A DNA stretch of 64,000 bases from Cupriavidus consociatus (GTDB lineage: Bacteria > Pseudomonadota > Gammaproteobacteria > Burkholderiales > Burkholderiaceae): contig NZ_JAGIQA010000002.1 of NCBI RefSeq assembly GCF_017814975.1, forward strand, positions 124,001 through 188,000, in the 5' to 3' direction. The notes below the pieces were generated by a model that was given only the letters and a program-made list of their open reading frames with translations, did no database searches and was not told the DNA's origin. Shown here one piece after another: positions 1-64,000 of this stretch (position 1 is the first letter of the stretch; the number at the start of each line of letters is the position of its first letter). A program made the translations under genes and the position numbers.

Positions 1-387
1 GGATCCTGCGACCGGATATTCAAAGCCGACACCCACGCCGATCAGGAAGCGGAAGAAAAACAGCGCCACGCCCGAATCGGCCCAGAACTGCGCCACCGAG
101 CACAGCACGAAGATCGTCGGCCCGAAGAAATACAGCTTCTGGCGGCCCAGGTGCCCGGTCAGCAGGCCGCCAAGAAAGCCGCCGCAAAAGATGCCGAGCA
201 AGGCGGAGGCCGCCACCATGCCTTGCCAGAAGCCGTCCAGCTCGAGCGCGGACGACAGCTGCACCATTGCCACGCCGATGATGCTCAGGACGTAGCCGTC
301 CAGCACCCAGCCGCCGCCGGAGCGGACGCAGAGCAACTGGTGGAACCCATTCAACGGCACGTCTTCGATCGATACATTGTTTGCCAC
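1..387 (-). CDS. MFS transporter, 3' part cut by window edge
   Basis: The first 129 codons of a major facilitator superfamily permease; the rest lies outside the window. A GTG start at 387 is preceded by an AGGAGACAAGG ribosome site. The protein opens with a short cytoplasmic leader and then a first membrane segment containing GGGWVLDGYVLSIIG. A second and third hydrophobic segment follow (GMVAASALLGIFCGGFLGGLL and LYFFGPTIFVLCSVAQF). The loop between segments 2 and 3 reads GHLGRQK, the usual MFS A-motif region, and the visible part ends in RFLIGVGVGFEYPV. This resembles the sugar/aromatic-acid transporter branch with its DGYxLxxxG entry. Substrate unknown. It lies downstream of and parallel to the FAD oxidase gene. 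Confidence 0.8.
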   Translation of the reverse strand, partial: MANNVSIEDVPLNGFHQLLCVRSGGGWVLDGYVLSIIGVAMVQLSSALELDGFWQGMVAASALLGIFCGGFLGGLLTGHLGRQKLYFFGPTIFVLCSVAQFWADSGVALFFFRFLIGVGVGFEYPVAGS

Positions 388-483
388 GCCTTGTCTCCTG
401 CAATGCCCAGGCCGCCCCGATGGAATGCGGAACCTGAGTCTTTTTGATGAAACCGAAGGGTCCGGGGACCCATGGATGAACGA

Positions 484-1803
484 TCAGATCTCCCTGCCCG
501 CGCGGCGCTGCCCCAGCCACAGGTTGGCATTCACGCCCAGCGACAGGAACGGCTCGGGCGGATTCCGGTTCGGCCCCGGCGATGACAGCAGGAAGTCGAT
601 CAGGTCATTGCGCTCGCCCGCCAGGTAATCCGCCAGCAACGTCCCGGTGACGGTGCCGCGCGTCACCCCCAGGCCATTGCAGCAAAGCGCGCCGTAGACA
701 TTGGGAGCGAGCTGGCCGAAATGGCCCATGTGGTTGCGCGAGAGCGCCAGCGAGCCGCCCCACGTGTATTCGAATTCGACGCCGGGCAGCATCGGGAACC
801 GGCGCTCGAAGGACTCCCGGTGAGTCCTGACAAAGCGGTCCAGGTATTTCTGCTGGCTCCGTCCGTCGCGATTGAAGCTGAAGCTGTTCCTGACCAGGAT
901 GCGGTTGTCGTGGGTGCGGCGCAGCGTCGTGCCGAACGGGTCCGCGGGGATCAGGCCCCAGAACGGCTTGCCGCCGAGGCGCGCCTGCTCGGCCGGTGTC
1001 AGCGGCCGGGTCAGGCTTGCATAGGTGAAGATCGGCAGCATGGTCCCTTGCAGGAAGCCGAAGCGCATGCCGAAGGCGTTGTTGGTCAGGATCAGCTGGT
1101 CCGCGACGATGCGGCCGTGCCGGTGCGAGAGCACGATCTTTTCGCCGTACTCCACGTCGGTGATGGCCGTGTGCTCGTAGAGCTCCACGTTTGCGGGAAG
1201 GCTGCTGGCCAGGCCCTTCACCAGCGCCGCCGGCTGGATCAGCGCGGTGCCGGGTGTGAACAGCGCCTTGCGGTAGTAGGACGTGCCGATGTGATCGGGC
1301 AAGGCCTCGCCTTCGATCATCTCGTACGGCTGGCCAAGCTTGTCCAGGCCGCGGCGATAGGCGTCGAGTACGGCGACGCCGCGATCTTCGATCGCTGCCT
1401 GGTATTTGCCGGAGGCCCGGAACTGGCAATCGATCTGGTGTGCCTCCACCAGCGACTTGAGGATCTGTTGCCCGGTCAGGTTCAGTTTCAGGCTGGTCTT
1501 CGCCGTTTCAATCTCGCCGATGTAGTCCTCCGCCCCGATGTCATGGGGCAGGTCGATCGCAAAGCCAGCATTTCGCCCGGAAGCGCCCAATCCCACCTCC
1601 TGGGCCTCCACCAGCACCACCCTGTCGCCCGGAAAGTTGAGCGCCAGTTGCCGGGCCGCGGCGAGGCCGGTGAATCCTGCACCGATCACCACCCAGCGCG
1701 CCCTGGTCTCTCCCGAATGCGATGGCTTCGGCTTGCGCGGCTGGCTCAGGTGAAACCAGCCGCAAGTCGAATCGTCGGCGGGAATAGAAGTTACTTTGGT
1801 CAT
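484..1803 (-). CDS. FAD-dependent amine/amino-acid oxidoreductase (DAO family)
   Basis: About 439 residues. The Rossmann dinucleotide site VVIGAGFTGLAAARQLA is at residues 38-54, and GLGASGRNAGFA follows about 30 residues later; both are typical of the DAO superfamily. The C-terminal GALCCNGLGVTRGT repeats the FAD-contact pattern seen in gamma-glutamylputrescine oxidase (PuuB)-like enzymes. The likely reaction is oxidation of an amine or amino acid with O2 or a quinone as acceptor. The chosen ATG (1803) is the first in-frame start close to the conserved domain; in-frame starts at 1881 and further upstream exist and none has a strong ribosome site, so the N-terminus is uncertain. It is divergent from a GntR regulator and faces a perfect palindrome that is probably that regulator's site. 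Confidence 0.8.
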   Translation of the reverse strand: MTKVTSIPADDSTCGWFHLSQPRKPKPSHSGETRARWVVIGAGFTGLAAARQLALNFPGDRVVLVEAQEVGLGASGRNAGFAIDLPHDIGAEDYIGEIETAKTSLKLNLTGQQILKSLVEAHQIDCQFRASGKYQAAIEDRGVAVLDAYRRGLDKLGQPYEMIEGEALPDHIGTSYYRKALFTPGTALIQPAALVKGLASSLPANVELYEHTAITDVEYGEKIVLSHRHGRIVADQLILTNNAFGMRFGFLQGTMLPIFTYASLTRPLTPAEQARLGGKPFWGLIPADPFGTTLRRTHDNRILVRNSFSFNRDGRSQQKYLDRFVRTHRESFERRFPMLPGVEFEYTWGGSLALSRNHMGHFGQLAPNVYGALCCNGLGVTRGTVTGTLLADYLAGERNDLIDFLLSSPGPNRNPPEPFLSLGVNANLWLGQRRAGREI

Positions 1804-1891
1804 CTCGAAAACTCGCTGTCGCCCTTGTCTCCACCGCTCGCGCTCCGGCGCCGGAGCGCGTGTCGCAATCGTCGTGGTCATCGCGTGCGTT

Positions 1892-1910
1892 TGTCTACAA
1901 ATTGTAGACA
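1892..1910. promoter_or_regulatory. Probable GntR operator, FAD oxidase side
   Basis: A perfect inverted repeat, TGTCTAC-N5-GTAGACA. The same TGTCTA-N7-TAGACA framework recurs at 2047-2065 next to the GntR gene. It lies upstream of the FAD oxidase start on the divergent side, where a repressor would block that promoter. Confidence 0.6.
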
Positions 1911-2046
1911 TAGAATATTCATACGCTAGACATGCCGCCATCAGGGTAAACACGGCAGCGAAATGACGACTGATACGCCTTATAACGCACCTTTTTCTCC
2001 GGCAATCCGGCTGGCGGCACCGCGCGCCCGGCCGCCTGCTATAAAA

Positions 2047-2065
2047 TGTCTACGATTGATAGACA
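2047..2065. promoter_or_regulatory. Probable GntR operator, autoregulatory side
   Basis: TGTCTA-N7-TAGACA, sharing both half-sites and spacing with 1892-1910. It begins two bases after a TATAAA-like -10 box (2040-2045) and ends six bases before the GntR start codon, a position suited to autorepression. Confidence 0.6.
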
Positions 2066-2071
2066 AAGGCG

Positions 2072-2809
2072 ATGAAGATGGCGAAGACAAAGGCAGCCGC
2101 GGAGAACGAGTCCCTGCAGGCCGATCCCTCCGTTGACCGGAAGGCGCTGCTGAACGAAGCCCTGCGCAGGCGAATCGTCAGCATGGAGATGGCGCCGGGC
2201 GCCGTGGTGGACGAACTGGCGCTAAGCGAGGAGTTCGGCTTGTCCCGACCGCCAGTCCGTGAACTGATGCGGCAGATGGCGGCCGAGGGATATATCGAGC
2301 TGGAGGCCAACCGGGCGGCGCGCGTGTCGTCGATGAACCATCAGTCGCTGCGGAATTTCTTCCAGGCCGCGCCGCTGATCTATATCGCGACCACGCAGCT
2401 GGCCGCGACAAATGCAACGCGTGCCGAGATCGATGAACTGAAGCAGATCCAGCTGCGGTTCCGCGAGGCCATCGAAAAGAACGATGTCGAGAATCGCGTG
2501 CTGTACAACGACCAGTTCCATCTGCAGATTGGCAGGATGGCGCACAACCCATACCTGATGCCCAGCCTGCGCCGGATCCTGATCGACCATGCCCGGCTCG
2601 GCAAGATCTTCTACCGGCATCCGACCACGCACGACATGGAGGCGGATCTCGGCAAGGCGGCCGGCCAGCACGAGCAGATCATCGAAGCCATCGAGCGTCA
2701 CGATGCGCAGGCCGCCGGAGATATCGTGCGCGCGCACATGGAGCTGTCGCGGCGCCGGATCACGGAGTACGTCGCGCCTGTCGGCGTCGAGGTGCCGCTC
2801 ACGTACTGA
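2072..2809 (+). CDS. GntR-family transcriptional regulator (FadR/FCD type)
   Basis: 245 residues. The N-terminal winged helix (about residues 25-90) contains LALSEEFGLSRPPVRELMRQM, the GntR recognition helix region. It is followed by an all-helical FCD-type effector domain with the acidic/histidine pattern NDQFHLQIGRMAHN and a late HEQIIEAIERHDAQAAGDIVRAHM, where FCD metal or ligand residues normally lie. Start: ATG 2072 or ATG 2078, both close to AAAGGCG. It is divergent from the FAD oxidase gene, and the two shared operators suggest that it represses both itself and the oxidase, with an amine or carboxylate as inducer. The effector is inferred, not seen. Confidence 0.88.
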   Translation: MKMAKTKAAAENESLQADPSVDRKALLNEALRRRIVSMEMAPGAVVDELALSEEFGLSRPPVRELMRQMAAEGYIELEANRAARVSSMNHQSLRNFFQAAPLIYIATTQLAATNATRAEIDELKQIQLRFREAIEKNDVENRVLYNDQFHLQIGRMAHNPYLMPSLRRILIDHARLGKIFYRHPTTHDMEADLGKAAGQHEQIIEAIERHDAQAAGDIVRAHMELSRRRITEYVAPVGVEVPLTY

Positions 2810-2840
2810 TGCCAGCCTGGCCGCACCGCATGGCAGCGGG

Positions 2841-2981
2841 CTACCGGCACAGTGCCATCAGCTGCACCCACGCCAGCGCAAAAGCCGGATCGAGCCACGC
2901 TGCCAGTGCCGCCGCGCACACGGCTGCGAGGCCGAGCGCCGACAGCCATGCACCGAGTGCCGCTCCGCAGCGCGGCTTCAT
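2841..2981 (-). CDS. 46-residue membrane miniprotein coupled to the MFS carrier
   Basis: A small ORF whose ATG (2981-2979) overlaps the TGA of the MFS gene (2980-2978) as ATGA, the classic arrangement for translational coupling. The product starts MKPRCGAALG, then has one or two hydrophobic stretches (AWLSALGLAAVCAAALAAWL and FALAWVQLMAL) and ends with R. It looks like a single-pass or hairpin membrane peptide. No family is recognised. Such a partner could stabilise or modulate the transporter, but that is inference. The overlap and hydrophobicity are seen directly; expression is not shown. Confidence 0.55.
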   Translation of the reverse strand: MKPRCGAALGAWLSALGLAAVCAAALAAWLDPAFALAWVQLMALCR

Positions 2982-4264
2982 GTCCGTGCCGGCGCGAGGC
3001 CGGTCCTGACGATCTGCCGGTCGTCGATCGGCCAGTGCAGCGCCGCGGCCACCACGCCCAGCACCATGGCGCCGAACCAGACCGGATCGTACGAGCGCGT
3101 CAGCTCGAACACCAGTCCACCCAGCCATACGCCGAAGAACGATCCCAGCTGGTGGCCGAAGAACACGAAGCCGAACAGCGTGGCGAGATAGCGCACCCCG
3201 AACACCTGCGCCAGGATCCCGTTGGTCAGCGGCACGGTGCCGAGCCACAGGAAACCCATCGCCGCGCAGAACAGGTACAAGGCGGGCGTGCTCGGCGGCA
3301 GCAGCAGGAACAGCGCCATCGCCGACGTGCGTGCCAGGTAGATGCCGGCAAGCAGGTATTTCTTGCTGTGGCGCCCGCCCAGCAGTCCGAACACATAGAT
3401 GCCGGCCACATTGGCAAGCGCGATGATGGCCAGCGCGGCCATGCCGTCGGCCGGACGCATGCCGCGATCGAGCAGGTAGGCGGGCAAGTGGCTGGCGATG
3501 AAGGCCAGCTGGAAGCCGCAAGCCAGGAAGCCAAGGTTCAGCAGCCAGAAGCCGGGATGGCTGAGGGCCTCGCGTACCGCGGCCAGCAGCGGCAGCTCGC
3601 CGGCCGGCTTGACTTCGCCACTGCGTGCCGACGCGACGACGGCGGAGCGATCCTGGAAAGGCAGCGCCATCGGCAGCGCCACGGCCAGCGCAATGGCGAG
3701 GATCAGCAGCGTGGCCGCCCATCCCGATCCGGCCAGCAGCCCCTGCGTAGCGGGCACCAGCGCGAACTGCGCGATGCCGCCGACAGCACCCGCCAGGCCC
3801 AGCACGCGGCTGCGCTGCGGGTCGGCGGTCATCCGGCTCAGCGCGCCGTACACCACGCCGAAGGTCGTGCCGGACAACGCAATGCCGATGCACACGCCTG
3901 CCGACCAGAAAAAGGCCGGCGACGTGTCCGCCTGCGTCATCCCGTACAGCCCGGCGGCATAGAGCACCAGTCCGCCGGCCATCACCTTCCATGAGCCGTA
4001 CCGGTCGGCCAGCATGCCGGTAAATGGCTGCACCAGTCCCCAGGTCAGGTTCTGCACCGCCATCGCAAAGCCGTAGGTCTCGCGGGTCCAGCCGCGCTCG
4101 CCGATAATGGGCAGCAGGAACAGGCCCTGCACGTGGCGCACGCCCAGCGCCAACCCCATCAGCAATCCTCCGGCCAGCACGAGCGCCCATGCCGTTCGCC
4201 ACCACGGTGTGGCGGCTTGCGGCGAAGCGACTGCGGCGGAAGCGTTCGGCAGTGGTGTGGTCAT
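2978..4264 (-). CDS. MFS transporter, oxalate/monocarboxylate-antiporter-like
   Basis: 428 residues with about 12 hydrophobic segments. GVRHVQGLFLLPI in helix 1 and RETYGFAMAVQNLTWGLVQPFTGMLADRYG (helix 2 through loop 2-3, with the MFS A-motif GMLADRYG) resemble the OxlT/monocarboxylate-type MFS branch. Halves are joined by a short polar loop (FQDRSAVVASARSGEVKPAGE). Substrate probably a small organic anion; not determinable here. It is divergent from a LysR gene, with a 23-bp palindrome (4369-4391) in the shared 196-bp gap, so LysR control is likely. The stop codon overlaps a downstream 46-codon membrane ORF. Confidence 0.82.
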   Translation of the reverse strand: MTTPLPNASAAVASPQAATPWWRTAWALVLAGGLLMGLALGVRHVQGLFLLPIIGERGWTRETYGFAMAVQNLTWGLVQPFTGMLADRYGSWKVMAGGLVLYAAGLYGMTQADTSPAFFWSAGVCIGIALSGTTFGVVYGALSRMTADPQRSRVLGLAGAVGGIAQFALVPATQGLLAGSGWAATLLILAIALAVALPMALPFQDRSAVVASARSGEVKPAGELPLLAAVREALSHPGFWLLNLGFLACGFQLAFIASHLPAYLLDRGMRPADGMAALAIIALANVAGIYVFGLLGGRHSKKYLLAGIYLARTSAMALFLLLPPSTPALYLFCAAMGFLWLGTVPLTNGILAQVFGVRYLATLFGFVFFGHQLGSFFGVWLGGLVFELTRSYDPVWFGAMVLGVVAAALHWPIDDRQIVRTGLAPART

Positions 4265-4368
4265 GACGGGCCCCTTTTTCGGACGATGGGACGATGGCGC
4301 CAGGCGGCGCGGGATGGCTCTATTGCAGCTTCCCCGGCGCCCTGCCTCAAGCGATCATTCTGTCGTTT

Positions 4369-4391
4369 TGCCATGCGCACCACGCATGGCA
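4369..4391. promoter_or_regulatory. Palindromic LysR-type box between MFS and lysR
   Basis: Perfect 9-bp arms TGCCATGCG and CGCATGGCA separated by CACCA. It contains T-N11-A (T at 4374, A at 4386), the classic LTTR box form, and sits in the divergent MFS/LysR intergenic region. Confidence 0.55.
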
Positions 4392-4460
4392 GAGGCGTCG
4401 CGGATCGTGCTGTAATGGGGTTTCGCGCGTCTTGATGCCGTGTTTGCCTGGAGGCCCCGC

Positions 4461-5402
4461 ATGTCTGTCCCGCTCGTCCGACTGTTCCCGCTCGACCTGC
4501 TCAAGGGCTTCGTCGCCGTCGGCCGGCGCATGAGCATCACCCAGGCCGCGGACGACCTGTGCCTGACGCAGTCGGCGGTCAGCCGGCAGATCCACGCGCT
4601 GGAAGAGCAGCTGAAGGTGCCGCTGTTCGTGCGCAAGCATCGCGGCGTCGCCTTCACCGCCGAGGGCGAACGGTTGTTCCGCAGCGCCGACAGCGCGCTG
4701 CAGCAGCTGCAGGACGTGGTGGCCGAGGTACGCCGCATCGAGGGCCAGCGGCCGGTCACGGTCACCGCCAGCATCGGCGTGACGGGCTTGTGGCTGCTGC
4801 CTCGGCTGGGCAGCCTGCAGAAGACGCATCCGCACCTGGACGTACGCCTGTCAGCCAGCAACCGCATCAGCGACCTGCGTGCCGAGGGCATCGACCTCGC
4901 CGTGCGCTATTGCCGCGACGCCGCGGCGCCGCCCGGTGCCATACGCCTGTTCGGCGAGCACATCGCCCCGGTGGCCCATCCCTCGCTGCTGCGCGAGATT
5001 ACCGAAACCGGCGGGCACGACGAGCCGCTGCTGAACCTGCCGCTTCTGGAATTCGACGATCCCCGCACCTGGCTGCAGTGGCGCAGCTGGCTGGAGCCAG
5101 GCGGCTACCACCAGGCGAGCCAGCGCGGCATGCTGCGCTTCAACCAATACGACCAGGTCATCCATGCCGCGCTGGCGGGCCAGGGCATCGCACTCGGGCG
5201 GCTGGAACTGGTGCGGCCGCTGATCGATGGCGGCCAGCTCGTGATCGTGCCGACGGCGCTGCAGGCGCCGCCCAGCCCGAACGCCTACTGGCTGATCCAT
5301 GCCTCGGACCAGCCGCGCGAGGATGTCAGGCGCGTGGCCGAATGGATCTGCCAGGAAGTCGCGCACACTGTCACGACGCCCACGCGCGCCACAGCCACCT
5401 GA
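4461..5402 (+). CDS. LysR-family regulator (GcvA-like)
   Basis: 313 residues. The N-terminal helix-turn-helix is seen as MSITQAADDLCLTQSAVSRQIHALEEQL (about residues 24-51), with the GcvA-type sequence VPLFVRKHRGVAFTAEGERL after it. The rest is the two-lobed effector domain, including the GcvA-like phrase DLAVRYCRD. ATG 4461 was chosen over an upstream in-frame ATG because GGAGGC lies just before it. It is divergent from the MFS carrier gene, with a T-N11-A palindrome between them. The 3' end overlaps the convergent DUF2917 gene by 32 bp. Confidence 0.88.
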   Translation: MSVPLVRLFPLDLLKGFVAVGRRMSITQAADDLCLTQSAVSRQIHALEEQLKVPLFVRKHRGVAFTAEGERLFRSADSALQQLQDVVAEVRRIEGQRPVTVTASIGVTGLWLLPRLGSLQKTHPHLDVRLSASNRISDLRAEGIDLAVRYCRDAAAPPGAIRLFGEHIAPVAHPSLLREITETGGHDEPLLNLPLLEFDDPRTWLQWRSWLEPGGYHQASQRGMLRFNQYDQVIHAALAGQGIALGRLELVRPLIDGGQLVIVPTALQAPPSPNAYWLIHASDQPREDVRRVAEWICQEVAHTVTTPTRATAT

Positions 5403-5676
5403 AGCGCCTGACCCACGACGATCCCGCGCTGCCGGAGCGTGACGGCGCTTCGACCCGGCACAACGCGGGGCCGGTGCCATGCAGCGCGGCGACAAACACA
5501 TCGGCGTCGCGATGCAGCCGGTAGCGTTCGCCGGGCGCAAGCATGACGTCAGGCGACGGCCTGTCCCCGTCTTCGAAAGTCAGCCACAGGCTGCCGCCGC
5601 AGCAGACCAGCTCTGCGCCGGCAGGCAGCTGCAGGCGCCGGCATTCCGCTTCGATGGAAAGAGTGCATGAGGACAT
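5371..5676 (-). CDS. DUF2917 family protein
   Basis: 101 residues starting MSSCTLSIEAECRRLQLPAG. The pattern matches DUF2917: an early Leu-rich strand, then GGSLWLTFEDGD, then DVMLAPGERYRL, and a late ALHGTGPALCRVE strand. The family is found in Burkholderiales, often beside LysR genes, and looks like a small all-beta (cupin-like) protein of unknown role. It converges on and overlaps the LysR 3' end. The C-terminal tail (SRSGSAGSSWVRRFRWLWRAWAS) is basic/aromatic and may be unstructured. Confidence 0.7.
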   Translation of the reverse strand: MSSCTLSIEAECRRLQLPAGAELVCCGGSLWLTFEDGDRPSPDVMLAPGERYRLHRDADVFVAALHGTGPALCRVEAPSRSGSAGSSWVRRFRWLWRAWAS

Positions 5677-5746
5677 GGAAGGCTCCGGTTGGCCTTTCCA
5701 TTGTGTGAACCGGCGAGGTGGCCTGCCATGAGCATTGCGTCGGCAT

Positions 5747-5767
5747 GGCATGCCTGGCCGGCATGCC
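5747..5767. terminator. Hairpin downstream of porin gene
   Basis: Inverted repeat GGCATGCC-TGGCC-GGCATGCC, located 33 bp beyond the porin stop on the leftward strand. No run of T follows, so it may be a factor-dependent terminator or an mRNA-stabilising stem, not a classic intrinsic terminator. Confidence 0.35.
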
Positions 5768-5799
5768 GCGCATGCCGCCCCGCCCCGGCTCCCCGGCCC

Positions 5800-6852
5800 T
5801 CAAAACCGATGCCGCAAGCCCACGCTCACCGACCTGGCATCGTCGCCGCTGCCCGGATCGATCGCGATGCTGTTGATGCTGGCGCTGCCGCCCGCACTGT
5901 TATGCACCCACACCGCCCGCATGTACGCCGTGGTGCGCTTGCTCAGGTCATGATCCCAGCCGATGGTCATGGCCAGCGGCCGTTCCCCGCCGCCCAGGAT
6001 CTGCCGCTTGATTGCCGCGGCCTTGAAGACGTCGCGCGGCGTCACCGTCCAGCTGAAGGTCACGCCATAGTGGCGCGCCGACCGCGTTTCGGGACGGTTG
6101 CTGCTAGCCATGCTGAACAGCAAACCGACTTCCACCGGCTTGAACCGGTAAGAACCGCCGACAAAGTGGTTCGACGTCAGCGTCGGCTCGACCGGCACGT
6201 TGGCGCCGGTGTACATGCCCTGGTAGGTGTAGAACGCGTAGACGTTGCCGGCTTCGTAGGTCGCGTTCATGCCGAAGTTCAGCCCCGAGCGCGGCGAGCC
6301 CGCCACCTCGCCCGGCGCCACCGCCGCGCCGAAGGCGAAGCCGCCCCAGTTGGGCGAGAAGTACTGCACGGCGTTGTCGAAGCGCGCGCCATAGGCGACA
6401 TGCCCGGTGCCCTGCGATGCCGTGGCGCTGAGCAGGTTGAACGGCGACACCGCACCGTTGAGCAGGAACGGGTCGAGCCGCAGCAGCGCATAGAACGATG
6501 GCGTGTACTGGCGGCCGAGGCGGAATTCGCCCCACCCTTCGGACAAGCCCATGTACGCCTGCCGCCCGAACAGGCGGTTGTTGCCGAAGAACTCGGTGCC
6601 GTTGTCGATATTGAAGCCTGACTCGACCAAAAAGCTGGCCTTGAGGCCGCCGCCCAGGTCTTCGATGCCGCGGATGCCCCAGCGCGATGCCGCCTGCTGG
6701 CCTTCCCGCATCCGCACCACGCTGTCGGATCCCCGCGCGTATTCGATCGAGGCATCGACCACGCCGTACAGCTGCATTGTCCCCGCGACCGTGTTGCCGC
6801 CGTAGAGCGCTGCCCCGGCCAATCCCATCGCCATCCACTGTCTCGCCTTCAC
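5800..6852 (-). CDS. Gram-negative trimeric porin (Burkholderiales type)
   Basis: About 350 residues. A signal peptide (AMGLAGAALYGGNTVAG) precedes the canonical first strand MQLYGVVDASIEY. EDLGGGLKASFLVESGFNIDNG is the porin strand pair seen in OmpC-like porins of Burkholderiales, and the protein ends in aromatic-terminal GLRHRF, the outer-membrane targeting signal. A GTG start at 6852 was chosen because GGGAGACAGG precedes it; an in-frame ATG at 6915 would add 21 odd basic residues before the signal peptide. It is last in the leftward operon after the Bug receptor, and probably provides outer-membrane entry for that operon's substrate. Confidence 0.85.
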   Translation of the reverse strand: MKARQWMAMGLAGAALYGGNTVAGTMQLYGVVDASIEYARGSDSVVRMREGQQAASRWGIRGIEDLGGGLKASFLVESGFNIDNGTEFFGNNRLFGRQAYMGLSEGWGEFRLGRQYTPSFYALLRLDPFLLNGAVSPFNLLSATASQGTGHVAYGARFDNAVQYFSPNWGGFAFGAAVAPGEVAGSPRSGLNFGMNATYEAGNVYAFYTYQGMYTGANVPVEPTLTSNHFVGGSYRFKPVEVGLLFSMASSNRPETRSARHYGVTFSWTVTPRDVFKAAAIKRQILGGGERPLAMTIGWDHDLSKRTTAYMRAVWVHNSAGGSASINSIAIDPGSGDDARSVSVGLRHRF

Positions 6853-6922
6853 GCTGCCTGTCTCCCGTCCTCGTTGTTGTCTTCGTGTGTTGCGCTTGCT
6901 GCTCGTTGCCTTCATTCCGCCT

Positions 6923-7918
6923 TCATTCCGCCTTCAGTCCCGCCACCTTCACCACGTCGCCCCATGCCGCAAGGTCGGCGCTGACGAGCTTCGCCAGTTC
7001 GGCCGCGCTGGTCGGCGTGGCGGGCTTCAGGTTCATCGCGGTGAAGCGTTGGCGGTCTTCAGGCGATTGCAGGATGCGGTTCACCTCCGCGTTGAGCCGC
7101 GCGACGATCGGCGCGGGCAAGCCCCTGGGCCCGAACAGCGCGACCCAGCTGGCTTGCTGGAACGGCACGCCCTGCTCGGTCATGGTCGGCACGTCGGGCG
7201 TGGGCAGCAGCCGCTCCGGGCCCGACACGGCAATGCCGCGAATGCGGCTGGATTTAAGGTGCGGGATGGACGAGACGGAATCGGTGATGCCGATGGTCAC
7301 GTGGCCGGCGGCCAGGTCGTTGCTGCACTGGGTCGCGGTCTTGTAGGGGATATGGCGCAGGTGGATGCCGGTCTTCGCCTTCAGGTACTCCATCGCCAGG
7401 TGGCCGCCAGAGCCCACGCCCCACGAGCAGTACGCCAGCTCGCTCTTGCTGGCCCTCACATAGGCCAGCAGTTCCTGCAGGTTGCGCACGGGCACGCGGG
7501 CGCTGACGGCGAGCAGGTTGCCGCCCGGCGCGCTGGGGCGCGCGATCGGCGTGAAATCCCTTACCGGGTCATAGGGCAGCGACGGCGTGGTCCACGGGTT
7601 CACCGTCAGCGTGGCGGAATAGGTGAACAGCAGCGTGTATCCGTCCGGGGCGGCGCGGGCCACGGTCTCGCTGGCGATGATGCCGTTGGCGCCGGGGCGG
7701 TTGTCGACCACGACCGGCTGCTTCAGCGCCGTGGTCAGGCGCTCGGCGACCAGCCGTGCGGTCTGGTCGGTCACGGTGCCGGCGCCCGACGGCAGCACCA
7801 TGCGGATCGGCCGGTTGGGGTAGGCGGCCTCGGCGTGCGCGCCGGGGGCGGCCGCCAGGGCCAGCGCCGCAATGAGGGCAGAGCCGGCCCGGCGCGCGCC
7901 GGTGGGATGGTTCAACAT
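6923..7918 (-). CDS. Bug (TctC) family periplasmic binding protein
   Basis: 331 residues with a Sec signal peptide ending near GAHAEA and the family signatures YPNRPIRMVLP, VVVDNRPGANG and ARAAPDGYTLLF. The Bug fold is a two-lobed carboxylate/amide binding protein. GVGSGGHLAME and the late GVPFQQASWVALFGPRGLPAPIV match the second lobe. ATG 7918 was chosen for its ribosome site (CGGAGACAG). It sits between an acyl-CoA dehydrogenase and a porin gene, so it probably captures the substrate or an inducer of this pathway. No TctA/TctB permease genes are nearby. Confidence 0.88.
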   Translation of the reverse strand: MLNHPTGARRAGSALIAALALAAAPGAHAEAAYPNRPIRMVLPSGAGTVTDQTARLVAERLTTALKQPVVVDNRPGANGIIASETVARAAPDGYTLLFTYSATLTVNPWTTPSLPYDPVRDFTPIARPSAPGGNLLAVSARVPVRNLQELLAYVRASKSELAYCSWGVGSGGHLAMEYLKAKTGIHLRHIPYKTATQCSNDLAAGHVTIGITDSVSSIPHLKSSRIRGIAVSGPERLLPTPDVPTMTEQGVPFQQASWVALFGPRGLPAPIVARLNAEVNRILQSPEDRQRFTAMNLKPATPTSAAELAKLVSADLAAWGDVVKVAGLKAE

Positions 7919-8021
7919 GCTGCTGTCTCCGTGCGGCGCATTGGCCGCGCTGTGCCGGTGCGTTGCCGGCTTTCTTGTGAACGGGCGCTCGCCGGCGCCC
8001 GGGGTAAAGTCGGATGGCGCC

Positions 8022-9194
8022 TCAGGCTGCGTGTGCCTGCGCCGCCTGATCAGACTCCGCAAGCCGTTCGTAATGCCAGTCTGCATCGCCGAACAGATTT
8101 GCCAGCGCGGCCAGCCGCTTGTAGCAGTGGCCGATCTCCATCTCGTCTGTCATGCCCACCGCGCCGTGCAGCTGCACCACGTCCTCGCCAAGCGCCCGCC
8201 CCGCCACCGACACGAAAGCCTTGGCGAGCGAGACCGCGCGCCGGCGCGCGGGCACATCGCCGTGCAGGGCCGCAGCGGCGGCCTCGGTGATGGCGCGCGC
8301 CTGTCCGACGCTGACATACAGGTCCACCAGCCGATGGCGGATCACCTGGTTGGCGGAAAGCGGGCGGCCGAACTGCTCGCGCGTCGTCACATAGTCGCGC
8401 GTCAGTTCGAAGGCACGGTCCATGGTCCCGACCGCTTCGGCGCAGGCCATCGTAGTGGCATGGTCGATGGCCGCTTCGACCAGCGGCCAGGCGCCATCCA
8501 CCACGCCGATGCGGGCACTGTCCGGCACGCTGACGCGGCGCAGCGTCACGTTCGCGGTCTGGCGGCCGTCGTAGGTCGGCAGCGATTCGATGTGAATGCC
8601 GCGCGTTGCGGCCGGCACGGCGAACAGCGTCAGGCCGTCGCAATCGCGGCGCGCGCCGCTGGTGCGGGCCAGCACCAGCAGCACGTCGGCGTTGCCGCCG
8701 GCGAGGACCAGTGTCTTGCGGCCATCCAGCGTCCAACGGACAGTGGCATCGTCGTGCTGCCGCGCGGTGGTGGCAATGTCGAAGGCGTCATGGCGCCCCT
8801 GCGGCTCCCACGCGGCCATTGCCAGCAGCGTGCGTCCTTCCACCATCGCCATCGCAGTGGCCACATGCGCCGGATCGCCGCACGCGGCCAACAGCGGCGC
8901 GCACAGCGCGGCATTGGCCAGCCACGGTTCGGCCGGCTGCGCGCGGCCCAGCTCCTCGGCCAGCAAGGCCTGGTCGCTGGCATCGCCGAGGCCGCCGCAC
9001 GCTTGCGGCAGGCCCAGCGCCAGCCAGCCGAACTCCGCAAAAGCCTGCCAGTGCCTGCGCGAGAAGCCGCCCGGCTCGGCCAGCGCCGCGCCACGCTGCG
9101 CGAAGCCGTAGTCGCGTTCGACATAGCGCCGCACGCTGTCCTGCAGCATGCGGCAATCGTCCTGATCGTCGTGACCGTCGTGAAGGTCGCTCAT
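8022..9194 (-). CDS. Acyl-CoA dehydrogenase, subunit A of a tandem pair
   Basis: 390 residues with the ACAD three-part fold: N-terminal helices (FGWLALGLPQACGGLGDASD), a central beta domain (DGRKTLVLAGGNADVLLVLART) and C-terminal helices (DYVTTREQFGRPLSANQVIRHRLVDLYV). It would oxidise an acyl-CoA at the alpha-beta bond and pass electrons to ETF. The C-terminal part has QLHGAVGMTDEMEIGHCYKR where many ACADs carry the Gly-Gly-Glu/Gln FAD loop. It lies 30 bp downstream of a second ACAD; such tandem divergent ACADs often form alpha2beta2 heterotetramers. The substrate class is not readable from sequence. Confidence 0.85.
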   Translation of the reverse strand: MSDLHDGHDDQDDCRMLQDSVRRYVERDYGFAQRGAALAEPGGFSRRHWQAFAEFGWLALGLPQACGGLGDASDQALLAEELGRAQPAEPWLANAALCAPLLAACGDPAHVATAMAMVEGRTLLAMAAWEPQGRHDAFDIATTARQHDDATVRWTLDGRKTLVLAGGNADVLLVLARTSGARRDCDGLTLFAVPAATRGIHIESLPTYDGRQTANVTLRRVSVPDSARIGVVDGAWPLVEAAIDHATTMACAEAVGTMDRAFELTRDYVTTREQFGRPLSANQVIRHRLVDLYVSVGQARAITEAAAAALHGDVPARRRAVSLAKAFVSVAGRALGEDVVQLHGAVGMTDEMEIGHCYKRLAALANLFGDADWHYERLAESDQAAQAHAA

Positions 9195-9224
9195 GGATTG
9201 GTTCCTGTTGCAGCGGTGCGGGGA

Positions 9225-10445
9225 CTAGAGTTGCACCTGCCTGGCCAGCAGCTCGTGCTGGATCTCGCTGGAGCCGCCGGCAATGGTGTAGCCGCGGGTG
9301 ACGAAGCGCCGGGCCGAAGCCGCTGCCGCGTAGGCGGATTGCCCCGGCTGCGGCGCCGCCGGCTCGAAATGCGCGGCGCGGTCGTAGGCCAGCGTTTGCG
9401 GGCCGAGTGCATCGACGGCCAGGTTCTCGATGTCCTGGATCAGCCGGCTGCCCAGCAGCTTGAGCATGCCGGTCTCCGGGCCCAGCCGTTCGCCGGCGCG
9501 CGCCCGCTTTCGAAACCGCAGCACGGTTGCGGCCAGCGCTTCAAGACGCACGTCCAGTTCGCGATACCGGCGCGCAAACCACGGCCGCTGCAGCAGCGGC
9601 TGCCCGCGCTCTTCCAGTTCGGCGGCGATGGCGCGTACCTTGGCCAGCCGGCGCCGGTTCTCGGCCACGCGAGCCAGATTCAGGCGTTCGTGCTCCAGCA
9701 GCGACTTGGCGATGGCCCATCCGGCGTTCTCGTCGCCGACGCGGTTGTTCACGGGCACCTCGACGTCATCGAAGAACACCTGGTTGAACAGGTGCCAGCC
9801 GTGGATGCCCACCAGCGGCCGCACGCTGATGCCGGGGCTGCGCATGTCGACCAGCAGGAAGCTGATGCCCTGCTGCGCGCGCGCCCCGCTGTCGGTACGC
9901 ACCAGACAGAAGATCCAGTCGGCATACTGCGCGTATGACGTCCAGATCTTGCTGCCGTTGACCACGTAGACCTCGGTGCCGTCGGGACGGGTCTTGCGCA
10001 CCGCGCGGGTCTTCAGCGAGGCCAGGTCGGAGCCGGCGTTGGGCTCGGAATAGCCTTGGCACCACCAGTGCTCCAGATTGAGGATGCGCGGCAGGAAGTA
10101 CTGTTGCTGCGCGGGCGTGCCATAGCGGATCAGGATCGGCCCGATCATCTCGATCGAGATGCCGCCGGTCTCCGGCGCGTGGGCCAGCACCAGTTCCTCC
10201 TGGAACGCGGCGCGGCGCCCGGCGCTCCAGCCCTGGCCCTGCCATTCGCGCGGCCAGTGCGGCGCGAGCCAGCCGCGTTCGGCCAGCCGGCGCTGCCAGT
10301 CGATCATCTCGTCCTTGTTGACTTCCAGGCCAAGGCGCACCTTCTCGCGCACGCCATGCGGCAGCGCCTGTGCGACGAACGCGCGCACTTCGCTGCGGAA
10401 GTCCTGCAGCGACGCCTCGCTGTCAGGGGTAACGGATACGGTCAT
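9225..10445 (-). CDS. Acyl-CoA dehydrogenase, subunit B of a tandem pair
   Basis: 406 residues. The start MTVSVTPDSEASLQDF at 10445 follows GCGAGGCC; the reading frame stays open further upstream, but only as an artefact inside the crotonase gene. ACAD features seen are WCQGYSEPNAGSDLASLKTRA (beta-domain entry with the FAD-contact GSDLA), VVNGSKIWTSYAQYADWIFCLVRT, and C-terminal YTIAGGSSEIQ, the FAD/ETF loop that its neighbour lacks. It begins 13 bp after the crotonase stop. The length and the EPNAGSDLASL motif recall the FadE-type dehydrogenases used on steroid side chains, terpenoids or branched acyl-CoAs; that assignment is inference. Confidence 0.87.
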   Translation of the reverse strand: MTVSVTPDSEASLQDFRSEVRAFVAQALPHGVREKVRLGLEVNKDEMIDWQRRLAERGWLAPHWPREWQGQGWSAGRRAAFQEELVLAHAPETGGISIEMIGPILIRYGTPAQQQYFLPRILNLEHWWCQGYSEPNAGSDLASLKTRAVRKTRPDGTEVYVVNGSKIWTSYAQYADWIFCLVRTDSGARAQQGISFLLVDMRSPGISVRPLVGIHGWHLFNQVFFDDVEVPVNNRVGDENAGWAIAKSLLEHERLNLARVAENRRRLAKVRAIAAELEERGQPLLQRPWFARRYRELDVRLEALAATVLRFRKRARAGERLGPETGMLKLLGSRLIQDIENLAVDALGPQTLAYDRAAHFEPAAPQPGQSAYAAAASARRFVTRGYTIAGGSSEIQHELLARQVQL

Positions 10446-10458
10446 GCGGGGCCTCGCT

Positions 10459-11136
10459 TCAGTGATGGATATGGCGGCGGGCGCTGGCGGCGCGCATGCC
10501 GCCCTTGATCGCGGCGACGCCGTCGGCAGGGAAGCCGGCGATGGTCGCGGCCAGCTCGCGCGCGCGGTCCAGCACCTGGGCGTCGTCGGTGACTTCGGTG
10601 GCAATGCCCAGCCGCAACAGATCGGCGGCCGGCACCCGGTCGCCCAGCAGGCACAACCGCGCCGCCACCGCTTCGGAATGCCGCAGCGCGAGCCACGCCG
10701 CGTTGCGCGGTGCGGCCATGCCGAGGCGGATTTCGCCGATCTGCAGGAAGGCGCCGGCGCCGCAGACCATGAGGTCGCCGGCCAGCGCCAGCGCCGCGCC
10801 GCCGTTGACCGCATGGCGCTCCAGCGCGACGATCCAGGCCTTGCGGCTTTGCAACAGCGACTCGTGTACCCCTTCCCAAATCCGCGCAAACGCGGCCATG
10901 CCACCGGGCTCTGTCTGCACGGCCTGCAGGTCCAGGCCCGAACAGAAGGCGCCATCGGCGCCGCGCAGCAGCACGGCGCGCGTTTCGGCATCGGCGTTGA
11001 TGGTGTCGACGGCATCGGCCAGCGCGCGGGCCAGCGCAGCGTCGATGGCGTTGCGGCGCGCCGGGCGGTTCAGCACGATCTCGGCCCAGCCGGCATGGCG
11101 CACCAGCAGCACCGGCGACGTGGTCGTTGCGCTCAT
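10459..11136 (-). CDS. Enoyl-CoA hydratase/isomerase (crotonase) family
   Basis: 225 residues, short for a crotonase (usually about 255-270). It begins MSATTTSPVLLVRHAGW, with the ATG overlapping the CaiB stop (ATGA). Seen: LNRPARRNAIDAAL, the oxyanion/CoA segment GADGAFCSGLDLQAV, and ERHAVNGGAALALAGDLMVCG, the usual VxGxAxGGGxxLAxxCD region with changes. The second half has IGEIRLGMAAPRNA where hydratases carry the catalytic Glu region. The protein ends soon after the GVAAIKGGMRAA helix, so the C-terminal trimerisation helices are shortened. Likely hydrates or isomerises the product of the acyl-CoA dehydrogenases. Confidence 0.85.
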   Translation of the reverse strand: MSATTTSPVLLVRHAGWAEIVLNRPARRNAIDAALARALADAVDTINADAETRAVLLRGADGAFCSGLDLQAVQTEPGGMAAFARIWEGVHESLLQSRKAWIVALERHAVNGGAALALAGDLMVCGAGAFLQIGEIRLGMAAPRNAAWLALRHSEAVAARLCLLGDRVPAADLLRLGIATEVTDDAQVLDRARELAATIAGFPADGVAAIKGGMRAASARRHIHH

Positions 11137-12350
11137 GCCGCCTCCTGTTGTTCGCATCCGATCGCACCGGCGCGGACCAAATCCTTGATCTGCGCGGCGC
11201 CGTAGCCGAGTTCGGCCAGCACCTCGGCAGTGTGTTGGCCGAGCCGTGGCACGACGGCTATGTCGTCGGCCTTCATGCTTGCCAGCGTGAACGGCAGTCC
11301 GGGAAGTTCCAACTGGCCGCCCTCGCCGTCGCCGACCGCGCGCAGGATGCCGCTGGCGCGCACGTCGTCGCTGGCGCCGACCTGGCGGTAGTCGCGCACC
11401 ACGCCGACGACGACGTGATGGCGCTCCAGCAACGCTCGCGCGGCATCGCCGCTGAGGTGGCGCAGCGCCTCGCGCAGGATGGCCAGCAACGCGGGGCGGT
11501 TCTGCACGCGCAGCGCATTGCTGGCGAAGCGCGGGTCTTGCGCCAGCGCGGGCTGGCCGATGGCCTGGCACAGGCGGCCGAAGTGCTCGTCGAGGTATGC
11601 CGACAGCACCACGTGCCCGTCCGCCACCGCGATCACGTCGGCCGCGGGCGCGGCCTTGGGCTGGCTGTTGCCGCTGCGCACCGGCAGCGCGCCGGAACAC
11701 TGGTACTCGGCCCACAGCTGCGCCTGCAGCTGGATGCCGACCTGCAGCAGCGAGGTCTCGACGGTCTCTCCCATGCCGGTGCGCAAGCGGCGGAACAGCG
11801 CAGCGAGGATGGCGTTGCCAGCGGCCAGCGCGGTGGCCGCGTCGATCAGCGCGAAGCCGGCCCTCAGCGGTTGCCCGCCGGCCTCGCCGGTGACGGACAT
11901 CATGCCGCTTTCGGCCTGCGCGGCGATGTCCAGCCCGGGGCGCGAGCGCGACGGGCCGCGCGTACCGAAGCCGCTGATCGCGGCATAGACCAGTTCCGGT
12001 TTCGCTGCGCGCAGCGTGCCGGCGTCGAGGCCCAGCGCTTCCATCACTCCGTGGCGGGTGTTATGCAGCACCACATCGCTGGACAGTGCCAGCCGGCGCG
12101 CCGCCTCCACGCCAGCGCTGCTGCGCAGGTCCAGCGCGATACCGCGCTTGCCGCGGTTGTACGCCAGGAACATCGGGCTCTGCGGGCTGGTGCCGTCGAA
12201 GCGCCGCGCGCTGTCGCCGCGCAGCGCTTCCACCTTGACCACGTCGGCGCCCAGGTCGGCCAGCATCATGGCCGCGCCTGGCGCCGCGATGAACTGCCCG
12301 AACTCCGCTACCCGAATGCCTGCCAGGGGCAGGTCTTGCCGGCTTGCCAT
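11133..12350 (-). CDS. CaiB/BaiF family (class III) CoA-transferase
   Basis: 405 residues; ATG 12350 has GGGAGTGGAG before it. Class III features: LAGIRVAEFGQFIAAPGAAMMLADLGADVVKVEA at the N-terminus, the AYNRGKRGIALDL strand, and RPGLDIAAQAESGMM carrying the expected catalytic Asp (D141). The C-terminal half has DGHVVLSAYLDEHFGRLC and GLPFTLASM. The enzyme would move CoA from a donor acyl-CoA to the pathway acid through an aspartyl anhydride. It is first in the leftward operon CaiB-crotonase-ACAD-ACAD-Bug-porin, so it probably activates the imported acid. It is divergent from the MBL-fold gene. Confidence 0.88.
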   Translation of the reverse strand: MASRQDLPLAGIRVAEFGQFIAAPGAAMMLADLGADVVKVEALRGDSARRFDGTSPQSPMFLAYNRGKRGIALDLRSSAGVEAARRLALSSDVVLHNTRHGVMEALGLDAGTLRAAKPELVYAAISGFGTRGPSRSRPGLDIAAQAESGMMSVTGEAGGQPLRAGFALIDAATALAAGNAILAALFRRLRTGMGETVETSLLQVGIQLQAQLWAEYQCSGALPVRSGNSQPKAAPAADVIAVADGHVVLSAYLDEHFGRLCQAIGQPALAQDPRFASNALRVQNRPALLAILREALRHLSGDAARALLERHHVVVGVVRDYRQVGASDDVRASGILRAVGDGEGGQLELPGLPFTLASMKADDIAVVPRLGQHTAEVLAELGYGAAQIKDLVRAGAIGCEQQEAA

Positions 12351-12432
12351 GCTCCACTCCCGTTCCGTTGATGCGAAGACATCATGTGGCAGCCGCGCCT
12401 TTTGCGGCAGATGCCAGGATCGCGGGGGCGTA

Positions 12433-12447
12433 AACCCACGGTTAGCA
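12433..12447 (+). promoter_or_regulatory. AACC-N3-GGTTAGCA site, copy 1
   Basis: Contains the internal palindrome AACC-CAC-GGTT followed by AGCA. The same 15-bp pattern occurs inverted at 12522-12536. The paired inverted copies 75 bp apart in a divergent promoter region suggest a transcription-factor site; the factor is unknown. Confidence 0.4.
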
Positions 12448-12521
12448 CCGCGGGCAATTCCGGGCTTCGCTGCCGCCTTAGCGCACCAGGCGACAACCGG
12501 GAACTGCCGCGCAACGCCGAC

Positions 12522-12536
12522 TGCTAACCACCGGTT
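12522..12536 (-). promoter_or_regulatory. AACC-N3-GGTTAGCA site, copy 2
   Basis: On the leftward strand reads AACC-GGT-GGTTAGCA, identical to copy 1 outside the three-base spacer. Confidence 0.4.
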
Positions 12537-12727
12537 CACACCGCACCAGCGCGGCCGGCTTCCGCACCGCGCCGGCGCTGGCGCGACGGGCGATGCGCGT
12601 CGGCTTGCGGGGAGTTTCCCCAATCCCCATGTGCCATCCGCTTGCGCGACATTGCCGTTCAGCGCAAGCCGCATGCATCCGGCCGATGGCGGCAGCCGCA
12701 TCCATTCTTTTGCTCAGGGAGTCACGC

Positions 12728-13981
12728 ATGCAGGATTTCGAGGACAGGCCCGTCGCGCTGGTCACCGGCGCCGGGATCGAACCGGTCGACGACGGCGTCT
12801 GGCTGTTGCACGGACAGGGACAGAGCTTCGTCGCCGACGTTGGCGGCGGACTGCTGGTGGTCGACAGCGGCCCGGGCGGCCGCGTCACGGCAGGCATGAT
12901 CGAGGCGCTGCGCACGCAGACCGGCCTGCCGGTGCTGGCACTGTGCTACAGCCACGGCCATATGGGCTACAACGCCGGCGTGCGGCAATGGCTTGACCAT
13001 GCCGCCGCGCGCGGCGAGCCGGCGCCGCGCGTGCTGGCCCATGTCAACGTGCTGGCGCGCCAGGCGCGCTATCGCGAGACCGCGCGCATGCAGGAACGGA
13101 TGGCCGAGATCCAGTTCCGCCGCCCGGCCGGCGCGCTGGCGGGCAAGCTCGGCCACACCGCGCCGACCGAGACCTTCGCGGATGGCCTGACGCTGGGCCA
13201 CGGCGAGCGCCGCGCCGAGCTGCTGTGGGCGCCCTCGGAAACCGACGATGCGATCGCGGTCTGGCTGCCGGGGCGGCGCGTGCTGTACGGCGGACCGGCC
13301 GTGATCGACTCCATTCCCAATGTCGGCACGCCCTTCCGCACGCTGCGCGATACCGTGCGCTGGGCCGAGACGCTGGAGCGCATGGCCGCGCTGCAGCCGC
13401 GTATCGTGGTGCGGGAGTTCGGCCCCATGCTGCATGGCGAAGCGGAATGCGAACGCGTGCTGGGCCAGACCGCGCGCGCGCTGCGCTGGCTGCGCGCCGA
13501 GGTAGTGCGGCTGATGAACGCCGGCTGCAACGAGCGCCAGATGCTGGCCGCGCTGAAGCCGCCAGCGGAGCTGTTCGAGCAGCCGTGGATGCGGCCGACA
13601 TACGGCGATCCAAGCTATATCGCGCGCGACATCTACCGCTCGGAAAACGGCTGGTGGGACCGCAACGCGACCACGCTGCACCCAGCCGCGCCGCAGGATG
13701 CCGCCGCAGAAATCGCCGCGGCAGTGGCCGACCACGGCGCGCTGATCCGCCATGCGCAAGCGCTGGCCGAACGCGGCGAAACGCAGCTCGCGCTGCATGT
13801 GATCGACGTGCTCGCGCTGGCCCCGTGCGATGCGCCCGCGCTGGCCGAGGCGCGCCGGCTCAAGGCCGCGTGGCTGCGCCAGCGCGCCGGACAGGTCAGG
13901 AGCTATGTGTCGCGCAGCCTGTATGGCGCCGCCGCCGACATGCTGGAACACGGCGCGAACGACACCTTCGGCATCCACTGA
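12728..13981 (+). CDS. Metallo-beta-lactamase-fold / alkylsulfatase-like protein with altered metal motif
   Basis: 417 residues; ATG 12728 with GGGAGT upstream. The N-terminal half is MBL-like: VWLLHGQGQSFVADVGGGLLVVDSGPG, then a strand leading into CYSHGHMGYNAG. The zinc motif HxHxDH is only half present: H76 and H78 are kept, but the D and H are replaced by G80 and Y81. LYGGPAVIDSIPNVGTP and YIARDIYRSENGWWDRN (residues about 180 and 300) match alkyl/aryl-sulfatase-type MBLs (SdsA1/YjcS branch), including the start of their helical dimerisation region, which continues to the C-terminus. Either a mono-metal or a non-hydrolytic relative. It is divergent from the CaiB operon and convergent with a Bug gene. 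Confidence 0.75.
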   Translation: MQDFEDRPVALVTGAGIEPVDDGVWLLHGQGQSFVADVGGGLLVVDSGPGGRVTAGMIEALRTQTGLPVLALCYSHGHMGYNAGVRQWLDHAAARGEPAPRVLAHVNVLARQARYRETARMQERMAEIQFRRPAGALAGKLGHTAPTETFADGLTLGHGERRAELLWAPSETDDAIAVWLPGRRVLYGGPAVIDSIPNVGTPFRTLRDTVRWAETLERMAALQPRIVVREFGPMLHGEAECERVLGQTARALRWLRAEVVRLMNAGCNERQMLAALKPPAELFEQPWMRPTYGDPSYIARDIYRSENGWWDRNATTLHPAAPQDAAAEIAAAVADHGALIRHAQALAERGETQLALHVIDVLALAPCDAPALAEARRLKAAWLRQRAGQVRSYVSRSLYGAAADMLEHGANDTFGIH

Positions 13982-13999
13982 ATGCCTGCCCGCACGCCA

Positions 14000-14026
14000 C
14001 ATGCACGCCTGCATGCGGCGTGCATG
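14000..14026. terminator. Hairpin between convergent genes
   Basis: Perfect 10-bp stem (CATGCACGCC / GGCGTGCATG) with loop TGCATGC, starting 18 bp after the MBL stop and ending 4 bp before the Bug stop. Symmetric, so it could act in both directions; no T-run on either side. Confidence 0.45.
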
Positions 14027-14029
14027 CCG

Positions 14030-15037
14030 CTACTCCAGCACCACGCCGCTGGCCTTGATCACCGCCGACCACTTGCGCACTTCCGCATCGATGAACCGCG
14101 CAAAGCCGGCACTGTCGCCCGGCTCGGGCTGCAATCCCAGCCCCGCCAGCTTGCTGCGCACGTCCGCGCCGGACAGCACCGCGCTGGCATCATGGTTGAG
14201 CTGGCGCACGATCGCCGCGGGCGTGCCTGCCGGCGCCATCAGGCCGAACCAGCCATAGCCGGTCACGCCGGGATAGCCCTGCTCGACGAAGGTCGGCGCA
14301 TCGGGATAGACCGGCGTGCGCTGCTCGGACGCTACCGCCAGCACGCGCAACTGCCCTGCCTTGATGAACGGCAGCGCCGTCGTGATAGCGGTGAGCGTGG
14401 CATCGACGCGGCCGGCCAGCAGCTCGGTATAGGCCGTGGCGTCGCCACGGTAGTGCACGTTCAGCACCTTGAACTTCGCCTGCGCGCCGAACAGTTCCGC
14501 GGTCAGGTGCGGCCCGGACCCGGCACCGGGCGAGGCGAAGGTGACGCCGTCCGCCTTGGCCCGCGCCAGCTTCACGAAATCCGCCACCGAACGCGCCGGC
14601 GAATCCGCCTTGACGATCAGGAACACCGGCCCGAGCACGCGCGGCCCCACCGCGACGAAGTCCTTGTGGATGTCGTATTGCTGCGGCAGGCCGGCCGCCG
14701 TATTGATGGCAAACGGCGCGGCCGCCCACAGCAGCGTGTAGCCATCGGGAGCGGCGCGGGCCAGCGTTTCGTTGGCGACCCGGGTGCCAGCGCCCGGCTT
14801 GTTCTCGACCACGAACTGCTGGCCATACTTGCGGCTCAGCGCTTCGGCCAGCAGCCGCGCAGAGGTGTCGTTGGACCCGCCGGGACCATACGGGGAGAGC
14901 AGGCGCACCGTGCGCGCCGGATACGCCTGCGCCAGTGCAGCCAGCGGCGCCAGCGCGGGCGCCGCGCCCAGCAGCGCCACGTCGCGCATGCGTGCCAGCA
15001 GGGCCCTGCGCGATATCTTGTCAGCAGTCATCGTCAT
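14030..15037 (-). CDS. Bug (TctC) family binding protein with Tat-like signal
   Basis: 335 residues. The N-terminus carries a twin-arginine pattern (KISRRALLARM) before a hydrophobic stretch ending in LAALAQA, so export may be through Tat instead of Sec. Bug signatures: YPARTVRLLSPYGPGG, FVVENKPGAGT, ARAAPDGYTLLW, and ASPGAGSGPHLTAEL. The ATG overlaps the stop of the upstream DUF1254/DUF1214 gene (ATGA), with GGAGGC as ribosome site, so the two are made together. It is the last gene of the leftward IclR-linked operon. Confidence 0.87.
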   Translation of the reverse strand: MTMTADKISRRALLARMRDVALLGAAPALAPLAALAQAYPARTVRLLSPYGPGGSNDTSARLLAEALSRKYGQQFVVENKPGAGTRVANETLARAAPDGYTLLWAAAPFAINTAAGLPQQYDIHKDFVAVGPRVLGPVFLIVKADSPARSVADFVKLARAKADGVTFASPGAGSGPHLTAELFGAQAKFKVLNVHYRGDATAYTELLAGRVDATLTAITTALPFIKAGQLRVLAVASEQRTPVYPDAPTFVEQGYPGVTGYGWFGLMAPAGTPAAIVRQLNHDASAVLSGADVRSKLAGLGLQPEPGDSAGFARFIDAEVRKWSAVIKASGVVLE

Positions 15038-16371
15038 GCCTCCATGGCCTGGATGCCCGGATACGGGAAGGTCTTGCCAAGGTGCGCCTCGCCCGGCACG
15101 TAGAGCCGCAGCGCCACGTAGAAGGGGCCTGCCGGCGCCGGCAGCCAGTTGCCGTGGCGCGCCGCGTCGCGCGGCGCTGCAGCACCCAGGTGCAGGCGCA
15201 GGCTGCCGTCCGGCTCGTAGCGCAGGCTCGGCGAGCGGTCGCCCAGCGAATAGCGGCCGATCGGGTTCTCCACCAGCATGCAGTCGCCCTTGTCATACAT
15301 GGTCAGCGACCAGAACGCCCCCACCTGCGGCAGCCTTCCGGCGGGGAACACCAGCTCGTGCGGCTCGTTGCCGTCAAGCGGGCGTCCGTGCGCGTCGCAG
15401 TCGGCGATGATGTACATGGCCTCTTCCATGCCGAGCGCGCCGATGTAGTTGCGCGCCACCTGCGCGCGCTCGGCATAGCGCGTGCCGAATGACGCGCCGA
15501 TCTCGACCGGCAAGCTCCAGCCGCCACCCAGTGCGGAAGGCATCGGCCGGGCCAGTTCGGCCAGCACCTGCTCCATGGCAGCGCCCAGCAGCGCCACCTG
15601 CGTTTCCTCCAGCGGCACGCCCTCGCACGCGGCACCGAGGCCGAGCACGGCGAAGGCCTGCACGGTCGCCGCCTCGTCCGCGGGCGGCGGGTTCTCGCGC
15701 AGCGCGCGGTTCACCACTTCGGCGTAGCGCCGCACCTGCTGCGCCGACGCGCCGAGGTGTTCGTTGGGCTGCATGCCGACGTCGCAGGCGCGCACCGGGT
15801 CGCCGCCGTCCGGCAGCGTCAGCCGGAAGCGGTCCTGCAGCGCATGCACCGCGGGCAGGTCGTCGGGCCCGTCCACCAGCAGCCGGCCCAGCAGCCACAC
15901 CGCATCGGTCGGACAGGCGATGGCGGTGGCGCCAGCCGGCGCTTGGCCCTGCCAGCCGGGACCGTGCAGCAGGAAGCGCCCGGCCTGCGTGCCGGTGGTG
16001 CGGCTGCCGATGTAGGCAAACGGGTTGGTATAGAAATCGAGCAGCCCGAGCACGTAGTAGCGGCCGGCGCTGTCCGGCACCTCCAGCAACAGCGGCCCCT
16101 GTGACAAATCCAGCCAGGCATTGGTGTACAGCGTGTCGTTGTTGGGCGTGACCACCTGCCGGTGCTGCGGGCCCAGCAGCTGGCGCGTGTGGAAGAACTG
16201 GTTGACCCAGCGCAGCGTGCCGTCGGGGCGCGCATCGGCAAAGGCGCCTTCGCGGCGGCGGCGCGGGCAGGTGGCGGCGCGCATGCGCGCCATTTCATAG
16301 AGCGGCAGCGTGTACAGCACGGCCTCGCGGGCCAGCGCGGGGGTGCGGGAATCAGCGGTGGATGGCGTCAT
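15034..16371 (-). CDS. DUF1254/DUF1214 domain protein
   Basis: 445 residues from ATG 16371 (GAGGAGCG upstream). DUF1254 segment near the N-terminus: VVTPNNDTLYTNAWLDLSQGPLLLEVPDS followed by RYYVLGLLDFYTN. The C-terminal DUF1214 segment: FWSLTMYDKGDCMLVENPIGRYSLGDRSPSL, then NWLPAPAGPFYVALRLYVP. No catalytic function is established for these domains. There is no obvious signal peptide. It lies 13 bp after a paralogous gene and overlaps a Bug gene, which suggests a shared substrate handled by the pair. Residues of the family core (NNDTLY, NW.PAP.GPF) are intact. Confidence 0.78.
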   Translation of the reverse strand: MTPSTADSRTPALAREAVLYTLPLYEMARMRAATCPRRRREGAFADARPDGTLRWVNQFFHTRQLLGPQHRQVVTPNNDTLYTNAWLDLSQGPLLLEVPDSAGRYYVLGLLDFYTNPFAYIGSRTTGTQAGRFLLHGPGWQGQAPAGATAIACPTDAVWLLGRLLVDGPDDLPAVHALQDRFRLTLPDGGDPVRACDVGMQPNEHLGASAQQVRRYAEVVNRALRENPPPADEAATVQAFAVLGLGAACEGVPLEETQVALLGAAMEQVLAELARPMPSALGGGWSLPVEIGASFGTRYAERAQVARNYIGALGMEEAMYIIADCDAHGRPLDGNEPHELVFPAGRLPQVGAFWSLTMYDKGDCMLVENPIGRYSLGDRSPSLRYEPDGSLRLHLGAAAPRDAARHGNWLPAPAGPFYVALRLYVPGEAHLGKTFPYPGIQAMEA

Positions 16372-16384
16372 GGAATTTCGCTCC

Positions 16385-17695
16385 TCAGGCAACCCGGCGC
16401 ACCGGCGGAATGCGGTACTCGCCCGCGATAAAGGCCGGCGCGGGATGGTACAGGCGCAGGATCAGGTAAAACGGGCCCGCGGGTGCCGGCAGCCAGTTGT
16501 CGGCCTGTTCGGGCCGCCGGTGCGAGATCGGGATGACCAGGCTGCCATCGGGCTCCATGCGCAGGCCCGGCGTGCGGTCTCCCACCGCGTAGCGGCCGAT
16601 CTCATTGGCGCTGAAGAAGCGGTCCTCGCCGTACAGCGAGACCGACCAGAACGCCTGCGCCGGCGGCAGCATGCCGGGCGGGAAGCGCAGTTCGTACGCC
16701 CGTGCCCCATGCAGCGGCTCGCTGTCGGCATCGAAATCGGCCATCGCGTAGATGGCTTCGTCGGCGCGCAGCGCGCCGAGGCCCTTCATCGCGGTGCAGG
16801 CGCGCTGCAGCCAGTCGTCGCCATAGACCCCGAGCTTCAGGCTGTAGCCCCAGCTCTTGCGGCCCTGGCTGCGCGTATGCGCCTCGATCAGCTGCATGGC
16901 CTGGCGATATGCGTTCTCCAGGCCGGCGCGGACTTCCGCGCGCAATGCCGTGACATCGATCTCGCCCTCCAGTTTCAGGCCGGCCTTGCGCAGCAGTGTG
17001 AACGCGCCCAGCTCGCGTTCGGCGGGCGGGTACTCGCGCAGCGCGTTGAACAGGTTCTGGAAGAAGTCGAGCGCGTCGTTGCCGGACTCGCACCAGTCGC
17101 GCACGCAGTGCGGCACGGTCTTGCCCGGTGCGTCGAGCGCAAAGCCGCTTTCGAATGCATGGGCCGCGGCCAGGTCGTCGGGCCCCTCCACCAGCACGCG
17201 GCCCAGCAGCCAGACCAGCGAGGTGGGGCACGCCACCACATGCCCGCCTTCGGCATGCTGGCCCGGGCCGACCAGCGTCACCATGCCGCCTTCTGCCGGC
17301 ACGTTGCGCGGGCCCAGGTTCTCGAAGTTGTTGGTGAAAGCATCCAGCAGCTCCACCACGTAGTAGCGGCCGCGTTGCGGCAGCGGCGGCACACGCAGCG
17401 TGACCGGCCCGTCGGCCAGGTTGGCCCAGCCGCAGAAGTACAGCAGGTCGTTGGCGGGCGTAACGACGTCGCGGTCTTCATGCGTCCACTGGCGCTCGCT
17501 CGCCGACAGCGTATTGACCGGCGCGCGGCCATAGCCAGTGGCCTCGCTGACCGCGGTCTGCACCTTGCAGGTACGAATCGTTTCGACCAGCGGATAGCCG
17601 TAGATCGCCAGCGGGATGGCGGCGGCGGCGACCAGCGCTTCCTGGCCGGAACTGTAGACAGGTGCGGAGAAAAGCTGTGGCGCGGGATGGTTCAT
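16385..17695 (-). CDS. DUF1254/DUF1214 domain protein, paralogue
   Basis: 436 residues from ATG 17695 (CCGGAGTCC upstream). It has the same two-domain plan as its neighbour: DVVTPANDLLYFCGWANLADGPVTLRVPP and RYYVVELLDAFTNNFENLG, then C-terminal FWSVSLYGEDRFFSANEIGRYAVGDRTPGL and NWLPAPAGPFYLILRLYHP. The N-terminal 50 residues include AAAAIPLAIYGYPLVETIRT, a segment common at the DUF1254 start. The two paralogues are clearly diverged, so this is an old duplication or a hetero-complex, not a recent copy. Function unknown. Confidence 0.78.
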   Translation of the reverse strand: MNHPAPQLFSAPVYSSGQEALVAAAAIPLAIYGYPLVETIRTCKVQTAVSEATGYGRAPVNTLSASERQWTHEDRDVVTPANDLLYFCGWANLADGPVTLRVPPLPQRGRYYVVELLDAFTNNFENLGPRNVPAEGGMVTLVGPGQHAEGGHVVACPTSLVWLLGRVLVEGPDDLAAAHAFESGFALDAPGKTVPHCVRDWCESGNDALDFFQNLFNALREYPPAERELGAFTLLRKAGLKLEGEIDVTALRAEVRAGLENAYRQAMQLIEAHTRSQGRKSWGYSLKLGVYGDDWLQRACTAMKGLGALRADEAIYAMADFDADSEPLHGARAYELRFPPGMLPPAQAFWSVSLYGEDRFFSANEIGRYAVGDRTPGLRMEPDGSLVIPISHRRPEQADNWLPAPAGPFYLILRLYHPAPAFIAGEYRIPPVRRVA

Positions 17696-17744
17696 GCAGG
17701 GACTCCGGAAAAATGGGCGGAAATAGCGGAAACGCGCGGGCGGC

Positions 17745-18743
17745 TCATTCCTGGGCCGCGCCGCTCGACTTGACCAGCGCGGCCCAGGCGGGCACGTCGC
17801 TGCGCATCTGCGCGGCGAAGGCGTTGCGCGGCTGGGGGGTGTAGCGCATGCCGAGCGCTTCTGCCTGCGCCTTGATGGCGGGATCGCGCATGGCGGCGTT
17901 GGTGGCGCGTTCGAGCTTGTCGACGATCTCGGCCGGCGTGCGCGCGGGGGCGAACAGCGCAAACCAGCTGTCCACCCCGAACGCCACGCCCGCCTCGGTA
18001 AAGGTGGGCACGTCGGGCAGCGCGGGCGAGCGTTCCGAGCCGGTGACCGCCAGCGCCCTTACCTTGCCGCTGCGGATCAGCGGCAGCGTGCCGGCAAGGT
18101 CGGACATGGCCACGGGCAGCGTGCCGCCCATCACGTCGGTCAGCATCGGGCTGACTCCCTTGTACGGGATGTGTCGCAGGCGGATGCCGCCCAGCACGTT
18201 GAGGCTTTCGCCGGCGAGATGGCCGCCGGAGCCGTTGCCCCATGAGCCATAGGTCAGGTCGGCGCCCGGCCGCTTTGCCGCGGCGATCAGCGCGGGCAGG
18301 TCGCGGCCGGTAAAGCCGGGGCCGACGATCAGCACATTGCCGCCGTAGAAGAGGCGGCTGATGGGCACGAAGTCGCGCAGCGGGTCATAGGGCAGCTTCG
18401 GGAAGATCGCCGGCGCAATCGCATGCGTGGCGGAGATGCCGAGCACCAGCGTGTAGCCGTCCGGCGCGGCACGCGCGACCTGAGCCGAGCCGATGGTGCC
18501 GGTAGCACCCGCCACGTTCTCCACCACCACGGTCTTGCCGAGCTCCTTCGACAGGCCCGCCGCCAGCAGCCGGCCGACCACGTCGGTGCCGCCGCCGGGC
18601 GGGAACGGCACGACCAGCCGGATCGGCTTGTCGGGATAGGGCCCGGCGTGCGCGGGGGAAGCCACCCCGCACAGCGCCACGGCCAGCGCGCCCAGTCCGC
18701 GCAGCGCCATGCGCCGCGCCGGCAAGTGCGTGTGCCTTTGCAT
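17745..18743 (-). CDS. Bug (TctC) family periplasmic binding protein
   Basis: 332 residues; ATG 18743 with AGGAGACAAG upstream. Signal peptide MALRGLGALAVALCGVASPAHA. Family marks: YPDKPIRLVVPFPPGGGTD, VVVENVAGATG, ARAAPDGYTLVLG, YGSWGNGSGGHLAGE and GVAFGVDSWFALFAPARTP. It lies between the ADP-forming acyl-CoA synthetase and the DUF1254 pair in one leftward run of genes, so its ligand is probably the acid that the synthetase activates. No permease partner is present. Confidence 0.88.
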   Translation of the reverse strand: MQRHTHLPARRMALRGLGALAVALCGVASPAHAGPYPDKPIRLVVPFPPGGGTDVVGRLLAAGLSKELGKTVVVENVAGATGTIGSAQVARAAPDGYTLVLGISATHAIAPAIFPKLPYDPLRDFVPISRLFYGGNVLIVGPGFTGRDLPALIAAAKRPGADLTYGSWGNGSGGHLAGESLNVLGGIRLRHIPYKGVSPMLTDVMGGTLPVAMSDLAGTLPLIRSGKVRALAVTGSERSPALPDVPTFTEAGVAFGVDSWFALFAPARTPAEIVDKLERATNAAMRDPAIKAQAEALGMRYTPQPRNAFAAQMRSDVPAWAALVKSSGAAQE

Positions 18744-18837
18744 GCTTGTCTCCTGTCTTGTTTGAGGTATGACGTCCTGCCGCGGTGGCGGCGCCCGTCT
18801 GCGCAGGCATCCTTGACCACCGCGTTGCGCGCTGTCG

Positions 18838-21027
18838 CTATGAAGCGCTGCAACGATCCGCGCGAAGCGTGACCACCGCGTCGGCGGCGACCAGCCCCTG
18901 CGCGGTGACGATAAAAGGATTGATCTCGAGCGTGTCCAGGTGCTCCCCCAGATCGGCGGCCAGTTGCGACACCGTGGCCAGCACCTGCGCCGCGGTGTCG
19001 AGATCCACTTCGGGGTTGCCGCGATGCCCTTCGCACAGCGCGGCGGCGCGGCTGTCGCACAGCATCGCGCGCGCTTGCGCGCGCGACAGCGGTGCCAGCC
19101 CGCAGGCGGTCTGGCGGAAGATCTCGACCGCGGTGCCGCCGATGCCCGCCAGCGCCACCAGCCCAAACACCGGGTCGCGCCGCACGCCGACCATCACCTC
19201 GCCCCAGCCGCGCACCATGCGCGCCACCAGAACGCCCTCGAACGGCACCGGCGCCCCGCTTTCGGTGCGCGCCAGGGCGACGGCTTGCGCCATGCGGGCG
19301 AAGGCTTCGCGCACCGCCTGCGCATCGGCGAGGTTGAGAGCGACGCCGCCGACATCGCTCTTGTGCAGGATCTCGCGCGAGCACAGCTTGACCACCACGG
19401 GATAGCCAAGGCCCTCGGCGATGCGCACCGCCTCGTCCGCATCGCGCGCGAGCCCGTGCGGAGCCACCGGCACGCCGGCGTCGGCGAGCAAACGCATGGC
19501 CTCGTATTCAGACAGCGCGCACTGCGCCCTGGCTTCGCGGGACAAGTTGCGCAGTCGTGCATCGCCCATGCCTTGCCGAGGCTCGGCCTCCGTCGAGGTA
19601 CCCGCGCCGCGGGCGCCTTCCAGCGCCGCCGCCCGCGCCAGCGTGGCGACGGCTTCGACCGCATGACCCGGCTCGCGGAACACCAGGCAGCCGCGCGCTT
19701 CCAGCCATGCGCGCTTGTCGTCGTCGACGATGCCGGCCAGCAACAGCGGTGCGGCATTCGCGTCTTCGCTCAACGCACCGATGGTCTGCTGCAGCTCCGG
19801 CCACAGCCGCGGCGCATTGGCGCCCCCGGCCAGGAAGGCCGCCACGCAGCCATAGGCGCCGCTGCGCGCGACGCCGGCGAGGGCATCCATGAACACACGC
19901 GGCTGCGCCACCACCTGCCCCGTCACGTCGATGGGATTGGCGGTACTGGCGAACGGGATCGCGGTGCGCAGCGCCTCGGCCGCGGCGTCAGGCATCGGCG
20001 GCAGCGGCAAACCCAGCTGTTCGGCGCGATCGGCCATCATGATGCCCACGCCGCCCGACACGGTGACGATCGCCAGCGGCGTGACGGCGCCGCCATCGGC
20101 ACCGGCCGCCCGCTGCGAGGTCGCCGGCCGCCGGCCGCGCGAGAGCACATAGCCGAGCCGGAAGAATTCTTCCAGCGTATGGGCCCGGTGCACGCCGTAG
20201 GCGTCGAACACCGCCTGGTAGACCGCGTCCTCGCCGGTCAGGCTGGCCGTGTGCGACTGCGCCGAGCGCGCGCCCGCCGCCGTGGTGCCAACCTTGGTGA
20301 CCACCACTGGCTTGCCCGCCGCGCGCGCCGCGCCCAGCGCCTGGCGCAGGCGCGCACCGTCGCGGCAGCCTTCGATGTAGGCGAGGATCACGCGGGTGTT
20401 CGGGTCATTGGCCAGCCATGCGATCACGTCTGCCACCTGCAGCCCGGCCTCGTTGCCGGTGGTGACCCAGTGGCTCAGGCCCAGCCCCGCCTCGCGCGCC
20501 AGCGCGTACGCATAGGCACCGAAGGCACCGCTCTGGCTGACCAGCCCGACTTCGCCGACCGGCGGCACGCCGCTGAGGGGGATCGGCGAGAAGGTGGCGA
20601 ACATGCGCTCGCGCAGGTTCATTGCGCCCAGGCAGTTCGGGCCCAGCAGCGTCACGCCCGCATCGCGCGCACTGCGGGCCAGCATGTCCTGCATGCGCAT
20701 GCCGCCCTCGCCGGCTTCCGCGAAGCCGGAAGTGAAGACCACCGCGGCGCGCGTGCCGTTGCCAGCCAGCTGCACCATCACGTCCTGGCTGGCGCTGGCG
20801 GGCACCGCCACGATGGCCAGGTCGACGGGCTCGCCGATGTCCGCCAGCGAGCCATAGGCGCGCAGGCCCTGCACTTCGGCAGCGGACGGGTTGACCGGAT
20901 AGACGCGTCCCGCATAGCCCAGTTCGCGCAGCAGCCGGATCGGCATGCCGCCCACCTTGTCCGGCTGGGTGGAAGCACCGACCACCGCGATCGAACGCGG
21001 GTACAGCAGGGAATTCAGGTCAACCAT
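18838..21027 (-). CDS. ADP-forming acyl-CoA synthetase (acetate-CoA ligase family)
   Basis: 729 residues, the normal fused-subunit length. Order: CoA-binding Rossmann domain (YPRSIAVVGASTQPDKVGGMP, residues about 9-29), succinyl-CoA-ligase-like domains with the phospho-histidine loop AQSHTASLTG (H259), then an ATP-grasp domain near the C-terminus (VAPHGLARDADEAVRIAEGLGYPVVVKLCSREILHKSDVGGVALNL). It makes an acyl-CoA from acid, CoA and ATP with ADP and phosphate as products. GGAGACTGCC precedes the ATG. The IclR gene is 52 bp upstream and the Bug gene 94 bp downstream on the same strand. The substrate is probably an organic acid taken up through the neighbouring receptors. Confidence 0.87.
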   Translation of the reverse strand: MVDLNSLLYPRSIAVVGASTQPDKVGGMPIRLLRELGYAGRVYPVNPSAAEVQGLRAYGSLADIGEPVDLAIVAVPASASQDVMVQLAGNGTRAAVVFTSGFAEAGEGGMRMQDMLARSARDAGVTLLGPNCLGAMNLRERMFATFSPIPLSGVPPVGEVGLVSQSGAFGAYAYALAREAGLGLSHWVTTGNEAGLQVADVIAWLANDPNTRVILAYIEGCRDGARLRQALGAARAAGKPVVVTKVGTTAAGARSAQSHTASLTGEDAVYQAVFDAYGVHRAHTLEEFFRLGYVLSRGRRPATSQRAAGADGGAVTPLAIVTVSGGVGIMMADRAEQLGLPLPPMPDAAAEALRTAIPFASTANPIDVTGQVVAQPRVFMDALAGVARSGAYGCVAAFLAGGANAPRLWPELQQTIGALSEDANAAPLLLAGIVDDDKRAWLEARGCLVFREPGHAVEAVATLARAAALEGARGAGTSTEAEPRQGMGDARLRNLSREARAQCALSEYEAMRLLADAGVPVAPHGLARDADEAVRIAEGLGYPVVVKLCSREILHKSDVGGVALNLADAQAVREAFARMAQAVALARTESGAPVPFEGVLVARMVRGWGEVMVGVRRDPVFGLVALAGIGGTAVEIFRQTACGLAPLSRAQARAMLCDSRAAALCEGHRGNPEVDLDTAAQVLATVSQLAADLGEHLDTLEINPFIVTAQGLVAADAVVTLRADRCSAS

Positions 21028-21079
21028 GTGGCAGTCTCCGGATCTTGTTTTCTGGATAGTTTCGGTCGGGCCTGGCGGG

Positions 21080-21886
21080 CTATTGCCGCAGGCCGGTGGC
21101 GGCCTCGATGGAGCGGACCATCTCCATCAGCAGCGGCGCCACCTTCTTTTCCATCATCCCGCGCTTCACCTGCGAGCCGGGCACGGCGCAGTTAAACAGC
21201 AGCGGGCGGTTCAGGTATTTGATGCGCGAATAGACGCCCACGCCGTACACGCCGATGCCGGCATCGCCCTCGTTGAGCGCGAAGCCGCGCTTGGGGTAGT
21301 GCGCCACGTTGTGGCACAGCGTGTCGTAGAACGCCGCGTATTCCTCGGGCCGCTCCTCGCGGGCGGCCACCATCAGGCTTTCGAACTGCGCCTTCGACAA
21401 GGTGCACAGGTAGGCCCGGCCCATGGCCGTGCTCAGCACCGAGCGCACGGCGCCGGTTCCCGGCCGCGCCGGGGTACCCTCGTTGTGGGTGCAGGACTGC
21501 AGGTAGGTCACGTCGAGCCGGTGCGCCACGCCCATCGACACAGCGCCCTCCACGCGGTCCGCCAGCGCCTGCATCAGCGGACGGGCCACGTGGCGCACCT
21601 GCAGCCCGGTCAGGTACGGGTAGCCCAGCGCCAGCACCTGGGCGCTGACGAAATACTTGTCGAGCTTGGGATCCCAGTCGAGGTAGCCCAGCTCGAACAG
21701 CGTGCGGCAGATGCGCGAGACGGTGGCGCGCGGCAGCTGCAGCCGCTGTGCCAGCTCGCCGTTGCCGAGCGGGCGCGGCTCGTCGATAAAGCAGCGCAGC
21801 AGGGCAAAGCCCTTGGCCAGCAGGCCGCCGAAGGACGGATCCTCGCGGCGGCGTTCGGCGATGAATTGTTCGACTGGCAGGTTCAT
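21080..21886 (-). CDS. IclR-family transcriptional regulator
   Basis: 268 residues from the ATG at 21886, preceded by GGAGAGGAAAA; a TTG start at 21934 would add 16 residues. The N-terminal winged helix contains LGNGELAQRLQLPRATVSRICRTLFELGYL, and the C-terminal GAF-like effector domain contains GTGAVRSVLSTAMGRAYL and the late GVYGVGVYSRI. IclR regulators of this type often control aromatic or dicarboxylate degradation. It heads the leftward acyl-CoA synthetase/Bug/DUF1254 gene run and is divergent from another Bug gene; a perfect IclR-like palindrome lies in the gap between them. Confidence 0.87.
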   Translation of the reverse strand: MNLPVEQFIAERRREDPSFGGLLAKGFALLRCFIDEPRPLGNGELAQRLQLPRATVSRICRTLFELGYLDWDPKLDKYFVSAQVLALGYPYLTGLQVRHVARPLMQALADRVEGAVSMGVAHRLDVTYLQSCTHNEGTPARPGTGAVRSVLSTAMGRAYLCTLSKAQFESLMVAAREERPEEYAAFYDTLCHNVAHYPKRGFALNEGDAGIGVYGVGVYSRIKYLNRPLLFNCAVPGSQVKRGMMEKKVAPLLMEMVRSIEAATGLRQ

Positions 21887-21946
21887 GGCGTTTTCCTCTC
21901 CATCCAGTCTGGACAGCACGTCATCCAGTGTCAAAAGGCGGAATCA

Positions 21947-21965
21947 ATTTCCACATATTGGAAAT
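21947..21965. promoter_or_regulatory. IclR-type operator palindrome
   Basis: Perfect inverted repeat ATTTCCA-N5-TGGAAAT. It shares the TTTCCA/TGGAAA half-sites known for IclR-family operators and lies between the IclR gene and the divergent Bug gene, 61 bp from the IclR start and just upstream of the candidate Bug promoter. Confidence 0.6.
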
Positions 21966-21978
21966 ATAGGCCATCGTG

Positions 21979-22006
21979 TTGACCCCTCCGGCGCGCCGCC
22001 CATAAG
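21979..22006 (+). promoter_or_regulatory. Candidate sigma-70 promoter for Bug gene
   Basis: TTGACC (21979-21984), 16-bp spacer, CATAAG (22001-22006). The -10 is weak. The palindrome at 21947-21965 ends 13 bp upstream of the -35, a place suited to activation or to shared control. Confidence 0.35.
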
Positions 22007-22047
22007 GTTCTCCGCATCGGACAAAGATTCGAAAAGGAGACAAAACA

Positions 22048-23046
22048 ATGAAGCAACGCACCCTTGTCCGCGGCCGGCGTGCCGTGCTGATCACAGCCGC
22101 GGCCCTGTGCCTGCTGCCGCCTGGCGCAGGCGCCGAGGATGCCTACCCGGCCAAGCCCGTGCGGCTGTTGGTGGCATACCCGGCAGGCGGCCTGACCGAC
22201 ACGCTGGCGCGCGCGCTGGCGGACGGTCTTGGCAAGCGGCTGGGCCAGACCATCGTGGTCGAGAACAAGGGCGGCGCAGGCGGCATCATCGGCACCGACC
22301 AGGCAGCCAAGGCGGCGCCCGACGGCTACACCCTGCTGCTCACCATTCCCGGCCCGATCACCGCCAACCTCGCGCTGTACAAGAAGCTGCCCTACGATCC
22401 GCGCACCGACCTGCGGCCGATTTCGGATATCGCCACCGCGCGCACCGTGCTGGCGGTCAATGCCGCCGTCCCGGTCAGGACCGTGGCCGATCTGATCGAC
22501 TATGCGAAGAAGGAGCCCGGCAAGCTGCGCATGGGTTCGTGGGGACCGGGCACCCAGCCGCATACCATCCAGACCTACATGGCCAAAAAGTATGGCGTCG
22601 ACATCCTGCACGTGCCCTACCGCGGCGAGGGACCGATGGTGACCGACCTGCTGGCCGGCCAGGTCAACGTCACGGTGGGCTCCGTCACCGCGCTGCAGCA
22701 GCACTTCGCGGGCGGCAAGCTGCGCCCTCTGGCCGTGACAGGCCCGCGCCGCGCCGGGGCGCTGCCCGACGTGCCCACCTTTGCCGAGGCCGGCTTTCCC
22801 GACGACGCCTACCGGCTCACCGGCCCGATCACGTTGATGGCCCCGGCCAGGACACCCCAGCCCATCATCGACCGCCTCGGCCGCGAGGTCAGCACGCTGG
22901 TGAAAAGCCCGGCCTTTTCAAAGCGGGTCGAGGACATGGGCGCCGAGCCCATCGGCAATACCCCGTCCGAAGCGGCCACCGCCTACACGGCCTACCTGCC
23001 AGTGGTGCTGAAACTGACCGCCGACACCGGTGTCACGCTGGACTGA
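22048..23046 (+). CDS. Bug (TctC) family periplasmic binding protein
   Basis: 332 residues; ribosome site AAAAGGAGACAAAACA before ATG 22048. The signal peptide ends near GAGAEDA. Family marks: YPAKPVRLLVAYPAGGLTD, IVVENKGGAGG, AKAAPDGYTLLL, KYGVDILHVPYRGEGP. This gene is divergent from the IclR regulator, 22 bp ahead of a LysR gene on the same strand, and so probably co-transcribed with it. Its ligand is unknown; the pairing with two regulators suggests it may serve sensing or scavenging as much as transport. Confidence 0.88.
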   Translation: MKQRTLVRGRRAVLITAAALCLLPPGAGAEDAYPAKPVRLLVAYPAGGLTDTLARALADGLGKRLGQTIVVENKGGAGGIIGTDQAAKAAPDGYTLLLTIPGPITANLALYKKLPYDPRTDLRPISDIATARTVLAVNAAVPVRTVADLIDYAKKEPGKLRMGSWGPGTQPHTIQTYMAKKYGVDILHVPYRGEGPMVTDLLAGQVNVTVGSVTALQQHFAGGKLRPLAVTGPRRAGALPDVPTFAEAGFPDDAYRLTGPITLMAPARTPQPIIDRLGREVSTLVKSPAFSKRVEDMGAEPIGNTPSEAATAYTAYLPVVLKLTADTGVTLD

Positions 23047-23068
23047 CGCCCCAACCGGAGCGCCTGCC

Positions 23069-24058
23069 ATGCGGCTCAGCCAGATCCAGGACTTCATCGC
23101 GGTGGCGGAAGGCGGCAGCATCCGTGCCGCGTCCCGGACGCGCGACGTATCGCCGCCCGCGCTCACCAAGAGCATCCGGCAACTCGAGGACGAGCTGCAT
23201 GTGCCGCTGCTCACGCGCACTACGCGCGGCGTGGTGCTGTCGAACTACGGCGAGGCGTTCCTGCGCCGCGCACGCCTGATCGCGGCCGAGGCCCGCAGGG
23301 CCGCCGAGGAGATGACGCAGATGCTGGGCGCCCGCACCGGCACGGTCCGCCTCGGCGTCACGGGCGGACCGGCGCACCTGCTCGTGCCCGCGGCGCTGAA
23401 CCGCTTCCGGCGGCAACACCCGGAAGTCCAGCTCTGCATCGACAGCGGCCGGTATGCGGTGCACCTGCAGGATTTGCGCGCGGGCCTGATCGACATGGCG
23501 GTGAGCCCGGTTCCCGACGCAGGCATCGACCACGACTTTATCTGCGAGCCGCTCTACAACAACGACTCGGTGGTCGTTGCGCACCAGGAGCATCCGCTGC
23601 GCCATGCGCGGTCGCTGCGCGAGCTGGTGGGATCCGAATGGATCCTGACAACCGCCGGCATGCACGGCCCGGGCGCGGCCATCATGGATGCGTTCCGGGC
23701 GCGCAGCCTGCCGCTGCCACGCGTGGCGGTGCGCTGCGATACCTTTGGCATGATCCAGGCGCTGCTGCAGGACCGGAAGCTGCTGTGCATGGTGGCGCGC
23801 CAGCTGATGCAGGCCCGGACTTCGGCTTCGACCGGATTGGCCATCCTGCCGATCGAGGACGTCCTGCCCAGCCATACCGTGTGCCTGATCTACCGCGCCG
23901 ACTCGCCGCTGCCGCCCGTCGCGGCCAGCTTTGCCGCGCAGCTCAGGCGCGAGGCGCACTACCTGGTCAACATGCCGGACAGTCCGCTGCGGCGGCCCGG
24001 CGCTGCGCCGCCAGCGTGTGACCCGGCGCCGTTTGCAAGTGGCGAGCTGGTGACATGA
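23069..24058 (+). CDS. LysR-family transcriptional regulator
   Basis: 329 residues from ATG 23069 (CCGGAGCG upstream). HTH: MRLSQIQDFIAVAEGGSIRAASRTRDVSPPALTKSIRQLEDEL, with LTRTTRGVVLSNYGEAFLRRAR closing the DNA-binding part. The effector domain opens GTVRLGVTGGPAHLLVPAALNRFR. This resembles the CbbR/AbgR/TsaR branch of the family found beside Bug genes. It lies 22 bp after the Bug stop, so is probably co-expressed with it. The C-terminal 25 residues are Pro/Ala-rich and probably disordered. Confidence 0.86.
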   Translation: MRLSQIQDFIAVAEGGSIRAASRTRDVSPPALTKSIRQLEDELHVPLLTRTTRGVVLSNYGEAFLRRARLIAAEARRAAEEMTQMLGARTGTVRLGVTGGPAHLLVPAALNRFRRQHPEVQLCIDSGRYAVHLQDLRAGLIDMAVSPVPDAGIDHDFICEPLYNNDSVVVAHQEHPLRHARSLRELVGSEWILTTAGMHGPGAAIMDAFRARSLPLPRVAVRCDTFGMIQALLQDRKLLCMVARQLMQARTSASTGLAILPIEDVLPSHTVCLIYRADSPLPPVAASFAAQLRREAHYLVNMPDSPLRRPGAAPPACDPAPFASGELVT

Positions 24059-24189
24059 AGCCGGACCGGCACGCCCCAAGGCGATTTGCAGGCCGTTAAA
24101 GTCAGTTGTGACATTTTTTCCCACGGCTCAGCCGAAGTACCCGCGGGCACTACAATGCTGCAAAAAATGCACCGGCAGCGCCCGCCTCC

Positions 24190-25722
24190 ATGATCGACCT
24201 TGCAAGACGACGCCTGCGCGTACGCCTGAACCCCGCCGCGATGATCGTCCCGGCGACCATCGCCCTGGCGGTTGCCATTGCCGGACTGGGCGCCGCGGCA
24301 CTGGCCCAGATGCGAAGCGACGCGCTGGCGAGCGCCAGCGAAGGCTCGGCCAACCTGGCGCTCACGCTGGAGCGCAGCATCTCGCGCAACCTGCACATCT
24401 ACCAGTTCGCCATCGCCGGGGTCGCCGATGCCATGCAGGACCCGGAAGTGATGCAGCTGCCGACCGCCTTGCGCCAGCGCGTGCTGTTCGACCGTTCGAT
24501 CAATGCCGAGGACATGGGCTCGCTGCTGGCCACCGATGCCAGCGGCAATCTCGTGCTCGATTCGCACAAGTGGCCGCCCCGCGCCGTGAACCTTGCGGAC
24601 CGCGACTATTTCCAGGCCCACCTGCACAACGCCAACGCCGGCATCTTCCTCAGCCAGCCGTTCCAGCCACGGCTCACCGCGGATAACAAGTCCATCGGCC
24701 TGAGCCGGCGCGTGTCGGGGCCCGATGGCACTTTCCGCGGCATCGTCGTCGGCACACTGCGCCTGAACTACTTCCGCAAGCTGTTCGATGGTGTCAGCCT
24801 CGGCGCAGGCGGTACGCTGACGCTGCTGCGCACCGACGGGACCATCATCATGCGCCGCCCCTACGACGATGCGTCGGTGGGCCGCAATATCTCGGCCAGC
24901 CCTTCCTTCGCGCCGCTGCTGCGGGGCACCGAAGGCAGCTTTATCGGCGTCGCCGCGGTCGACGGCGTGCGGCGGCTGTATAGCTACCGGCGCCTGGCCG
25001 ACTTCCCGCTCATGGTGGTGGTCGGGCTCTCGGTCCACGACGTGCTGGCCCCCTGGTACAAGCGCGCATGGTGGTTTGCCGGGCTGATCGCGGCGGTCGA
25101 TGCTCTGATCGTGGCGCTGGCGGTGCTGCTGTCGCGCCAGTGGCGTCGCCGCCTCGACATGGAAGCGCACCTGCGCCTGATGGTGAATACCGATGGCCTG
25201 ACCGGCCTGGGCAGCCGGCGCGCGCTGGATGACGCCGCCGACAAGGAATGGCGGCGCGCGTGGCGCGCCGGCCAGCCGCTGTCGCTGCTGATGGTCGATG
25301 TCGACCACTTCAAGCAGTTCAACGACCGCTACGGCCATCTTGCCGGCGACGATGCGCTGGCCGCGGTCGGCGACAGCATCCAGAAGCAGATCCGCGGGCC
25401 GGGCGACTATGCCGGCCGCTACGGCGGCGAGGAGTTCGCGATCCTGCTGCCCGGCACGCCTGCCGCCGGCGCCGCCAGGGTCGCCGAGGCCATCCGCCAC
25501 GCGGTACAGGCACTGGGGATTCCGAACGCGACCAGCCCGCTCGGCACGCTGTCAGTCAGCATCGGCGTTGCCACCAGTTCGGCCGGCGGCGGGGATGGCC
25601 AGCGGTTCGCGAACCTGCGCGCGTTCCTGCATGGCGGCGACCAGGCGCTCTATCTGGCCAAGCGCGACGGCCGCAACCGCGTGGTGGTATTAAGCGAACC
25701 CACGCCGGCGCTTGCGGACTGA
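24190..25722 (+). CDS. Membrane diguanylate cyclase with periplasmic Cache sensor
   Basis: 510 residues. Two membrane segments (IVPATIALAVAIAGLGAAALA near residues 18-38 and WWFAGLIAAVDALIVALAVLLS near 295-316) bracket a periplasmic PDC/Cache-type domain with DASGNLVLDSHKWPPRAVNLADRDYF and GIVVGTLRLNYF. The GGDEF domain begins at LTGLGSRRALDD and has the active loop RYGGEEF (GGEEF 412-416) and metal residue D in LLMVDVDHFKQFND. It makes c-di-GMP from GTP. The inhibitory I-site before the active loop reads GPGD, not RxxD, so product feedback may be weak. A TACAAT -10-like box lies at 24151-24156. Ligand unknown. Confidence 0.88.
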   Translation: MIDLARRRLRVRLNPAAMIVPATIALAVAIAGLGAAALAQMRSDALASASEGSANLALTLERSISRNLHIYQFAIAGVADAMQDPEVMQLPTALRQRVLFDRSINAEDMGSLLATDASGNLVLDSHKWPPRAVNLADRDYFQAHLHNANAGIFLSQPFQPRLTADNKSIGLSRRVSGPDGTFRGIVVGTLRLNYFRKLFDGVSLGAGGTLTLLRTDGTIIMRRPYDDASVGRNISASPSFAPLLRGTEGSFIGVAAVDGVRRLYSYRRLADFPLMVVVGLSVHDVLAPWYKRAWWFAGLIAAVDALIVALAVLLSRQWRRRLDMEAHLRLMVNTDGLTGLGSRRALDDAADKEWRRAWRAGQPLSLLMVDVDHFKQFNDRYGHLAGDDALAAVGDSIQKQIRGPGDYAGRYGGEEFAILLPGTPAAGAARVAEAIRHAVQALGIPNATSPLGTLSVSIGVATSSAGGGDGQRFANLRAFLHGGDQALYLAKRDGRNRVVVLSEPTPALAD

Positions 25723-25772
25723 TGCGGCGCCTTCCCGCGATGCAGCGCTTCATTGCGCCCGGTGCAAGCGCC

Positions 25773-27041
25773 TCATTGCGTCCGGTGCAGGTACGCTTCG
25801 ACGTAGCTCGCGCCGCACTTGATCAGGTCGCGGGTATCGCCGGAATGATGCCCCGCCTCGGCGGACACCACCAGCGCCTGCGCCAGTTCGCGCAGCCGGT
25901 TGCGCAATGCCTGCTTGTCCGACCCCGCCGCGCTCCTGAAGTGGATAAAGGCCTTCTCGGCGGCATCCGCGATGGCGACCGCCGTCGCCTGCCCTTGCTC
26001 GCCCGCCTTGACGGCAGCGTTCACGATCTCGTCGACATAGAGCGCCACGATGGGCGTCACGCCGTCGTTGCCGGTCCTGACCGGATGACGGGTCGCGTCG
26101 CCGCGGGCGTGCTCGTCCACGACGACCTGCGCCCGCGCGCGTATCGGCGCGGTCGGCGGCGCGGGCTGGCCGCTATGCCGCATCGAGCCGAAGCGCTGGG
26201 CAAAATGCCAGGTAAATTCGGCACCCAGCAGGAAAATCTGCGCGGCGTAGTACACCCATAGCAGCAACACCACCAGCGATCCCGCCGCGCCATACCCGCT
26301 GGCCACGCCACTCTTGCCGATGTACAGGCCGATCAGGAACTTGCCCAGCGTGAACAGCAGCGCCGTGACGACGGCGCCCAGCCAGACGTCGAACCAGCGG
26401 ATCTTGGTGCGCGGCATGATCTTGTAGATCATCGCGAACACCACGGTCGTCAGCACCAGGCTGATGACGGTGTCCAGCGCATGCCCGACCGCCTCGTCGA
26501 CGCCCAGCAGCGGCCCCCACTCGCGCCCCATCGCCGAAATGCCGGCGCTGAGCAGCAGCGAAACGACCAGCAGGAAGCCGATGCCCAGGATCATGCCGAA
26601 CGACAGCAGCCGCGCGCGCAGCAGCGAGAACAGGCCTGAACTCTTCAGGCGCTGCGGCACGCGCCAGATGCGGTCGAGCGCCGACTGCAGCTCGGCAAAC
26701 ACCGTGGTCGCGCCGATCAGCAGTGCCACCACGCCGAAGATGGCGGTGACGGTGCTGGCCGCCGGCTCGCTGACCGCGATCAGCATCTCTTCGACCACCT
26801 CCGCCCCTTCGGTGCCGATCAGACCGTTCAGCTCGCTGACAACCTCCCCGCGCGCGGCTTCCGCGCCGAAGATCACGCCCGCCACGGTGATGACGATCAT
26901 CAGCAGCGGAGCAATGGAGAAAACGGTGTAGTACGCCAGCGCCGCACCCATGCTCGGGGCATAGTCGTCGATCCACGACTTGATGCTCTCGCGGATCAGC
27001 TCGAAGGCGGCGCGCGGCGACACGGGGCCAAGGGAAAGCAT
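25773..27041 (-). CDS. YihY/UPF0761 inner-membrane protein (with C-terminal extension)
   Basis: 422 residues from ATG 27041 (AGGACC upstream). The N-terminal 300 residues hold the YihY (formerly ribonuclease BN-like) core: SWIDDYAPSMGAALAYYTVFSIAPLLMIVI, GATTVFAELQSALDRIWRVP, IMPRTKIRWFDVWLGAVVTALLF and GSLVVLLLWVYYAAQIFLLGAEFT, with about six membrane segments. A hydrophilic tail of about 130 residues (from GSMRHSG) is extra; it contains a helical stretch (DEIVNAAVKAGEQGQATAVAIADAAEKAF) and is not assigned. Role in the cell is not established for the family; the old RNase BN name is an error. Same strand as the LacI gene upstream. Confidence 0.85.
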   Translation of the reverse strand: MLSLGPVSPRAAFELIRESIKSWIDDYAPSMGAALAYYTVFSIAPLLMIVITVAGVIFGAEAARGEVVSELNGLIGTEGAEVVEEMLIAVSEPAASTVTAIFGVVALLIGATTVFAELQSALDRIWRVPQRLKSSGLFSLLRARLLSFGMILGIGFLLVVSLLLSAGISAMGREWGPLLGVDEAVGHALDTVISLVLTTVVFAMIYKIMPRTKIRWFDVWLGAVVTALLFTLGKFLIGLYIGKSGVASGYGAAGSLVVLLLWVYYAAQIFLLGAEFTWHFAQRFGSMRHSGQPAPPTAPIRARAQVVVDEHARGDATRHPVRTGNDGVTPIVALYVDEIVNAAVKAGEQGQATAVAIADAAEKAFIHFRSAAGSDKQALRNRLRELAQALVVSAEAGHHSGDTRDLIKCGASYVEAYLHRTQ

Positions 27042-27227
27042 GCGAGGTCCTGTCGCGAGGTGTCCTGCATGGCAATAGCAAATCCCATTCCAGAGCGCCG
27101 GCGCCCGCAATGCGGCGCGTGGGGCGACATCTGTCGCTCCATCCTGCAACGGGCGTTCCAGAATTACCGCCCTTCCGCCTGTGCGGCATGTGCGGCATGT
27201 GCCTGCCAGAGTACGCGGCGGGCGGTT

Positions 27228-28265
27228 CTATGACGCGTCGCCGCGCGGCGCGGCGGTGGAACCGCGCACAATCAGCTGCGGCGTGAGCTGCACGGTGACG
27301 GCATCGGATCCCGGCTTGTCGATCTGCCGCAGCAGCAGCCGCGCCGCCTCCTCGCCCATTTCATGGACGGCGATGCGCACCGTGGTCAGCGGCGGCGTCA
27401 GCGCATCGGCGAACGGCATGTCGTTGTGGCCCACCACCGAAATGTCGGCGGGGCAATCCAGTCCGCGTTCGCGCAGCAGGTCGTAGCAGCCCATCGCCAC
27501 CAGGTCGTTGCCGGCGGCGATGGCGGTGACCGCCGGAAAGGCTTCAAGCAGCTGCGCGCACGCCTGCTTGCCAGCCTCGCGCGAATAGCTGGCGGCCTCG
27601 ATCACATGCCATGCGTCGCGGCGCAGGCGGTGCCGCCTGACCGCCTGGACAAAGCCCTCGCGTCGCAGGAAGCCGGTGGACAGCGCGGCCGGCCCGGCGA
27701 TATGGCCGATATGGCGATGGCCGAGGCCGGCCAGGTGGTCAACCGTCAGCCGCATCGCCAGCAGGTTGTCGCTGACCACGCACGAGACCCGTCCCGTCTC
27801 TTCGCCGCGGTTGACCGTGACGACGGGGATATGCTGCCGGATGCAGTAGTCGAGCACCGCGTCCTCGCGCTCCGCCGTCGCCAGCACCAGCCCTTCGACC
27901 TGCCGGCCGATCATCTGGTCGATGATGAAGCGCTGCCGGCTCTTGTCGGTACCGGCGTTGACGACGATGGGCACGTAGCCCTGCTGCGCCAGCACCGACT
28001 CGATCCCCGCCAGGATCGGCGGGAACACCGGGTTGGCGATATCGGGCAGCACCACGCCTACCAGGCCGGAGCGCTGCGTGCGCAAGCCCGCGGCGATGCG
28101 GTTGGGGCGGAAGCCGCGCGCCTCGGCCACCTCCAGGATGCGCGCCGCCACGTCCTGCGCCACCAGATGCCGCGTGGCCGGGTTCATGACCCGCGAGACC
28201 GTCGAGTAATGCACGTCGATCTCGGCGGCCAGGTCTTTGAGGGTGAGGCGCTTGCGCTCGGACAT
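27228..28265 (-). CDS. LacI-family transcriptional regulator
   Basis: 345 residues. LacI HTH with LTLKDLAAEIDVHYSTVSRVMNPATRH at residues 7-33 and the hinge helix RPNRIAAGLRTQRS, then the periplasmic-binding-like effector domain (LVGVVLPDIANPVFPPILAGIE, TAIAAGNDLVAMGCYDLLRERG, ISVVGHNDMPFADALTPPLTTVRI). It lies downstream of the seven-gene dioxygenase operon on the same strand, separated by 470 bp. The perfect LacI-type operator TGCAAACGTTTGCA at that operon's promoter (35014-35027) is its most likely target, as no other LacI gene is in the window. A CATTG-C-CAATG palindrome at 28322-28332 could serve autoregulation but is unproven. Confidence 0.88.
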   Translation of the reverse strand: MSERKRLTLKDLAAEIDVHYSTVSRVMNPATRHLVAQDVAARILEVAEARGFRPNRIAAGLRTQRSGLVGVVLPDIANPVFPPILAGIESVLAQQGYVPIVVNAGTDKSRQRFIIDQMIGRQVEGLVLATAEREDAVLDYCIRQHIPVVTVNRGEETGRVSCVVSDNLLAMRLTVDHLAGLGHRHIGHIAGPAALSTGFLRREGFVQAVRRHRLRRDAWHVIEAASYSREAGKQACAQLLEAFPAVTAIAAGNDLVAMGCYDLLRERGLDCPADISVVGHNDMPFADALTPPLTTVRIAVHEMGEEAARLLLRQIDKPGSDAVTVQLTPQLIVRGSTAAPRGDAS

Positions 28266-28735
28266 GACGGCAGGTGGCTGGGCGGCGGCCCGGGGATGGT
28301 GGGATGCGACATTTTAAAGGGCATTGCCAATGGGGACTAATTCCGGCGCTTCAGTTCCATGGCATGTCGCGTCCTGATTTGGCTCTGGCTGAGCGGGCGG
28401 GCCGCCACTTTTATCGTAGCGTGCCGGGGCTTTCGTACGGGGCTTCGCTTCCTCACAAAACAGGGCTGCCTGACGCCGTGGTGCGCCACGGTGGCTCGGG
28501 ATTGACGCGGTGATTGAACGAGCCCAGAGCTGTGGGTGGTTCCTGCTGCTGGCGGCATCATAGGAACGCCTGCGGCTGCGCTGCGCGCCGGCTGGCACTG
28601 AACGCGTCGCTGCGCTCGCTTGGCGCTATCGCCGATGAGCTCAAGCGTCTGCCGCCGCCCGCTGTTTGCTCCCCTCTCCCGCTTGCGGGAGAGGGGCCGG
28701 GGGTGAGGGCCGGAGCTTCCACGAAGTGCAGCGCG
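28266..28735. other. Gene-free stretch between LacI and Bug genes
   Basis: 470 bp with no convincing gene. Short open frames exist on the leftward strand (28314-28598, 28337-28561) but lack ribosome sites and family likeness. The LacI promoter should be near 28300-28340. The most structured part is the palindrome 28671-28696. Confidence 0.5.
28671..28696. repeat. REP-like palindromic element
   Basis: A perfect 12-bp stem CCCCTCTCCCGC-TT-GCGGGAGAGGGG, followed by CCGGGGGTGAGGGC. Elements of this type (CCCTCTCCC...GGGAGAGGG) are scattered between genes in many high-GC proteobacteria. It begins 40 bp downstream of the Bug stop on the leftward strand and lacks a T-run; it may protect the 3' end of the operon mRNA. 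Confidence 0.6.
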
Positions 28736-29728
28736 CTACTCTCCCGCCCTCACGCCGGACTGCCGCACCACCGGCGCCAGCTTGCCGATTTCCGCCTGGA
28801 TATACGCGGCAAACTCCTGCGGTGACGAACGCCGCGGCTCGGCGCCCTGCGCGGCCAGGCGCTCGCGCACGTCGGGCGATGACAGCGCCTTGCCGATCTC
28901 GGCGTTGAGGGCGTCGACGATCTCGCGCGGCGTCCCGGCTGGGGCCAGGATGCCGAACCAGGAATCGAAGGCATAGCCCGGAAAGCCGGACTCCGCGACG
29001 GTCGGGATATCCGGCAGCGCGCTGGCCCGCCTGGCCGTGGTCACCGCCAGCGCGCGCAGCTTGCCTTGCCTGACGAACGGCATGGCCGAGACGGAGGGCG
29101 CGAACATCATGTCGCCCCGGCCGGCCATGACGTCGGTAAGCGCTTCGCCGGTGCCCTTGTACGGGATATGCGCGATGTCAATCCCGGCCTGCATCTTGAA
29201 CATCTCGCCGCTGAGGTGCGTGGAGCTGCCGGAGCCCGCGGAGTCAAAGTTCAGTGCGCCGGGCGTGGCCTTGGCCGCCGCCACCACGTCGCGCACTGAC
29301 TTGTACTTGCTGGCCGCGTTGACCACCAGCACATTGGGCACGCTGGCCACCAGCGACACCGGCGCGAAGTCCTTCACCGTGTCATAGCCGAGCCTGGGAT
29401 ACAGCGTGGCGTTGATCGCGTGCCCGACCGACACCAGGATCAGCGTGTAGCCGTCCGGCGCCGCCTTGGCCACGCCGGTGGCGCCGACGGTGCCGCCCGC
29501 GCCGGGCCGGTTGTCGACGATCACCTGGTAGCTGCCGCCCTCGCCCATCTTGCTGCCGAGGATGCGCGCCAGGATATCGGTGGCGCTGCCGGCCGAGAAC
29601 GGCACCACCAGCCGGATCGGCTTGGTGGGGTACTGGGGCTGCATACTGGCGGCGGAGGCGGCGGGGGCTGCCGCCAGCATCAACGTCGAAGTCAGCGCCA
29701 GCACGGCGCCCTGGATGGATCGAATCAT
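28736..29728 (-). CDS. Bug (TctC) family binding protein, aromatic operon
   Basis: 330 residues; ATG 29728 with GAGGAGACAAAG upstream. Signal peptide ends AAPAASAAS. Family marks: YPTKPIRLVVPFSAGSATD, VIVDNRPGAGG, AKAAPDGYTLILVS, FDSAGSGSSTHLSGE, HIPYKGTGEALTDVMAG, FDSWFGILAPAGTP. Last gene of the dioxygenase-SDR-BKACE-MDR-cupin-porin-Bug operon, 42 bp after the porin stop. Its likely ligand is the aromatic acid or a downstream acid the operon degrades. No permease gene accompanies it. Confidence 0.88.
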   Translation of the reverse strand: MIRSIQGAVLALTSTLMLAAAPAASAASMQPQYPTKPIRLVVPFSAGSATDILARILGSKMGEGGSYQVIVDNRPGAGGTVGATGVAKAAPDGYTLILVSVGHAINATLYPRLGYDTVKDFAPVSLVASVPNVLVVNAASKYKSVRDVVAAAKATPGALNFDSAGSGSSTHLSGEMFKMQAGIDIAHIPYKGTGEALTDVMAGRGDMMFAPSVSAMPFVRQGKLRALAVTTARRASALPDIPTVAESGFPGYAFDSWFGILAPAGTPREIVDALNAEIGKALSSPDVRERLAAQGAEPRRSSPQEFAAYIQAEIGKLAPVVRQSGVRAGE

Positions 29729-29770
29729 TCTTTGTCTCCTCATTGCCGGTCGGGACGCGTGTGCCGCGCC

Positions 29771-30874
29771 TCAGAAGAAATGCCGCATGCCGAGCGCGAC
29801 GGTCTGCGGGTCGGCGCCCGCGCTCACGCCCAGCTCGTTGATGGCAAAGTCATAGATCGCGTTGCGCTTGTTGTTGATACGGCTGTAGTAGGCAAACAGC
29901 GCCGTGCGCTTGGACAACGGGTAGTCGTAACCCACCGTGACCTGCGTCGCGCCCGTCTCCGCGCCGCTGCGGAAGAAGCCGACGGTCTCGGTGGCGTTGC
30001 CGGCGCCGTTGCTGGCCAGGCCAAAGCCGACCCGCACGCTGCCCGGCCCCAGCTTCTGCACCACCGACGCGTAATAGCCGTTGCGCGTCAGGTCGCCGGT
30101 GGCGGTGCGGTAGTGCAGCCGTTCATAGAGCAGCGCGACGGTCGTGCTCGGGAACTTGTAGGAAACGCCCGCCTTCATCGCATCGTCGTTGCGGCCCGCG
30201 GTCTGGTAGTGCTGGTGGATTTCATAGGCCAGCACCACATTGAGCGGACCGTTGTCGTAGGCGGCGGAAAACGAGTACAGCCCCGGGTTGCGCGGCACCG
30301 TGATCTTTTCCTCATTGATGCCCCACGCGGCCGCGCCGCTGAAGCCCGCCAGCGACGGCGTCTTGTAGACGATGATGTTTTTCTGCCGGCGGTCGAACGC
30401 GCTGGTGTCCTGCACGTTGTCCGAGCTTGACGTGGAGCCGTTGCCGATCAGCGCCATGTAGCCCGCGGTGGTCGGGTAATACGGATCGTAGGCCGAGGTC
30501 GCCTCGGTGTAAGGCGTCTGCCAGTGCCCCATGAACAGCGTGCCGGCGCTGCCCTGCAGCCCGATGCGCGAATTTCGCCCCGCGATCTGGCCCTGGCCGG
30601 TGTCGAGCGAGACGTTGCTCTCGATCTGCCAGATTGCCTTGAGGGCGCCGCCCAGCCCTTCCTCGCCGCGCATGCCGAACACGGAGCGGTTATTGGTCAG
30701 GCGGCCGACGCCGCCGAGGCGCGTGCCGTCGGTCGCCGTATTGGCATACGAATACTCCAGCGCGGTGTTGAGGCGCCCGTACAGCGTCACGGACGACTGC
30801 GCGCCGGCGTGGCCGCTGCAGGCGGCGCCCACGGCCAGCAGCAGCAAGCGGCACCGCTTGGAAACGGATGTCAT
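29771..30874 (-). CDS. Gram-negative trimeric porin (Burkholderiales type)
   Basis: 367 residues; ATG 30874 with CAGGGGTAG upstream. Signal peptide MTSVSKRCRLLLLAVGAACSGHAGAQ, then the conserved first strand SSVTLYGRLNTALEYSY. GEEGLGGALKAIWQIESNVSLDTGQGQIAGRNSRIGLQG is the porin strand 2-3 block with the L-box pattern, and the protein ends in SVALGMRHFF-type terminal aromatics (here ALGMRHFF). It follows the cupin gene by 100 bp and precedes the Bug gene, so porin and receptor are supplied together for uptake. Confidence 0.87.
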   Translation of the reverse strand: MTSVSKRCRLLLLAVGAACSGHAGAQSSVTLYGRLNTALEYSYANTATDGTRLGGVGRLTNNRSVFGMRGEEGLGGALKAIWQIESNVSLDTGQGQIAGRNSRIGLQGSAGTLFMGHWQTPYTEATSAYDPYYPTTAGYMALIGNGSTSSSDNVQDTSAFDRRQKNIIVYKTPSLAGFSGAAAWGINEEKITVPRNPGLYSFSAAYDNGPLNVVLAYEIHQHYQTAGRNDDAMKAGVSYKFPSTTVALLYERLHYRTATGDLTRNGYYASVVQKLGPGSVRVGFGLASNGAGNATETVGFFRSGAETGATQVTVGYDYPLSKRTALFAYYSRINNKRNAIYDFAINELGVSAGADPQTVALGMRHFF

Positions 30875-30974
30875 TGGTCTACCCCTGTGGTTGTGGTCAT
30901 TCTTTTTGTAGTCATTTCCGTGGTCAGTGCCGTGAAATCCGGCCCTGCAATCGTTTGCATTCCGGGGAGAAGGA

Positions 30975-31316
30975 TTACCCCTCCGGATACGGCATCGCCA
31001 GCAGCAGCATGGCAGGCCGGTTGCCCGGATTGGACACCTGCCGCGCCTCGCCCGGCGCCAGGCACACCGAGTCGTACTGCCCCAGCGTGACGGCCTCGTC
31101 CGGCGTATGCACGCAGACTTCGCCCTCGAGCACGACGTAGTGCTTTTCCACCGGCGAGGCATCCAGCGCGGTATGCCCGCCTGGCAGCAGCACCGAGACC
31201 CCGAGCCACAGTGCCTCGGACGGCCCCGCCTCGTGCCCCTGCAGCCGCAGGCAATGCATGCCGTCGTGATTGGGCGGGAAATACGCCGGCGCCCCGGTAA
31301 AACGGGTCGTGTTCAT
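30975..31316 (-). CDS. Small cupin-domain protein
   Basis: 113 residues, with its ATG overlapping the MDR stop as ATGA. Beta-barrel cupin pattern: GVSVLLPGGHTALDASPVEKHYVVLEGEVCVHTPDEAVTLGQYDSVCLAPGEARQVSN. Cupin motif 1 is GGHTALDASPVEKHYVVLEGE; the usual GX5HXH is degenerate (H48 and H59 region), so metal binding may use fewer His. Motif 2 (GEARQVSNPGNRPAMLL) lacks the usual His. Possibly a non-metal or weak-metal cupin, with an isomerase/decarboxylase or binding role in the ring-degradation pathway; not determinable. Confidence 0.75.
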   Translation of the reverse strand: MNTTRFTGAPAYFPPNHDGMHCLRLQGHEAGPSEALWLGVSVLLPGGHTALDASPVEKHYVVLEGEVCVHTPDEAVTLGQYDSVCLAPGEARQVSNPGNRPAMLLLAMPYPEG

Positions 31317-32290
31317 GGCTTGAGCACCACGCGCTCGGTCGCGCCTTGCAGGACCGCGCGGTACGCGTCCTTGGCATTGGCCAGTGCATAGGTGTAATCG
31401 GACAGCACCGGGAACGGCCGCAGCGCGCCCGAGGCGAACATCGGCGCGAGCTGGTCCAGAATCTTCGCGCACGCGCCGCTGTCCAGCGCCAGGGTGTCGA
31501 CGCCGACGTACGTATGCTGGCCGCGGTAGAAGGCGAAGATGTCGAACGGCACCGGCTTCTCGATGGTCGAGATAAAGATCTGCGCCGCGCCGACGGCCAT
31601 CGCCTGGTTGGCCTGCTCGAAGTACGGGCTGCCGACGGTGTTGTAGACGATGTCGGCGCCATGGCCGCCGGTCTCGTCGCGCACCACCCCGGCGATCGCT
31701 TCGCGGCTGGCGTCGATCATGCGCACTTCGCCGCTGGCATGGCCGCGGTAAGGCTCGGCCGTGCGCTCGACGGCAAAGACGCGCGCACCCAGCGCCGTGG
31801 CGATCTGGATGGTGGCCTGTCCCACCTTGCCATTGCCGCCACAGACCAGCACGGTGCTGCCGGCCTGCGGCATGCCGGCGCGGCGCAGGCCCTCATAGGC
31901 AGTGATGAACGGCACGCCCACGGCGCCGGCCTCCAGCAGCGACACCGAGGCCGGCTTGGCGCGCACCGCGCTGGCCGGGATGCGCAGGTACTTGCCATGC
32001 GTGCCGTCGCGGCGGATGCCCAGCTCGCCGCCGCTGCCCCACACCTGCAGGCCCAGCAGCGCGGCGGGCCCGTCGACCACCAGGCCGGCATAGTCGCGGC
32101 CGGGCGTGCGCGGCCACACCGCATGCGGCATCAGGCCCAGCGTCGCCTTCACGTCGCTGGGATTGACCCCGGCACTGGCAACTTCGATGATGCATTGGTC
32201 CGCCGCGGCATCGGGGCGCGGCACGCCGAGCAGCTCGAGCTGCAGCGCGTCGATATCGGCGGCTTTCTGGTTCACGCGGATCGTGTTCAT
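31313..32290 (-). CDS. MDR-superfamily oxidoreductase, quinone-reductase-like
   Basis: 325 residues, the length of zinc-free MDR enzymes. GRDYAGLVVDG (GroES-like domain), then NADP-binding STVLVCGGNGKVGQATIQIATALGARVFAVERTAE with the AxxGxxG-type pattern GGNGKVG. No zinc-binding structural cysteine cluster is seen. The likely reaction is NAD(P)H-dependent reduction of an enone or an oxidation of an alcohol. In this operon, between BKACE and cupin genes, it could act as the reductase for maleylacetate-like intermediates; that is inference only. Ribosome site GAAAGGAC before ATG 32290. Confidence 0.82.
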   Translation of the reverse strand: MNTIRVNQKAADIDALQLELLGVPRPDAAADQCIIEVASAGVNPSDVKATLGLMPHAVWPRTPGRDYAGLVVDGPAALLGLQVWGSGGELGIRRDGTHGKYLRIPASAVRAKPASVSLLEAGAVGVPFITAYEGLRRAGMPQAGSTVLVCGGNGKVGQATIQIATALGARVFAVERTAEPYRGHASGEVRMIDASREAIAGVVRDETGGHGADIVYNTVGSPYFEQANQAMAVGAAQIFISTIEKPVPFDIFAFYRGQHTYVGVDTLALDSGACAKILDQLAPMFASGALRPFPVLSDYTYALANAKDAYRAVLQGATERVVLKP

Positions 32291-32331
32291 GAGTTCTGTC
32301 CTTTCAGGAATCGCAATTCGGTTGGCGGGGA

Positions 32332-33216
32332 TCACGCTTCGCGCAGGCCCAGCGTGCGGCGCGCTTCGGCCGGCGACGCGACCTCGCCGCCGAGCGAGCG
32401 CACGATGTCGCGGGCCTTGGCGACCAGCGCGGCATTGCTGGGGGCCAGCACGCCCTTCTCCAGGTAGATGTTGTCTTCCAGGCCCACACGCACGTGGCCG
32501 CCGGCCAGCCATGCCTGCGCCACGATCGGGAACTCGGCGCGGCCAATGCCGAAGGCTGACCAGTGCGCGCCGGCGGGCACCATGTTGCGCGCATAGAAGA
32601 TGGTCTCGGGCGTGGGCGCGAAGCCGTACTTGACGCCCAGCACGAAGGTCCACAGGCCGGGCCCGTCGAGCACGCCTTCGCGGATGAAGTCGAGCGCCAT
32701 GTTGAGGTCGCCCGAGTCGAAGATCTCCAGCTCCGGCATGACGCCGGCGGCGCGGATCGCGGCGGCCATCTTGCGCACGTTGGCGGGCGTGTTGATGACC
32801 ACGTCGCCGCCGGAGTTCATGGTGTTGAGGTCGAGCGAACACACATCCGGGCGCAACGCGGCGATGTGCTCCACGCGCTTGCCCGGCGGCAGCAGCGTGG
32901 TGCCGGGCGCGGCCACGCGCGGCTCCTCTTCGCTCGGCACGAAGCGGCCGCCGGGACCGGTGGTGAGGTTGATGATCAGCGTGCGGTTGCGCGCGCGGAT
33001 GCGGTCAATGACATCCGCGTAGTACTCGAGCGCCATCGACGGGCGGCCCGTTTCGGGATCGCGCACGTGGATATGGGCCGCGGCAGCGCCGGCTTCGGCG
33101 GCTTCGAGCGCGGCGTCGGCGATCTGCGCCGGCGTGACCGGCAGGCCGGGATGCTGCTCGGGGGTGACGATATTGCCGGTCACCGCGCAGGTGATGATGG
33201 TCTTGCGTGCGTGCAT
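32332..33216 (-). CDS. BKACE (DUF849) beta-keto acid cleavage enzyme
   Basis: 294 residues. The metal motif AAHIHVRDPETG (H48, H50) and the third ligand region VGLEDNIY (E247) are intact, as are IINLTTGPGG and SLDLNTMN, all marks of the BKACE family. Known members condense a beta-keto acid with acetyl-CoA to give acetoacetate and a new acyl-CoA, with a divalent metal (usually zinc). The substrate depends on active-site residues not interpretable by eye. The neighbours (intradiol dioxygenase, SDR, MDR) suggest a beta-keto acid derived from ring cleavage. No good ribosome site precedes ATG 33216. Confidence 0.88.
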   Translation of the reverse strand: MHARKTIITCAVTGNIVTPEQHPGLPVTPAQIADAALEAAEAGAAAAHIHVRDPETGRPSMALEYYADVIDRIRARNRTLIINLTTGPGGRFVPSEEEPRVAAPGTTLLPPGKRVEHIAALRPDVCSLDLNTMNSGGDVVINTPANVRKMAAAIRAAGVMPELEIFDSGDLNMALDFIREGVLDGPGLWTFVLGVKYGFAPTPETIFYARNMVPAGAHWSAFGIGRAEFPIVAQAWLAGGHVRVGLEDNIYLEKGVLAPSNAALVAKARDIVRSLGGEVASPAEARRTLGLREA

Positions 33217-33273
33217 GAGGGAATGTTGCGAGCGTTGGTGAGGAACAAGGAAAAAGCGGAGCGCGGCGCCGGG

Positions 33274-34023
33274 CTAGCCGAGCTGCCGGCCGCCGTCGAC
33301 GACGATGGTGGTGCCGGTGGCAAAGCGCAGCGAGGTCGCGCACGCGGCAATGGCATCGGCCACGTCCTGCGCCTGGCCGATGCGTTGCAGCGGCGTCGTC
33401 CTCGCGGCGCGCTCGTTGAAGCTGCTGTCGCGGCCGGGCACGAACGCGCTGTCGACCACGCCGGGCGACACGTTCAGCACGCGGATCTGCGGCGCCAGTG
33501 CGCGCCCCAGCGACATCGCCATGACATCGAGCCCGGCCTTGGCCGCGCAGTACGCCACGTTGCTGCCCTGTCCGTTGCGCCCCGCGATGGAGCCGACATT
33601 GACCACCAGCCCGTCGCCGCTGGCGCGCAGGTGCGGCGCGAAGGCGCGGATCGCGGCAAACTGGCCGCGCCAGTTGATGGCGAAGAGTTCGTCGATCAGC
33701 GCGTCGTCGAGCGCGTCGAGATCGCCGTGCGGGATGGCCCGCGTAAAGCCGGCGGTATTGACCAGCATGTCGACCCGGCCGTAGTGGCGGATGACTTCGT
33801 CGGCCAGCGCGCGCAGCGAGGCGCTGTCGGCGACTTCCGCGACCGCGGCAAGATGGTTGCCTGCCGGCAGCGCGGCCGCCGCGCTGGCCGCCTTGTCGGC
33901 GTCGCGGCCGGTCAGGACGATGCTCGCGCCGAGGCGGGCCAGCGTTTCACCGGCGGCAAAGCCGATGCTGCCGGTGCCGCCGAGGATCACGGCAACCTTG
34001 CCGGATAGGGGGGATGCGCTCAT
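33274..34023 (-). CDS. Short-chain dehydrogenase/reductase
   Basis: 249 residues, classical SDR length. NAD(P)-binding GGTGSIGFA (residues 15-23), the NTAG strand (89-92), catalytic S145 in VGSIAG, Y158 and K162 in YCAAK, and the C-terminal GTTIVVDGGRQLG are all present, so it should be active. An Arg at T-G-R-D (residues 38-41) after strand 2 favours NADP. It lies 41 bp after the dioxygenase stop. It may act on a hydroxylated ring or a ring-cleavage product. The ATG was chosen by family alignment; the upstream open frame runs into the dioxygenase gene. Confidence 0.85.
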   Translation of the reverse strand: MSASPLSGKVAVILGGTGSIGFAAGETLARLGASIVLTGRDADKAASAAAALPAGNHLAAVAEVADSASLRALADEVIRHYGRVDMLVNTAGFTRAIPHGDLDALDDALIDELFAINWRGQFAAIRAFAPHLRASGDGLVVNVGSIAGRNGQGSNVAYCAAKAGLDVMAMSLGRALAPQIRVLNVSPGVVDSAFVPGRDSSFNERAARTTPLQRIGQAQDVADAIAACATSLRFATGTTIVVDGGRQLG

Positions 34024-34064
34024 GTTCGGAGTTGAATTTGCAGTGAAGGGAAAACGGCCGGCGT

Positions 34065-35000
34065 TCAGTCGATCGGCGGCCTGGGAAAGGTCTGCTGACC
34101 CGGCTCCAGCGTGAAGTCGAAGTCCAGCGTGTAGAACGGCGCCGGCACGTCGCCCCACGGGCTGCGGCCCTGTTCGTGCCGCTGCAGCGAGCCGACCAGT
34201 TGCTGGTGCACGCCGAAGGTGACATCCGAGGCCAGCTTGCCGGCCTCGTCGGCAAATACCTGTGTCACCAGCGTCCGGTATCCCGGCGCCGCGACGATGA
34301 AGTGGATATGCGCCGGCCGGTACGGATGGCGCTGTTGCGCGGCCAGCAGCGCGCCAACCGGGCCGTCGGTCGGCACCGGGTAGCCGGCGGGACGCACCGT
34401 GCGGAAACGGTAGCCGCCGTCGGCATCGGCATGGAAGCAGCCGCGCAGGTTGCGGTCGGGCTGGGTCGGGTCCTGGTTGTCGTACAGGCCGACCGGCGAG
34501 GCCTGCCATACCTCGACCAGCGCGCCGGCCAGCGGCGTGCCGTCGGTTCCGCGCACGGTGCCGCTGACCAGCAGCGGCAGGCCGGGCGCGTCGTCCTGCA
34601 CCACGCAGTCGCCGCAGGCATAGCGCGGCGCGTTGGCGCGGTAGAACGGTCCCAGCAAGGCGCCAGGCGTGCGGCCGTCGCGGGTGCTGTTGTTCATCAC
34701 CGTCACCAGCGTCGACAAACCCAGCACGTCCGCCGCGAGCACGACCTCGTTGTGCGTGGCGTGCGTCGCATGGCCAAGGCTGGCGAGCCAGCCCAGCGCG
34801 AACTCGAACTCTTCGTCGGTCAGGCGCGCTTCGCGCAGAAAGCCGTGCAGATGCCGCACCAGCGCATCCATGACGAAACGCAGGCGTGGGTTGCCGGTGT
34901 CCGCCATCGCGGCCAGGACGATGCCAGTGACCGAATGCTCGTCGTCTATCAGCGTGGGGCGCGGGGCCGGCGATACCTGCCGCGCGATCGATGTGTCCAT
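34065..35000 (-). CDS. Intradiol ring-cleavage dioxygenase, hydroxyquinol 1,2-dioxygenase-like
   Basis: 311 residues. The ferric-iron ligands are all visible by analogy to catechol 1,2-dioxygenase: Y173 in GLYDNQDP, Y207 in RPAGYPVP, H231 and H233 in PAHIHF. The GLYDNQDP form of the first motif resembles the GLYDVQ of hydroxyquinol dioxygenases more than the GFYSHF of catechol ones. The N-terminal helical dimerisation domain (FVMDALVRHLHGFLREARL...LGWLASLGHATH) is present. Product would be a cis,cis-muconate or maleylacetate-type acid. ATG 35000 follows AAAGGAGG. It is the first gene of the operon and lies just after a strong promoter with a LacI operator. Confidence 0.88.
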   Translation of the reverse strand: MDTSIARQVSPAPRPTLIDDEHSVTGIVLAAMADTGNPRLRFVMDALVRHLHGFLREARLTDEEFEFALGWLASLGHATHATHNEVVLAADVLGLSTLVTVMNNSTRDGRTPGALLGPFYRANAPRYACGDCVVQDDAPGLPLLVSGTVRGTDGTPLAGALVEVWQASPVGLYDNQDPTQPDRNLRGCFHADADGGYRFRTVRPAGYPVPTDGPVGALLAAQQRHPYRPAHIHFIVAAPGYRTLVTQVFADEAGKLASDVTFGVHQQLVGSLQRHEQGRSPWGDVPAPFYTLDFDFTLEPGQQTFPRPPID

Positions 35001-35013
35001 GTCATGCCTCCTT

Positions 35014-35027
35014 TGCAAACGTTTGCA
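35014..35027. promoter_or_regulatory. LacI-type operator for the dioxygenase operon
   Basis: Perfect 14-bp palindrome TGCAAACGTTTGCA with the central CG common to LacI-family sites. It lies right after the -10 box at 35030-35035 and before the AAAGGAGG ribosome site, so bound protein would cover the transcription start. Confidence 0.75.
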
Positions 35028-35029
35028 GT

Positions 35030-35057
35030 ATTATCGGCGGCCGGCGCCGGAGGTCAA
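35030..35057 (-). promoter_or_regulatory. Sigma-70 promoter of the dioxygenase operon
   Basis: On the leftward strand: TTGACC (35057-35052), 16-bp spacer, GATAAT (35035-35030). Four to five of six bases match each consensus. The operator begins 2 bp downstream of the -10. Confidence 0.65.
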
Positions 35058-35459
35058 GGCGAAAGTTCGGGCCGGCGGCGCTTCGGCGCCCATCCCGTCG
35101 CCGGAAATCACAATCAAAACAAGCCGCTACGCCTGGTCTTCAGGACAAACCCTAAGCGGTCCCCGCCCGCCCGGAGGGTGGCATTTGTGGGCATATCTGC
35201 CTATATATGACCTGCCAGTCACTAATCGGTGATGTACCCACATGCCAGCGAGCGCTGGCCGCGCCACAATGCAACGGCAGCGTGGCCCTTCCCGCTCATA
35301 CAAGCGTTGAACTGGTGGAAGCCCGGTCACAATCGTTGCCGAGGACTTGGCACAGTAATCGCTGAGGTGGAGAAAGCCCGACGTGCCTGCGATGCCCGGG
35401 TTCCTGGCAATGCCCCCAGCGATCCCCTTCGATCCCTCTTACCTACCTGAGGAATACCG
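35058..35459. other. Gene-free stretch upstream of cqsA
   Basis: 402 bp with no supported gene. It contains an AT-richer patch (around 35184-35212, with TATATAT) that could hold the cqsA promoter, but no clear -35/-10 pair is visible. The TGAGGAA ribosome site of cqsA lies just before 35460. Confidence 0.5.
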
Positions 35460-36764
35460 ATGTTCTCCGCCGCCCAGCGTCCGCAGCCGACGCACCCTGT
35501 TCCCTGCCCGCCCCGCAGCGTGGCCACGCCGCCGCTGCCGCAGTGGATCGCAGCCCGCATGTCAGAGCACTTCGAGACCCGGCTGGGCAAGCTCTGGGGC
35601 GGTGACCACCTGCTGCACGGGCGCAAGCCGGGTCCCGACGCGCTGCACCTGAGCAGCAACGACTACCTCTGCCTGCTGGGCGAGCGGCCGTTGCTGGAAG
35701 CGCAGGCGCGCGCGCTGCTGGACGAACAGCCCGAGCTGCTGATGTCGTCCGTGTTCCAGTACGGCGAGACGCCGCAACGGCACGTCGAGCGCAAGCTGGC
35801 CAACCTGATGCAGGCCGAGGACGGGCTGATCGCGCAGTCCGGCTGGGCCGCCAACGTCGGCCTGGTGCAATGCATCGCCGGGCCGGGCGTGCCGGTCTAT
35901 ATCGACATGAACGGCCACGCCTCGCTGTGGGAAGGCATCACCGCCGCCGGCGCGCAGGCCGTGCCGATCCGCCACAACGACGTGGGCCATGCGCGCCGCC
36001 AGGCCGAGCGCTTCGGCCCCGGCGTGATCATGGTCGACGCGGTGTACTCCACCACCGGCAGCGTGGCGCCGCTGGAGGAATACGTCGCGGTGGCGGAAGC
36101 GTCGGGCTCGGTGCTGGTCGTCGATGAATCGCACTCGCTCGGCACCCACGGGCCGTCGGGCGGCGGACTGGTGCCGGCGCTGGGGCTGTCGGAGCGGGTG
36201 CATTTCCGCACCGCGTCGCTGGCCAAGGCCTTCGCCGGGCGCGCGGGCTTCGTCACCTGCTCCAGCCGGTTCAAGGACTTCTTTGCGGTCGAGTCGAGGC
36301 CAGCCATTTTCAGTTCCGGGCTGCTGCGCCACGAGGTCGCGTGGTTCGACGCCGCCATCGATTTCATTGCCGCGGCGGACCAGCGGCGCGAACAGCTGCA
36401 TGCGATCACCCGCCAGACCCGCGAAGCGATCAGTGCGCTCGGGTACAACATCAGCGAAGGCTCCGAGCAGATCATCGGGCTGGAGGCAGGCACCGAGCCG
36501 CAGGTGATGGTCCTGCGCAACGCGCTGCAGCAGCGCGGCATCTTCGGCGCGGTATTCTGCTCACCGGCAACCCCCAAGAATCGGGCATTGATGCGACTTA
36601 CCCTGCATGCGAAACTTAGCGCCGGTGAAATCGACCGGCTGGTCAGCGTCCTCGCCAGTATCCGCGACGAGGTGCGTCTGGAAGAATGGTCATCGACGCG
36701 CCGCAGCCGGCGCAAATCCCCCAATCCCAAGGAGGAGCTCGCCGCAAGCTCCCGCGAGGAGTAG
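35460..36764 (+). CDS. cqsA: CqsA/LqsA-like alpha-hydroxyketone autoinducer synthase
   Basis: 434 residues. A PLP-dependent fold-type I enzyme of the alpha-oxoamine synthase-related group. Seen: substrate/cofactor strand ALHLSSNDYLCLLG, glycine-rich QSGWAANVGLVQ, VVDESHSLGTHGPSGGG (D222 and H225 for PLP), and PLP-lysine ASLAKAFAGRAG (K256). The phrases LHLSSNDYL and FRTASLAKAFAGRAGF are those of CqsA (Vibrio) and LqsA (Legionella) rather than of KBL or BioF. It would join an acyl-CoA with an amino donor (SAM in CqsA) to start alpha-hydroxyketone signal synthesis. A basic C-terminal tail (TRRSRRKSPNPK) is extra. The next gene, 3 bp away, is a CqsS-like histidine kinase. Confidence 0.82.
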   Translation: MFSAAQRPQPTHPVPCPPRSVATPPLPQWIAARMSEHFETRLGKLWGGDHLLHGRKPGPDALHLSSNDYLCLLGERPLLEAQARALLDEQPELLMSSVFQYGETPQRHVERKLANLMQAEDGLIAQSGWAANVGLVQCIAGPGVPVYIDMNGHASLWEGITAAGAQAVPIRHNDVGHARRQAERFGPGVIMVDAVYSTTGSVAPLEEYVAVAEASGSVLVVDESHSLGTHGPSGGGLVPALGLSERVHFRTASLAKAFAGRAGFVTCSSRFKDFFAVESRPAIFSSGLLRHEVAWFDAAIDFIAAADQRREQLHAITRQTREAISALGYNISEGSEQIIGLEAGTEPQVMVLRNALQQRGIFGAVFCSPATPKNRALMRLTLHAKLSAGEIDRLVSVLASIRDEVRLEEWSSTRRSRRKSPNPKEELAASSREE

Positions 36765-36767
36765 CCG

Positions 36768-38096
36768 TTGGAGATGGAAGCAGAGTTGGCCGACCCGGGC
36801 GGCCGCAAGCACCGCGCCGGCCTGTCAGGACTTGCCGGCCTCGCCCGCCGGACCTGGCAGTCGGTGTTCGATACCGCGGCACGGGCCATCCTGCTCGACG
36901 AGGAAAGCGTCATCCGCCTGCGGCGGATCCAGATGGTGGGCGCGCTGGGGGTCATCGGCCACCCGCTCTACTACCTGATCTGGTCGTACGTGTTCCCGCA
37001 GCCCTACGAGAACCTGTGGCTGCGCCTGGTCTGCACCGCGCTGTTCGTGCCGCTGCTGTTTGCGAGGGCGTTCTCGCACCGGCGCTGGCTGCCGCCGTAT
37101 GCGCTGTTTGCGATCACGGTGGGCATGCCGTTCGCCTTCATCTTCCTGTACCTGGAGAACGGCGGGTCGATGGCCTGGGCGGAGTCGGTCATCATTGCCG
37201 TGGTGATCCTCTATCACTTCAATACGGCCTTCGCGACCATCTCGCTGCTGTCCGGCGCGGCCGCCGCGGTGGCGCTGTTCGTGCTGGCCGGCAACTCCAT
37301 GGGCGGCATCCCGTGGGAGCCGGTGCTGCTGCAGTTGCCGATCATCGGCTTCGTGATCTCGGTGCTGGTGGTGATCAAGCTCGACCGCCAGTTGCTGGTC
37401 GAGCAGAAGCGGCGCGGCATGGCGGCGGCGCTGGCCACCGTCGCGCATGAGCTGCGTACACCGCTGACCAGCCTGAGCATCAGCGCGAGCGGCCTCAAGG
37501 CACGGCTGCCGGCAGCGCTGGACCAGGACGCGCCGCGCCGCGAGGGGCTGATGCAGGCGGCGGCGCGCATGGAGTCCGACATCGCGCACATCAGCAACAG
37601 CATCGAACTGCTGGTGGCCAACTCCAAGAATCCGGAAAAGGCCACGCGCGAGCTGTTCGATCTGGGGGGCGTGATCCGCGACACCATCGCCCGGTTTCCG
37701 TTCGACAACCCTGGCCGCGACATCGTCACGTTCGATCTGCCCGGCCCGGTGCGCGTGCTCGGCAACGCGCAGCTGTTCGGGCTGGTCATGACCAACCTGC
37801 TGAAGAACGCGCTCGAAGCGATCAAGCGCGCCGGCAAGGGTGACATCCGGATCCACTGCGAGGTGCGGCCGGACGGTGTGCACGTCACCTTCCGCGACAC
37901 CGCGACCGGGGTGCCGCCGAAGGTGCTGGCGCGCATGTTCCAGCCCTTCTTCTCCTACCCGGCGCACCGTGGCACCGGCATCGGGCTGGCGTTCTGCCAG
38001 AACGTGCTGACCAGCTGGGGGGCAGGCATCAGTTGCCGTTCCGTCGAGCACGAGTTCACGGAGTTCGACATCCGCTTCCCGCACAAGGACTGCTGA
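36768..38096 (+). CDS. CqsS/LqsS-like membrane sensor histidine kinase
   Basis: 442 residues. An N-terminal block of about six membrane segments (residues 55-205, from MVGALGVIGHPLYYLIWSYVF to PIIGFVISVLVVIKL) resembles the CqsS signal-binding domain, including IGHPLYYLIW. The kinase core follows: H-box TVAHELRTPLTSLSIS (H227), N-box MTNLLKNALEAI, G1-like DTATGVPP, F-box FQPFFSYPAHRGTGIGLAFCQNV. It ends without a receiver domain, unlike V. cholerae CqsS. A TTG start at 36768 is 6 bp from GAGGAG; ATG 36774 is the alternative (12 bp). It is 3 bp after the autoinducer synthase gene, so the pair forms an operon. No response regulator gene is near. Confidence 0.8.
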   Translation: MEMEAELADPGGRKHRAGLSGLAGLARRTWQSVFDTAARAILLDEESVIRLRRIQMVGALGVIGHPLYYLIWSYVFPQPYENLWLRLVCTALFVPLLFARAFSHRRWLPPYALFAITVGMPFAFIFLYLENGGSMAWAESVIIAVVILYHFNTAFATISLLSGAAAAVALFVLAGNSMGGIPWEPVLLQLPIIGFVISVLVVIKLDRQLLVEQKRRGMAAALATVAHELRTPLTSLSISASGLKARLPAALDQDAPRREGLMQAAARMESDIAHISNSIELLVANSKNPEKATRELFDLGGVIRDTIARFPFDNPGRDIVTFDLPGPVRVLGNAQLFGLVMTNLLKNALEAIKRAGKGDIRIHCEVRPDGVHVTFRDTATGVPPKVLARMFQPFFSYPAHRGTGIGLAFCQNVLTSWGAGISCRSVEHEFTEFDIRFPHKDC

Positions 38097-38102
38097 GCGG
38101 CA

Positions 38103-38696
38103 TCAGCCGGATAGCGCCAGCGCCACCTGCTGCCGCAGCCGCGGCAGCACGTCGGTGTCGAACCACGGGTGGCGCCGCAGCCAGAAGCGGTTGCGCGGGC
38201 TGGGGTGCGGCAGCGGGAAGAATGCTGGCAGGTAGTCGGCGCAGGCGGCGACGGTATCGGCCAGCGTCGCCCCGGCCCGGCTGCCGAGGTAGCAGGCCTG
38301 TGCGTGACGGCCGACCAGCAGCGTCAGCCGGATATCCGGCATGGACGCCAGCAGCGGCGCATGCCACAGCGGCGCGCATTCGCGCCGCGGTGGCAGGTCG
38401 CCGCTGGCACCCTTGCCCGGATAGCACAGCCCCATCGGCACGATCGCCACCTTGCCGGCGTCATAGAACTGCTCCGGCGTCAGCTGCAGCCAGGTGCGCA
38501 GCAGGTCGCCGGACGGGTCATTCCAGGGGATGCCGGTTTCATGCACGCGCCGTCCCGGCGCCTGGCCGACGATCAGCAGGCGCGCATGGGCGCCGGCCTG
38601 CACCACCGGCCTGGGCTCATGCGGCAAGGCGCAGGCGCGGCAGGCGGCAATGTCGGCGAGGAGCCGGTCAAGCCTGGTGGATCGGGTACGAGGCAA
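38103..38696 (-). CDS. Uracil-DNA glycosylase family protein
   Basis: About 197 residues. It opens with IAACRACALP, a cysteine pair similar to the cluster region of family 4/5 UDGs. Motif A is IVGQAPGRRVHETGIPWNDPSG, a variant of the GEAPGxxEDxxGxPFVG of family 4. Motif B is LPHPSPRN, the expected HPSPRN base-flip loop. Only two of the four Fe-S cysteines are obvious. Start uncertain: there is no ATG between the IclR stop and the conserved part, so TTG 38696 was used (CTG 38702 is also possible). It lies 6 bp from the convergent histidine kinase stop and follows the IclR gene. Likely removes uracil or another deaminated base. Confidence 0.72.
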   Translation of the reverse strand: MPRTRSTRLDRLLADIAACRACALPHEPRPVVQAGAHARLLIVGQAPGRRVHETGIPWNDPSGDLLRTWLQLTPEQFYDAGKVAIVPMGLCYPGKGASGDLPPRRECAPLWHAPLLASMPDIRLTLLVGRHAQACYLGSRAGATLADTVAACADYLPAFFPLPHPSPRNRFWLRRHPWFDTDVLPRLRQQVALALSG

Positions 38697-38763
38697 AATC
38701 AGCGGGCTGGGCGATGCGGGGCTTCCCAGTGTAAGCGCTTTGCCCGGCAAGGCGCGTGACCCG

Positions 38764-39687
38764 CTATGGCGCGCAGAGTACCCGCGCCATCTCGTCGGCG
38801 GCACCCTGCAGCATCGGCACCGCCTTGAGCAAGGCATCCATCGACACACGCGCCGTCGGCGCGTGGCAGGCGATGGCGGCCACCACCTGACGCCGCGCCG
38901 GCTTCGGCCCCACCTCCGATCCCGGCCCCGCCCCCGCCCCCGCCCCCGACTTCGGCACGGGCTCCAGTACCGGCACCGCCACCGCGCACATGCCGCGCAC
39001 GAATTCCTCATGGTCGACGCCGATCGCGCGCGTGCCCAGCCGGTCCAGTTCCGCCTCCAGCGACGCCAGGTCCGACAAGGTGCGTGGCGTGTTGCGCGTC
39101 AGCGCGAGGCGCCCGAGCATCTGGCGCCGCTCCAGCCGGCTCATCGCCGCCAGGAACAGCTTGCCACTGGCGGTGCAATGCAGCGGCACGTGGATACCCG
39201 GCGACAGCTGCAGCCGCAACGGCTCGTGCGTCTCGACACGCTCCACGTACAGCACGCGGTCGCCGTCCAGCGCGGTCAGGTTGCAGGTTTCGCCCAGGTT
39301 CGCCACCAGCCGGGCCAGGATCGCGCGGCACTCGCGCAGCACGGGCGGGCTGCGCAGCGTCTGCAATGCCAGTGCGCTGGCGCCGGGCCCGGGCACGAAG
39401 CCGCGCTCGGCCGGCATCCTGACCACGAAGCCGGCGCGCTCCATCGCGGCCAGCAGCCGCATCAGCGTTGCCTTGGGCACATGCAGCCGCTGCGCCAGCT
39501 GCGACAGGGTCTGCGGATGCTGGGCGCGGGCCAGGCTGGCCAGCACCGTGAGCGCGCGCAGGCTGCGGGCATCGTCATCGCCGGCAGCGGGAGCGCCCGC
39601 GTCGGTGGCCAGGCCTGTGGCCAGCGCACCGCTGGCGGCCTCTGCTGCACTGCGATTCTGAAACGGGATTGACACGTTCTGTTTCAC
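38764..39687 (-). CDS. IclR-family regulator with glycine/alanine insert
   Basis: 307 residues. A GTG start is 9 bp from GAGGAG. The winged helix has ALTVLASLARAQHPQTLSQLAQRLHVPKATLMRLLAAMERAGFV; the effector domain has LHCTASGKLFLAAM and the C-terminal VVAAIACHAPTARVS. An unusual low-complexity insert (GAGAGAGPGSEVGPKP) lies in the effector domain at about residue 245, encoded by a CCCCCG hexanucleotide repeat; it is in frame. It is divergent from the GMC oxidoreductase gene. Two near-identical 15-bp sites lie in and beside the gap. Confidence 0.87.
   Translation of the reverse strand: MKQNVSIPFQNRSAAEAASGALATGLATDAGAPAAGDDDARSLRALTVLASLARAQHPQTLSQLAQRLHVPKATLMRLLAAMERAGFVVRMPAERGFVPGPGASALALQTLRSPPVLRECRAILARLVANLGETCNLTALDGDRVLYVERVETHEPLRLQLSPGIHVPLHCTASGKLFLAAMSRLERRQMLGRLALTRNTPRTLSDLASLEAELDRLGTRAIGVDHEEFVRGMCAVAVPVLEPVPKSGAGAGAGPGSEVGPKPARRQVVAAIACHAPTARVSMDALLKAVPMLQGAADEMARVLCAP
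39671..39685 (-). promoter_or_regulatory. Candidate IclR site over its own start
   Basis: Reads GAAACAGAACGTGTC leftward and covers IclR codons 1-6 (39671-39685). It matches 13 of 15 positions with the site at 39743-39757. Each copy has a near-palindromic GRAAC-N5-GTKTC form. Confidence 0.4.
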
Positions 39688-39742
39688 AACCGGCGTCTCC
39701 TCGCGATTGGGCTTTCCATTCCACTTTTGAAAAATAAAATCC

Positions 39743-39757
39743 GGAACAGAACGTTTC
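39743..39757 (+). promoter_or_regulatory. Candidate IclR site before the GMC gene
   Basis: Reads GGAACAGAACGTTTC, in the region between divergent IclR and GMC genes, 63 bp before the GMC start codon. The partner copy at 39671-39685 is in opposite orientation. Confidence 0.4.
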
Positions 39758-39819
39758 AGATTATAGATCGGTGCCGGAGCAACAAACCAGTTCGCCGGCC
39801 ATCAAAGGAGACAGCGACG

Positions 39820-41478
39820 ATGTCGCAAAGCGTTGACTACATCGTGGTAGGCGCCGGCTCGGCCGGCTGTGTGCTGGCCAACCGGCTCAGCGAGGACGGC
39901 CGCCATTCGGTCTGCCTGCTCGAGGCCGGCCCGCCGGACCGCTACCCGTGGATCCATATCCCGATCGGCTACGGCAAGACCATGTTCCACAAGGAAGTGA
40001 ACTGGGGCTTCTATACCGATCCCGACCCAAACATGCTGAACCGCCGCATCTACTGGCCGCGCGGGCGCACGCTGGGCGGCAGCAGCGCCATCAACGGCCT
40101 GATCTACGTGCGCGGCCAGCGCCAGGACTACGACCACTGGGCCGCACTGGGCAACCCCGGCTGGGAATGGGACGCCTGCCTGCCCTACTTCCGCAAGCTC
40201 GAGAACAACGACCTCGGCGCCGGCCCGACGCGCGGCACCACGGGCCCGCTGAACGCCACCTCGATCGACCGGCGGCACCCGCTGGTGGATGCCTTCATCG
40301 AAGCCGGGCAGGTGCTGGGCCTGCCGCGCAAGACCGATTTCAACGAGGGCGACCAGGAGGGCGTGGGCTACTACCAGCTCACCACGCGCAACGGCTGGCG
40401 CTGCTCCACCGCGGTGGCGTACCTGCGGCCGGCACGCACTCGTGCCAACCTGCGCGTCGAGACCGATGCCCACACCACCGCCGTGCTGTTCGAGGGCAAG
40501 CGCGCGGTGGGCGTGCGCTACGTCAAGGACGGCCAGCCTTATATCCTGCGGGCGCGCCGCGAGGTGATCCTGTGCGCCGGCGCGTTGCAGTCGCCGCAGC
40601 TGCTGCAGTTGTCTGGCATCGGCCCCGCCCCGCTGCTGCGGGAGCTGGGCGTGCCGGTGGTGCAGGCGCTGCCGGGCGTCGGCGAGAACCTGCAGGACCA
40701 CCTGCAGGTCCGCCTGATCTACGAGGTGGCGCGGCCCATCACCACCAACGACCAGCTGCGCTCGCTGGCGGGCAAGGCGCGCATGGGGCTGGAATGGCTG
40801 CTGATGCGCAGGGGGCCGCTGGCGATCGGCATCAACCAGGGCGCCATGTTCTGCCGCGCATTGCCGCAAAGCGCCACGCCCGATACGCAGTTCCATTTCG
40901 CCACCCTGTCCGCGGACATGGCCGGCGGCAGCGTGCATCCGTTCTCGGGCTGCACCTATTCGGTCTGCCAGCTGCGGCCGGCCTCGCGCGGCACGGTGCG
41001 CATCCGCAGCACCGATCCGTTCGAGGCGCCTTCGATGCAGCCCAATTACCTGTCGGCCGAGCTGGACCGTCGCTGCACCATCGCCGCGATCCGCTACGCG
41101 CGCCGCGTGGCGCAGGCAGAACCGATGCGCGGGCTGATGCAGCGCGAATTCCGCCCCGGCGATGCGGTGCAGAGCGACGACGAGATCCTGCACTTCTGCC
41201 GCGAGTACGGCGCCACCATCTTCCACCCGTCGGGCACCGCCAGGATGGGCCCCGCGCACGATCCGCTCGCCGTGGTCGACGCGCGCCTGCGCGTGCATGG
41301 CGTGGGCGGCCTGCGCGTGGTCGACTGCTCGGTGATGCCGACGCTGGTGTCGGGCAACACCAACGTACCCGTGGTGATGATGGCCGAGCGTGCCGCCGAC
41401 TTTATCCGCGAGGATGCGCGGCGCGAGCCGCTGTCGGCGGAAATCGCCGAGCGCGTGCCAGTGGCGGCGGTCGCCTGA
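39820..41478 (+). CDS. GMC-family oxidoreductase (choline dehydrogenase-like)
   Basis: 552 residues from ATG 39820 (AAAGGAGACAG upstream). FAD site YIVVGAGSAGCVLANRLSEDG near the N-terminus; GMC signature 1 WPRGRTLGGSSAINGLIYVRG; signature 2 GALQSPQLLQLSGIG; C-terminal active-site region ATIFHPSGTARMG and VSGNTNVPVVMMAERAADFI. It oxidises a primary alcohol or related group with FAD. The substrate is not determinable. It lies divergent from the IclR regulator and 126 bp ahead of an MHS-family transporter on the same strand, so uptake and oxidation of one compound under IclR control is likely. Confidence 0.88.
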   Translation: MSQSVDYIVVGAGSAGCVLANRLSEDGRHSVCLLEAGPPDRYPWIHIPIGYGKTMFHKEVNWGFYTDPDPNMLNRRIYWPRGRTLGGSSAINGLIYVRGQRQDYDHWAALGNPGWEWDACLPYFRKLENNDLGAGPTRGTTGPLNATSIDRRHPLVDAFIEAGQVLGLPRKTDFNEGDQEGVGYYQLTTRNGWRCSTAVAYLRPARTRANLRVETDAHTTAVLFEGKRAVGVRYVKDGQPYILRARREVILCAGALQSPQLLQLSGIGPAPLLRELGVPVVQALPGVGENLQDHLQVRLIYEVARPITTNDQLRSLAGKARMGLEWLLMRRGPLAIGINQGAMFCRALPQSATPDTQFHFATLSADMAGGSVHPFSGCTYSVCQLRPASRGTVRIRSTDPFEAPSMQPNYLSAELDRRCTIAAIRYARRVAQAEPMRGLMQREFRPGDAVQSDDEILHFCREYGATIFHPSGTARMGPAHDPLAVVDARLRVHGVGGLRVVDCSVMPTLVSGNTNVPVVMMAERAADFIREDARREPLSAEIAERVPVAAVA

Positions 41479-41604
41479 CGTTTTTCGACAAGCGCCACGG
41501 CCGGCGCTGACAACGACAAAGGCCGACCCTGCAGTGCACGCGGCGTCCAATACGACGAAGATGACGATTAAAGCGGACGCCTCCCACCACCAGAGGAGAC
41601 AGCA

Positions 41605-42921
41605 ATGACAAGCCCCAATGAACAGGCGGTGCGCAAGGTAGCGCTGGCGTCGGTGATCGGCGCCACCATCGAATGGTATGACTTCTTCCTGTACGGCGTG
41701 GTCGCCGGCCTGGTCTTCAACAAGCTGTACTTTCCCGGTGACGACCCGCTGGTCGCCACCATGCTGGCCTACACCACCTTTGCGGTCGGCTTTGTCACGC
41801 GGCCGCTGGGCGGCGTGATCTTCGGCCACTTCGGCGACAAGGTCGGCCGCAAGAGCATGCTGGTGATCACGCTGATGATCATGGGCGTGTCGACCTTCCT
41901 GATCGGACTGGTGCCCACCTATGAAAGCATTGGCATCGCCGCGCCGATCCTGCTGTTGCTGTTGCGCGTGCTGCAAGGCATCGGCCTGGGCGGCGAATGG
42001 GGCGGCGCGGTGCTGATGGCGTACGAATATGCGCCGCCGGAGCGGCGTGGCTTCTATGCCTCGCTGCCGCAGATCGGGCTGGCGATCGGGCTGTGCCTGG
42101 CCTCGGGCGTGGTGGCGCTGCTGTCGCTGACGCTGACCGATGCGCAGTTCCTGTCGTGGGGCTGGCGCGTCGCCTTCCTGATCTCGGCGGGGATGGTGTT
42201 CGTCGGCATGTATATCCGCCTGAACGTGAGGGAGACACCCGAGTTCGCCCGCGTCAAGCAGCGCAATGCGCAAACCCGCATCCCCTTCCTCGACATGATG
42301 CGCCGCTACCCGGGCAATATCCTCAAGGGCATGGGCGCGCGCTATATCGACGGTGTGTTCTTCAATATCTTCGGCGTGTTTTCGATCAGCTACCTGACGC
42401 AGACCGTCAATATCAGCCGCACCGAAGCGCTGGTGGGCGTGATGGCCGCCGCGATCGCGATGTGTTTCTTCATCCCGTTCTTCGGCCACCTGTCCGACCG
42501 CATCGGCCGCACGCGGGTGTACTTCCGGGGTTCGCTGATCACGGCGCTGTCGGCATTCCCGGCGTTCTGGCTGATGCTGAACAGCGGGCAGAGCATGATG
42601 CTGCTGTGGCTGTCGATCGTGGTGCCCTTCGGCATTTTCTATGCCGCGGTGTACGGGCCCGAAGCCGCGCTGTTCTGCGAGCTGTTCGATGCGCGCGTGC
42701 GCTATACCGGTATCTCCTTCGTCTACCAGTTCTCCGGCATCTTTGCTTCGGGCATCACGCCGATCATTGCCACCGCGCTGCTCAAGTCGGGCGGCGGCAA
42801 GCCGTGGCAGATCTGCGCCTACGTGACCTTTGCCGGGCTGGTGTCAGCGCTGTCGGTGGCGTTGATCGAGCGGCGTGCGGGCGCCGGGCTGCCGCGCGAA
42901 GGCAACGCGCCGGCGCGCTGA
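41605..42921 (+). CDS. MHS-family MFS transporter (proton symporter)
   Basis: 438 residues, about 12 membrane helices, with MHS-family marks: ASVIGATIEWYDFFLYGVVAGLVFNKLYFP in helix 1, FVTRPLGGVIFGHFGDKVGRK (MFS A-motif GHFGDKVGRK), LQGIGLGGEWGGAVLMAYEYAPPERRGFY (helices 4-5). The second half has IDGVFFNIFGVFSISYLTQTV. Members move small carboxylates or betaines with protons (ShiA, ProP, CitA types). It follows the GMC oxidase on the same strand. The stop codon lies in the loop of a perfect hairpin. Confidence 0.88.
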   Translation: MTSPNEQAVRKVALASVIGATIEWYDFFLYGVVAGLVFNKLYFPGDDPLVATMLAYTTFAVGFVTRPLGGVIFGHFGDKVGRKSMLVITLMIMGVSTFLIGLVPTYESIGIAAPILLLLLRVLQGIGLGGEWGGAVLMAYEYAPPERRGFYASLPQIGLAIGLCLASGVVALLSLTLTDAQFLSWGWRVAFLISAGMVFVGMYIRLNVRETPEFARVKQRNAQTRIPFLDMMRRYPGNILKGMGARYIDGVFFNIFGVFSISYLTQTVNISRTEALVGVMAAAIAMCFFIPFFGHLSDRIGRTRVYFRGSLITALSAFPAFWLMLNSGQSMMLLWLSIVVPFGIFYAAVYGPEAALFCELFDARVRYTGISFVYQFSGIFASGITPIIATALLKSGGGKPWQICAYVTFAGLVSALSVALIERRAGAGLPREGNAPAR

Positions 42922-42930
42922 GCGCGCCGG
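42910..42930. terminator. Hairpin enclosing the MHS stop codon
   Basis: Perfect 9-bp stem CCGGCGCGC / GCGCGCCGG with TGA (the stop codon, 42919-42921) as the loop. It is strong but lacks a T-run; it may act as a transcription terminator or affect translation termination. Confidence 0.5.
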
Positions 42931-42956
42931 CCAGTCGATTAAGCCAGTCGATTAAG
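42931..42956. repeat. Tandem 13-bp repeat, two copies
   Basis: CCAGTCGATTAAG twice in tandem without spacer (42931-42943, 42944-42956), between the MHS and DSD1-type genes. Confidence 0.75.
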
Positions 42957-42965
42957 CCCGCTGGG

Positions 42966-43001
42966 CCAGGCGAACCAGGCGAACCAGGCGAACCAGGTGA
43001 A
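42966..43001. repeat. Tandem 9-bp repeat, four copies
   Basis: CCAGGCGAA three times then CCAGGTGAA once, ending just before the stop codon of the DSD1-type gene (43004). Copy number could vary by slippage between strains. Confidence 0.75.
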
Positions 43002-43003
43002 CT

Positions 43004-44143
43004 TCATCGGCTGAGCCCGCGCGCCTCGATGGCCCATACCGCTTCCACACGCTCGCCGCGCACGCAGGCGTAGGCATCGTGCAGGTTGGCGGTGGGATCG
43101 CAATGGCCCGGCACCAGCCACAGCCGCTCGCCCAGCAGGTCGCGGCTGTCGGCGTCGGTCACCGTCAGCACGCCATGCTCGTCGTTGGCGGCAACGTACT
43201 CCAGCGCGCCGTCGGCATCGCGCGGCCACACGTGCGGCAGGCCGGAATCGACTGCGACCGACTTCAGGCCGACATCGCACACGGCCACGCCGGCGCGCGC
43301 CGCACTCATCACGGTCGATGCCACGAACAGGGAATGAAGCGGCCGCAGCGCGCCTTCCCATTCGAGCGAGCCGTAATGGCCGTCGAGAAACAGGTACGAG
43401 CCCGGCTGGATTTCGGTGTAGACGCCGCTCTCCAGATCGAACTCGGCGGTGCCGGTACCGCCGCCGGTCACCACCGGGCAACGCAGCCCGCGCCGCTCCA
43501 GCGCGCGCAGGTAGCCCGCGGTGGCCTCGGCCGCGCGCTGCGCGGCCTCGCGCCGCTGCGCCCAGGCCTCGATATGCTGGATGCCGCCGTGATAGCCCTG
43601 CAGGCCGCCGAAATACAGTGCGGCTTCAGCGTCGATCGCATCGACCAGCGCCAGCAAGGCCTCGTCGCTGTCCACGCCGCAGCGGCCCTGCCCCACGTCC
43701 ACCTCCGGCAACACCGCGATGCGCACGCCGGCGCGCCCCGCGGCGGCGCCGATCTCGCTGACCTGACGCACATCGTCCACGCAGATCGACAAGCGCGTGT
43801 GGCGCGCCAGTTCGGCCGCCATCGCGGCCTTGTCGGCGCCGACGAACTCATTGCTAAGGTGGATGCTGGCAATACCGGCCGCGGCAAAGGGATACGCCTC
43901 GGACAGCTTCTGGCAGCAGATGCCAACCGCGCCGGCATCGATCTGCCGCTGCGCGATCGCCACGGACTTGTGCGCCTTGGCATGCGGGCGCAGCGCTACC
44001 CCGGTGCGTTCGGCAAGTTCCGCCATGCGCGCCAGGTTGGCTTCAAAGGCATCGAGTTCGATCAGCAGCGCAGGCGTGGACAACGCTGACAACGATTGGC
44101 CGACCGCCGCGTGCGGCGGCCGGAGAATGCTGGCTTCATGCAT
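43004..44143 (-). CDS. DSD1-family PLP enzyme (D-threonine aldolase / D-serine dehydratase-like)
   Basis: 379 residues. N-terminal alanine-racemase-like barrel: LSTPALLIELDAFEANLARM, then RPHAKAHKS with PLP-lysine K56. ICVDDVRQVSEIG and VLPEVDVGQGRCGVD are barrel strands typical of DTA/DSD. The C-terminal metal-binding region LWLVPGHCDPTANLHD (H and C near residue 350) is the family's zinc or manganese site. It would act on a D-beta-hydroxy amino acid, cleaving or dehydrating it. It is convergent with the MHS transporter gene. There is no close regulator. The exact substrate cannot be read from sequence. Confidence 0.85.
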   Translation of the reverse strand: MHEASILRPPHAAVGQSLSALSTPALLIELDAFEANLARMAELAERTGVALRPHAKAHKSVAIAQRQIDAGAVGICCQKLSEAYPFAAAGIASIHLSNEFVGADKAAMAAELARHTRLSICVDDVRQVSEIGAAAGRAGVRIAVLPEVDVGQGRCGVDSDEALLALVDAIDAEAALYFGGLQGYHGGIQHIEAWAQRREAAQRAAEATAGYLRALERRGLRCPVVTGGGTGTAEFDLESGVYTEIQPGSYLFLDGHYGSLEWEGALRPLHSLFVASTVMSAARAGVAVCDVGLKSVAVDSGLPHVWPRDADGALEYVAANDEHGVLTVTDADSRDLLGERLWLVPGHCDPTANLHDAYACVRGERVEAVWAIEARGLSR

Positions 44144-44233
44144 GATGTGGGGCCCGGTGGCGGCAGTGCTTGCCGTGGGCCCTCACGATAACACCGGCGT
44201 GGCCTTGCGCACAGACTTGCGTGCGCAGGCACG

Positions 44234-45019
44234 CTAGCGGCGCGTGGCCAGCAGGCGGTAGCCGCGTCCGCAGTGCTCCGCGGCAGCGGCGCGGGCCACA
44301 TCGGCATCGTCGAACAGGCCAGCCTGCGCGATCGACCTCACCATCACCGCCTCGCCGCGCTCGTTGGCGAGAAAGCGCCCGTCCCAGCCTTGCACGATGT
44401 ACAGCACGTCGCCGGCCGGGGAGCCGACCTGCCGGTGCTGGCCGGTGGACTGGCCGACCCGCTGCTGTCCAGGATCCTGACCCCGGCCCTGATCCCGCCC
44501 CTGATCCCGATCCTCGCCGCGCACTGCGCCGCCGGCACGCTCGCCGATTCCGCCATTGCCGCCGCTTCCGGCGCTGCCCGGCCGCGCCATCTGGATGTTG
44601 TTGCGCACTTCACTGACGCCGAGCACATCCTCGGCCATTTGCTCGATACGGAACTTGGCGTCGCGGTCGCGGACGGTGCCGGCCAGCGTGACGATGCCCG
44701 AGCCGACATCGACGGTGACATCCGAGACATCGTCATCGGCGTGTGCGAGCCGTTCGCACAGGTCATCGCGAATGCGGGCGTCGGTGCGCTGGTAGCCCTT
44801 GGGCATGCGGCGCGAGCCCGCTTGCGTGGCCCAGCGCGAAGGGCGCGTGGGCCGCTCGTCATCTTCATCCTCCAGGCCATAGCGGGCCTCGCCATAGCCA
44901 TGCGGCGAGCCACCGGTGTCGCCGCTGCGCCAGTGGCGTGCCTGGCGGGTATCGTCGGGGTCGGCGTAGCCGCGGTGGCGCCAGGTTTCCCGAATTTCCG
45001 ACGGTGGGTAGTCTTTCAT
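44234..45019 (-). CDS. BON-domain protein with charged linker
   Basis: 261 residues; ATG 45019 with CGGAGGCAATCC upstream. The N-terminal 80 residues are hydrophilic (many R/D/G). A BON domain lies at about residues 80-145: DARIRDDLCERLAHADDDVSDVTVDVGSGIVTLAGTVRDRDAKFRIEQMAEDVLGVSEVRNNI, the standard alpha-beta pattern. A low-complexity linker follows (RDQGRDQGRGQDPGQQR), then a compact C-terminal part (YIVQGWDGRFLANERGEAVMVRSIAQAGLFDD). No signal peptide or lipobox is obvious, so it is probably cytoplasmic. BON domains bind lipid or envelope and appear in stress proteins; role here unproven. Confidence 0.8.
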   Translation of the reverse strand: MKDYPPSEIRETWRHRGYADPDDTRQARHWRSGDTGGSPHGYGEARYGLEDEDDERPTRPSRWATQAGSRRMPKGYQRTDARIRDDLCERLAHADDDVSDVTVDVGSGIVTLAGTVRDRDAKFRIEQMAEDVLGVSEVRNNIQMARPGSAGSGGNGGIGERAGGAVRGEDRDQGRDQGRGQDPGQQRVGQSTGQHRQVGSPAGDVLYIVQGWDGRFLANERGEAVMVRSIAQAGLFDDADVARAAAAEHCGRGYRLLATRR

Positions 45020-45147
45020 GGATTGCCTCCGATCTGACGTCCTAGCCTGATATCGGTAGCACAAAACATGCCCTTGGCCCGTTGCGCGCCGCATCGCGCC
45101 CCGGGGCAGCGCCGCGGGACGCAGTTTTTACACGATGCGCAACAACG

Positions 45148-45819
45148 TCATGCGCCTGGTCCATCCCCGTCGGGCCGGTCGAGGTACTGGCCGACGATGC
45201 GCACCAGCAACGGCAGCTTGCCGGTAAAGAAATGATCCGCGCCCGGTACCACCACCACCGGCAGCGCCTGCGGGCGGGCCCAGTCGAACAGCGCCGGCAG
45301 TTCCGCGCGCTCGTCGCGCTCGCCATGCACCACCAGGCAATCGGCGGGCACGGCCGGCGTGTCATAGCTGCGATGGGCCTTGACCATGCCATAGGGCAGG
45401 CCGGCCAGCACGAGGTGGCGGATCGGCACGCCCTGCGCGGCCAGCGTGGCGGCCACCTGCGCCATCACGAACGCCCCGAACGAAAAACCCGCCAGCGCCA
45501 GCGGCAGGCCGGGGTGGTCGTCGCGCAGCTGCGCCACCACGGCCAGCATGTCGTCGGTTTCGCCGCGGCCCTGGTCGTGCTCGCCGCCCGAGCCGGCCAC
45601 GCCGCGGAAATTGGGCCGCACGGTGAGGAAGCCGCGCGCCAGCAGCGCCTTGGCCAGCTGGTGCGGCACCTTGTGTGTGGCCGAGCCGCCCAGCAGCGGG
45701 TGCGGATGCGACACCACTGCGATCCCGCGCGCCGTGCCGGCGGGACGGTCGACCAGCATCTCGATCGGCCCGGCGGCGCCGGCCAGGTGCGCCGTTTCCG
45801 TGGCAGACGGTCCTCCCAT
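45148..45819 (-). CDS. Alpha/beta hydrolase (dienelactone-hydrolase-like size)
   Basis: 223 residues; ATG 45819 with GCAAGGAG upstream. HPHPLLGGS (residues 38-46) gives the oxyanion-side loop. The nucleophile elbow is GFSFG (S113), and PGADHFFTG near the C-terminus holds the catalytic His. The acid is probably in VVHGERDE. This is the YtxM/YdeN-like group with HPHPxxGG, often annotated as an alpha/beta superfamily hydrolase with CocE-like or OsmC-associated relatives. It is divergent from the large mechanosensitive channel gene, with 476 bp between. Confidence 0.82.
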   Translation of the reverse strand: MGGPSATETAHLAGAAGPIEMLVDRPAGTARGIAVVSHPHPLLGGSATHKVPHQLAKALLARGFLTVRPNFRGVAGSGGEHDQGRGETDDMLAVVAQLRDDHPGLPLALAGFSFGAFVMAQVAATLAAQGVPIRHLVLAGLPYGMVKAHRSYDTPAVPADCLVVHGERDERAELPALFDWARPQALPVVVVPGADHFFTGKLPLLVRIVGQYLDRPDGDGPGA

Positions 45820-46295
45820 GAATGCTCCTTGCAATGTCGGGCAAGCCGCTTGCCGGCCCGAGAAAACCGTGATGGTAATGCGATTGTGGCGAGCATGCCG
45901 CCCCGCCTTGTCGCCGCGCGTGCTCCGTGGCGCAAAATTCTGCCCGCCGGTGCCCCAGGCGCCGCTTGCGCGGGGCATGTGACCTGAACGCTTTCGTATA
46001 ATGGCGCGAGCCGCGGCGGCTCCGGAAAATGGACCCGCCGCGATCGGTCAGCACGACCCGTGCCACGCATTGCCGGCTTGCGGCTTCGCCCGCAGGCCTT
46101 TCTCGTGGCTGACCCAGATTCGCCGAAGCGGATGGACTGCACGCAGCCCTCCCTTCCCGTGTTCATCGCCGGTGTCCCGGCCGTTCCGCAGCGGAATCGC
46201 GACGCAGCACCATGTGGCCCTGCCCGCACCGTGCCTTGCCATTTCCACCTGCCGCCGGAGCGCCGCAAGCCGTCACCATCCGACGAGAATCCTCC
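45820..46295. other. Gene-free divergent region, hydrolase / MscS gene
   Basis: 476 bp with no convincing gene; open frames here have no ribosome sites or family likeness. The only strong signal is a perfect TATAAT at 45997-46002 on the plus strand, without a recognisable -35 at standard spacing. It could be the -10 of the channel gene, giving a leader of about 290 nt. Confidence 0.45.
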
Positions 46296-48755
46296 ATGAG
46301 CAAAGCTTCACGGCTCGTACTGGGCCTTGCGCTCGCTGCCCTATGCCACCTGATGCCGGCTACACTGCCTGCCGTCCATGCCGCAGAGACCGCATCGGAA
46401 GCCGAGGCCGCCGCGCAAGCGCCCGCACTGAGCCACGCCGAGGCCACCGCCGAACTCAAGCGCCTGCAGACGGAGCAGGACAGCGTCAAGCAGCAGGCCT
46501 CTGACCCCGACGGCAATACCAGGCTGCACGACCTGCAGGAAACGCTGCAGCGGCTCGACGCCGACGTCGACAAGCTGGGCGCGGCGTTGACGCCGCAGCG
46601 CGCCCAGCTGCAGGCGCAGCTCGACGTGCTCGGACCGCCGCCCGCCGATGGCACCACCAAGGAAGCGCCCGCCGTGGTAAAGCAGCGTGCCGAACTCAAT
46701 GCGCGCCGCACGCAACTCGATTCTCATCTGAAGCAGGCCGCCGAAAGCAAGGAGAACATCGCCAATCTCAGCGAGCAGCTGGGCCGGCTGGAGCGCGGCC
46801 ACCTGAAAGACCAGCTCGCGCTGCGCTCGGAAAGCATCCTGAACCCGCAGTTCTGGCAGCCGCTGTTCAGCCCGCCGCCGGAAGACCAGGCGCGCCTGGA
46901 CGGCTTCCGCGACCAGGTGGTGCCGATGCTGCAGCTGGCGTGGCAGCCGTCGCAGCGCGCGGCCACGGTGGCGCTGCTGCTGCTCGCGCTGGCGGTGTGG
47001 ACGCTGGGACGGCGCCTTGCGGAGCGCGCGCTGGCATGGTTCTGCCTGACCCGGCTGCCCGAGACGCGCCTGCGCCGCAGCGCGCTGGCGCTGGCGACCA
47101 CGCTGGCAACGGTCTGCACCACCGGTCTCGCGGTGCAGCTGGTGTACCACGCCTTTGCTCGCAACTATGAATTGCCGCCCGACGTGATGGCGCTCTACGC
47201 GCAGCTGGTCAAGCTGACGCTGACCAGCGCGCTGATCGTCGGGCTGGGGCGCGCGCTGCTATGCACGCGGCATCCCAGCTGGCGCCTGCCCGCGCTGGCC
47301 GACCCGGTTGCGCTGGCGATGAAGCCCTTCCCCGCGGTGCTGGCCGGCCTGTTGCTGCTGGCCGGCACGCTCGAGCAGATCAACCGCATCGCCGACACCA
47401 CCGTGCAGGTCACGCTGCTGGGCCGCGGGCTGGTATCCCTCGTGGTGGTGCTGACCATCGGCGCGGCGCTGCTGCGCGCCAACCGCGTGCGCAATGAACT
47501 CGCCGCCGCGGGCGAACGCCCCGAGGCGCGCGCCACGCTGGCCGGCATGATCCACGCCGCCGTGACCGTGCTGGTGATCGTGTCGATGGTCGCGCTGCTG
47601 GCCGGCTATATCAGCTTCGCGCGCTTCCTGACCTATGAGCTGGTCTGGTTCGACATCGTGCTGTGCAGCCTGTACCTGCTGACGCAGGTCACGCGCGATG
47701 TCTGCGAGGCCGTGCTGTCGACCAACCACGCCAGCGGCCGCGTCATCAAGCAGCTGTTCGGCGTCGACGATTCGCACCTGGAGCAGGCCTCGACCATCCT
47801 GTCGGGCATCGGCGCCAGCGTGCTGCTGCTGGTCGCCGTGGTGGCGCTGCTGACCGGCGGCTTCGGCACCACGCCGGCGGACCTGCTCAACAGCCTGCTG
47901 ACGGTGCTGGGCGGCGAGAAGCTGCGCAGCCTGAACATCATGCCGGACCGCATCCTGAACGCGGTGCTGGCGCTCGGCGTGGGCATCTGGCTGCTGCGTT
48001 CGGTACGGCGCTGGCTCGATGCGGAGCTGCTGCCCAAGGTGTGCAAGGAGCCGGGGCTGCGCGCGTCGCTGATCACGCTGTTCAGCAATGTCGGCTATGT
48101 GCTGCTGGTGCTGCTGACGCTGTCGCTGCTGGGCGTGCGCTGGGACAACCTGGCGTGGATCGTCAGCGCACTGTCGGTGGGCATCGGCTTTGGCCTGCAG
48201 GAGATCGTGAAGAATTTTGTCTCGGGCCTGATCCTGCTGACCGAGCGCCCGGTCAAGGTCGGCGACATGGTCAGCCTGGCCGGCGTGGAGGGCGACATCC
48301 GCCGCATCAACGTGCGCGCGACCGAGATCCAGCTGGGCGACCGCTCGACGGTGATCGTGCCCAATTCGCAGCTGATCTCGCAGAACGTGCGCAACGTGAC
48401 CATGAGCAACAGCACGCAGGGCGTGGCTTCGCTGCAGCTGACGTTCCCGCTCAATACCGATCCGGAACAGCTGCGCGACCTGCTGATCGATGTCTACAAG
48501 GAGAACGAGGCCATCCTGGACGTGCCGGCGCCGTCGGTCATGTTCAGCCAGCTGGCGTCCAACGGCATCACGCTGTCGGTGACGGGCTACGTCAGCAGCC
48601 CGCGCATCGCCGCGAATACGCGCAGCGATCTGCTGTTCGAGATCCTCAAGCGGTTGCGCGCGGCCGACATCGCGCTGACCGAACCGCAATCGCTGCGGCT
48701 GGAGAACCTGCCGCCGTTCGGCGAAGCATCGCAGCGCGCGTACGCGGCGGGATAA
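46296..48755 (+). CDS. Large mechanosensitive channel (MscS family, MscK-like/DUF3772)
   Basis: 819 residues. Signal peptide (LVLGLALAALCHLMPATLPAVHAAE), then a periplasmic coiled-coil part rich in Q/A/L (HAEATAELKRLQTEQDSVKQQA and DADVDKLGAALTPQRAQLQAQL), a DUF3772-like middle, many membrane helices from about residue 220, and the C-terminal MscS domain. Pore helix motif: ALSVGIGFGLQEIVKNFVSGLILLTERPVKVGDMVSL; upper beta domain: IRRINVRATEIQLGDRSTVIVPNSQLISQNV. It would open under membrane tension to release solutes. ATG 46296 with GACGAGAATCC upstream. Confidence 0.88.
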   Translation: MSKASRLVLGLALAALCHLMPATLPAVHAAETASEAEAAAQAPALSHAEATAELKRLQTEQDSVKQQASDPDGNTRLHDLQETLQRLDADVDKLGAALTPQRAQLQAQLDVLGPPPADGTTKEAPAVVKQRAELNARRTQLDSHLKQAAESKENIANLSEQLGRLERGHLKDQLALRSESILNPQFWQPLFSPPPEDQARLDGFRDQVVPMLQLAWQPSQRAATVALLLLALAVWTLGRRLAERALAWFCLTRLPETRLRRSALALATTLATVCTTGLAVQLVYHAFARNYELPPDVMALYAQLVKLTLTSALIVGLGRALLCTRHPSWRLPALADPVALAMKPFPAVLAGLLLLAGTLEQINRIADTTVQVTLLGRGLVSLVVVLTIGAALLRANRVRNELAAAGERPEARATLAGMIHAAVTVLVIVSMVALLAGYISFARFLTYELVWFDIVLCSLYLLTQVTRDVCEAVLSTNHASGRVIKQLFGVDDSHLEQASTILSGIGASVLLLVAVVALLTGGFGTTPADLLNSLLTVLGGEKLRSLNIMPDRILNAVLALGVGIWLLRSVRRWLDAELLPKVCKEPGLRASLITLFSNVGYVLLVLLTLSLLGVRWDNLAWIVSALSVGIGFGLQEIVKNFVSGLILLTERPVKVGDMVSLAGVEGDIRRINVRATEIQLGDRSTVIVPNSQLISQNVRNVTMSNSTQGVASLQLTFPLNTDPEQLRDLLIDVYKENEAILDVPAPSVMFSQLASNGITLSVTGYVSSPRIAANTRSDLLFEILKRLRAADIALTEPQSLRLENLPPFGEASQRAYAAG

Positions 48756-49017
48756 GTCCGCCGCCCGCTGTGCCCCGCTGGTCCGGCTCAGGACATCGGT
48801 ACGCCCGCCCTGCGCGGGCGCGCGCGGGCCGGCCCAAACCCTGAGAGAGGGCTTCCGGACAGGTCCGTGAGAGCGGGTGTATTACAGCCCGTTAAAAACC
48901 GGTCCGGTAAAAAGCCCCTGTTACAAAGCTAACAAGTCGGCCTCTGCGGCGAAACACCTTGCCGGGCAGTTTGCATCCATCATTCAGGGACACAAGCTGC
49001 ATCCCAAGGAGTCCGAC

Positions 49018-49368
49018 ATGCGCCCCTCTACCCGAATCGTCGCCGCGGCCGCGCTGACCGTGGCCCTGGTAGCCGCTGGCCCCGCCTCCGCGCGCGGCCG
49101 CCACCATGGCGGGTCGAATGCCGGCGCGATGCTCGCCGTCGGCGCGCTGGTCGGCCTGGCCTTCGGCGCCGCGCTGGCCTCGGCGCCGGTAGTCGCCGCA
49201 CCCGTGGCGGTGGCGCCGCCGCCGGTCACCTATGCCCCCGCGCCGGTCTCATACGCGGCGCCGGCGGTGCCGCCGGGCTATTGCTACAGCGACTACGACC
49301 GCGCCTATGTACCGTGCGGCCCGCAGCCGTCCGGCTACTACCGGCAACAGCCATACTACGGCTACTGA
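49018..49368 (+). CDS. Small secreted/envelope Pro-Ala-Tyr-rich protein
   Basis: 116 residues; AAGGAG upstream of ATG 49018. A signal peptide (IVAAAALTVALVAAGPASARG) is followed by a Gly/Ala helix (AGAMLAVGALVGLAFGAALASAPVVAAPV) and a PVTYAPAPVSYAAPAVPPGY repeat region, then CYSDYDRAYVPCGPQPSGYYRQQPYYGY with two cysteines that may pair. This plan (GGSNAG..., glycine-zipper-like helix, then proline/tyrosine tail) is common in small envelope proteins of Burkholderiales of unknown function. It lies 2 bp before the NodS-like gene, so they may be expressed together. Confidence 0.75.
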   Translation: MRPSTRIVAAAALTVALVAAGPASARGRHHGGSNAGAMLAVGALVGLAFGAALASAPVVAAPVAVAPPPVTYAPAPVSYAAPAVPPGYCYSDYDRAYVPCGPQPSGYYRQQPYYGY

Positions 49369-49370
49369 GC

Positions 49371-49955
49371 ATGCCGGTCGATCGCGATTACTTCAGCCGG
49401 CTGTACGGCCGGCAGGAAGATCCCTGGGGCATTGGCACGCGCTGGTACGAGGCACGCAAGCGCGCGCTGCTGATGGCCACGCTGCCGCGCGAACGCTTTG
49501 CACGCGCGTTCGAGCCCGGCTGCGGCGGGGGGCATCTTACCGTCGAACTGGCGCCGCGCTGCGATGCGCTGGTGGCAATGGAGCTGGCCGACAGCGCGGC
49601 CGGGCAGGCGCGGCAACGCGTGGCAGAGTTTGCGCACGTGCAGGTGCTGACGGGGGAACTGCCACAGCATTGGCCCGAGGGATCGTTCGACCTGATCGTG
49701 TTTTCCGAACTGGGGTACTACTTCCCGAAGTCCGACTGGCACGAGGTCGCAGCGCTTGCGGCGGGTGCATTGAGTGAAGACGGTGTCATTGTCGCCTGCC
49801 ATTTCCGCCACCTGTTCGCGGAGCAGCAGATCACCGCGCAGGCAGTGCATGACGCGATCGGCGCGCAGCCCGGGCTGTACGGGCATATTCATCACCAGGA
49901 GCCGGATTTCACGATGGATTTGTGGTCCAGGCAGTTGGAGATGAGGTTGGCCTGA
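49371..49955 (+). CDS. NodS-like SAM-dependent methyltransferase
   Basis: 194 residues. VDRDYFSRLYGRQEDPWGIGTRWYEARKRALLMATLP is the conserved NodS-family N-terminus; SAM motif I is FEPGCGGGHLTVELAPRCD, with LVAMELADSAAGQAR as the second acidic strand, and FDLIVFSELGYYF as motif IV. NodS itself N-methylates chitooligosaccharide, but non-nodulating members have other, mostly unknown amine substrates. The ATG at 49371 comes 2 bp after the upstream stop; the ribosome site would lie inside that gene. The frame is also open further upstream, but this start matches the family N-terminus. Confidence 0.85.
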   Translation: MPVDRDYFSRLYGRQEDPWGIGTRWYEARKRALLMATLPRERFARAFEPGCGGGHLTVELAPRCDALVAMELADSAAGQARQRVAEFAHVQVLTGELPQHWPEGSFDLIVFSELGYYFPKSDWHEVAALAAGALSEDGVIVACHFRHLFAEQQITAQAVHDAIGAQPGLYGHIHHQEPDFTMDLWSRQLEMRLA

Positions 49956-50229
49956 TTGAGGTGTGGCTGGGGTGGGCCCTCGCGCTCAAGGTTGATGTCG
50001 CCGCCAAGGATTCGAAGCAATCGATCCAGGCAATCGCCAGGATCCCCCAAAAGGTCGTCGTACATCACTTACTTCCAGGATTCCTTGTTCTGGCAACTGC
50101 CTGATAAGAACACGGCTTTCACACGTAGTGCCGTTTCGAAAAAGCTGCACGGGTTCGTGAGGTGCTTTGCAATCGGAACTTGACAGACTAATGTTGGACT
50201 GTGCTTCGGTCCAGACGACGGAGGCAGTT

Positions 50230-51705
50230 ATGAGCACGGTCTCCATAGAACCCGGCAGTTTTCAGGTTGCAGCGCCGCAAAACCCCGGTGAAGTCATCGC
50301 ACTGATCAGGAAGCACGCGATCCAGGTCGTCGACCTGAGGTTCACCGACTTGCCTGGCGTGTGGCAGCACTTCTCGATCACGCTGCCGGAAGTCAACGAC
50401 GATTTATTCTCCGCCGGCATCGGATTCGACGGGTCTTCCATCCGTGGGTTCCAGGAAATACACGAGTCCGACATGCTGGTCAGGCCTGACCCTGCCACAG
50501 CATTCGTCGACCCGTTTTGCACGGCACCAACCCTGGCGCTGATCTGCGACGTACTGGACCCTGTCCTGCACCAGCCATATTCGCGCGATCCGCGCTACAT
50601 CGCACGAAAGGCGGAGCTGTACCTCCAGCAAACCGGCCTGGCTACGGTTTGCTATGTTGGCCCCGAACTGGAGTTCTTCATTTTCGACTCTATTCGCTTC
50701 GGGCAGGACCAGCACTCTGGCTACTACTACGTCGAATCCGCCGAAGGCGAATGGGCCTCGGGTCGTGACGAAGGCGCCTATGGCGGAGGCAATCTTGGCT
50801 ACAAGCAGAACTACAAGGGAGGGTACTTTCCAGTGCCGCCAAGCGATACGCTGCAGGACATCCGCTCCGAAATCGTACTCGCGCTGATGCAGGCAGGCGT
50901 CCAGGTCGAGGTGCATCACCATGAGGTAGCCACGGCGGGCCAGAATGAAATCGACATGCGCTTTGCGCCGCTGACCCGAATGGCGGACAACGTGATGATG
51001 TATAAGTACATCTGCAAGAATGTTGCACGCCGCCACGGCAAGGTCGCCACATTCATGCCCAAGCCGCTGTTTGCCGACAACGCGAGCGGCATGCATTGCC
51101 ACCAGAGCCTCTGGCGCGGCGGCGAGAACCTCTTCTATGACGAGAACGGTTGGGCGCAGACGTCGCAGCTATGCCGTTGGTACATCGGCGGCTTGCTCAA
51201 GCACGCCCCCGCCCTGATGGCGTTCTGCGCGCCGAGCACAAACTCCTACAAGCGACTGGTGCCTGGATACGAGGCGCCTGTCAACCTGGCCATGTCGCAG
51301 CGCAACCGGTCTGCCGCCGCCAGGATTCCAATGGTTTCGGATTCCCCTGGCGCCAGGCGCGTTGAATTTCGCTGTCCTGACCCGTCGGCCAATGCCTACC
51401 TCGCCTTCGCGGCAATGCTGCTCGCCGGGCTCGACGGCATTGAGAACCAGACGGACCCGGGCGACCCGCTCGACAAGAACATCTATGATCTGCCACCGGA
51501 GGAAGCCGCCAGCATCCGGCAGGTTCCAGGTTCCCTCGAAGAGTCCCTATCCGCACTGGAATCCGACTCGGCATTCCTGCAAAAGGGAGATGTCTTCACT
51601 GAAGACCTGCTCAGGACCTGGATTGACTACAAGCGCACACGCGAGATTGATACATTGAAGTTACGGCCGCACCCTTGGGAGTTCCACCTCTACTTCGACA
51701 TTTGA
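50230..51705 (+). CDS. glnA: Glutamine synthetase type I
   Basis: 491 residues from ATG 50230 (CGGAGGCAG upstream). Type I GS marks: IGFDGSSIRGFQEIHESDMLVRPDPATAFVDPF, CYVGPELEFFIFDSIRF, GYFPVPPSD, HHHEVATAGQNEIDMRF, FMPKPLFADNASGMHCHQSLW, KRLVPGYEAPVNLAMSQRNRSAAARIP and the late KNIYDLPPEEAAS with the adenylylation tyrosine (Y419). It forms glutamine from glutamate, ammonia and ATP. It is probably a secondary GS: there is no ntrBC or PII gene alongside, and it sits in a block with different base use. A run of LysR/Bug/C45 genes follows. It may scavenge ammonia released by an amidase in the block. Confidence 0.9.
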   Translation: MSTVSIEPGSFQVAAPQNPGEVIALIRKHAIQVVDLRFTDLPGVWQHFSITLPEVNDDLFSAGIGFDGSSIRGFQEIHESDMLVRPDPATAFVDPFCTAPTLALICDVLDPVLHQPYSRDPRYIARKAELYLQQTGLATVCYVGPELEFFIFDSIRFGQDQHSGYYYVESAEGEWASGRDEGAYGGGNLGYKQNYKGGYFPVPPSDTLQDIRSEIVLALMQAGVQVEVHHHEVATAGQNEIDMRFAPLTRMADNVMMYKYICKNVARRHGKVATFMPKPLFADNASGMHCHQSLWRGGENLFYDENGWAQTSQLCRWYIGGLLKHAPALMAFCAPSTNSYKRLVPGYEAPVNLAMSQRNRSAAARIPMVSDSPGARRVEFRCPDPSANAYLAFAAMLLAGLDGIENQTDPGDPLDKNIYDLPPEEAASIRQVPGSLEESLSALESDSAFLQKGDVFTEDLLRTWIDYKRTREIDTLKLRPHPWEFHLYFDI

Positions 51706-51739
51706 TCAACCAGCGCTACTTGCCCAGCAGAGGCCACCG

Positions 51740-52219
51740 ATGCCGCTCATACTGACATCCCCCGCGTTTGCCCAAGGCGGGGAGATCCCCACTGTGCACA
51801 CGTGCGAAGGCGCCGATGTGTCACCTCCCCTGGCGTGGTCAGGGTTGCCACCCTCCACCGCCAGCCTGGTCTTGATTGTCGATGATCCGGATGCGCCAGA
51901 CCCGGCGTCACCGCAAATGACATGGGTCCATTGGCTCGTGTACAACCTGCCTCCCAGTTCCGGCTCGCTTGCACAAGGCATGAGCCGGCAAAGCTTGCCG
52001 CCTGGCGCTCGCGAAGGTTTCAACGACTGGCACCGTGCCGATTACGGCGGACCGTGCCCTCCAATTGGCCGGCACCGGTATTTCCACAAGCTATATGCCT
52101 TGGACGTCGTGCTGCCAGAGCTCGGCAAGCCGGACAAGGCGGCACTTGAACAGGCGATGCAGGGGCACATATTGGCCCATGCCGAACTCATCGGGACCTA
52201 CCAGAAGCATAGGCGCTGA
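51740..52219 (+). CDS. PEBP (YbhB/YbcL) family protein
   Basis: 159 residues. Core PEBP motifs: SPPLAWSGLPPSTASLVLIVDDPDAPDP (ligand-site DPDAP), WVHWLVYNLPPSS, GFNDWHRADYGGPCPPIGRHRYFHKLYALDVVL. This bacterial family binds small anionic or phospholipid-like ligands at the conserved pocket; cell role unclear. No signal peptide, so cytoplasmic. It is 34 bp after the glutamine synthetase gene with GAGGCCACCG as ribosome site, so probably co-transcribed. Confidence 0.87.
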   Translation: MPLILTSPAFAQGGEIPTVHTCEGADVSPPLAWSGLPPSTASLVLIVDDPDAPDPASPQMTWVHWLVYNLPPSSGSLAQGMSRQSLPPGAREGFNDWHRADYGGPCPPIGRHRYFHKLYALDVVLPELGKPDKAALEQAMQGHILAHAELIGTYQKHRR

Positions 52220-52402
52220 CGTAGTCGTGCATCTGGCAGGAGTCTCCTGCCTTACCCCCATTGGTAGCTGCCGCACCGGTTTGCCGGTGAGCTGGGCGAC
52301 GGCAAACCCGGTGTACGAATGGCCGACGCTGCGCCAGAAGCGCTGTGAACCTTCCTTGTCGTCGCGTCGACGCCGGGTAGCCGCGTGCTGACTTCTCCCG
52401 GA

Positions 52403-53317
52403 TTAGACGAGCATCGATATGACTGCGTCTCGCATCCAGCGATGCGACAGCGATGGGTCCCAGCGCGAATGCCATGCAATCGAGTACGTCCGATTTTGCA
52501 CTTCGGCCGGCAATTCCAGTACGCTCAGTTCGAACTGGCTCGCCAGGATCCGCGCAACACGCACCGGCAGGGTTATTGCCGCGTCGCTCTCGCGCATGGC
52601 GAACGGTGCCAGGGACAGCGTCGAGACATACATCGGAAACCTGCGCTTGGGCAATCCATGATCCTTGAGGAGGTTGTCGACGTCGTTGTCTCGTCCAAGC
52701 ATATTGATCGTGCTGATAAAGCGCATCTCGGCAAGATCGGCCAGCTCCAGCCGCTTCTCGCTGAGTGGATGATCGCGCCTCACCAGACATACACGCCGTT
52801 CTTCGAACAGCGGAAAGAACGTCACGTTGTGCGCCTGGCGGTCGAAGCGGCCAATCGCAAGGTCGATGGCGCCCGTTTCGAGCTCCTCGACAGGCGTGAC
52901 ATCCCCATATACGGGGAAAAAGTAGGCGGCCGCGTTGGGCGCTTCAGTTTCGAGAAACTTGTGCAGCAAGGGGGCCAACAAGAGTTCGACGGCACTCGTT
53001 GTGCCGATCTTGAATACCTGGGCCGATTCGGATGGATGAAAGCCCCCACCCTCCTCCAGCGCGTGGTCGACGGCTTCCAGTGCGCGCCTGACCGTATCGC
53101 GGAGAGTGCGGGCCAGCTCAGTGGGCTCCAGTTTTCCGCGAACCCTGACAAAAAGCGGGTCGGACAGTTCTTCCCTCAACCGGGCAAGATCGCGGCTCAC
53201 GCCCGGCTGCGTGCGCGCGAGTTTTTCCGCGGTTTTGGTAACGCTGCCCGTCTCCATCAGGGACTCGAATACCACCAGCAGATTCAGGTCGAAGCGTCTT
53301 AGCGACAGGAGATTCAT
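52403..53317 (-). CDS. LysR-family transcriptional regulator
   Basis: 304 residues from ATG 53317 (ribosome site weak). HTH: RRFDLNLLVVFESLMETGSVTKTAEKLARTQPGVSRDLARLREEL, with DPLFVRVRGKLEPTELA. The effector domain starts FKIGTTSAVELLLAPLLHKFLE. This resembles the NodD/LinR/NahR type (RRFDLNLLVVFE). It is divergent from the Bug-C45 gene pair, with a palindrome ATACC-N6-GGTAT at 53387-53402 that overlaps a candidate promoter, so it probably controls that pair. It is convergent with the PEBP gene. Confidence 0.87.
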   Translation of the reverse strand: MNLLSLRRFDLNLLVVFESLMETGSVTKTAEKLARTQPGVSRDLARLREELSDPLFVRVRGKLEPTELARTLRDTVRRALEAVDHALEEGGGFHPSESAQVFKIGTTSAVELLLAPLLHKFLETEAPNAAAYFFPVYGDVTPVEELETGAIDLAIGRFDRQAHNVTFFPLFEERRVCLVRRDHPLSEKRLELADLAEMRFISTINMLGRDNDVDNLLKDHGLPKRRFPMYVSTLSLAPFAMRESDAAITLPVRVARILASQFELSVLELPAEVQNRTYSIAWHSRWDPSLSHRWMRDAVISMLV

Positions 53318-53386
53318 TTTTCGATCTCGGATGCGGGCGCACGGCACCTGTCCTGGCCGGCCCGTCCCGGCTCAGGCCAGCAAATC

Positions 53387-53402
53387 ATACCAAATTCGGT
53401 AT
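53387..53402. promoter_or_regulatory. LysR-type palindrome before Bug-C45 genes
   Basis: ATACC-AAATTC-GGTAT. Symmetric, in the divergent LysR/Bug gap, overlapping the candidate -35 of the Bug promoter. The T-to-A distance is N12 instead of the classic N11. Confidence 0.45.
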
Positions 53403-53423
53403 GTCGACCAGAAATAATATGAT
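53395..53423 (+). promoter_or_regulatory. Candidate promoter of Bug-C45 operon
   Basis: TTCGGT (53395-53400), 17-bp spacer, TATGAT (53418-53423). The -35 is poor, as expected for an activator-dependent promoter. Confidence 0.4.
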
Positions 53424-53505
53424 GAAAAACTGATGTTTTCAGGCGCCATACTTAGCGCACAAGACGGTGTTGCAGAACGCAGCACCGGCATCGCGGAGAC
53501 TGAAG

Positions 53506-54489
53506 ATGAAGGATGTTTTCAAGGCGCTGACGTGCTGTGGTGCCGTGGCCGCCACCTGCCTGGCAGCCAATGCATTGGCCCAGGACACGTTTCCGGCGAA
53601 ACCGATTCGGCTGATTGTGCCGCTGCCGCCCGGCGGGGGTGCAGACGGCCTCGCGCGGATCTGGGGCGATTATGTGGCCCGTCACCTGGGTGCAACCGTC
53701 GTGGTGGAAAACCGCGCCGGGGCCAACGGATCGATCGCGGCGGCATACGTCGCCACCCAGCCGGCTGACGGCTACACGATCCTGCTCGCCACCCAGTCCA
53801 ATCTCGCACTCAACCGTTTCTCGTACGGCAAGCTGAACTACGATCCCGACCAGAGCTTCGCCGGCGTCGGCCTTCTCGCCACCACTCCGCAAGTATTGCT
53901 GGCCAATAACGCCGTCCCGGCAAACAACATCGCGGATCTGATCCGTCTGGCCAAGGCATCGCCGGGGAAGTTCTCCTACAGCACCGCGGGAAAAGGAAAC
54001 TCCACCCACTTGAATATGGAGATATTCGCCAGGCATGTTGGCGTGGATCTTCTCAATGTTCCCTACAAAGGCAGCGCTGCCGCCTTGCTGGCCGTTGTGG
54101 GCGGCGAAACCCAGTTGACCAGCGCCGTGGTCTTTTCCGCGATCCCGTTTATCAAGGAAAAGAAGGTCAAGCCGCTGGTCGTATTTGCCGACAAGCGGGT
54201 TCCCGAAATGCCCGATGTCCCTACGCAGGCTGAAATCGGGATTCCCAAGTCGCTGGGCGGCGGCTGGTATGGCCTGGTTGCGCCAAAGGGAACGCCCGAC
54301 GCCATCATCCAGAAGCTCAATGCGGCCACCACGAAGATGTGGGCAGATCCTGAATCCCGGCAGAAATTGGGCAGGATCTACATGGCGGAACCCGCGGATA
54401 AAACGGCTTCCGCTGTCGCGAAATCCACCCGGCAGGATGCTGAACAGTGGGGCCCGCTGGTCAGATCCCTGAACCTGGCGGCGCAGTAA
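53506..54489 (+). CDS. Bug (TctC) family periplasmic binding protein
   Basis: 327 residues from ATG 53506 (CGGAGACTGAAG upstream). Signal peptide ends near ANALAQD. Family marks: FPAKPIRLIVPLPPGGGAD, VVVENRAGANG, TQPADGYTILLAT, YSTAGKGNSTHLNME, NVPYKGSAAALLAVVGGE. It lies between a divergent LysR regulator and a C45-type acyltransferase, 55 bp from the latter, suggesting import or sensing of the compound that the C45 protein processes. Confidence 0.88.
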   Translation: MKDVFKALTCCGAVAATCLAANALAQDTFPAKPIRLIVPLPPGGGADGLARIWGDYVARHLGATVVVENRAGANGSIAAAYVATQPADGYTILLATQSNLALNRFSYGKLNYDPDQSFAGVGLLATTPQVLLANNAVPANNIADLIRLAKASPGKFSYSTAGKGNSTHLNMEIFARHVGVDLLNVPYKGSAAALLAVVGGETQLTSAVVFSAIPFIKEKKVKPLVVFADKRVPEMPDVPTQAEIGIPKSLGGGWYGLVAPKGTPDAIIQKLNAATTKMWADPESRQKLGRIYMAEPADKTASAVAKSTRQDAEQWGPLVRSLNLAAQ

Positions 54490-54544
54490 GACCTCGTTTG
54501 GGCAGACCACGGCTGAACGGTCCCTGCCCCTTCATGACTGCTGG

Positions 54545-55687
54545 ATGATGGATATTCGAATGCGTGAAATGCAATACTTCCCGCTCGTGGACGTGGCCGG
54601 CGGGCCATACGACCGCGGGCTGCAACACGGGGGCGCGGTACCCGAACGAATCGCTGCCGGTGCGGCGCTATACCGAGCCCAACTCGGCCGTCGCGGCCTG
54701 GACGATGCCTCCATCGAGCGGCTCGCACGCGCGATGCTTCCGCAAATCGAAGCATTCGACCCGGCCTACCTGGAAGAGATGCGCGGCATCGCCCATGGCG
54801 CCGGTACTTCGCTCGAAGACGTCGTCGTCATCAATTGCCGGACGGAGATGCTGTATGGCTTCTCGACAATCGGCGGCAACGCGGCACAGGAAGACGGCGG
54901 CGAAGACGGCGATTGCACCGGGCTGGTGGTATTACCGAAACGCTCCGCCACAGGCCGGCTGCTGCATGCGCACAACTGGGACTGGCGCCAGGAGTGCGTG
55001 GATACCTGCATCGTCCTGCGCATCCGCGCCGAAAATGGCCCCGATATCCTGGCCTTCACGGAAGCCGGTGCCCTGGCGCGGCACGGTTTCAACAGTAACG
55101 GCGTGTCGCTTACAGGGAATGCGCTGTCCTGCCATGAGGATTATCAGCATGGCCCCGGCGTCCCGGTAGTGCTTTTGCGCCGGCGGCTCCTGGAATCCGC
55201 CAACCTCGCGCACGCGATGCGAACCGTATGGAACGCCCGGCGCTACTGCTCGAGCAACATGATCCTTGCGCAGAGCAGCACCACCGACGGGTGTTGCGCA
55301 AGCCTTGAAGCTGCACCCACCGACGTGTATTGGACGCTTCCTCAGGATGATGTGCTCGTGCATGCCAATCATTGGCTATCGCCCGTGGCAGTCACAAGGC
55401 TTCGGGACCCCGGGCTGGCCACAAGGCCCGATAGCCTCTACAGGCAGCATCGCGTGGAGCATGCCCTGCGCTCCATGACGGACCGTGGCATTGAATGGAG
55501 CGATATCCGATCCATTCTGGCGGACGACTTCGGTTTCCCCGACGGAGTATTGCGCAGCCCGAAGCCCGGTGATTTCAGCAGCATCTCCGCCACGGTGGCA
55601 ACGACGCTGATGGATGCCGCCAACAAGGTCATGTGGGTGGCCCGCAAGCCGTATGAATGCCGCGAGTTTCAGGAATATACGCTCTAG
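54545..55687 (+). CDS. C45-family autoproteolytic acyltransferase/hydrolase
   Basis: 380 residues from ATG 54545; ATG 54548 and ATG 54560 are alternatives and no clear ribosome site decides between them. Peptidase C45 (penicillin acyltransferase-like) pattern: GGPYDRGLQHG near the start, DPAYLEEMRGIAHGAG, VVVINCRTEMLY, then DGDCTGLVVLP with the nucleophile Cys (C124) that would become N-terminal after self-cleavage, LHAHNWDWRQE and GFNSNGVSLTGNAL. The substrate is probably an N-acyl amino acid or amide. It is 55 bp after the Bug gene. Confidence 0.82.
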   Translation: MMDIRMREMQYFPLVDVAGGPYDRGLQHGGAVPERIAAGAALYRAQLGRRGLDDASIERLARAMLPQIEAFDPAYLEEMRGIAHGAGTSLEDVVVINCRTEMLYGFSTIGGNAAQEDGGEDGDCTGLVVLPKRSATGRLLHAHNWDWRQECVDTCIVLRIRAENGPDILAFTEAGALARHGFNSNGVSLTGNALSCHEDYQHGPGVPVVLLRRRLLESANLAHAMRTVWNARRYCSSNMILAQSSTTDGCCASLEAAPTDVYWTLPQDDVLVHANHWLSPVAVTRLRDPGLATRPDSLYRQHRVEHALRSMTDRGIEWSDIRSILADDFGFPDGVLRSPKPGDFSSISATVATTLMDAANKVMWVARKPYECREFQEYTL

Positions 55688-55814
55688 TGCAAGGCGGACA
55701 GCGCCCCCATCGATAGCGCAGAAACATCATCACCCCTGGAAAGCGTGCCGAAGTGCCGATCCTGTAACAAAAAGGTAGACGCACTGCCCTGTCACAAAGA
55801 CTTCACTTTCAAAA

Positions 55815-55848
55815 TTTCCATGATTCTATTATCTTCGAATCATGGAAA
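55815..55848. promoter_or_regulatory. ArsR operator: 12-bp perfect inverted repeat
   Basis: Arms TTTCCATGATTC and GAATCATGGAAA separated by 10 bp that contain TATTAT (55827-55832), a good -10 box. The right arm covers the arsR start codon (55842), so bound ArsR would cover promoter and start together. Confidence 0.7.
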
Positions 55849-56177
55849 CAGACCACGCACTTGAAGCGCTCGCCGCGCTCGCTCATTCGATCCGCCTGTC
55901 CGTGTTCAGGCTGCTGGTTCAGGCCGGTCCACAAGGACTACCGGCTGGCCGGATTGCTGAACTGATGGAAGTGCCCGCATCTTCGCTGTCCTTCCATTTG
56001 AAGGAATTGCACCGCGCGGGCCTGCTTTCCAGCCGCCAGGACGGACGCTCCATCATCTATATGGCTCGTTTCGAGACCATGAACGCATTGCTGGGTTACC
56101 TCACGGAGAACTGCTGCAGCGGCAATCCGTGCTCGCCTGTGTCCAGCTGCACCATCGCCTCCGAGTCCAAATCATGA
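55842..56177 (+). CDS. arsR: ArsR-family As(III)-responsive repressor
   Basis: 111 residues. Winged helix ALAALAHSIRLSVFRLLVQAGPQGLPAGRIAELMEVPASSLSFHLKELHRAGLLSSRQDGRSIIYMA. The DNA-recognition helix carries no Cys pair; instead a C-terminal cluster CC-N4-C-N5-C (C91, C92, C97, C103) is present. That is like the C-terminal As(III) site of Acidithiobacillus ferrooxidans ArsR rather than the alpha-3 site of plasmid R773 ArsR. No Shine-Dalgarno is visible, and the -10 is about 10 bp before ATG, so the mRNA may be nearly leaderless. Its stop overlaps the next start (ATGA). Confidence 0.87.
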   Translation: METDHALEALAALAHSIRLSVFRLLVQAGPQGLPAGRIAELMEVPASSLSFHLKELHRAGLLSSRQDGRSIIYMARFETMNALLGYLTENCCSGNPCSPVSSCTIASESKS

Positions 56178-56438
56178 AACGCTTCCACGTCCACGTCAGC
56201 GTCGCCGACCTGACCGCGAGCATCCGTTATTCCTCGGCCCTCTTCGCCGCCGAACCCACTGCATTGGGGTGTCGCCGATCCGGCCGCCTGCGTGGGTACG
56301 GAAGCCCAGATGCTGCAGGCTATCAACGACGCAACCATTACGCTCAAGCGCCGTATCGAATTGTTCCTGTCATTGCCGCTTCCTAAGCTGGACGCGGTCG
56401 CGCTTCGGAAGGCTGTCCAGGACATCGGAACGCGCTGA
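56174..56438 (+). pseudogene. Broken arsI-arsC chimera
   Basis: The first about 29 codons (MKRFHVHVSVADLTASIRY to FAAEPT) are the N-terminus of an ArsI/CadI-type glyoxalase-fold protein. The frame then changes content: after about 56261 a different frame reads HWGVADPAACVGTEAQMLQ then ITLKRRIELFLSLPLP (56262-56438), the C-terminus of a low-molecular-weight-phosphatase-type ArsC. So a deletion fused the arsI start to the end of an arsC, with a frame change at the joint; in the starting frame a stop comes at 56386. Neither protein can be functional. An intact arsC follows at 56482. Confidence 0.75.
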
Positions 56439-56481
56439 CTCGTTTACTGAACCGCATTCATTCTTGATTTCACAGCGCTCC

Positions 56482-56976
56482 ATGACGACGAACGTATTGA
56501 TCCTCTGTACCCATAATTCGGCCCGCAGCGTGCTGAGCGAGGGAATGCTGAACCATCTGGCCAGGCAATTCGGCCGGGACGTACGCGCCTATAGTGCCGG
56601 AAGTTCACCCAGCGGACGGATCAACCCGTTCGCCATCGAGGCGCTGGGTAACGCCGGCGTCGACGTCAGCGGTTATCGCAGCAAGAGCTGGGATGAGTTC
56701 ACTGGTGACGGTGCCCCGGAGATGCACATTGTCATCACTGTCTGTGACAGCGCGGCGGCCGAGGAATGCCCGTACTGGCCGGGAGGCCCGGTCAAGGTGC
56801 ATTGGGGATATGCCGATCCCTCCAATGCGCCGGGCGGTGATGAAGGGAAGCGCCAGGCCTTCGAGCTGACGCGGCAGGCCATCGGCTATCGGATGATGCA
56901 ACTGCTGATGCTACCGCTGGATTCGATGAGCAACGCCGAGTTGCAGGAACACCTTGAGCGTATTTCCAAGAGTTGA
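56482..56976 (+). CDS. arsC: Arsenate reductase, LMW-phosphatase type
   Basis: 164 residues from ATG 56482. P-loop VLILCTHNSARS (C9, the CX5R-type loop CTHNSARS), then YSAGSSPSGRINPFAIEAL, DEF, the redox cysteine region VCDSAAAEECPYWPGG, and HWGYADPSNAP with the catalytic Asp. It reduces arsenate to arsenite using thioredoxin- or glutaredoxin-type thiols. It is longer at the C-terminus than small ArsCs. The stop lies 5 bp before aqpS, so arsenite can leave through that channel. Confidence 0.88.
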   Translation: MTTNVLILCTHNSARSVLSEGMLNHLARQFGRDVRAYSAGSSPSGRINPFAIEALGNAGVDVSGYRSKSWDEFTGDGAPEMHIVITVCDSAAAEECPYWPGGPVKVHWGYADPSNAPGGDEGKRQAFELTRQAIGYRMMQLLMLPLDSMSNAELQEHLERISKS

Positions 56977-56981
56977 GCGCC

Positions 56982-57686
56982 ATGATTGATTTGCGCAACA
57001 GACTGGCCGCGGAAACGCTTGGAACAGCCTTGCTGCTGGCCGTCGTCATCGGCTCTGGGATCATGGCCGAGCGGCTTGCAGGCGGCAATGTCGCCGTGGC
57101 GCTGCTGGCCAATACGGCGGCAACCGTCGGTGGCCTCTACATCCTGATCGAAGTGTTCGGCCCGATCAGTGGCGCCCATTTCAACCCGGTGGTCAGTTCG
57201 GTCATGGTGGCGCAAGGAGAGCTGCCTGGCGCCGCGCTGGTTCCATATATCGCCGCACAGCTTGTCGGCGCGGTACTCGGAGCTTGGTTGGCTCATGCCA
57301 TGTTCGACATGACCATGCTGCAGTTCTCCGCCAAGGTGCGTAGTGGCCCCGGGCAATGGATTGCAGAGACGGTCGCAACTGCCGGTCTCCTGCTGGTTAT
57401 CCTGCGCGCCCCGAACGGCCGGGCCTCCGCCATGGTTGCGGCGTATATCGGTGCTGCCTACTGGTTCACCGCTTCCACGTCGTTCGCCAATCCGGCGGCG
57501 GCATTTGGACGGATGTTCAGCGACAGCTTTGCTGGTATTGCACCGGGCAGCGTACCGGGGTTCGTGCTGGCTCAATGCGCAGGGGCCGCGATCGGACTCA
57601 TGCTGCACCGGTTGCTCGAGCCACGCCACGTGCGCCATGGCCATCCGAATATCATCGAGTCCTCCGGCGAACATCAAGTCGATTGA
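56982..57686 (+). CDS. aqpS: AqpS-like aquaglyceroporin (arsenite channel)
   Basis: 234 residues with about six helices. The first NPA box is NPV (68-70, in GAHFNPVVSS), the second NPA (170-172). The residue after the second NPA is Ala, not the Arg of the selectivity filter, which would widen the pore. In Sinorhizobium meliloti, AqpS with ArsC gives arsenate resistance by downhill exit of arsenite; the arsC-aqpS order here is the same logic. ATG 56982; a TTG in the same frame at 56973 overlaps arsC. No ArsB or Acr3 pump gene is in the window. Confidence 0.85.
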   Translation: MIDLRNRLAAETLGTALLLAVVIGSGIMAERLAGGNVAVALLANTAATVGGLYILIEVFGPISGAHFNPVVSSVMVAQGELPGAALVPYIAAQLVGAVLGAWLAHAMFDMTMLQFSAKVRSGPGQWIAETVATAGLLLVILRAPNGRASAMVAAYIGAAYWFTASTSFANPAAAFGRMFSDSFAGIAPGSVPGFVLAQCAGAAIGLMLHRLLEPRHVRHGHPNIIESSGEHQVD

Positions 57687-57838
57687 TGCTGAGCGCGATC
57701 GCATTGACTATCTGACGGACCGCTACAGCGAGCGCAAGGACGCCGCGCCAGCGGAAGTGGCCACCTTGACTGCCGCGGCGATGCGCCACGAGAAAGACGC
57801 TGAAGGCGATACCGATTGCGGCGAAGTCGAATAACCAC
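57687..57838. other. Unassigned stretch after aqpS
   Basis: 152 bp between aqpS and the phoU fragment. An open frame reads an acidic tail (RHEKDAEGDTDCGEVE) that I do not recognise. It is probably a remnant of another gene or a junction. Confidence 0.4.
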
Positions 57839-58030
57839 GGCTTCGTGCGCAAGCTCATGAGCTACATGATGGAGAACCCAAAGCTGATCTCCGTGTCGCT
57901 CGACTATCTCTTCATCGCCAAAGCGATCGAACGCATCGGCGACCACGCCACGAACATCGCCGAATTCACGATCTACATCGTCGAGGGCACCGATGTCCGG
58001 CACACTGGGCAGGACGCAAACCAACAATGA
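57839..58030 (+). pseudogene. phoU: phoU 3' fragment
   Basis: About 63 codons from GFVRKLMSYMMENPKLIS to the stop: SLDYLFIAKAIERIGDHATNIAEFTIYIVEGTDVRHT is the unmistakable C-terminal helix bundle of PhoU, including the metal-cluster residues ERIGDHATN. The rest of the gene (about 170 residues) is absent; the upstream sequence is unrelated. It is a stranded end left by a rearrangement at the edge of the arsenic block. The GTG at 57845 could start a short peptide but has no ribosome site. Confidence 0.85.
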
Positions 58031-58267
58031 GCAGTCTTGGCGCTATCCGCCCAACGCATGCGGCGCTTCGGCATTGTCGACTCGCCCACCGGATGGCGAT
58101 TCCCCTGTGGCGTTCGAATCGGGTCGCAGGCTCGGCCTACGTGGCTGGAAAGGCTTGTACACCCTGGTTTCGATTGCCCTGCGGGGAAACGCGCGGTGAG
58201 GCGATACGGGCGATGGCGGCCATCCCAAGGCAATTCAGGCCAAGACGACAGCAGCGAATCGAGCCAT
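58031..58267. other. Gene-free stretch between phoU fragment and RND terminator
   Basis: 237 bp with no supported gene. It includes a GTTCGAATC at 58112-58120 that recalls a tRNA T-loop, but no acceptor or anticodon stem could be matched. Confidence 0.4.
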
Positions 58268-58305
58268 AAAAAAACGCCCCACGCGCAAATGGCGCATGAG
58301 GCGTT
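58268..58305 (-). terminator. Intrinsic terminator of the RND efflux operon
   Basis: On the leftward strand: stem AACGCC...GGCGTT with inner GCGC pairing (58273-58278/58300-58305 and 58283-58286/58292-58295), followed by seven T (58274-58268). It lies 28 bp after the RND gene stop. It is the best intrinsic terminator in the window. Confidence 0.82.
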
Positions 58306-58332
58306 GCACACTACACAGACACAAGGTGAACC

Positions 58333-61300
58333 TTAAACCGGCACATCCCTGGTCGGATCCGGCTTGCTGTCATCGAACCACCGGTACAGCGTCGGCACCA
58401 TCACCAGCGTCAGCAGCGTCGACGTAATCAGCCCGCCGATCACCACCACCGCCAGCGGACGTTGCACCTCGGATCCGGGGCCGGTAGAGAACAGGAACGG
58501 CACCAGGCCCAGCATCGCGATGGTCGCGGTCATCATCACCGGACGGAATCGCTGCGTCGCGCCCTGCACCACCGCTTCGTCGAGCGACAAGCCCGAATCG
58601 CGCAGCGAACGGATATACGACACCAGCACCACACCGTTCAACACCGCCATGCCCCACAGCGCGATAAAGCCCACCGACGCTGGCACCGACAGGTATTCGC
58701 CGGTGACGAACAGCCCGATGATGCCGCCGATCGAAGCGAACGGCAGCACCGTGATGATCAGCGTGGCAAAGCGCAGCGAGTTGAACAGCAGGAACAGCAG
58801 GAAGAAGATCGCGGCGATGGTGACCGGCACGATGATCTTCAGGTGGCCCATGGCACGTTCCATGTTCTGGAACTGGCCGCCCCACTCCAGGTAGTAGCCT
58901 TCGGGCAGCTTGACCTTGGCTGCCGTGGCCTGCTGCAGCTCGGCCACGAAACCGCCGAGGTCGCGGTCCTTCACGTTGATCATCACCACCACGCGGCGCT
59001 TGGCCATTTCGCGGCTGATCTGGGCCGGGCCGTCGTTGACCTCGATCTTGGCCACGCTCTGCAGCGGTACCTGCGTGCCGTCAGCCGTAGTCACCAGCAG
59101 TTGGCGAATCGCCTGCACGTTGTTGCGGAAGTCATCCGGCAGGCGCACGGCCGCGGCAAAGCGGCGCTCGCCTTCGAAGATGTCCGTGGCACGCTTGCCG
59201 CCGATGGAGATCTCGATCACGTCGTGGATGTCGGATACGTTGAGCCCGTAGCGCGCGATCGCCTGGCGGTCGATCTCGATCGACAGGTATTGCTGCCCCG
59301 AGACGCGCTCGATACGGATGTCCTGCGAGCCCTGGATGCCGCCGGCCACGCGCGAGATCTCGCCGGCCAGCTCGCGCAGCTTGTCCAGGTCGTCGCCGAA
59401 CACCTTCACCGCCACGTCCGAGCGCACGCCGCTGACCATTTCGTCGACGCGGTCCGAGATCGGCTGCGCCATCACGATCTGCACGCCGGGGATGGCCTTG
59501 AGCTTCTCGCGGATGGCGTTGGCGATATCGTCCTGGGTCCAGCCGTCGGGCCACTCGTCGCGGTCCTTCAGGCTGGCGATCGGGGTCGATTCGTTCTGGC
59601 CCTGCGGGTCGGCCGGGCTTTCGCCGCGGCCCACGCCCGACACCACCGACTTGACGCCCGGCACGCCCAGCACCAGCTTGTTGGCTTCCTTCTCCAGCTT
59701 GATCGACTCTTCCAGCGAAATGTTGGGCACACGGTCGATCGCGGGAACGATCGAGCCTTCCTTCATCTCGGGGATGAACGAGGTACCCAGCAGCGGCACG
59801 ATCAGCAGCGTGGCGACGAACGCGCCCACCGCGCTGAGCACGGTCTTGCGGCTGTTGCCCAGCGCCCAGTGCAGCATGCGCAGGTAGTGGCGCTTCATGA
59901 AGGCAATGAGGAACGTGTCATGCTCGGCGCCGCCCTTGAGCAGGTACGACGACAGCACCGGCGACAGCGTCAGCGACAGGAACAGCGAGATCGCCAGCGC
60001 GATCGAGATGGTGAACGCCAGCGGCGCGAACATCTTGCCTTCCATGCCGGACAGCGTCATCAGCGGCAGGAACACCAGGATGATGATGCCCACGCCGACG
60101 ATCACCGGCGTGGCCACTTCCTGCACGGCCTTCACCAGGATCTCGGTCTTGGTCAGCCCCGGTTCCTTGTGCCCCAATCGCTCGAACGCGTTCTCGACCA
60201 CCACCACCGAGCCGTCGACCATCAGGCCGATCGCGATCGCCAGCCCTCCCAATGACATCAGGTTGGCCGACAACCCGACGTGGTTCATCACCATGAAGGT
60301 CAGCAATGGCGTCAGCACCAGCGTGGCCAGCACGATGACCGACGAGCGCACGTCGCCCAGGAACAGGAACAGCACGATCACCACCAGCACCACGCCTTCG
60401 AGCAGCACCTTGGTCACCGTCCACAGCGCGGCATCGACCAGCTCGCTGCGGTCGTAGTACGGCACGATCTGCAGCTTGCCGGGCAGCATGCCGCGCTCGT
60501 TGATCTCCGCCACGCGCGCCTTCACGCGGCTGACCACTTCCTTGGCATTGCCGCCGCGCATCATCATGACGATGCCGCCGACGGCCTCGGTCTGGCCGTT
60601 CTTGACCAGCGCGCCCTGCCGCACCTCATGGCCGACGGTGACGTTAGCCACATCGCGCAGGTAGACCGGCGTGCCGTCGACTTCCTTCAGCACGATGCTG
60701 CCGAGGTCCTCCACGCCCTTGGCCAGGCCGACGCCGCGGATCAGGTACTGCTCGGCGTAGTGCGGCAGCACGCCGCCGCCGGAATTGGCGTTGTTGCGCG
60801 CCAGCGCCTCGTAGACCTGCTGGATCGACACGCCGTAGTGGCGCATGCGCTCCGGGTTGACCAGCGCCTGGTACTGCCGCACGTAGCCGCCCTGCGAGTT
60901 GATCTCGGCCACGCCGGGGATCGAGCGCAGCAGCGGGCGCACCACCCAGTCCTGGGCGATGCGGCGCTCGGCCAGCTCTTCCTGGGTCAGTTCGCGGTTG
61001 CCGTCGTCGGCGCGGTCCAGCGTGTACTGGTAGACCTCGCCCAGGCCGGTCGAGACCGGGCCCAGCACCGGCGACACGCCTTCCGGCATGCGCCCGCCCA
61101 CCTCGATCAGGCGCTCCATCACCAGCTGGCGTGCAAAGTACACGTCGGTGGCGTCGGTAAAGACCAGCGTGATCAGCGACAGGCCCGCCTTGTTCAGCGA
61201 GCGCATCTCTTCCAGGCCGGGCAGGCCCGTCATCGCCATTTCCACCGGCACGGTGACAAAGCGCTCGACTTCCTCGGGCGAACGGCCCGCGGCTTCGGTG

Positions 61301-61449
61301 GCGATCTGCACCTGCACGTTGGTCACATCGGGGAAGGCGTCCACCGACAGCTTGGTGGCAGCGCGCAGGCCGAAGAAGAACAGCACCACGGCCAGCACGC
61401 AAACCACCAGCCGCTGCTTGATGGCGGCTTCGACTAGGGATTTCATCAT
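58333..61449 (-). CDS. HME-type RND heavy-metal efflux pump (CzcA/CusA family)
   Basis: 1038 residues, 12 membrane helices in the RND pattern: N-terminal helix KQRLVVCVLAVVLFFFGLRAA, then DAFPDVTNVQVQIATEAAGRSPEEVERFVTVPVEMAMTGLPGLEEMRS, the pattern common to CzcA/CusA. Proton-relay region of helix 4: AIAIGLMVDGSVVVVENAFE. The usual DFG of CzcA reads AIG here, while D and E of VDGSVVVVEN remain, so it is not a canonical CzcA. The pump exports metal ions, with adaptor and outer-membrane factor, out of the cell. It is last in the leftward operon; the strong terminator follows. Confidence 0.88.
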   Translation of the reverse strand: MMKSLVEAAIKQRLVVCVLAVVLFFFGLRAATKLSVDAFPDVTNVQVQIATEAAGRSPEEVERFVTVPVEMAMTGLPGLEEMRSLNKAGLSLITLVFTDATDVYFARQLVMERLIEVGGRMPEGVSPVLGPVSTGLGEVYQYTLDRADDGNRELTQEELAERRIAQDWVVRPLLRSIPGVAEINSQGGYVRQYQALVNPERMRHYGVSIQQVYEALARNNANSGGGVLPHYAEQYLIRGVGLAKGVEDLGSIVLKEVDGTPVYLRDVANVTVGHEVRQGALVKNGQTEAVGGIVMMMRGGNAKEVVSRVKARVAEINERGMLPGKLQIVPYYDRSELVDAALWTVTKVLLEGVVLVVIVLFLFLGDVRSSVIVLATLVLTPLLTFMVMNHVGLSANLMSLGGLAIAIGLMVDGSVVVVENAFERLGHKEPGLTKTEILVKAVQEVATPVIVGVGIIILVFLPLMTLSGMEGKMFAPLAFTISIALAISLFLSLTLSPVLSSYLLKGGAEHDTFLIAFMKRHYLRMLHWALGNSRKTVLSAVGAFVATLLIVPLLGTSFIPEMKEGSIVPAIDRVPNISLEESIKLEKEANKLVLGVPGVKSVVSGVGRGESPADPQGQNESTPIASLKDRDEWPDGWTQDDIANAIREKLKAIPGVQIVMAQPISDRVDEMVSGVRSDVAVKVFGDDLDKLRELAGEISRVAGGIQGSQDIRIERVSGQQYLSIEIDRQAIARYGLNVSDIHDVIEISIGGKRATDIFEGERRFAAAVRLPDDFRNNVQAIRQLLVTTADGTQVPLQSVAKIEVNDGPAQISREMAKRRVVVMINVKDRDLGGFVAELQQATAAKVKLPEGYYLEWGGQFQNMERAMGHLKIIVPVTIAAIFFLLFLLFNSLRFATLIITVLPFASIGGIIGLFVTGEYLSVPASVGFIALWGMAVLNGVVLVSYIRSLRDSGLSLDEAVVQGATQRFRPVMMTATIAMLGLVPFLFSTGPGSEVQRPLAVVVIGGLITSTLLTLVMVPTLYRWFDDSKPDPTRDVPV

Positions 61450-61455
61450 GTCCGA

Positions 61456-62616
61456 TTACCCTTGCTCGATGCGCTTGCGCTCGTTGTCCAGGTGGAACGC
61501 GCCATCGACCACGATGCGGTCGCCGGCCTTCACGCCGTTCTGCACCACGCGCATGCCGTCGCTCTCGGCGCCCAGCTTGACCTTGGTCAGGCGGAACTTG
61601 TTGCCCGGCATCTCGACATAGACCAGCTCGTCGTTGCCCTCGCGCACCACCGCGGCGGCGGGAATCACCAGCTGGTCCTGCGGCTTGCCGGCGATCAGCA
61701 TGCTGGCCAGCATGGCGGGCTTCAGGCGCCCTTCGCGGTTCTCCAGCTCGGTGCGTACCAGCACCGTGCGCGACTGCGGGCTGACCGTGCGGCCCACGTA
61801 GATCAGCTTGCCGGTGATGGTATTGCCGCCCTTGCCATTGGCCAGCGACGGCACCTCGATCTCCACGCTCTGCCCTTCGGCGACCTGCGCGGCCTGCTGC
61901 TCCGGCACCTCGGCCACGACCCACACGCGCGACAGGTCGGCCACGGTGTAGAGCGCGTCGGCCGGCTGCACCACCTGGCCCTGCGCCACGTTGCGCTCGA
62001 CCACGGTGCCGCTGATGCTCGAATACACCGGCGAATGCGAGTTGATGCTGCCGTTCTTCGCCAGCTCGGCGATCGAGCCCTGCGACATGCCCAGCACGCG
62101 CAGCTGGTCGCGGTAGGCGCGCATCTCGGCGGAGGCGATCGCCAGTTCGCTCTCGCGGCGCTGCAGCTCGCCGCGGCCGATCACGTCGGCGGCAAACAGC
62201 TGGCGCGCGCGCTCGGCGTTGCGCACCTGCAGGTCGTGCTGCGCCTCGCTCTTCAGGAACGACATCTGCGCGGCGCCCAGCTCGCTGCTGTGCAGGCGCG
62301 CCAGCACCTGGCCGGCCTTCACTTCCTGGCCGAGCGTGGCATACAGGTCGGTGACGCGGCCGGTCACGCTGGCGCCGATGCGCGATACGCGCTGCTCATC
62401 GAAGTCGATGCGGCCGGCCACGCGCAGCATCTCGCTGAACGGGGAGGTGGTGACCGGCGCCACCTTCAGCGACTGCTGCAGGTTGCCTTCCGGCTGGATC
62501 ACGCCGGGCGGCAGCTTGGGCGCTTCGGCAACGGGTTCAGGCTTGTCGGAACAGGCCGCCAGGCTGAGCGTCAGGACGGCAGCGGCCGTCAGCGAAAGCA
62601 GGAAATTGGGACGCAT
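61456..62616 (-). CDS. RND periplasmic adaptor (CusB/CzcB-like lipoprotein)
   Basis: 386 residues. N-terminal lipobox in TLSLAACSDK (Cys about residue 22) suggests lipidation. Adaptor parts: IDFDEQRVSRIGASVTGRVTDLYATLGQEVKAGQVLARLHSSELGAAQ (lipoyl/barrel-sandwich domain), an alpha-helical hairpin (KSEAQHDLQVRNAERARQLFAADVIGRGELQRRESELAIASAEM), HSPVYSSISGTVVERNVAQGQVVQPADALYTVADLSRVWV and a C-terminal beta-barrel. It links pump and outer-membrane factor. The start is 2 bp from the upstream stop and the pump starts 6 bp later. No clear ribosome site of its own, so translation is probably coupled. Confidence 0.88.
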   Translation of the reverse strand: MRPNFLLSLTAAAVLTLSLAACSDKPEPVAEAPKLPPGVIQPEGNLQQSLKVAPVTTSPFSEMLRVAGRIDFDEQRVSRIGASVTGRVTDLYATLGQEVKAGQVLARLHSSELGAAQMSFLKSEAQHDLQVRNAERARQLFAADVIGRGELQRRESELAIASAEMRAYRDQLRVLGMSQGSIAELAKNGSINSHSPVYSSISGTVVERNVAQGQVVQPADALYTVADLSRVWVVAEVPEQQAAQVAEGQSVEIEVPSLANGKGGNTITGKLIYVGRTVSPQSRTVLVRTELENREGRLKPAMLASMLIAGKPQDQLVIPAAAVVREGNDELVYVEMPGNKFRLTKVKLGAESDGMRVVQNGVKAGDRIVVDGAFHLDNERKRIEQG

Positions 62617-62618
62617 GG

Positions 62619-64000
62619 TTATTTCTGTTCGATGGTGGAGGTCGGCGGCAGGCCTGGCGCGGCAGTGGCGCCCGGGGCGGTCGACATGAGCTTTTCGATC
62701 TGGATGGCGGCCAGCTGCTGCTCGTACTGGGCGGCGATCAGCTCGTTGCGCGCACTGCGCAGCACGCGCTGAGCATCGATGAAGTCAAGGATGCCGCGCT
62801 CGCCGAAGCGGTAGGCGGCCTCGGCCACGCCCAGCGCCGACTCGGCCTCGCGCACGATGCCGGACTCCAGCGCGGTCACCTGCGCCTGCGTGATCTCGTA
62901 CTGGCGGTAGGCGGATTCCAGTTCCTGCGCCAGCTCGAACTCGCGCATTTCCAGCGCGCTCTGCGCCTGCGTCGCCTGCGCGGTGGCCTCGCCCACCGGG
63001 CCGCGGCGGCGGTCCCACAGCGGGATGGTCATGACCAGGCCGATCTGCGAGACGTTGTTGTCGGGCTGGCGGTCGGTGCTGGCGCGCACCGCCACTTCCG
63101 GCCAGCGCAGCGAACGCTGGTAGTCGACGCCCAGGCGGGCGCGCTCCAGTTCCGTGCGGCGCTGGACCAGTTCGGCATTGCTCGCGGTCATGGTGTCGCG
63201 CAGCACCGGCAGCGGCGGCACGTCCGGCGACTGTGCCAGCGTGCCGTCCAGCGAGAACTGGCCCGGCATGGCGCCGCCAACCTGCTGGCGCAGCGCGGCC
63301 TTGGCCTGGTTCACGCGCAGCTCGGTGGTCTGCTGGTTCTTCTGCGAGGCCAGCAGTTCGGTCTCGGCCTTGATCAGTTCATAGCGCGGCGCTTCGCCCA
63401 CCTCCACGCGCAGGCGTGCGCGCGAATGGATCTGCCGCATCATCGCCAGGTCTTCTTCCGCGGCATGCAGCTCGCTTTCACGACGCAGCACATCGTAATA
63501 GGAAGTCTTGACGCGCGCGGCAAGGTCTGCGCGGAAGCCCTGGCGGGCCGCCTGCGACGACTCCAGGCCGCGCGAGGCCATGGCCTCGCGCAGGCTGCGC
63601 TGGTGCGGGTAGTCCAGCTTCTGCACCACGGCGTAGCTCGGCGCATTGCCGCTGGTCACGCCGGGTTGCTTGCCGGACAGGCGGCCGTACATCACTTCGA
63701 CCTGCGGATTGGGATAGGCGCGCGCGCTGCTGATGGCGGCGCTGGCGGCATCGACATTGGCCTCGGCCACGGCGACGCCCTTGTTGGTCGACTGCGCCAT
63801 GTCGAGCAGTTGCGGCAGCGAGAAAGCCGGGCCGGCCGCCGCACCGGCGGGGCGCGCGGATGCCGCCTTGGGCACGGCCGTGGCGGCCACCAGTTCGGCG
63901 CCGGGCGTGGGCGCCGGGGCGGCGGAAATCTTCGCGGAAGGCTTGGAGAGCGGTGCGGCCGGTGAGGCAGGGATAGCGGGCTTGGTGCCCGCTGCCCCCG
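62619..64000 (-). CDS. TolC-like outer-membrane factor (CzcC/CusC type), 5' end beyond window
   Basis: At least 460 residues visible; the frame stays open to the window edge (a Pro/Ala-rich stretch KPAIPASPAAPLSKPSAKIS), so the true start and signal peptide are outside. Mature part: LPQLLDMAQSTNKGVAVAEANVDAASAAISSARAYPNPQVEVMYG is the usual OMF helix 1 region; the two OMF repeats follow with SSYYDVLRRESELHAAEEDLAMM-type helices (here KTSYYDVLRRESELH) and a C-terminal repeat QELESAYRQYEITQAQVTALE and YRFGERGILDFIDAQRVLRSARNELI. First visible gene of the three-gene leftward operon. Confidence 0.87.
   Translation of the reverse strand, partial: GAAGTKPAIPASPAAPLSKPSAKISAAPAPTPGAELVAATAVPKAASARPAGAAAGPAFSLPQLLDMAQSTNKGVAVAEANVDAASAAISSARAYPNPQVEVMYGRLSGKQPGVTSGNAPSYAVVQKLDYPHQRSLREAMASRGLESSQAARQGFRADLAARVKTSYYDVLRRESELHAAEEDLAMMRQIHSRARLRVEVGEAPRYELIKAETELLASQKNQQTTELRVNQAKAALRQQVGGAMPGQFSLDGTLAQSPDVPPLPVLRDTMTASNAELVQRRTELERARLGVDYQRSLRWPEVAVRASTDRQPDNNVSQIGLVMTIPLWDRRRGPVGEATAQATQAQSALEMREFELAQELESAYRQYEITQAQVTALESGIVREAESALGVAEAAYRFGERGILDFIDAQRVLRSARNELIAAQYEQQLAAIQIEKLMSTAPGATAAPGLPPTSTIEQK

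Follow-up and report, generated by a model that had tools for sequence, protein, structure and literature searches.

The window analysed here is a 64,000-nucleotide stretch of the Cupriavidus consociatus genome (C153:124001-188000). It contains a cluster of seven genes, all on the minus strand at 28736-35000, that encode a dioxygenase, a short-chain dehydrogenase/reductase (SDR), a beta-keto acid cleavage enzyme (BKACE), an MDR-family reductase, a cupin, a porin and a Bug receptor. All seven were found where the initial annotation had placed them, on one strand and closely spaced. Its gene list was incomplete, having overlooked the operators and the gene for a LacI-family regulator (27228-28265), which is the eighth conserved gene and lies here 470 bp past the Bug gene. 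The features are:

35030-35057, minus strand: sigma-70-like promoter, TTGACC-16-GATAAT, a consensus match only; CTTG...ATAAT is conserved in the promoter alignment
35014-35027, no strand assigned: operator palindrome TGCAAACGTTTGCA, immediately past the -10 box in the promoter of the dioxygenase gene
34065-35000, minus strand: intradiol ring-cleavage dioxygenase, hydroxyquinol 1,2-dioxygenase type (PF00775 and PF04444)
33274-34023, minus strand: SDR, FabG-like (PF13561/PF00106)
32332-33216, minus strand: BKACE, of the subfamily of BsfD (PF05853)
31313-32290, minus strand: MDR-family reductase, candidate maleylacetate C=C reductase (PF00107/PF08240)
30975-31316, minus strand: small cupin (PF07883)
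30946-30959, no strand assigned: second operator, with one mismatch, within the 100-bp gap ahead of the porin gene
29771-30874, minus strand: outer-membrane porin (PF13609)
28736-29743, minus strand: Bug/TctC-type periplasmic solute receptor (PF03401)
27228-28265, minus strand: LacI-family transcriptional regulator, proposed operon repressor (PF00356 and PF13377)

The gaps from the dioxygenase gene down to the MDR gene are 41, 57 and 41 bp, and the MDR and cupin genes overlap by 4 bp at ATGA. The cupin-porin gap is 100 bp; that between porin and Bug is 27 bp, or 42 bp if Bug starts at 29728. GGAGG stands ahead of the dioxygenase start ATG at 35000. A sigma-70-like promoter stands ahead of the dioxygenase; given the second operator before the porin, the claim of one shared promoter is probably an incomplete account. 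The classical genes said to be missing from the window are indeed missing. Own-genome searches placed no match inside it for pcaF/thiolase, a pcaI-type CoA-transferase or an MR_MLE cycloisomerase (each at E <= 1e-3), or for a maleylacetate-reductase-like gene (E <= 1e-30). The locus is without the maleylacetate reductase partner of a classical hydroxyquinol operon.

The dioxygenase has Dioxygenase_N and Dioxygenase_C domains with a 2-Tyr 2-His iron site, and its assignment to the hydroxyquinol 1,2-dioxygenase type is supported by sequence comparison. Its best PDB match is the hydroxyquinol 1,2-dioxygenase 1tmx (E 2.5e-62, 214 bits, versus 142 bits for the best catechol enzyme among the PDB matches), and it retains all of the iron ligands (Y164, Y197, H221 and H223 in 1tmx numbering) as well as Asp83, which we take to be a hydroxyquinol-linked residue. 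A catechol enzyme was rejected on this ranking, on the catechol equivalog models, where the score is far under the cut-off, and on Asp83 and the pocket residues. Asp83 is present in 23/23 BKACE-linked dioxygenases; this position is Gly in 6/6 HpaH/HpaI-linked enzymes and 3/3 in pca-like clusters. The pocket has Leu107, Leu108 and Val199 where 1tmx has Val, Phe and Ile, and the changes are common to all 23 BKACE-linked enzymes. As this pocket is unlike those of classical hydroxyquinol dioxygenases, the substrate may be a substituted ring. The dioxygenase tree (from which row L119_8001p was omitted) places the BKACE-linked enzymes on one side and the maleylacetate-reductase-linked ones on the other, with Asp83 in both. 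The residue table kept L119, its internal stop being taken to lie upstream of the annotated start, and its seven maleylacetate-reductase-linked rows are a chosen subset. The reductase-linked L082_3817m is misaligned in the iron-site alignment, where it is without Asp83 and the iron-site residues.

The family call for the BKACE likewise holds. It scores 338.6 bits against PF05853 (gathering score 24.8) and retains the zinc ligands H48, H50 and E247 along with R226, Y251, K254, R91 and F166, so that the zinc and CoA residues are intact. It is not the known 3-oxoadipate enzyme, a candidate ruled out by its 178.8 bits versus the cut-off of 350 for NF053568, the 3-oxoadipate BKACE equivalog. Its best PDB match is 9zsc, the enzyme BsfD. 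Among the genes of the operon it is the best conserved (mean 93.3% over 20 loci), and an order-wide search of 399 genomes found as close relatives only its own genome and one 53% match. On plasmids, the subfamily is annotated only as '3-keto-5-aminohexanoate cleavage protein'. In the tree, it groups with BsfD and an Agrobacterium BKACE (96/92), the gene of the latter lying about 4 kb away from paired dioxygenase and maleylacetate reductase genes, and none of the 23 aligned subfamily rows lacks Arg91. The BsfD homologue is nested within the module clade (96/97), but a tree with the module and Agrobacterium BKACE together and this homologue outside is not rejected (AU p 0.09). We dropped the nested placement and claim only that BsfD appears to lie in or beside the module BKACE clade.

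The best PDB match of the MDR is 3gaz, an alcohol dehydrogenase superfamily protein, followed by polyketide enoyl reductases, the ripening-induced protein 4ida and quinone oxidoreductases. The cupin has conserved motifs RLQG.EA, EK.Y and DS..AP.E.R (SDR and cupin alignments both comprised 17 module members). Its full-length match to NF050094, a model named beta-D-galactosidase, is under the cut-off (106.7 bits against 175) and suggests no role, and a PDB sequence search with it found nothing better than E 0.026. The predicted structures of the cupin (mean pLDDT 61.8) and the MDR (45.4) were too poor for structure search.

How widely is this arrangement conserved? Gene content, conservation, the common operator, family placement and conserved catalytic residues were all computed. 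Gene order is kept in 20/20 named Cupriavidus/Ralstonia loci, the porin excepted in two (it is in place, at coverage >=0.9, in 18/20); the Bug receptor is found in all 20, and the SDR is 81-96% identical across them. The named Cupriavidus set probably overlaps with the unnamed one. Outside the genus, the dioxygenase, SDR, BKACE and cupin occur together in 17/37 loci, which is not a frequency estimate since the loci (20 plasmid loci among L101-L121, the five of L158-L162, L089, and L163-L173) were picked from BKACE or dioxygenase matches. The MDR is present in 16 of these 17 modules. Transporters of kinds that handle organic acids (Bug, TRAP, branched-chain ABC) occur among the loci. Plasmid records matched numbered 229 for the BKACE and 389 for the dioxygenase, with the best 40 of each listed; a BKACE match lies within 6 kb of each of the best 21 of the 40 listed dioxygenase matches, some of them near-copies. 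Together with the 20 named loci, this shows strong conservation of the dioxygenase-BKACE pair, for which a check on related genomes had been proposed. The two genes remain together or share an operator across two proteobacterial classes. In a less biased set of 11 dioxygenase loci (47-54% identity), three have the module, two HpaH/HpaI, three pca-like clusters (L166 assigned by family scan, L167 and L168 by reading) and three none of these. L084, a fragment, was excluded from the neighbourhood counts, and positions 1-1134 of L108 gave no family match.

A maleylacetate reductase gene lies within 9 kb in 3/21 loci (the window and L039-L058), each time on the strand opposite the dioxygenase; none was found on the dioxygenase strand within this distance. 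At L160, dioxygenase and reductase genes form a separate pair some 6 kb further on. Alongside 7/17 outside-genus modules is a gene for a hexapeptide protein resembling gamma-carbonic anhydrase, a class with CoA thioesterases among its members. CoA-transferase neighbours were dropped as support, as a pair follows only 1/17 of these modules and the models used (pcaI_scoA, pcaJ_scoB) do not distinguish acetoacetate from 3-oxoadipate transferases such as PcaIJ.

The exact 14-mer operator is present at all 20 named loci, and GCAAACGTTTGCA is invariant across 20 aligned promoters (L051 omitted). Only two sites with at most one mismatch occur in the 8.3 Mb genome, both within the operon; the position before the porin is occupied in 13/20 named loci. 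Within the genus, the operator is found in 20/20 genomes with the module versus 3/16 without it. In G023, the dioxygenase gene and an SDR-BKACE-MDR-cupin-LacI group are separate units, each with a site ahead of it. A site also precedes a symporter gene in G002 and G023, the G002 symporter scoring 377.7 for the aromatic acid/H+ family, under the cut-off of 418.55. The operator pattern is absent from 8/17 outside-genus modules. The LacI gene stands at the same place in all 20 named loci, and a linked LacI gene with a conserved palindromic operator at the promoters is the pattern of a LacI regulon. From this pattern we infer that LacI binds these sites and controls the operon, probably as a repressor.

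Classical enzymes are encoded elsewhere in the genome, with pcaF and pcaI-type genes on C237, maleylacetate-reductase-like genes on C170 and C66, and an ordinary hydroxyquinol cluster. Two genes, on C170 and C186, exceed the 3-oxoadipate BKACE cut-off at 488-490. The module is therefore not needed for 3-oxoadipate itself. It had been proposed that a catechol dioxygenase here, with a full classical pathway elsewhere, would speak against the scheme; the classical enzymes were found, but the dioxygenase pocket argues against catechol.

We propose, at somewhat short of an even chance, that the operon serves LacI-controlled catabolism of a hydroxyquinol-type ring via maleylacetate/3-oxoadipate, which the BKACE would then split to acetoacetate and a C4 acyl-CoA. 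The substrate and all of the reactions are proposals from gene content. The substrate would be a hydroxyquinol-type (1,2,4-trihydroxylated) ring, or a compound closely derived from one, arriving as or with an organic acid and taken up via the porin and Bug receptor. The compound or its product would bind LacI and free the TGCAAACGTTTGCA operators. The dioxygenase would cut the ring between two adjacent hydroxyls to give 3-hydroxymuconate/maleylacetate, the MDR would reduce the enone C=C of maleylacetate to yield 3-oxoadipate, and the BKACE would condense this beta-keto acid with acetyl-CoA and split it to acetoacetate and succinyl-CoA. With these steps, no maleylacetate reductase, CoA-transferase or thiolase would be needed. 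The SDR perhaps acts ahead of ring cleavage.

This scheme is favoured by the conserved gene order, the recurrence outside the genus and the plasmid dioxygenase-BKACE pairing, by the confinement of the operator to the operon, its association with the module in the genus and the split units of G023, and by the dioxygenase tree, the Asp83 pattern, Arg91 and the grouping of the BKACE with the Agrobacterium enzyme and BsfD. It is weakened by the altered dioxygenase pocket, the modules without an operator, the three loci with a nearby maleylacetate reductase, the L160 pair, the classical enzymes elsewhere in the genome and the rarity of a CoA-transferase pair after outside-genus modules. The chain suggested earlier is chemically coherent, given the dioxygenase type, the intact BKACE, the conservation of the pair and an MDR with C=C and quinone reductases among its matches. 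The BKACE, however, is far under the 3-oxoadipate cut-off, two other genes in the genome exceed it, and the closest characterised relative acetylates rather than cleaves. The chain also gives the SDR and cupin no place.

Which would act first, the MDR or the BKACE? We prefer reduction first, tentatively and with considerable doubt. Even unreduced, maleylacetate counts as a beta-keto acid, and it bears a further carboxylate. The BKACE could thus act on it directly to give acetoacetate and maleyl- or fumaryl-CoA, and the MDR reduce the enoyl-CoA to succinyl-CoA. This order, which we consider unlikely, would suit the polyketide enoyl reductases among the MDR matches and the hexapeptide proteins beside outside-genus modules, but the matches to quinone reductases and 4ida fit the 3-oxoadipate-first order equally. 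A rather doubtful possibility is a substituted hydroxyquinol (e.g. carboxylated or alkylated) with a product beyond maleylacetate reductase, the SDR and cupin carrying out extra steps. The pocket changes, the SDR and cupin in 17/17 outside-genus modules, the organic-acid transporters, the operator before the symporter genes and the ordinary hydroxyquinol cluster in the same genome all point this way; neither Asp83 nor the iron site has changed, however, and the substituent would be deduced only indirectly.

Two further explanations concern the BKACE itself. It could form an independent pair with the SDR (hydroxy acid to beta-keto acid to cleavage), the dioxygenase product passing to the classical pathway elsewhere. 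SDR-BKACE pairs of this kind are proposed for deoxyribonate catabolism (PMC6365646, in excerpt), the SDR and BKACE genes are divergent at L110 and L111, which have no dioxygenase, and classical enzymes are available. Even so, the conjunction of dioxygenase and BKACE across two classes and the lack of a same-strand maleylacetate reductase within 9 kb in the 21 loci make this improbable. Least probable is a BsfD-like reaction, in which the beta-keto acid would receive the acetyl group and be decarboxylated, giving a beta-diketone instead of being cleaved. BsfD is the closest characterised relative, with identical Phe166 and Arg91, and its homologue groups with the BKACE in trees. However, the equivalent Phe is also found in both genome enzymes above the NF053568 cut-off, for which reason it was dropped as the marker of non-cleaving chemistry suggested for BsfD, and the uptake and ring-cleavage genes of the operon are in keeping with a catabolic role.

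The idea of a BKACE in place of the classical thiolase end is not novel. According to the portions of these papers available, replacement of PcaIJ/PcaF by a BKACE, with the same acetyl-CoA cleavage to succinyl-CoA and acetoacetate, has been proposed for catechol/protocatechuate pathways (PMC6449761, PMC8963497, PMC12379598). This Kce/BKACE variant of the beta-ketoadipate pathway concerns pca clusters in Methylobacterium (PMC8963497, PMC12379598) and a catechol cluster in R. eutropha H16 (PMC6449761). Those variants have a predicted 3-oxoadipate substrate, whereas the window enzyme is under the 3-oxoadipate cut-off and stands beside a hydroxyquinol-type dioxygenase, SDR, MDR and cupin. With the classical hydroxyquinol pathway (dioxygenase and maleylacetate reductase, then PcaIJ/PcaF) the operon shares a homologous dioxygenase, Asp83, the iron site and the presumed maleylacetate product. 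It differs in having an SDR, BKACE, MDR and cupin without maleylacetate reductase, CoA-transferase or thiolase, in the separate clade of its dioxygenase and in its proposed LacI control. BsfD, of flavophos biosynthesis, shares the zinc, CoA, Arg91 and Phe166 residues; in the excerpt available, its Arg91 is near the distal phosphonate (PMC12871164), and its substrate is a beta-keto acid bearing an anionic group at its far end, as presumed for the window BKACE. Its role is biosynthetic and, unlike the proposed cleavage, it transfers acetyl and decarboxylates. A B. stagnalis BsfD homologue with 57% identity to the window BKACE is encoded beside genes for phosphoenolpyruvate mutase and lumazine synthase, and no intradiol dioxygenase was found at that locus. 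The deoxyribonate oxidation cluster (PMC6365646) also has an SDR adjoining a BKACE with transport genes, but acts on a sugar acid, and a dioxygenase is not among the genes named in the excerpt. C. metallidurans CH34 is reported not to grow on hydroxyquinol (PMC8879955, in excerpt). No description of the module was among the listed literature matches on hydroxyquinol (Cupriavidus, Rhizobium/Shinella/Bosea) or on BKACE, alone or as BKACE/DUF849 with dioxygenase/oxoadipate, and on cleavage of beta-keto acids or 3-keto-5-aminohexanoate. New relative to print are the separate module, the BKACE subfamily and the regulon.

We suggest, as a possibility still open to considerable doubt, a hitherto undescribed LacI-regulated lower pathway for hydroxyquinol-type rings that spans two proteobacterial classes. 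In it, BKACEs of a distinct subfamily would cleave maleylacetate/3-oxoadipate (or a substituted form), an MDR enone reductase would replace the iron-type maleylacetate reductase, and BsfD would have been recruited from it. The regulon, with its 14-bp operator, would offer a handle for finding the true substrate by induction. If correct, the proposal would extend the hydroxyquinol branch of aromatic catabolism by a lower route that is free of thiolase, assign a function to a BKACE subfamily known on plasmids by an annotation name only, and suggest an origin for the phosphonate-antibiotic enzyme BsfD.

The seven genes that the initial annotation had placed in one operon are all present, each with an assigned Pfam family, and the intergenic distances are, in operon order, 41, 57 and 41 bp, a 4-bp overlap, 100 and 27 bp. 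The features of the region are:

35057-35030, minus strand: sigma-70-like promoter
35014-35027: operator palindrome TGCAAACGTTTGCA
35000-28736, minus strand: genes for the dioxygenase, SDR, BKACE, MDR, cupin, porin and Bug receptor
30946-30959: second operator copy, with one mismatch, ahead of the porin gene
28265-27228, minus strand: LacI-family gene, after the Bug receptor gene

The classical genes claimed to be missing from the window are indeed missing: a search of the organism's own genome gave no match in this stretch to pcaF, pcaI-type, maleylacetate-reductase-like or MR_MLE cycloisomerase genes. The closest named relatives place the genome in the genus Cupriavidus. Elsewhere in it, pcaF and pcaI-type genes are on contig C237 and maleylacetate-reductase-like genes on contigs C170 and C66, with an apparent standard hydroxyquinol cluster on C170. 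The C170 locus L085 (G000:C170:1-20000) encodes, at 2855-18116, another dioxygenase of the hydroxyquinol type (44%) along with a small protein and a maleylacetate-reductase-like enzyme. Adjacent are genes for an inositol 2-dehydrogenase that scores above cut-off, for an SDR and for a sugar ABC transporter, and 10 kb off is a gene that exceeds the cut-off for 3-oxoadipate BKACEs. This locus is perhaps a cyclitol-to-hydroxyquinol route.

Divergent from the operon, on the plus strand at 35460-38096, is an alpha-hydroxyketone-type autoinducer synthase gene (above its NCBIfam cut-off), with a gene reading like a sensor kinase downstream. The synthase is found at only one of the 20 named Cupriavidus and Ralstonia loci (L039), and also in the four closest other genomes (L010-L013).

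These 20 loci, which are those with a close dioxygenase (78-93% identity), all have the order dioxygenase-SDR-BKACE-MDR-cupin-(porin)-Bug-LacI, with the porin in its position at coverage of at least 0.9 in 18. Mean identity is highest among the operon genes for the BKACE (93.3%) and is 82.3% for the dioxygenase. A dioxygenase of at least 73% identity is present in 18 of 35 other Cupriavidus genomes, always adjoined by the SDR and BKACE genes, and in a nineteenth, G023, SDR-BKACE-MDR-cupin-LacI stand as a unit and the dioxygenase gene (55%) is some 5 kb distant. On plasmids, the best 21 of 40 listed dioxygenase matches (at least 50% identity, some being near-copies) all have a BKACE match within 6 kb. 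Outside the genus, dioxygenase, SDR, BKACE and cupin occur together at 17 of 37 retrieved loci, in 16 cases with the MDR. These 17 are on Skermanella, Rhizobium, Shinella, Bosea, Ensifer, Sinorhizobium, Pararhizobium and Caballeronia plasmids and in three further genomes, and their transporter genes vary (TRAP, branched-chain ABC, Bug, DctA). A less biased phylum sample has the module at 3 of 11 retrieved loci with 47-54% dioxygenases.

Which ring is opened? The best solved relative of the dioxygenase is hydroxyquinol 1,2-dioxygenase 1tmx, at 214 bits versus 142 for the best catechol enzyme. A tree of 40 dioxygenases puts the 14 that have a maleylacetate reductase gene nearby (within 9 kb) on one side (97/85) and 17 BKACE-linked enzymes on the other (98/97), the side that also includes an HpaH/HpaI-linked group; neighbouring reductases were located using three query proteins, of which two carry a maleylacetate reductase annotation. 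At 25 more distant named loci (L059-L083), a reductase is within 9 kb in 18 and a BKACE of the window's kind in none. For the window and the 20 closer loci (L039-L058) the count of reductases within 9 kb is 3 of 21, always on the opposite strand. All 23 BKACE-linked enzymes, and all 7 of the reductase-linked ones sampled, keep Asp83 (1tmx numbering), which we take to be a marker of hydroxyquinol enzymes; in another alignment, one reductase-linked row without it is badly aligned. The BKACE-linked enzymes have Leu107, Leu108 and Val199 versus Val, Phe and Ile in 1tmx, and from these residues the exact ring may be other than plain hydroxyquinol.

Position 83 is Gly in 6 of 6 HpaH/HpaI-linked and 3 of 3 pca-like-cluster enzymes. 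HpaH- and HpaI-like genes come after the Gly83 sister dioxygenases at L118, L119, L120, L162, L169 and L172, which points to another ring (possibly pyrogallol) and a lower route of the aldolase type. At L166, L167 and L168 a Gly83 dioxygenase of this clade has a thiolase on one side and protocatechuate 3,4-dioxygenase-like subunits on the other (neighbours assigned by Pfam for L166, by reading for L167 and L168).

The BKACE is a strong PF05853 match that scores 178.8 bits against the 3-oxoadipate family, under the cut-off of 350; two other genes of the genome exceed it, at 488-490 bits. Among solved structures the nearest is BsfD (9zsc), which acetylates a phosphonate beta-keto acid without cleavage and has Arg91 near the phosphonate (PMC12871164); Phe166 has been suggested to play a part in its chemistry. 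The window BKACE keeps the zinc ligands H48, H50 and E247, the CoA contacts R226, Y251 and K254, and the same Arg91 and Phe166. Phe166 was rejected as a sign of BsfD chemistry, since both genes that exceed the 3-oxoadipate cut-off have Phe there too. Arg91 might hold a distal carboxylate, which would suit maleylacetate or 3-oxoadipate.

One clade (96/92; 94/95 in a wider tree) unites all 22 sampled module BKACEs with a BsfD homologue from Burkholderia stagnalis and with an Agrobacterium BKACE encoded some 4 kb from a paired dioxygenase and maleylacetate reductase. The BsfD homologue may sit inside or beside the module BKACEs, as a tree with it outside the module and Agrobacterium enzymes is not rejected (AU p 0.09). 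The homologue is at 6001-6900 of a plasmid locus (L113), within a phosphonate cluster, and the phylogeny hints at recruitment from catabolism.

The best PDB match of the MDR is 3gaz, an alcohol dehydrogenase superfamily protein, followed by polyketide enoyl reductases, the ripening-induced protein 4ida, which presumably acts on enones, and quinone oxidoreductases. Because maleylacetate is an enone, the MDR is a plausible candidate for reducing its C=C bond. The SDR is FabG-like. Read from the alignment, the cupin has conserved charged residues and is missing the usual metal histidines. Downstream of the module in Sinorhizobium RAC02 are genes for DctA, 3-oxoacid CoA-transferase subunits and malic enzyme, neighbours that fit weakly with acetoacetate as product; both subunits are over cut-offs of models that include acetoacetate and 3-oxoadipate enzymes alike, and such genes follow 1 of the 17 outside-genus modules.

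Twenty aligned promoters have a common CTTG...ATAAT followed by an invariant GCAAACGTTTGCA, and every one of the 20 named loci has the exact palindrome TGCAAACGTTTGCA; the cupin-porin gap carries a second site in 13 of these loci. Apart from the two window copies, the 8.3 Mb genome has no site within one mismatch, and a reversed control palindrome gave none; in the search that located the copy ahead of the porin, shuffles gave a mean of 0.21 at up to two mismatches. Within the genus, TGCAAWCGWTTGCA is present in 23 of 36 genomes (in all 20 that carry the module and in 3 of the 16 that lack it) and its reversed control in 1 of 36. Outside the genus the pattern is present in 9 of 17 modules and absent from 8. 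In G023, where the dioxygenase is detached, one site lies ahead of it and another ahead of the SDR-BKACE-MDR-cupin-LacI unit, tying the two to one regulon. We propose that the LacI protein binds the palindrome and represses the operon.

In Cupriavidus genomes G002 and G023 (L088, L087/L198), further operator copies stand ahead of a gene pair for an aldehyde dehydrogenase and an amidohydrolase (TRZ/ATZ type), of an aromatic-acid-symporter-like gene and of a porin gene; this wider regulon may give a clue to the substrate. A dehydrogenase-amidohydrolase pair is within the module as well in R. bangladeshense (L112). At 354-2521 of Cupriavidus locus L196, the variant TGCAATCGATTGCA separates another LacI-family gene, perhaps a paralogous regulator using the same site type, from a divergent gene called MDR-like by reading, with no NCBIfam match at E <= 1e-25; L181 and L197 were judged by reading to resemble this arrangement.

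Earlier papers have already proposed that a BKACE takes the place of PcaIJ/PcaF, in R. eutropha H16 for the catechol cluster (PMC6449761) and in Methylobacterium for pca clusters (PMC8963497, PMC12379598), so the initial annotation's idea of a BKACE instead of the classical thiolase end is a variant of a published one. Among the matches listed in the hydroxyquinol and BKACE/DUF849 literature, no description of the dioxygenase-SDR-BKACE-MDR-cupin module was found. The module itself is real, conserved and probably separately regulated, and our best reading, held tentatively, is that it is a new variant of hydroxyquinol-type catabolism.
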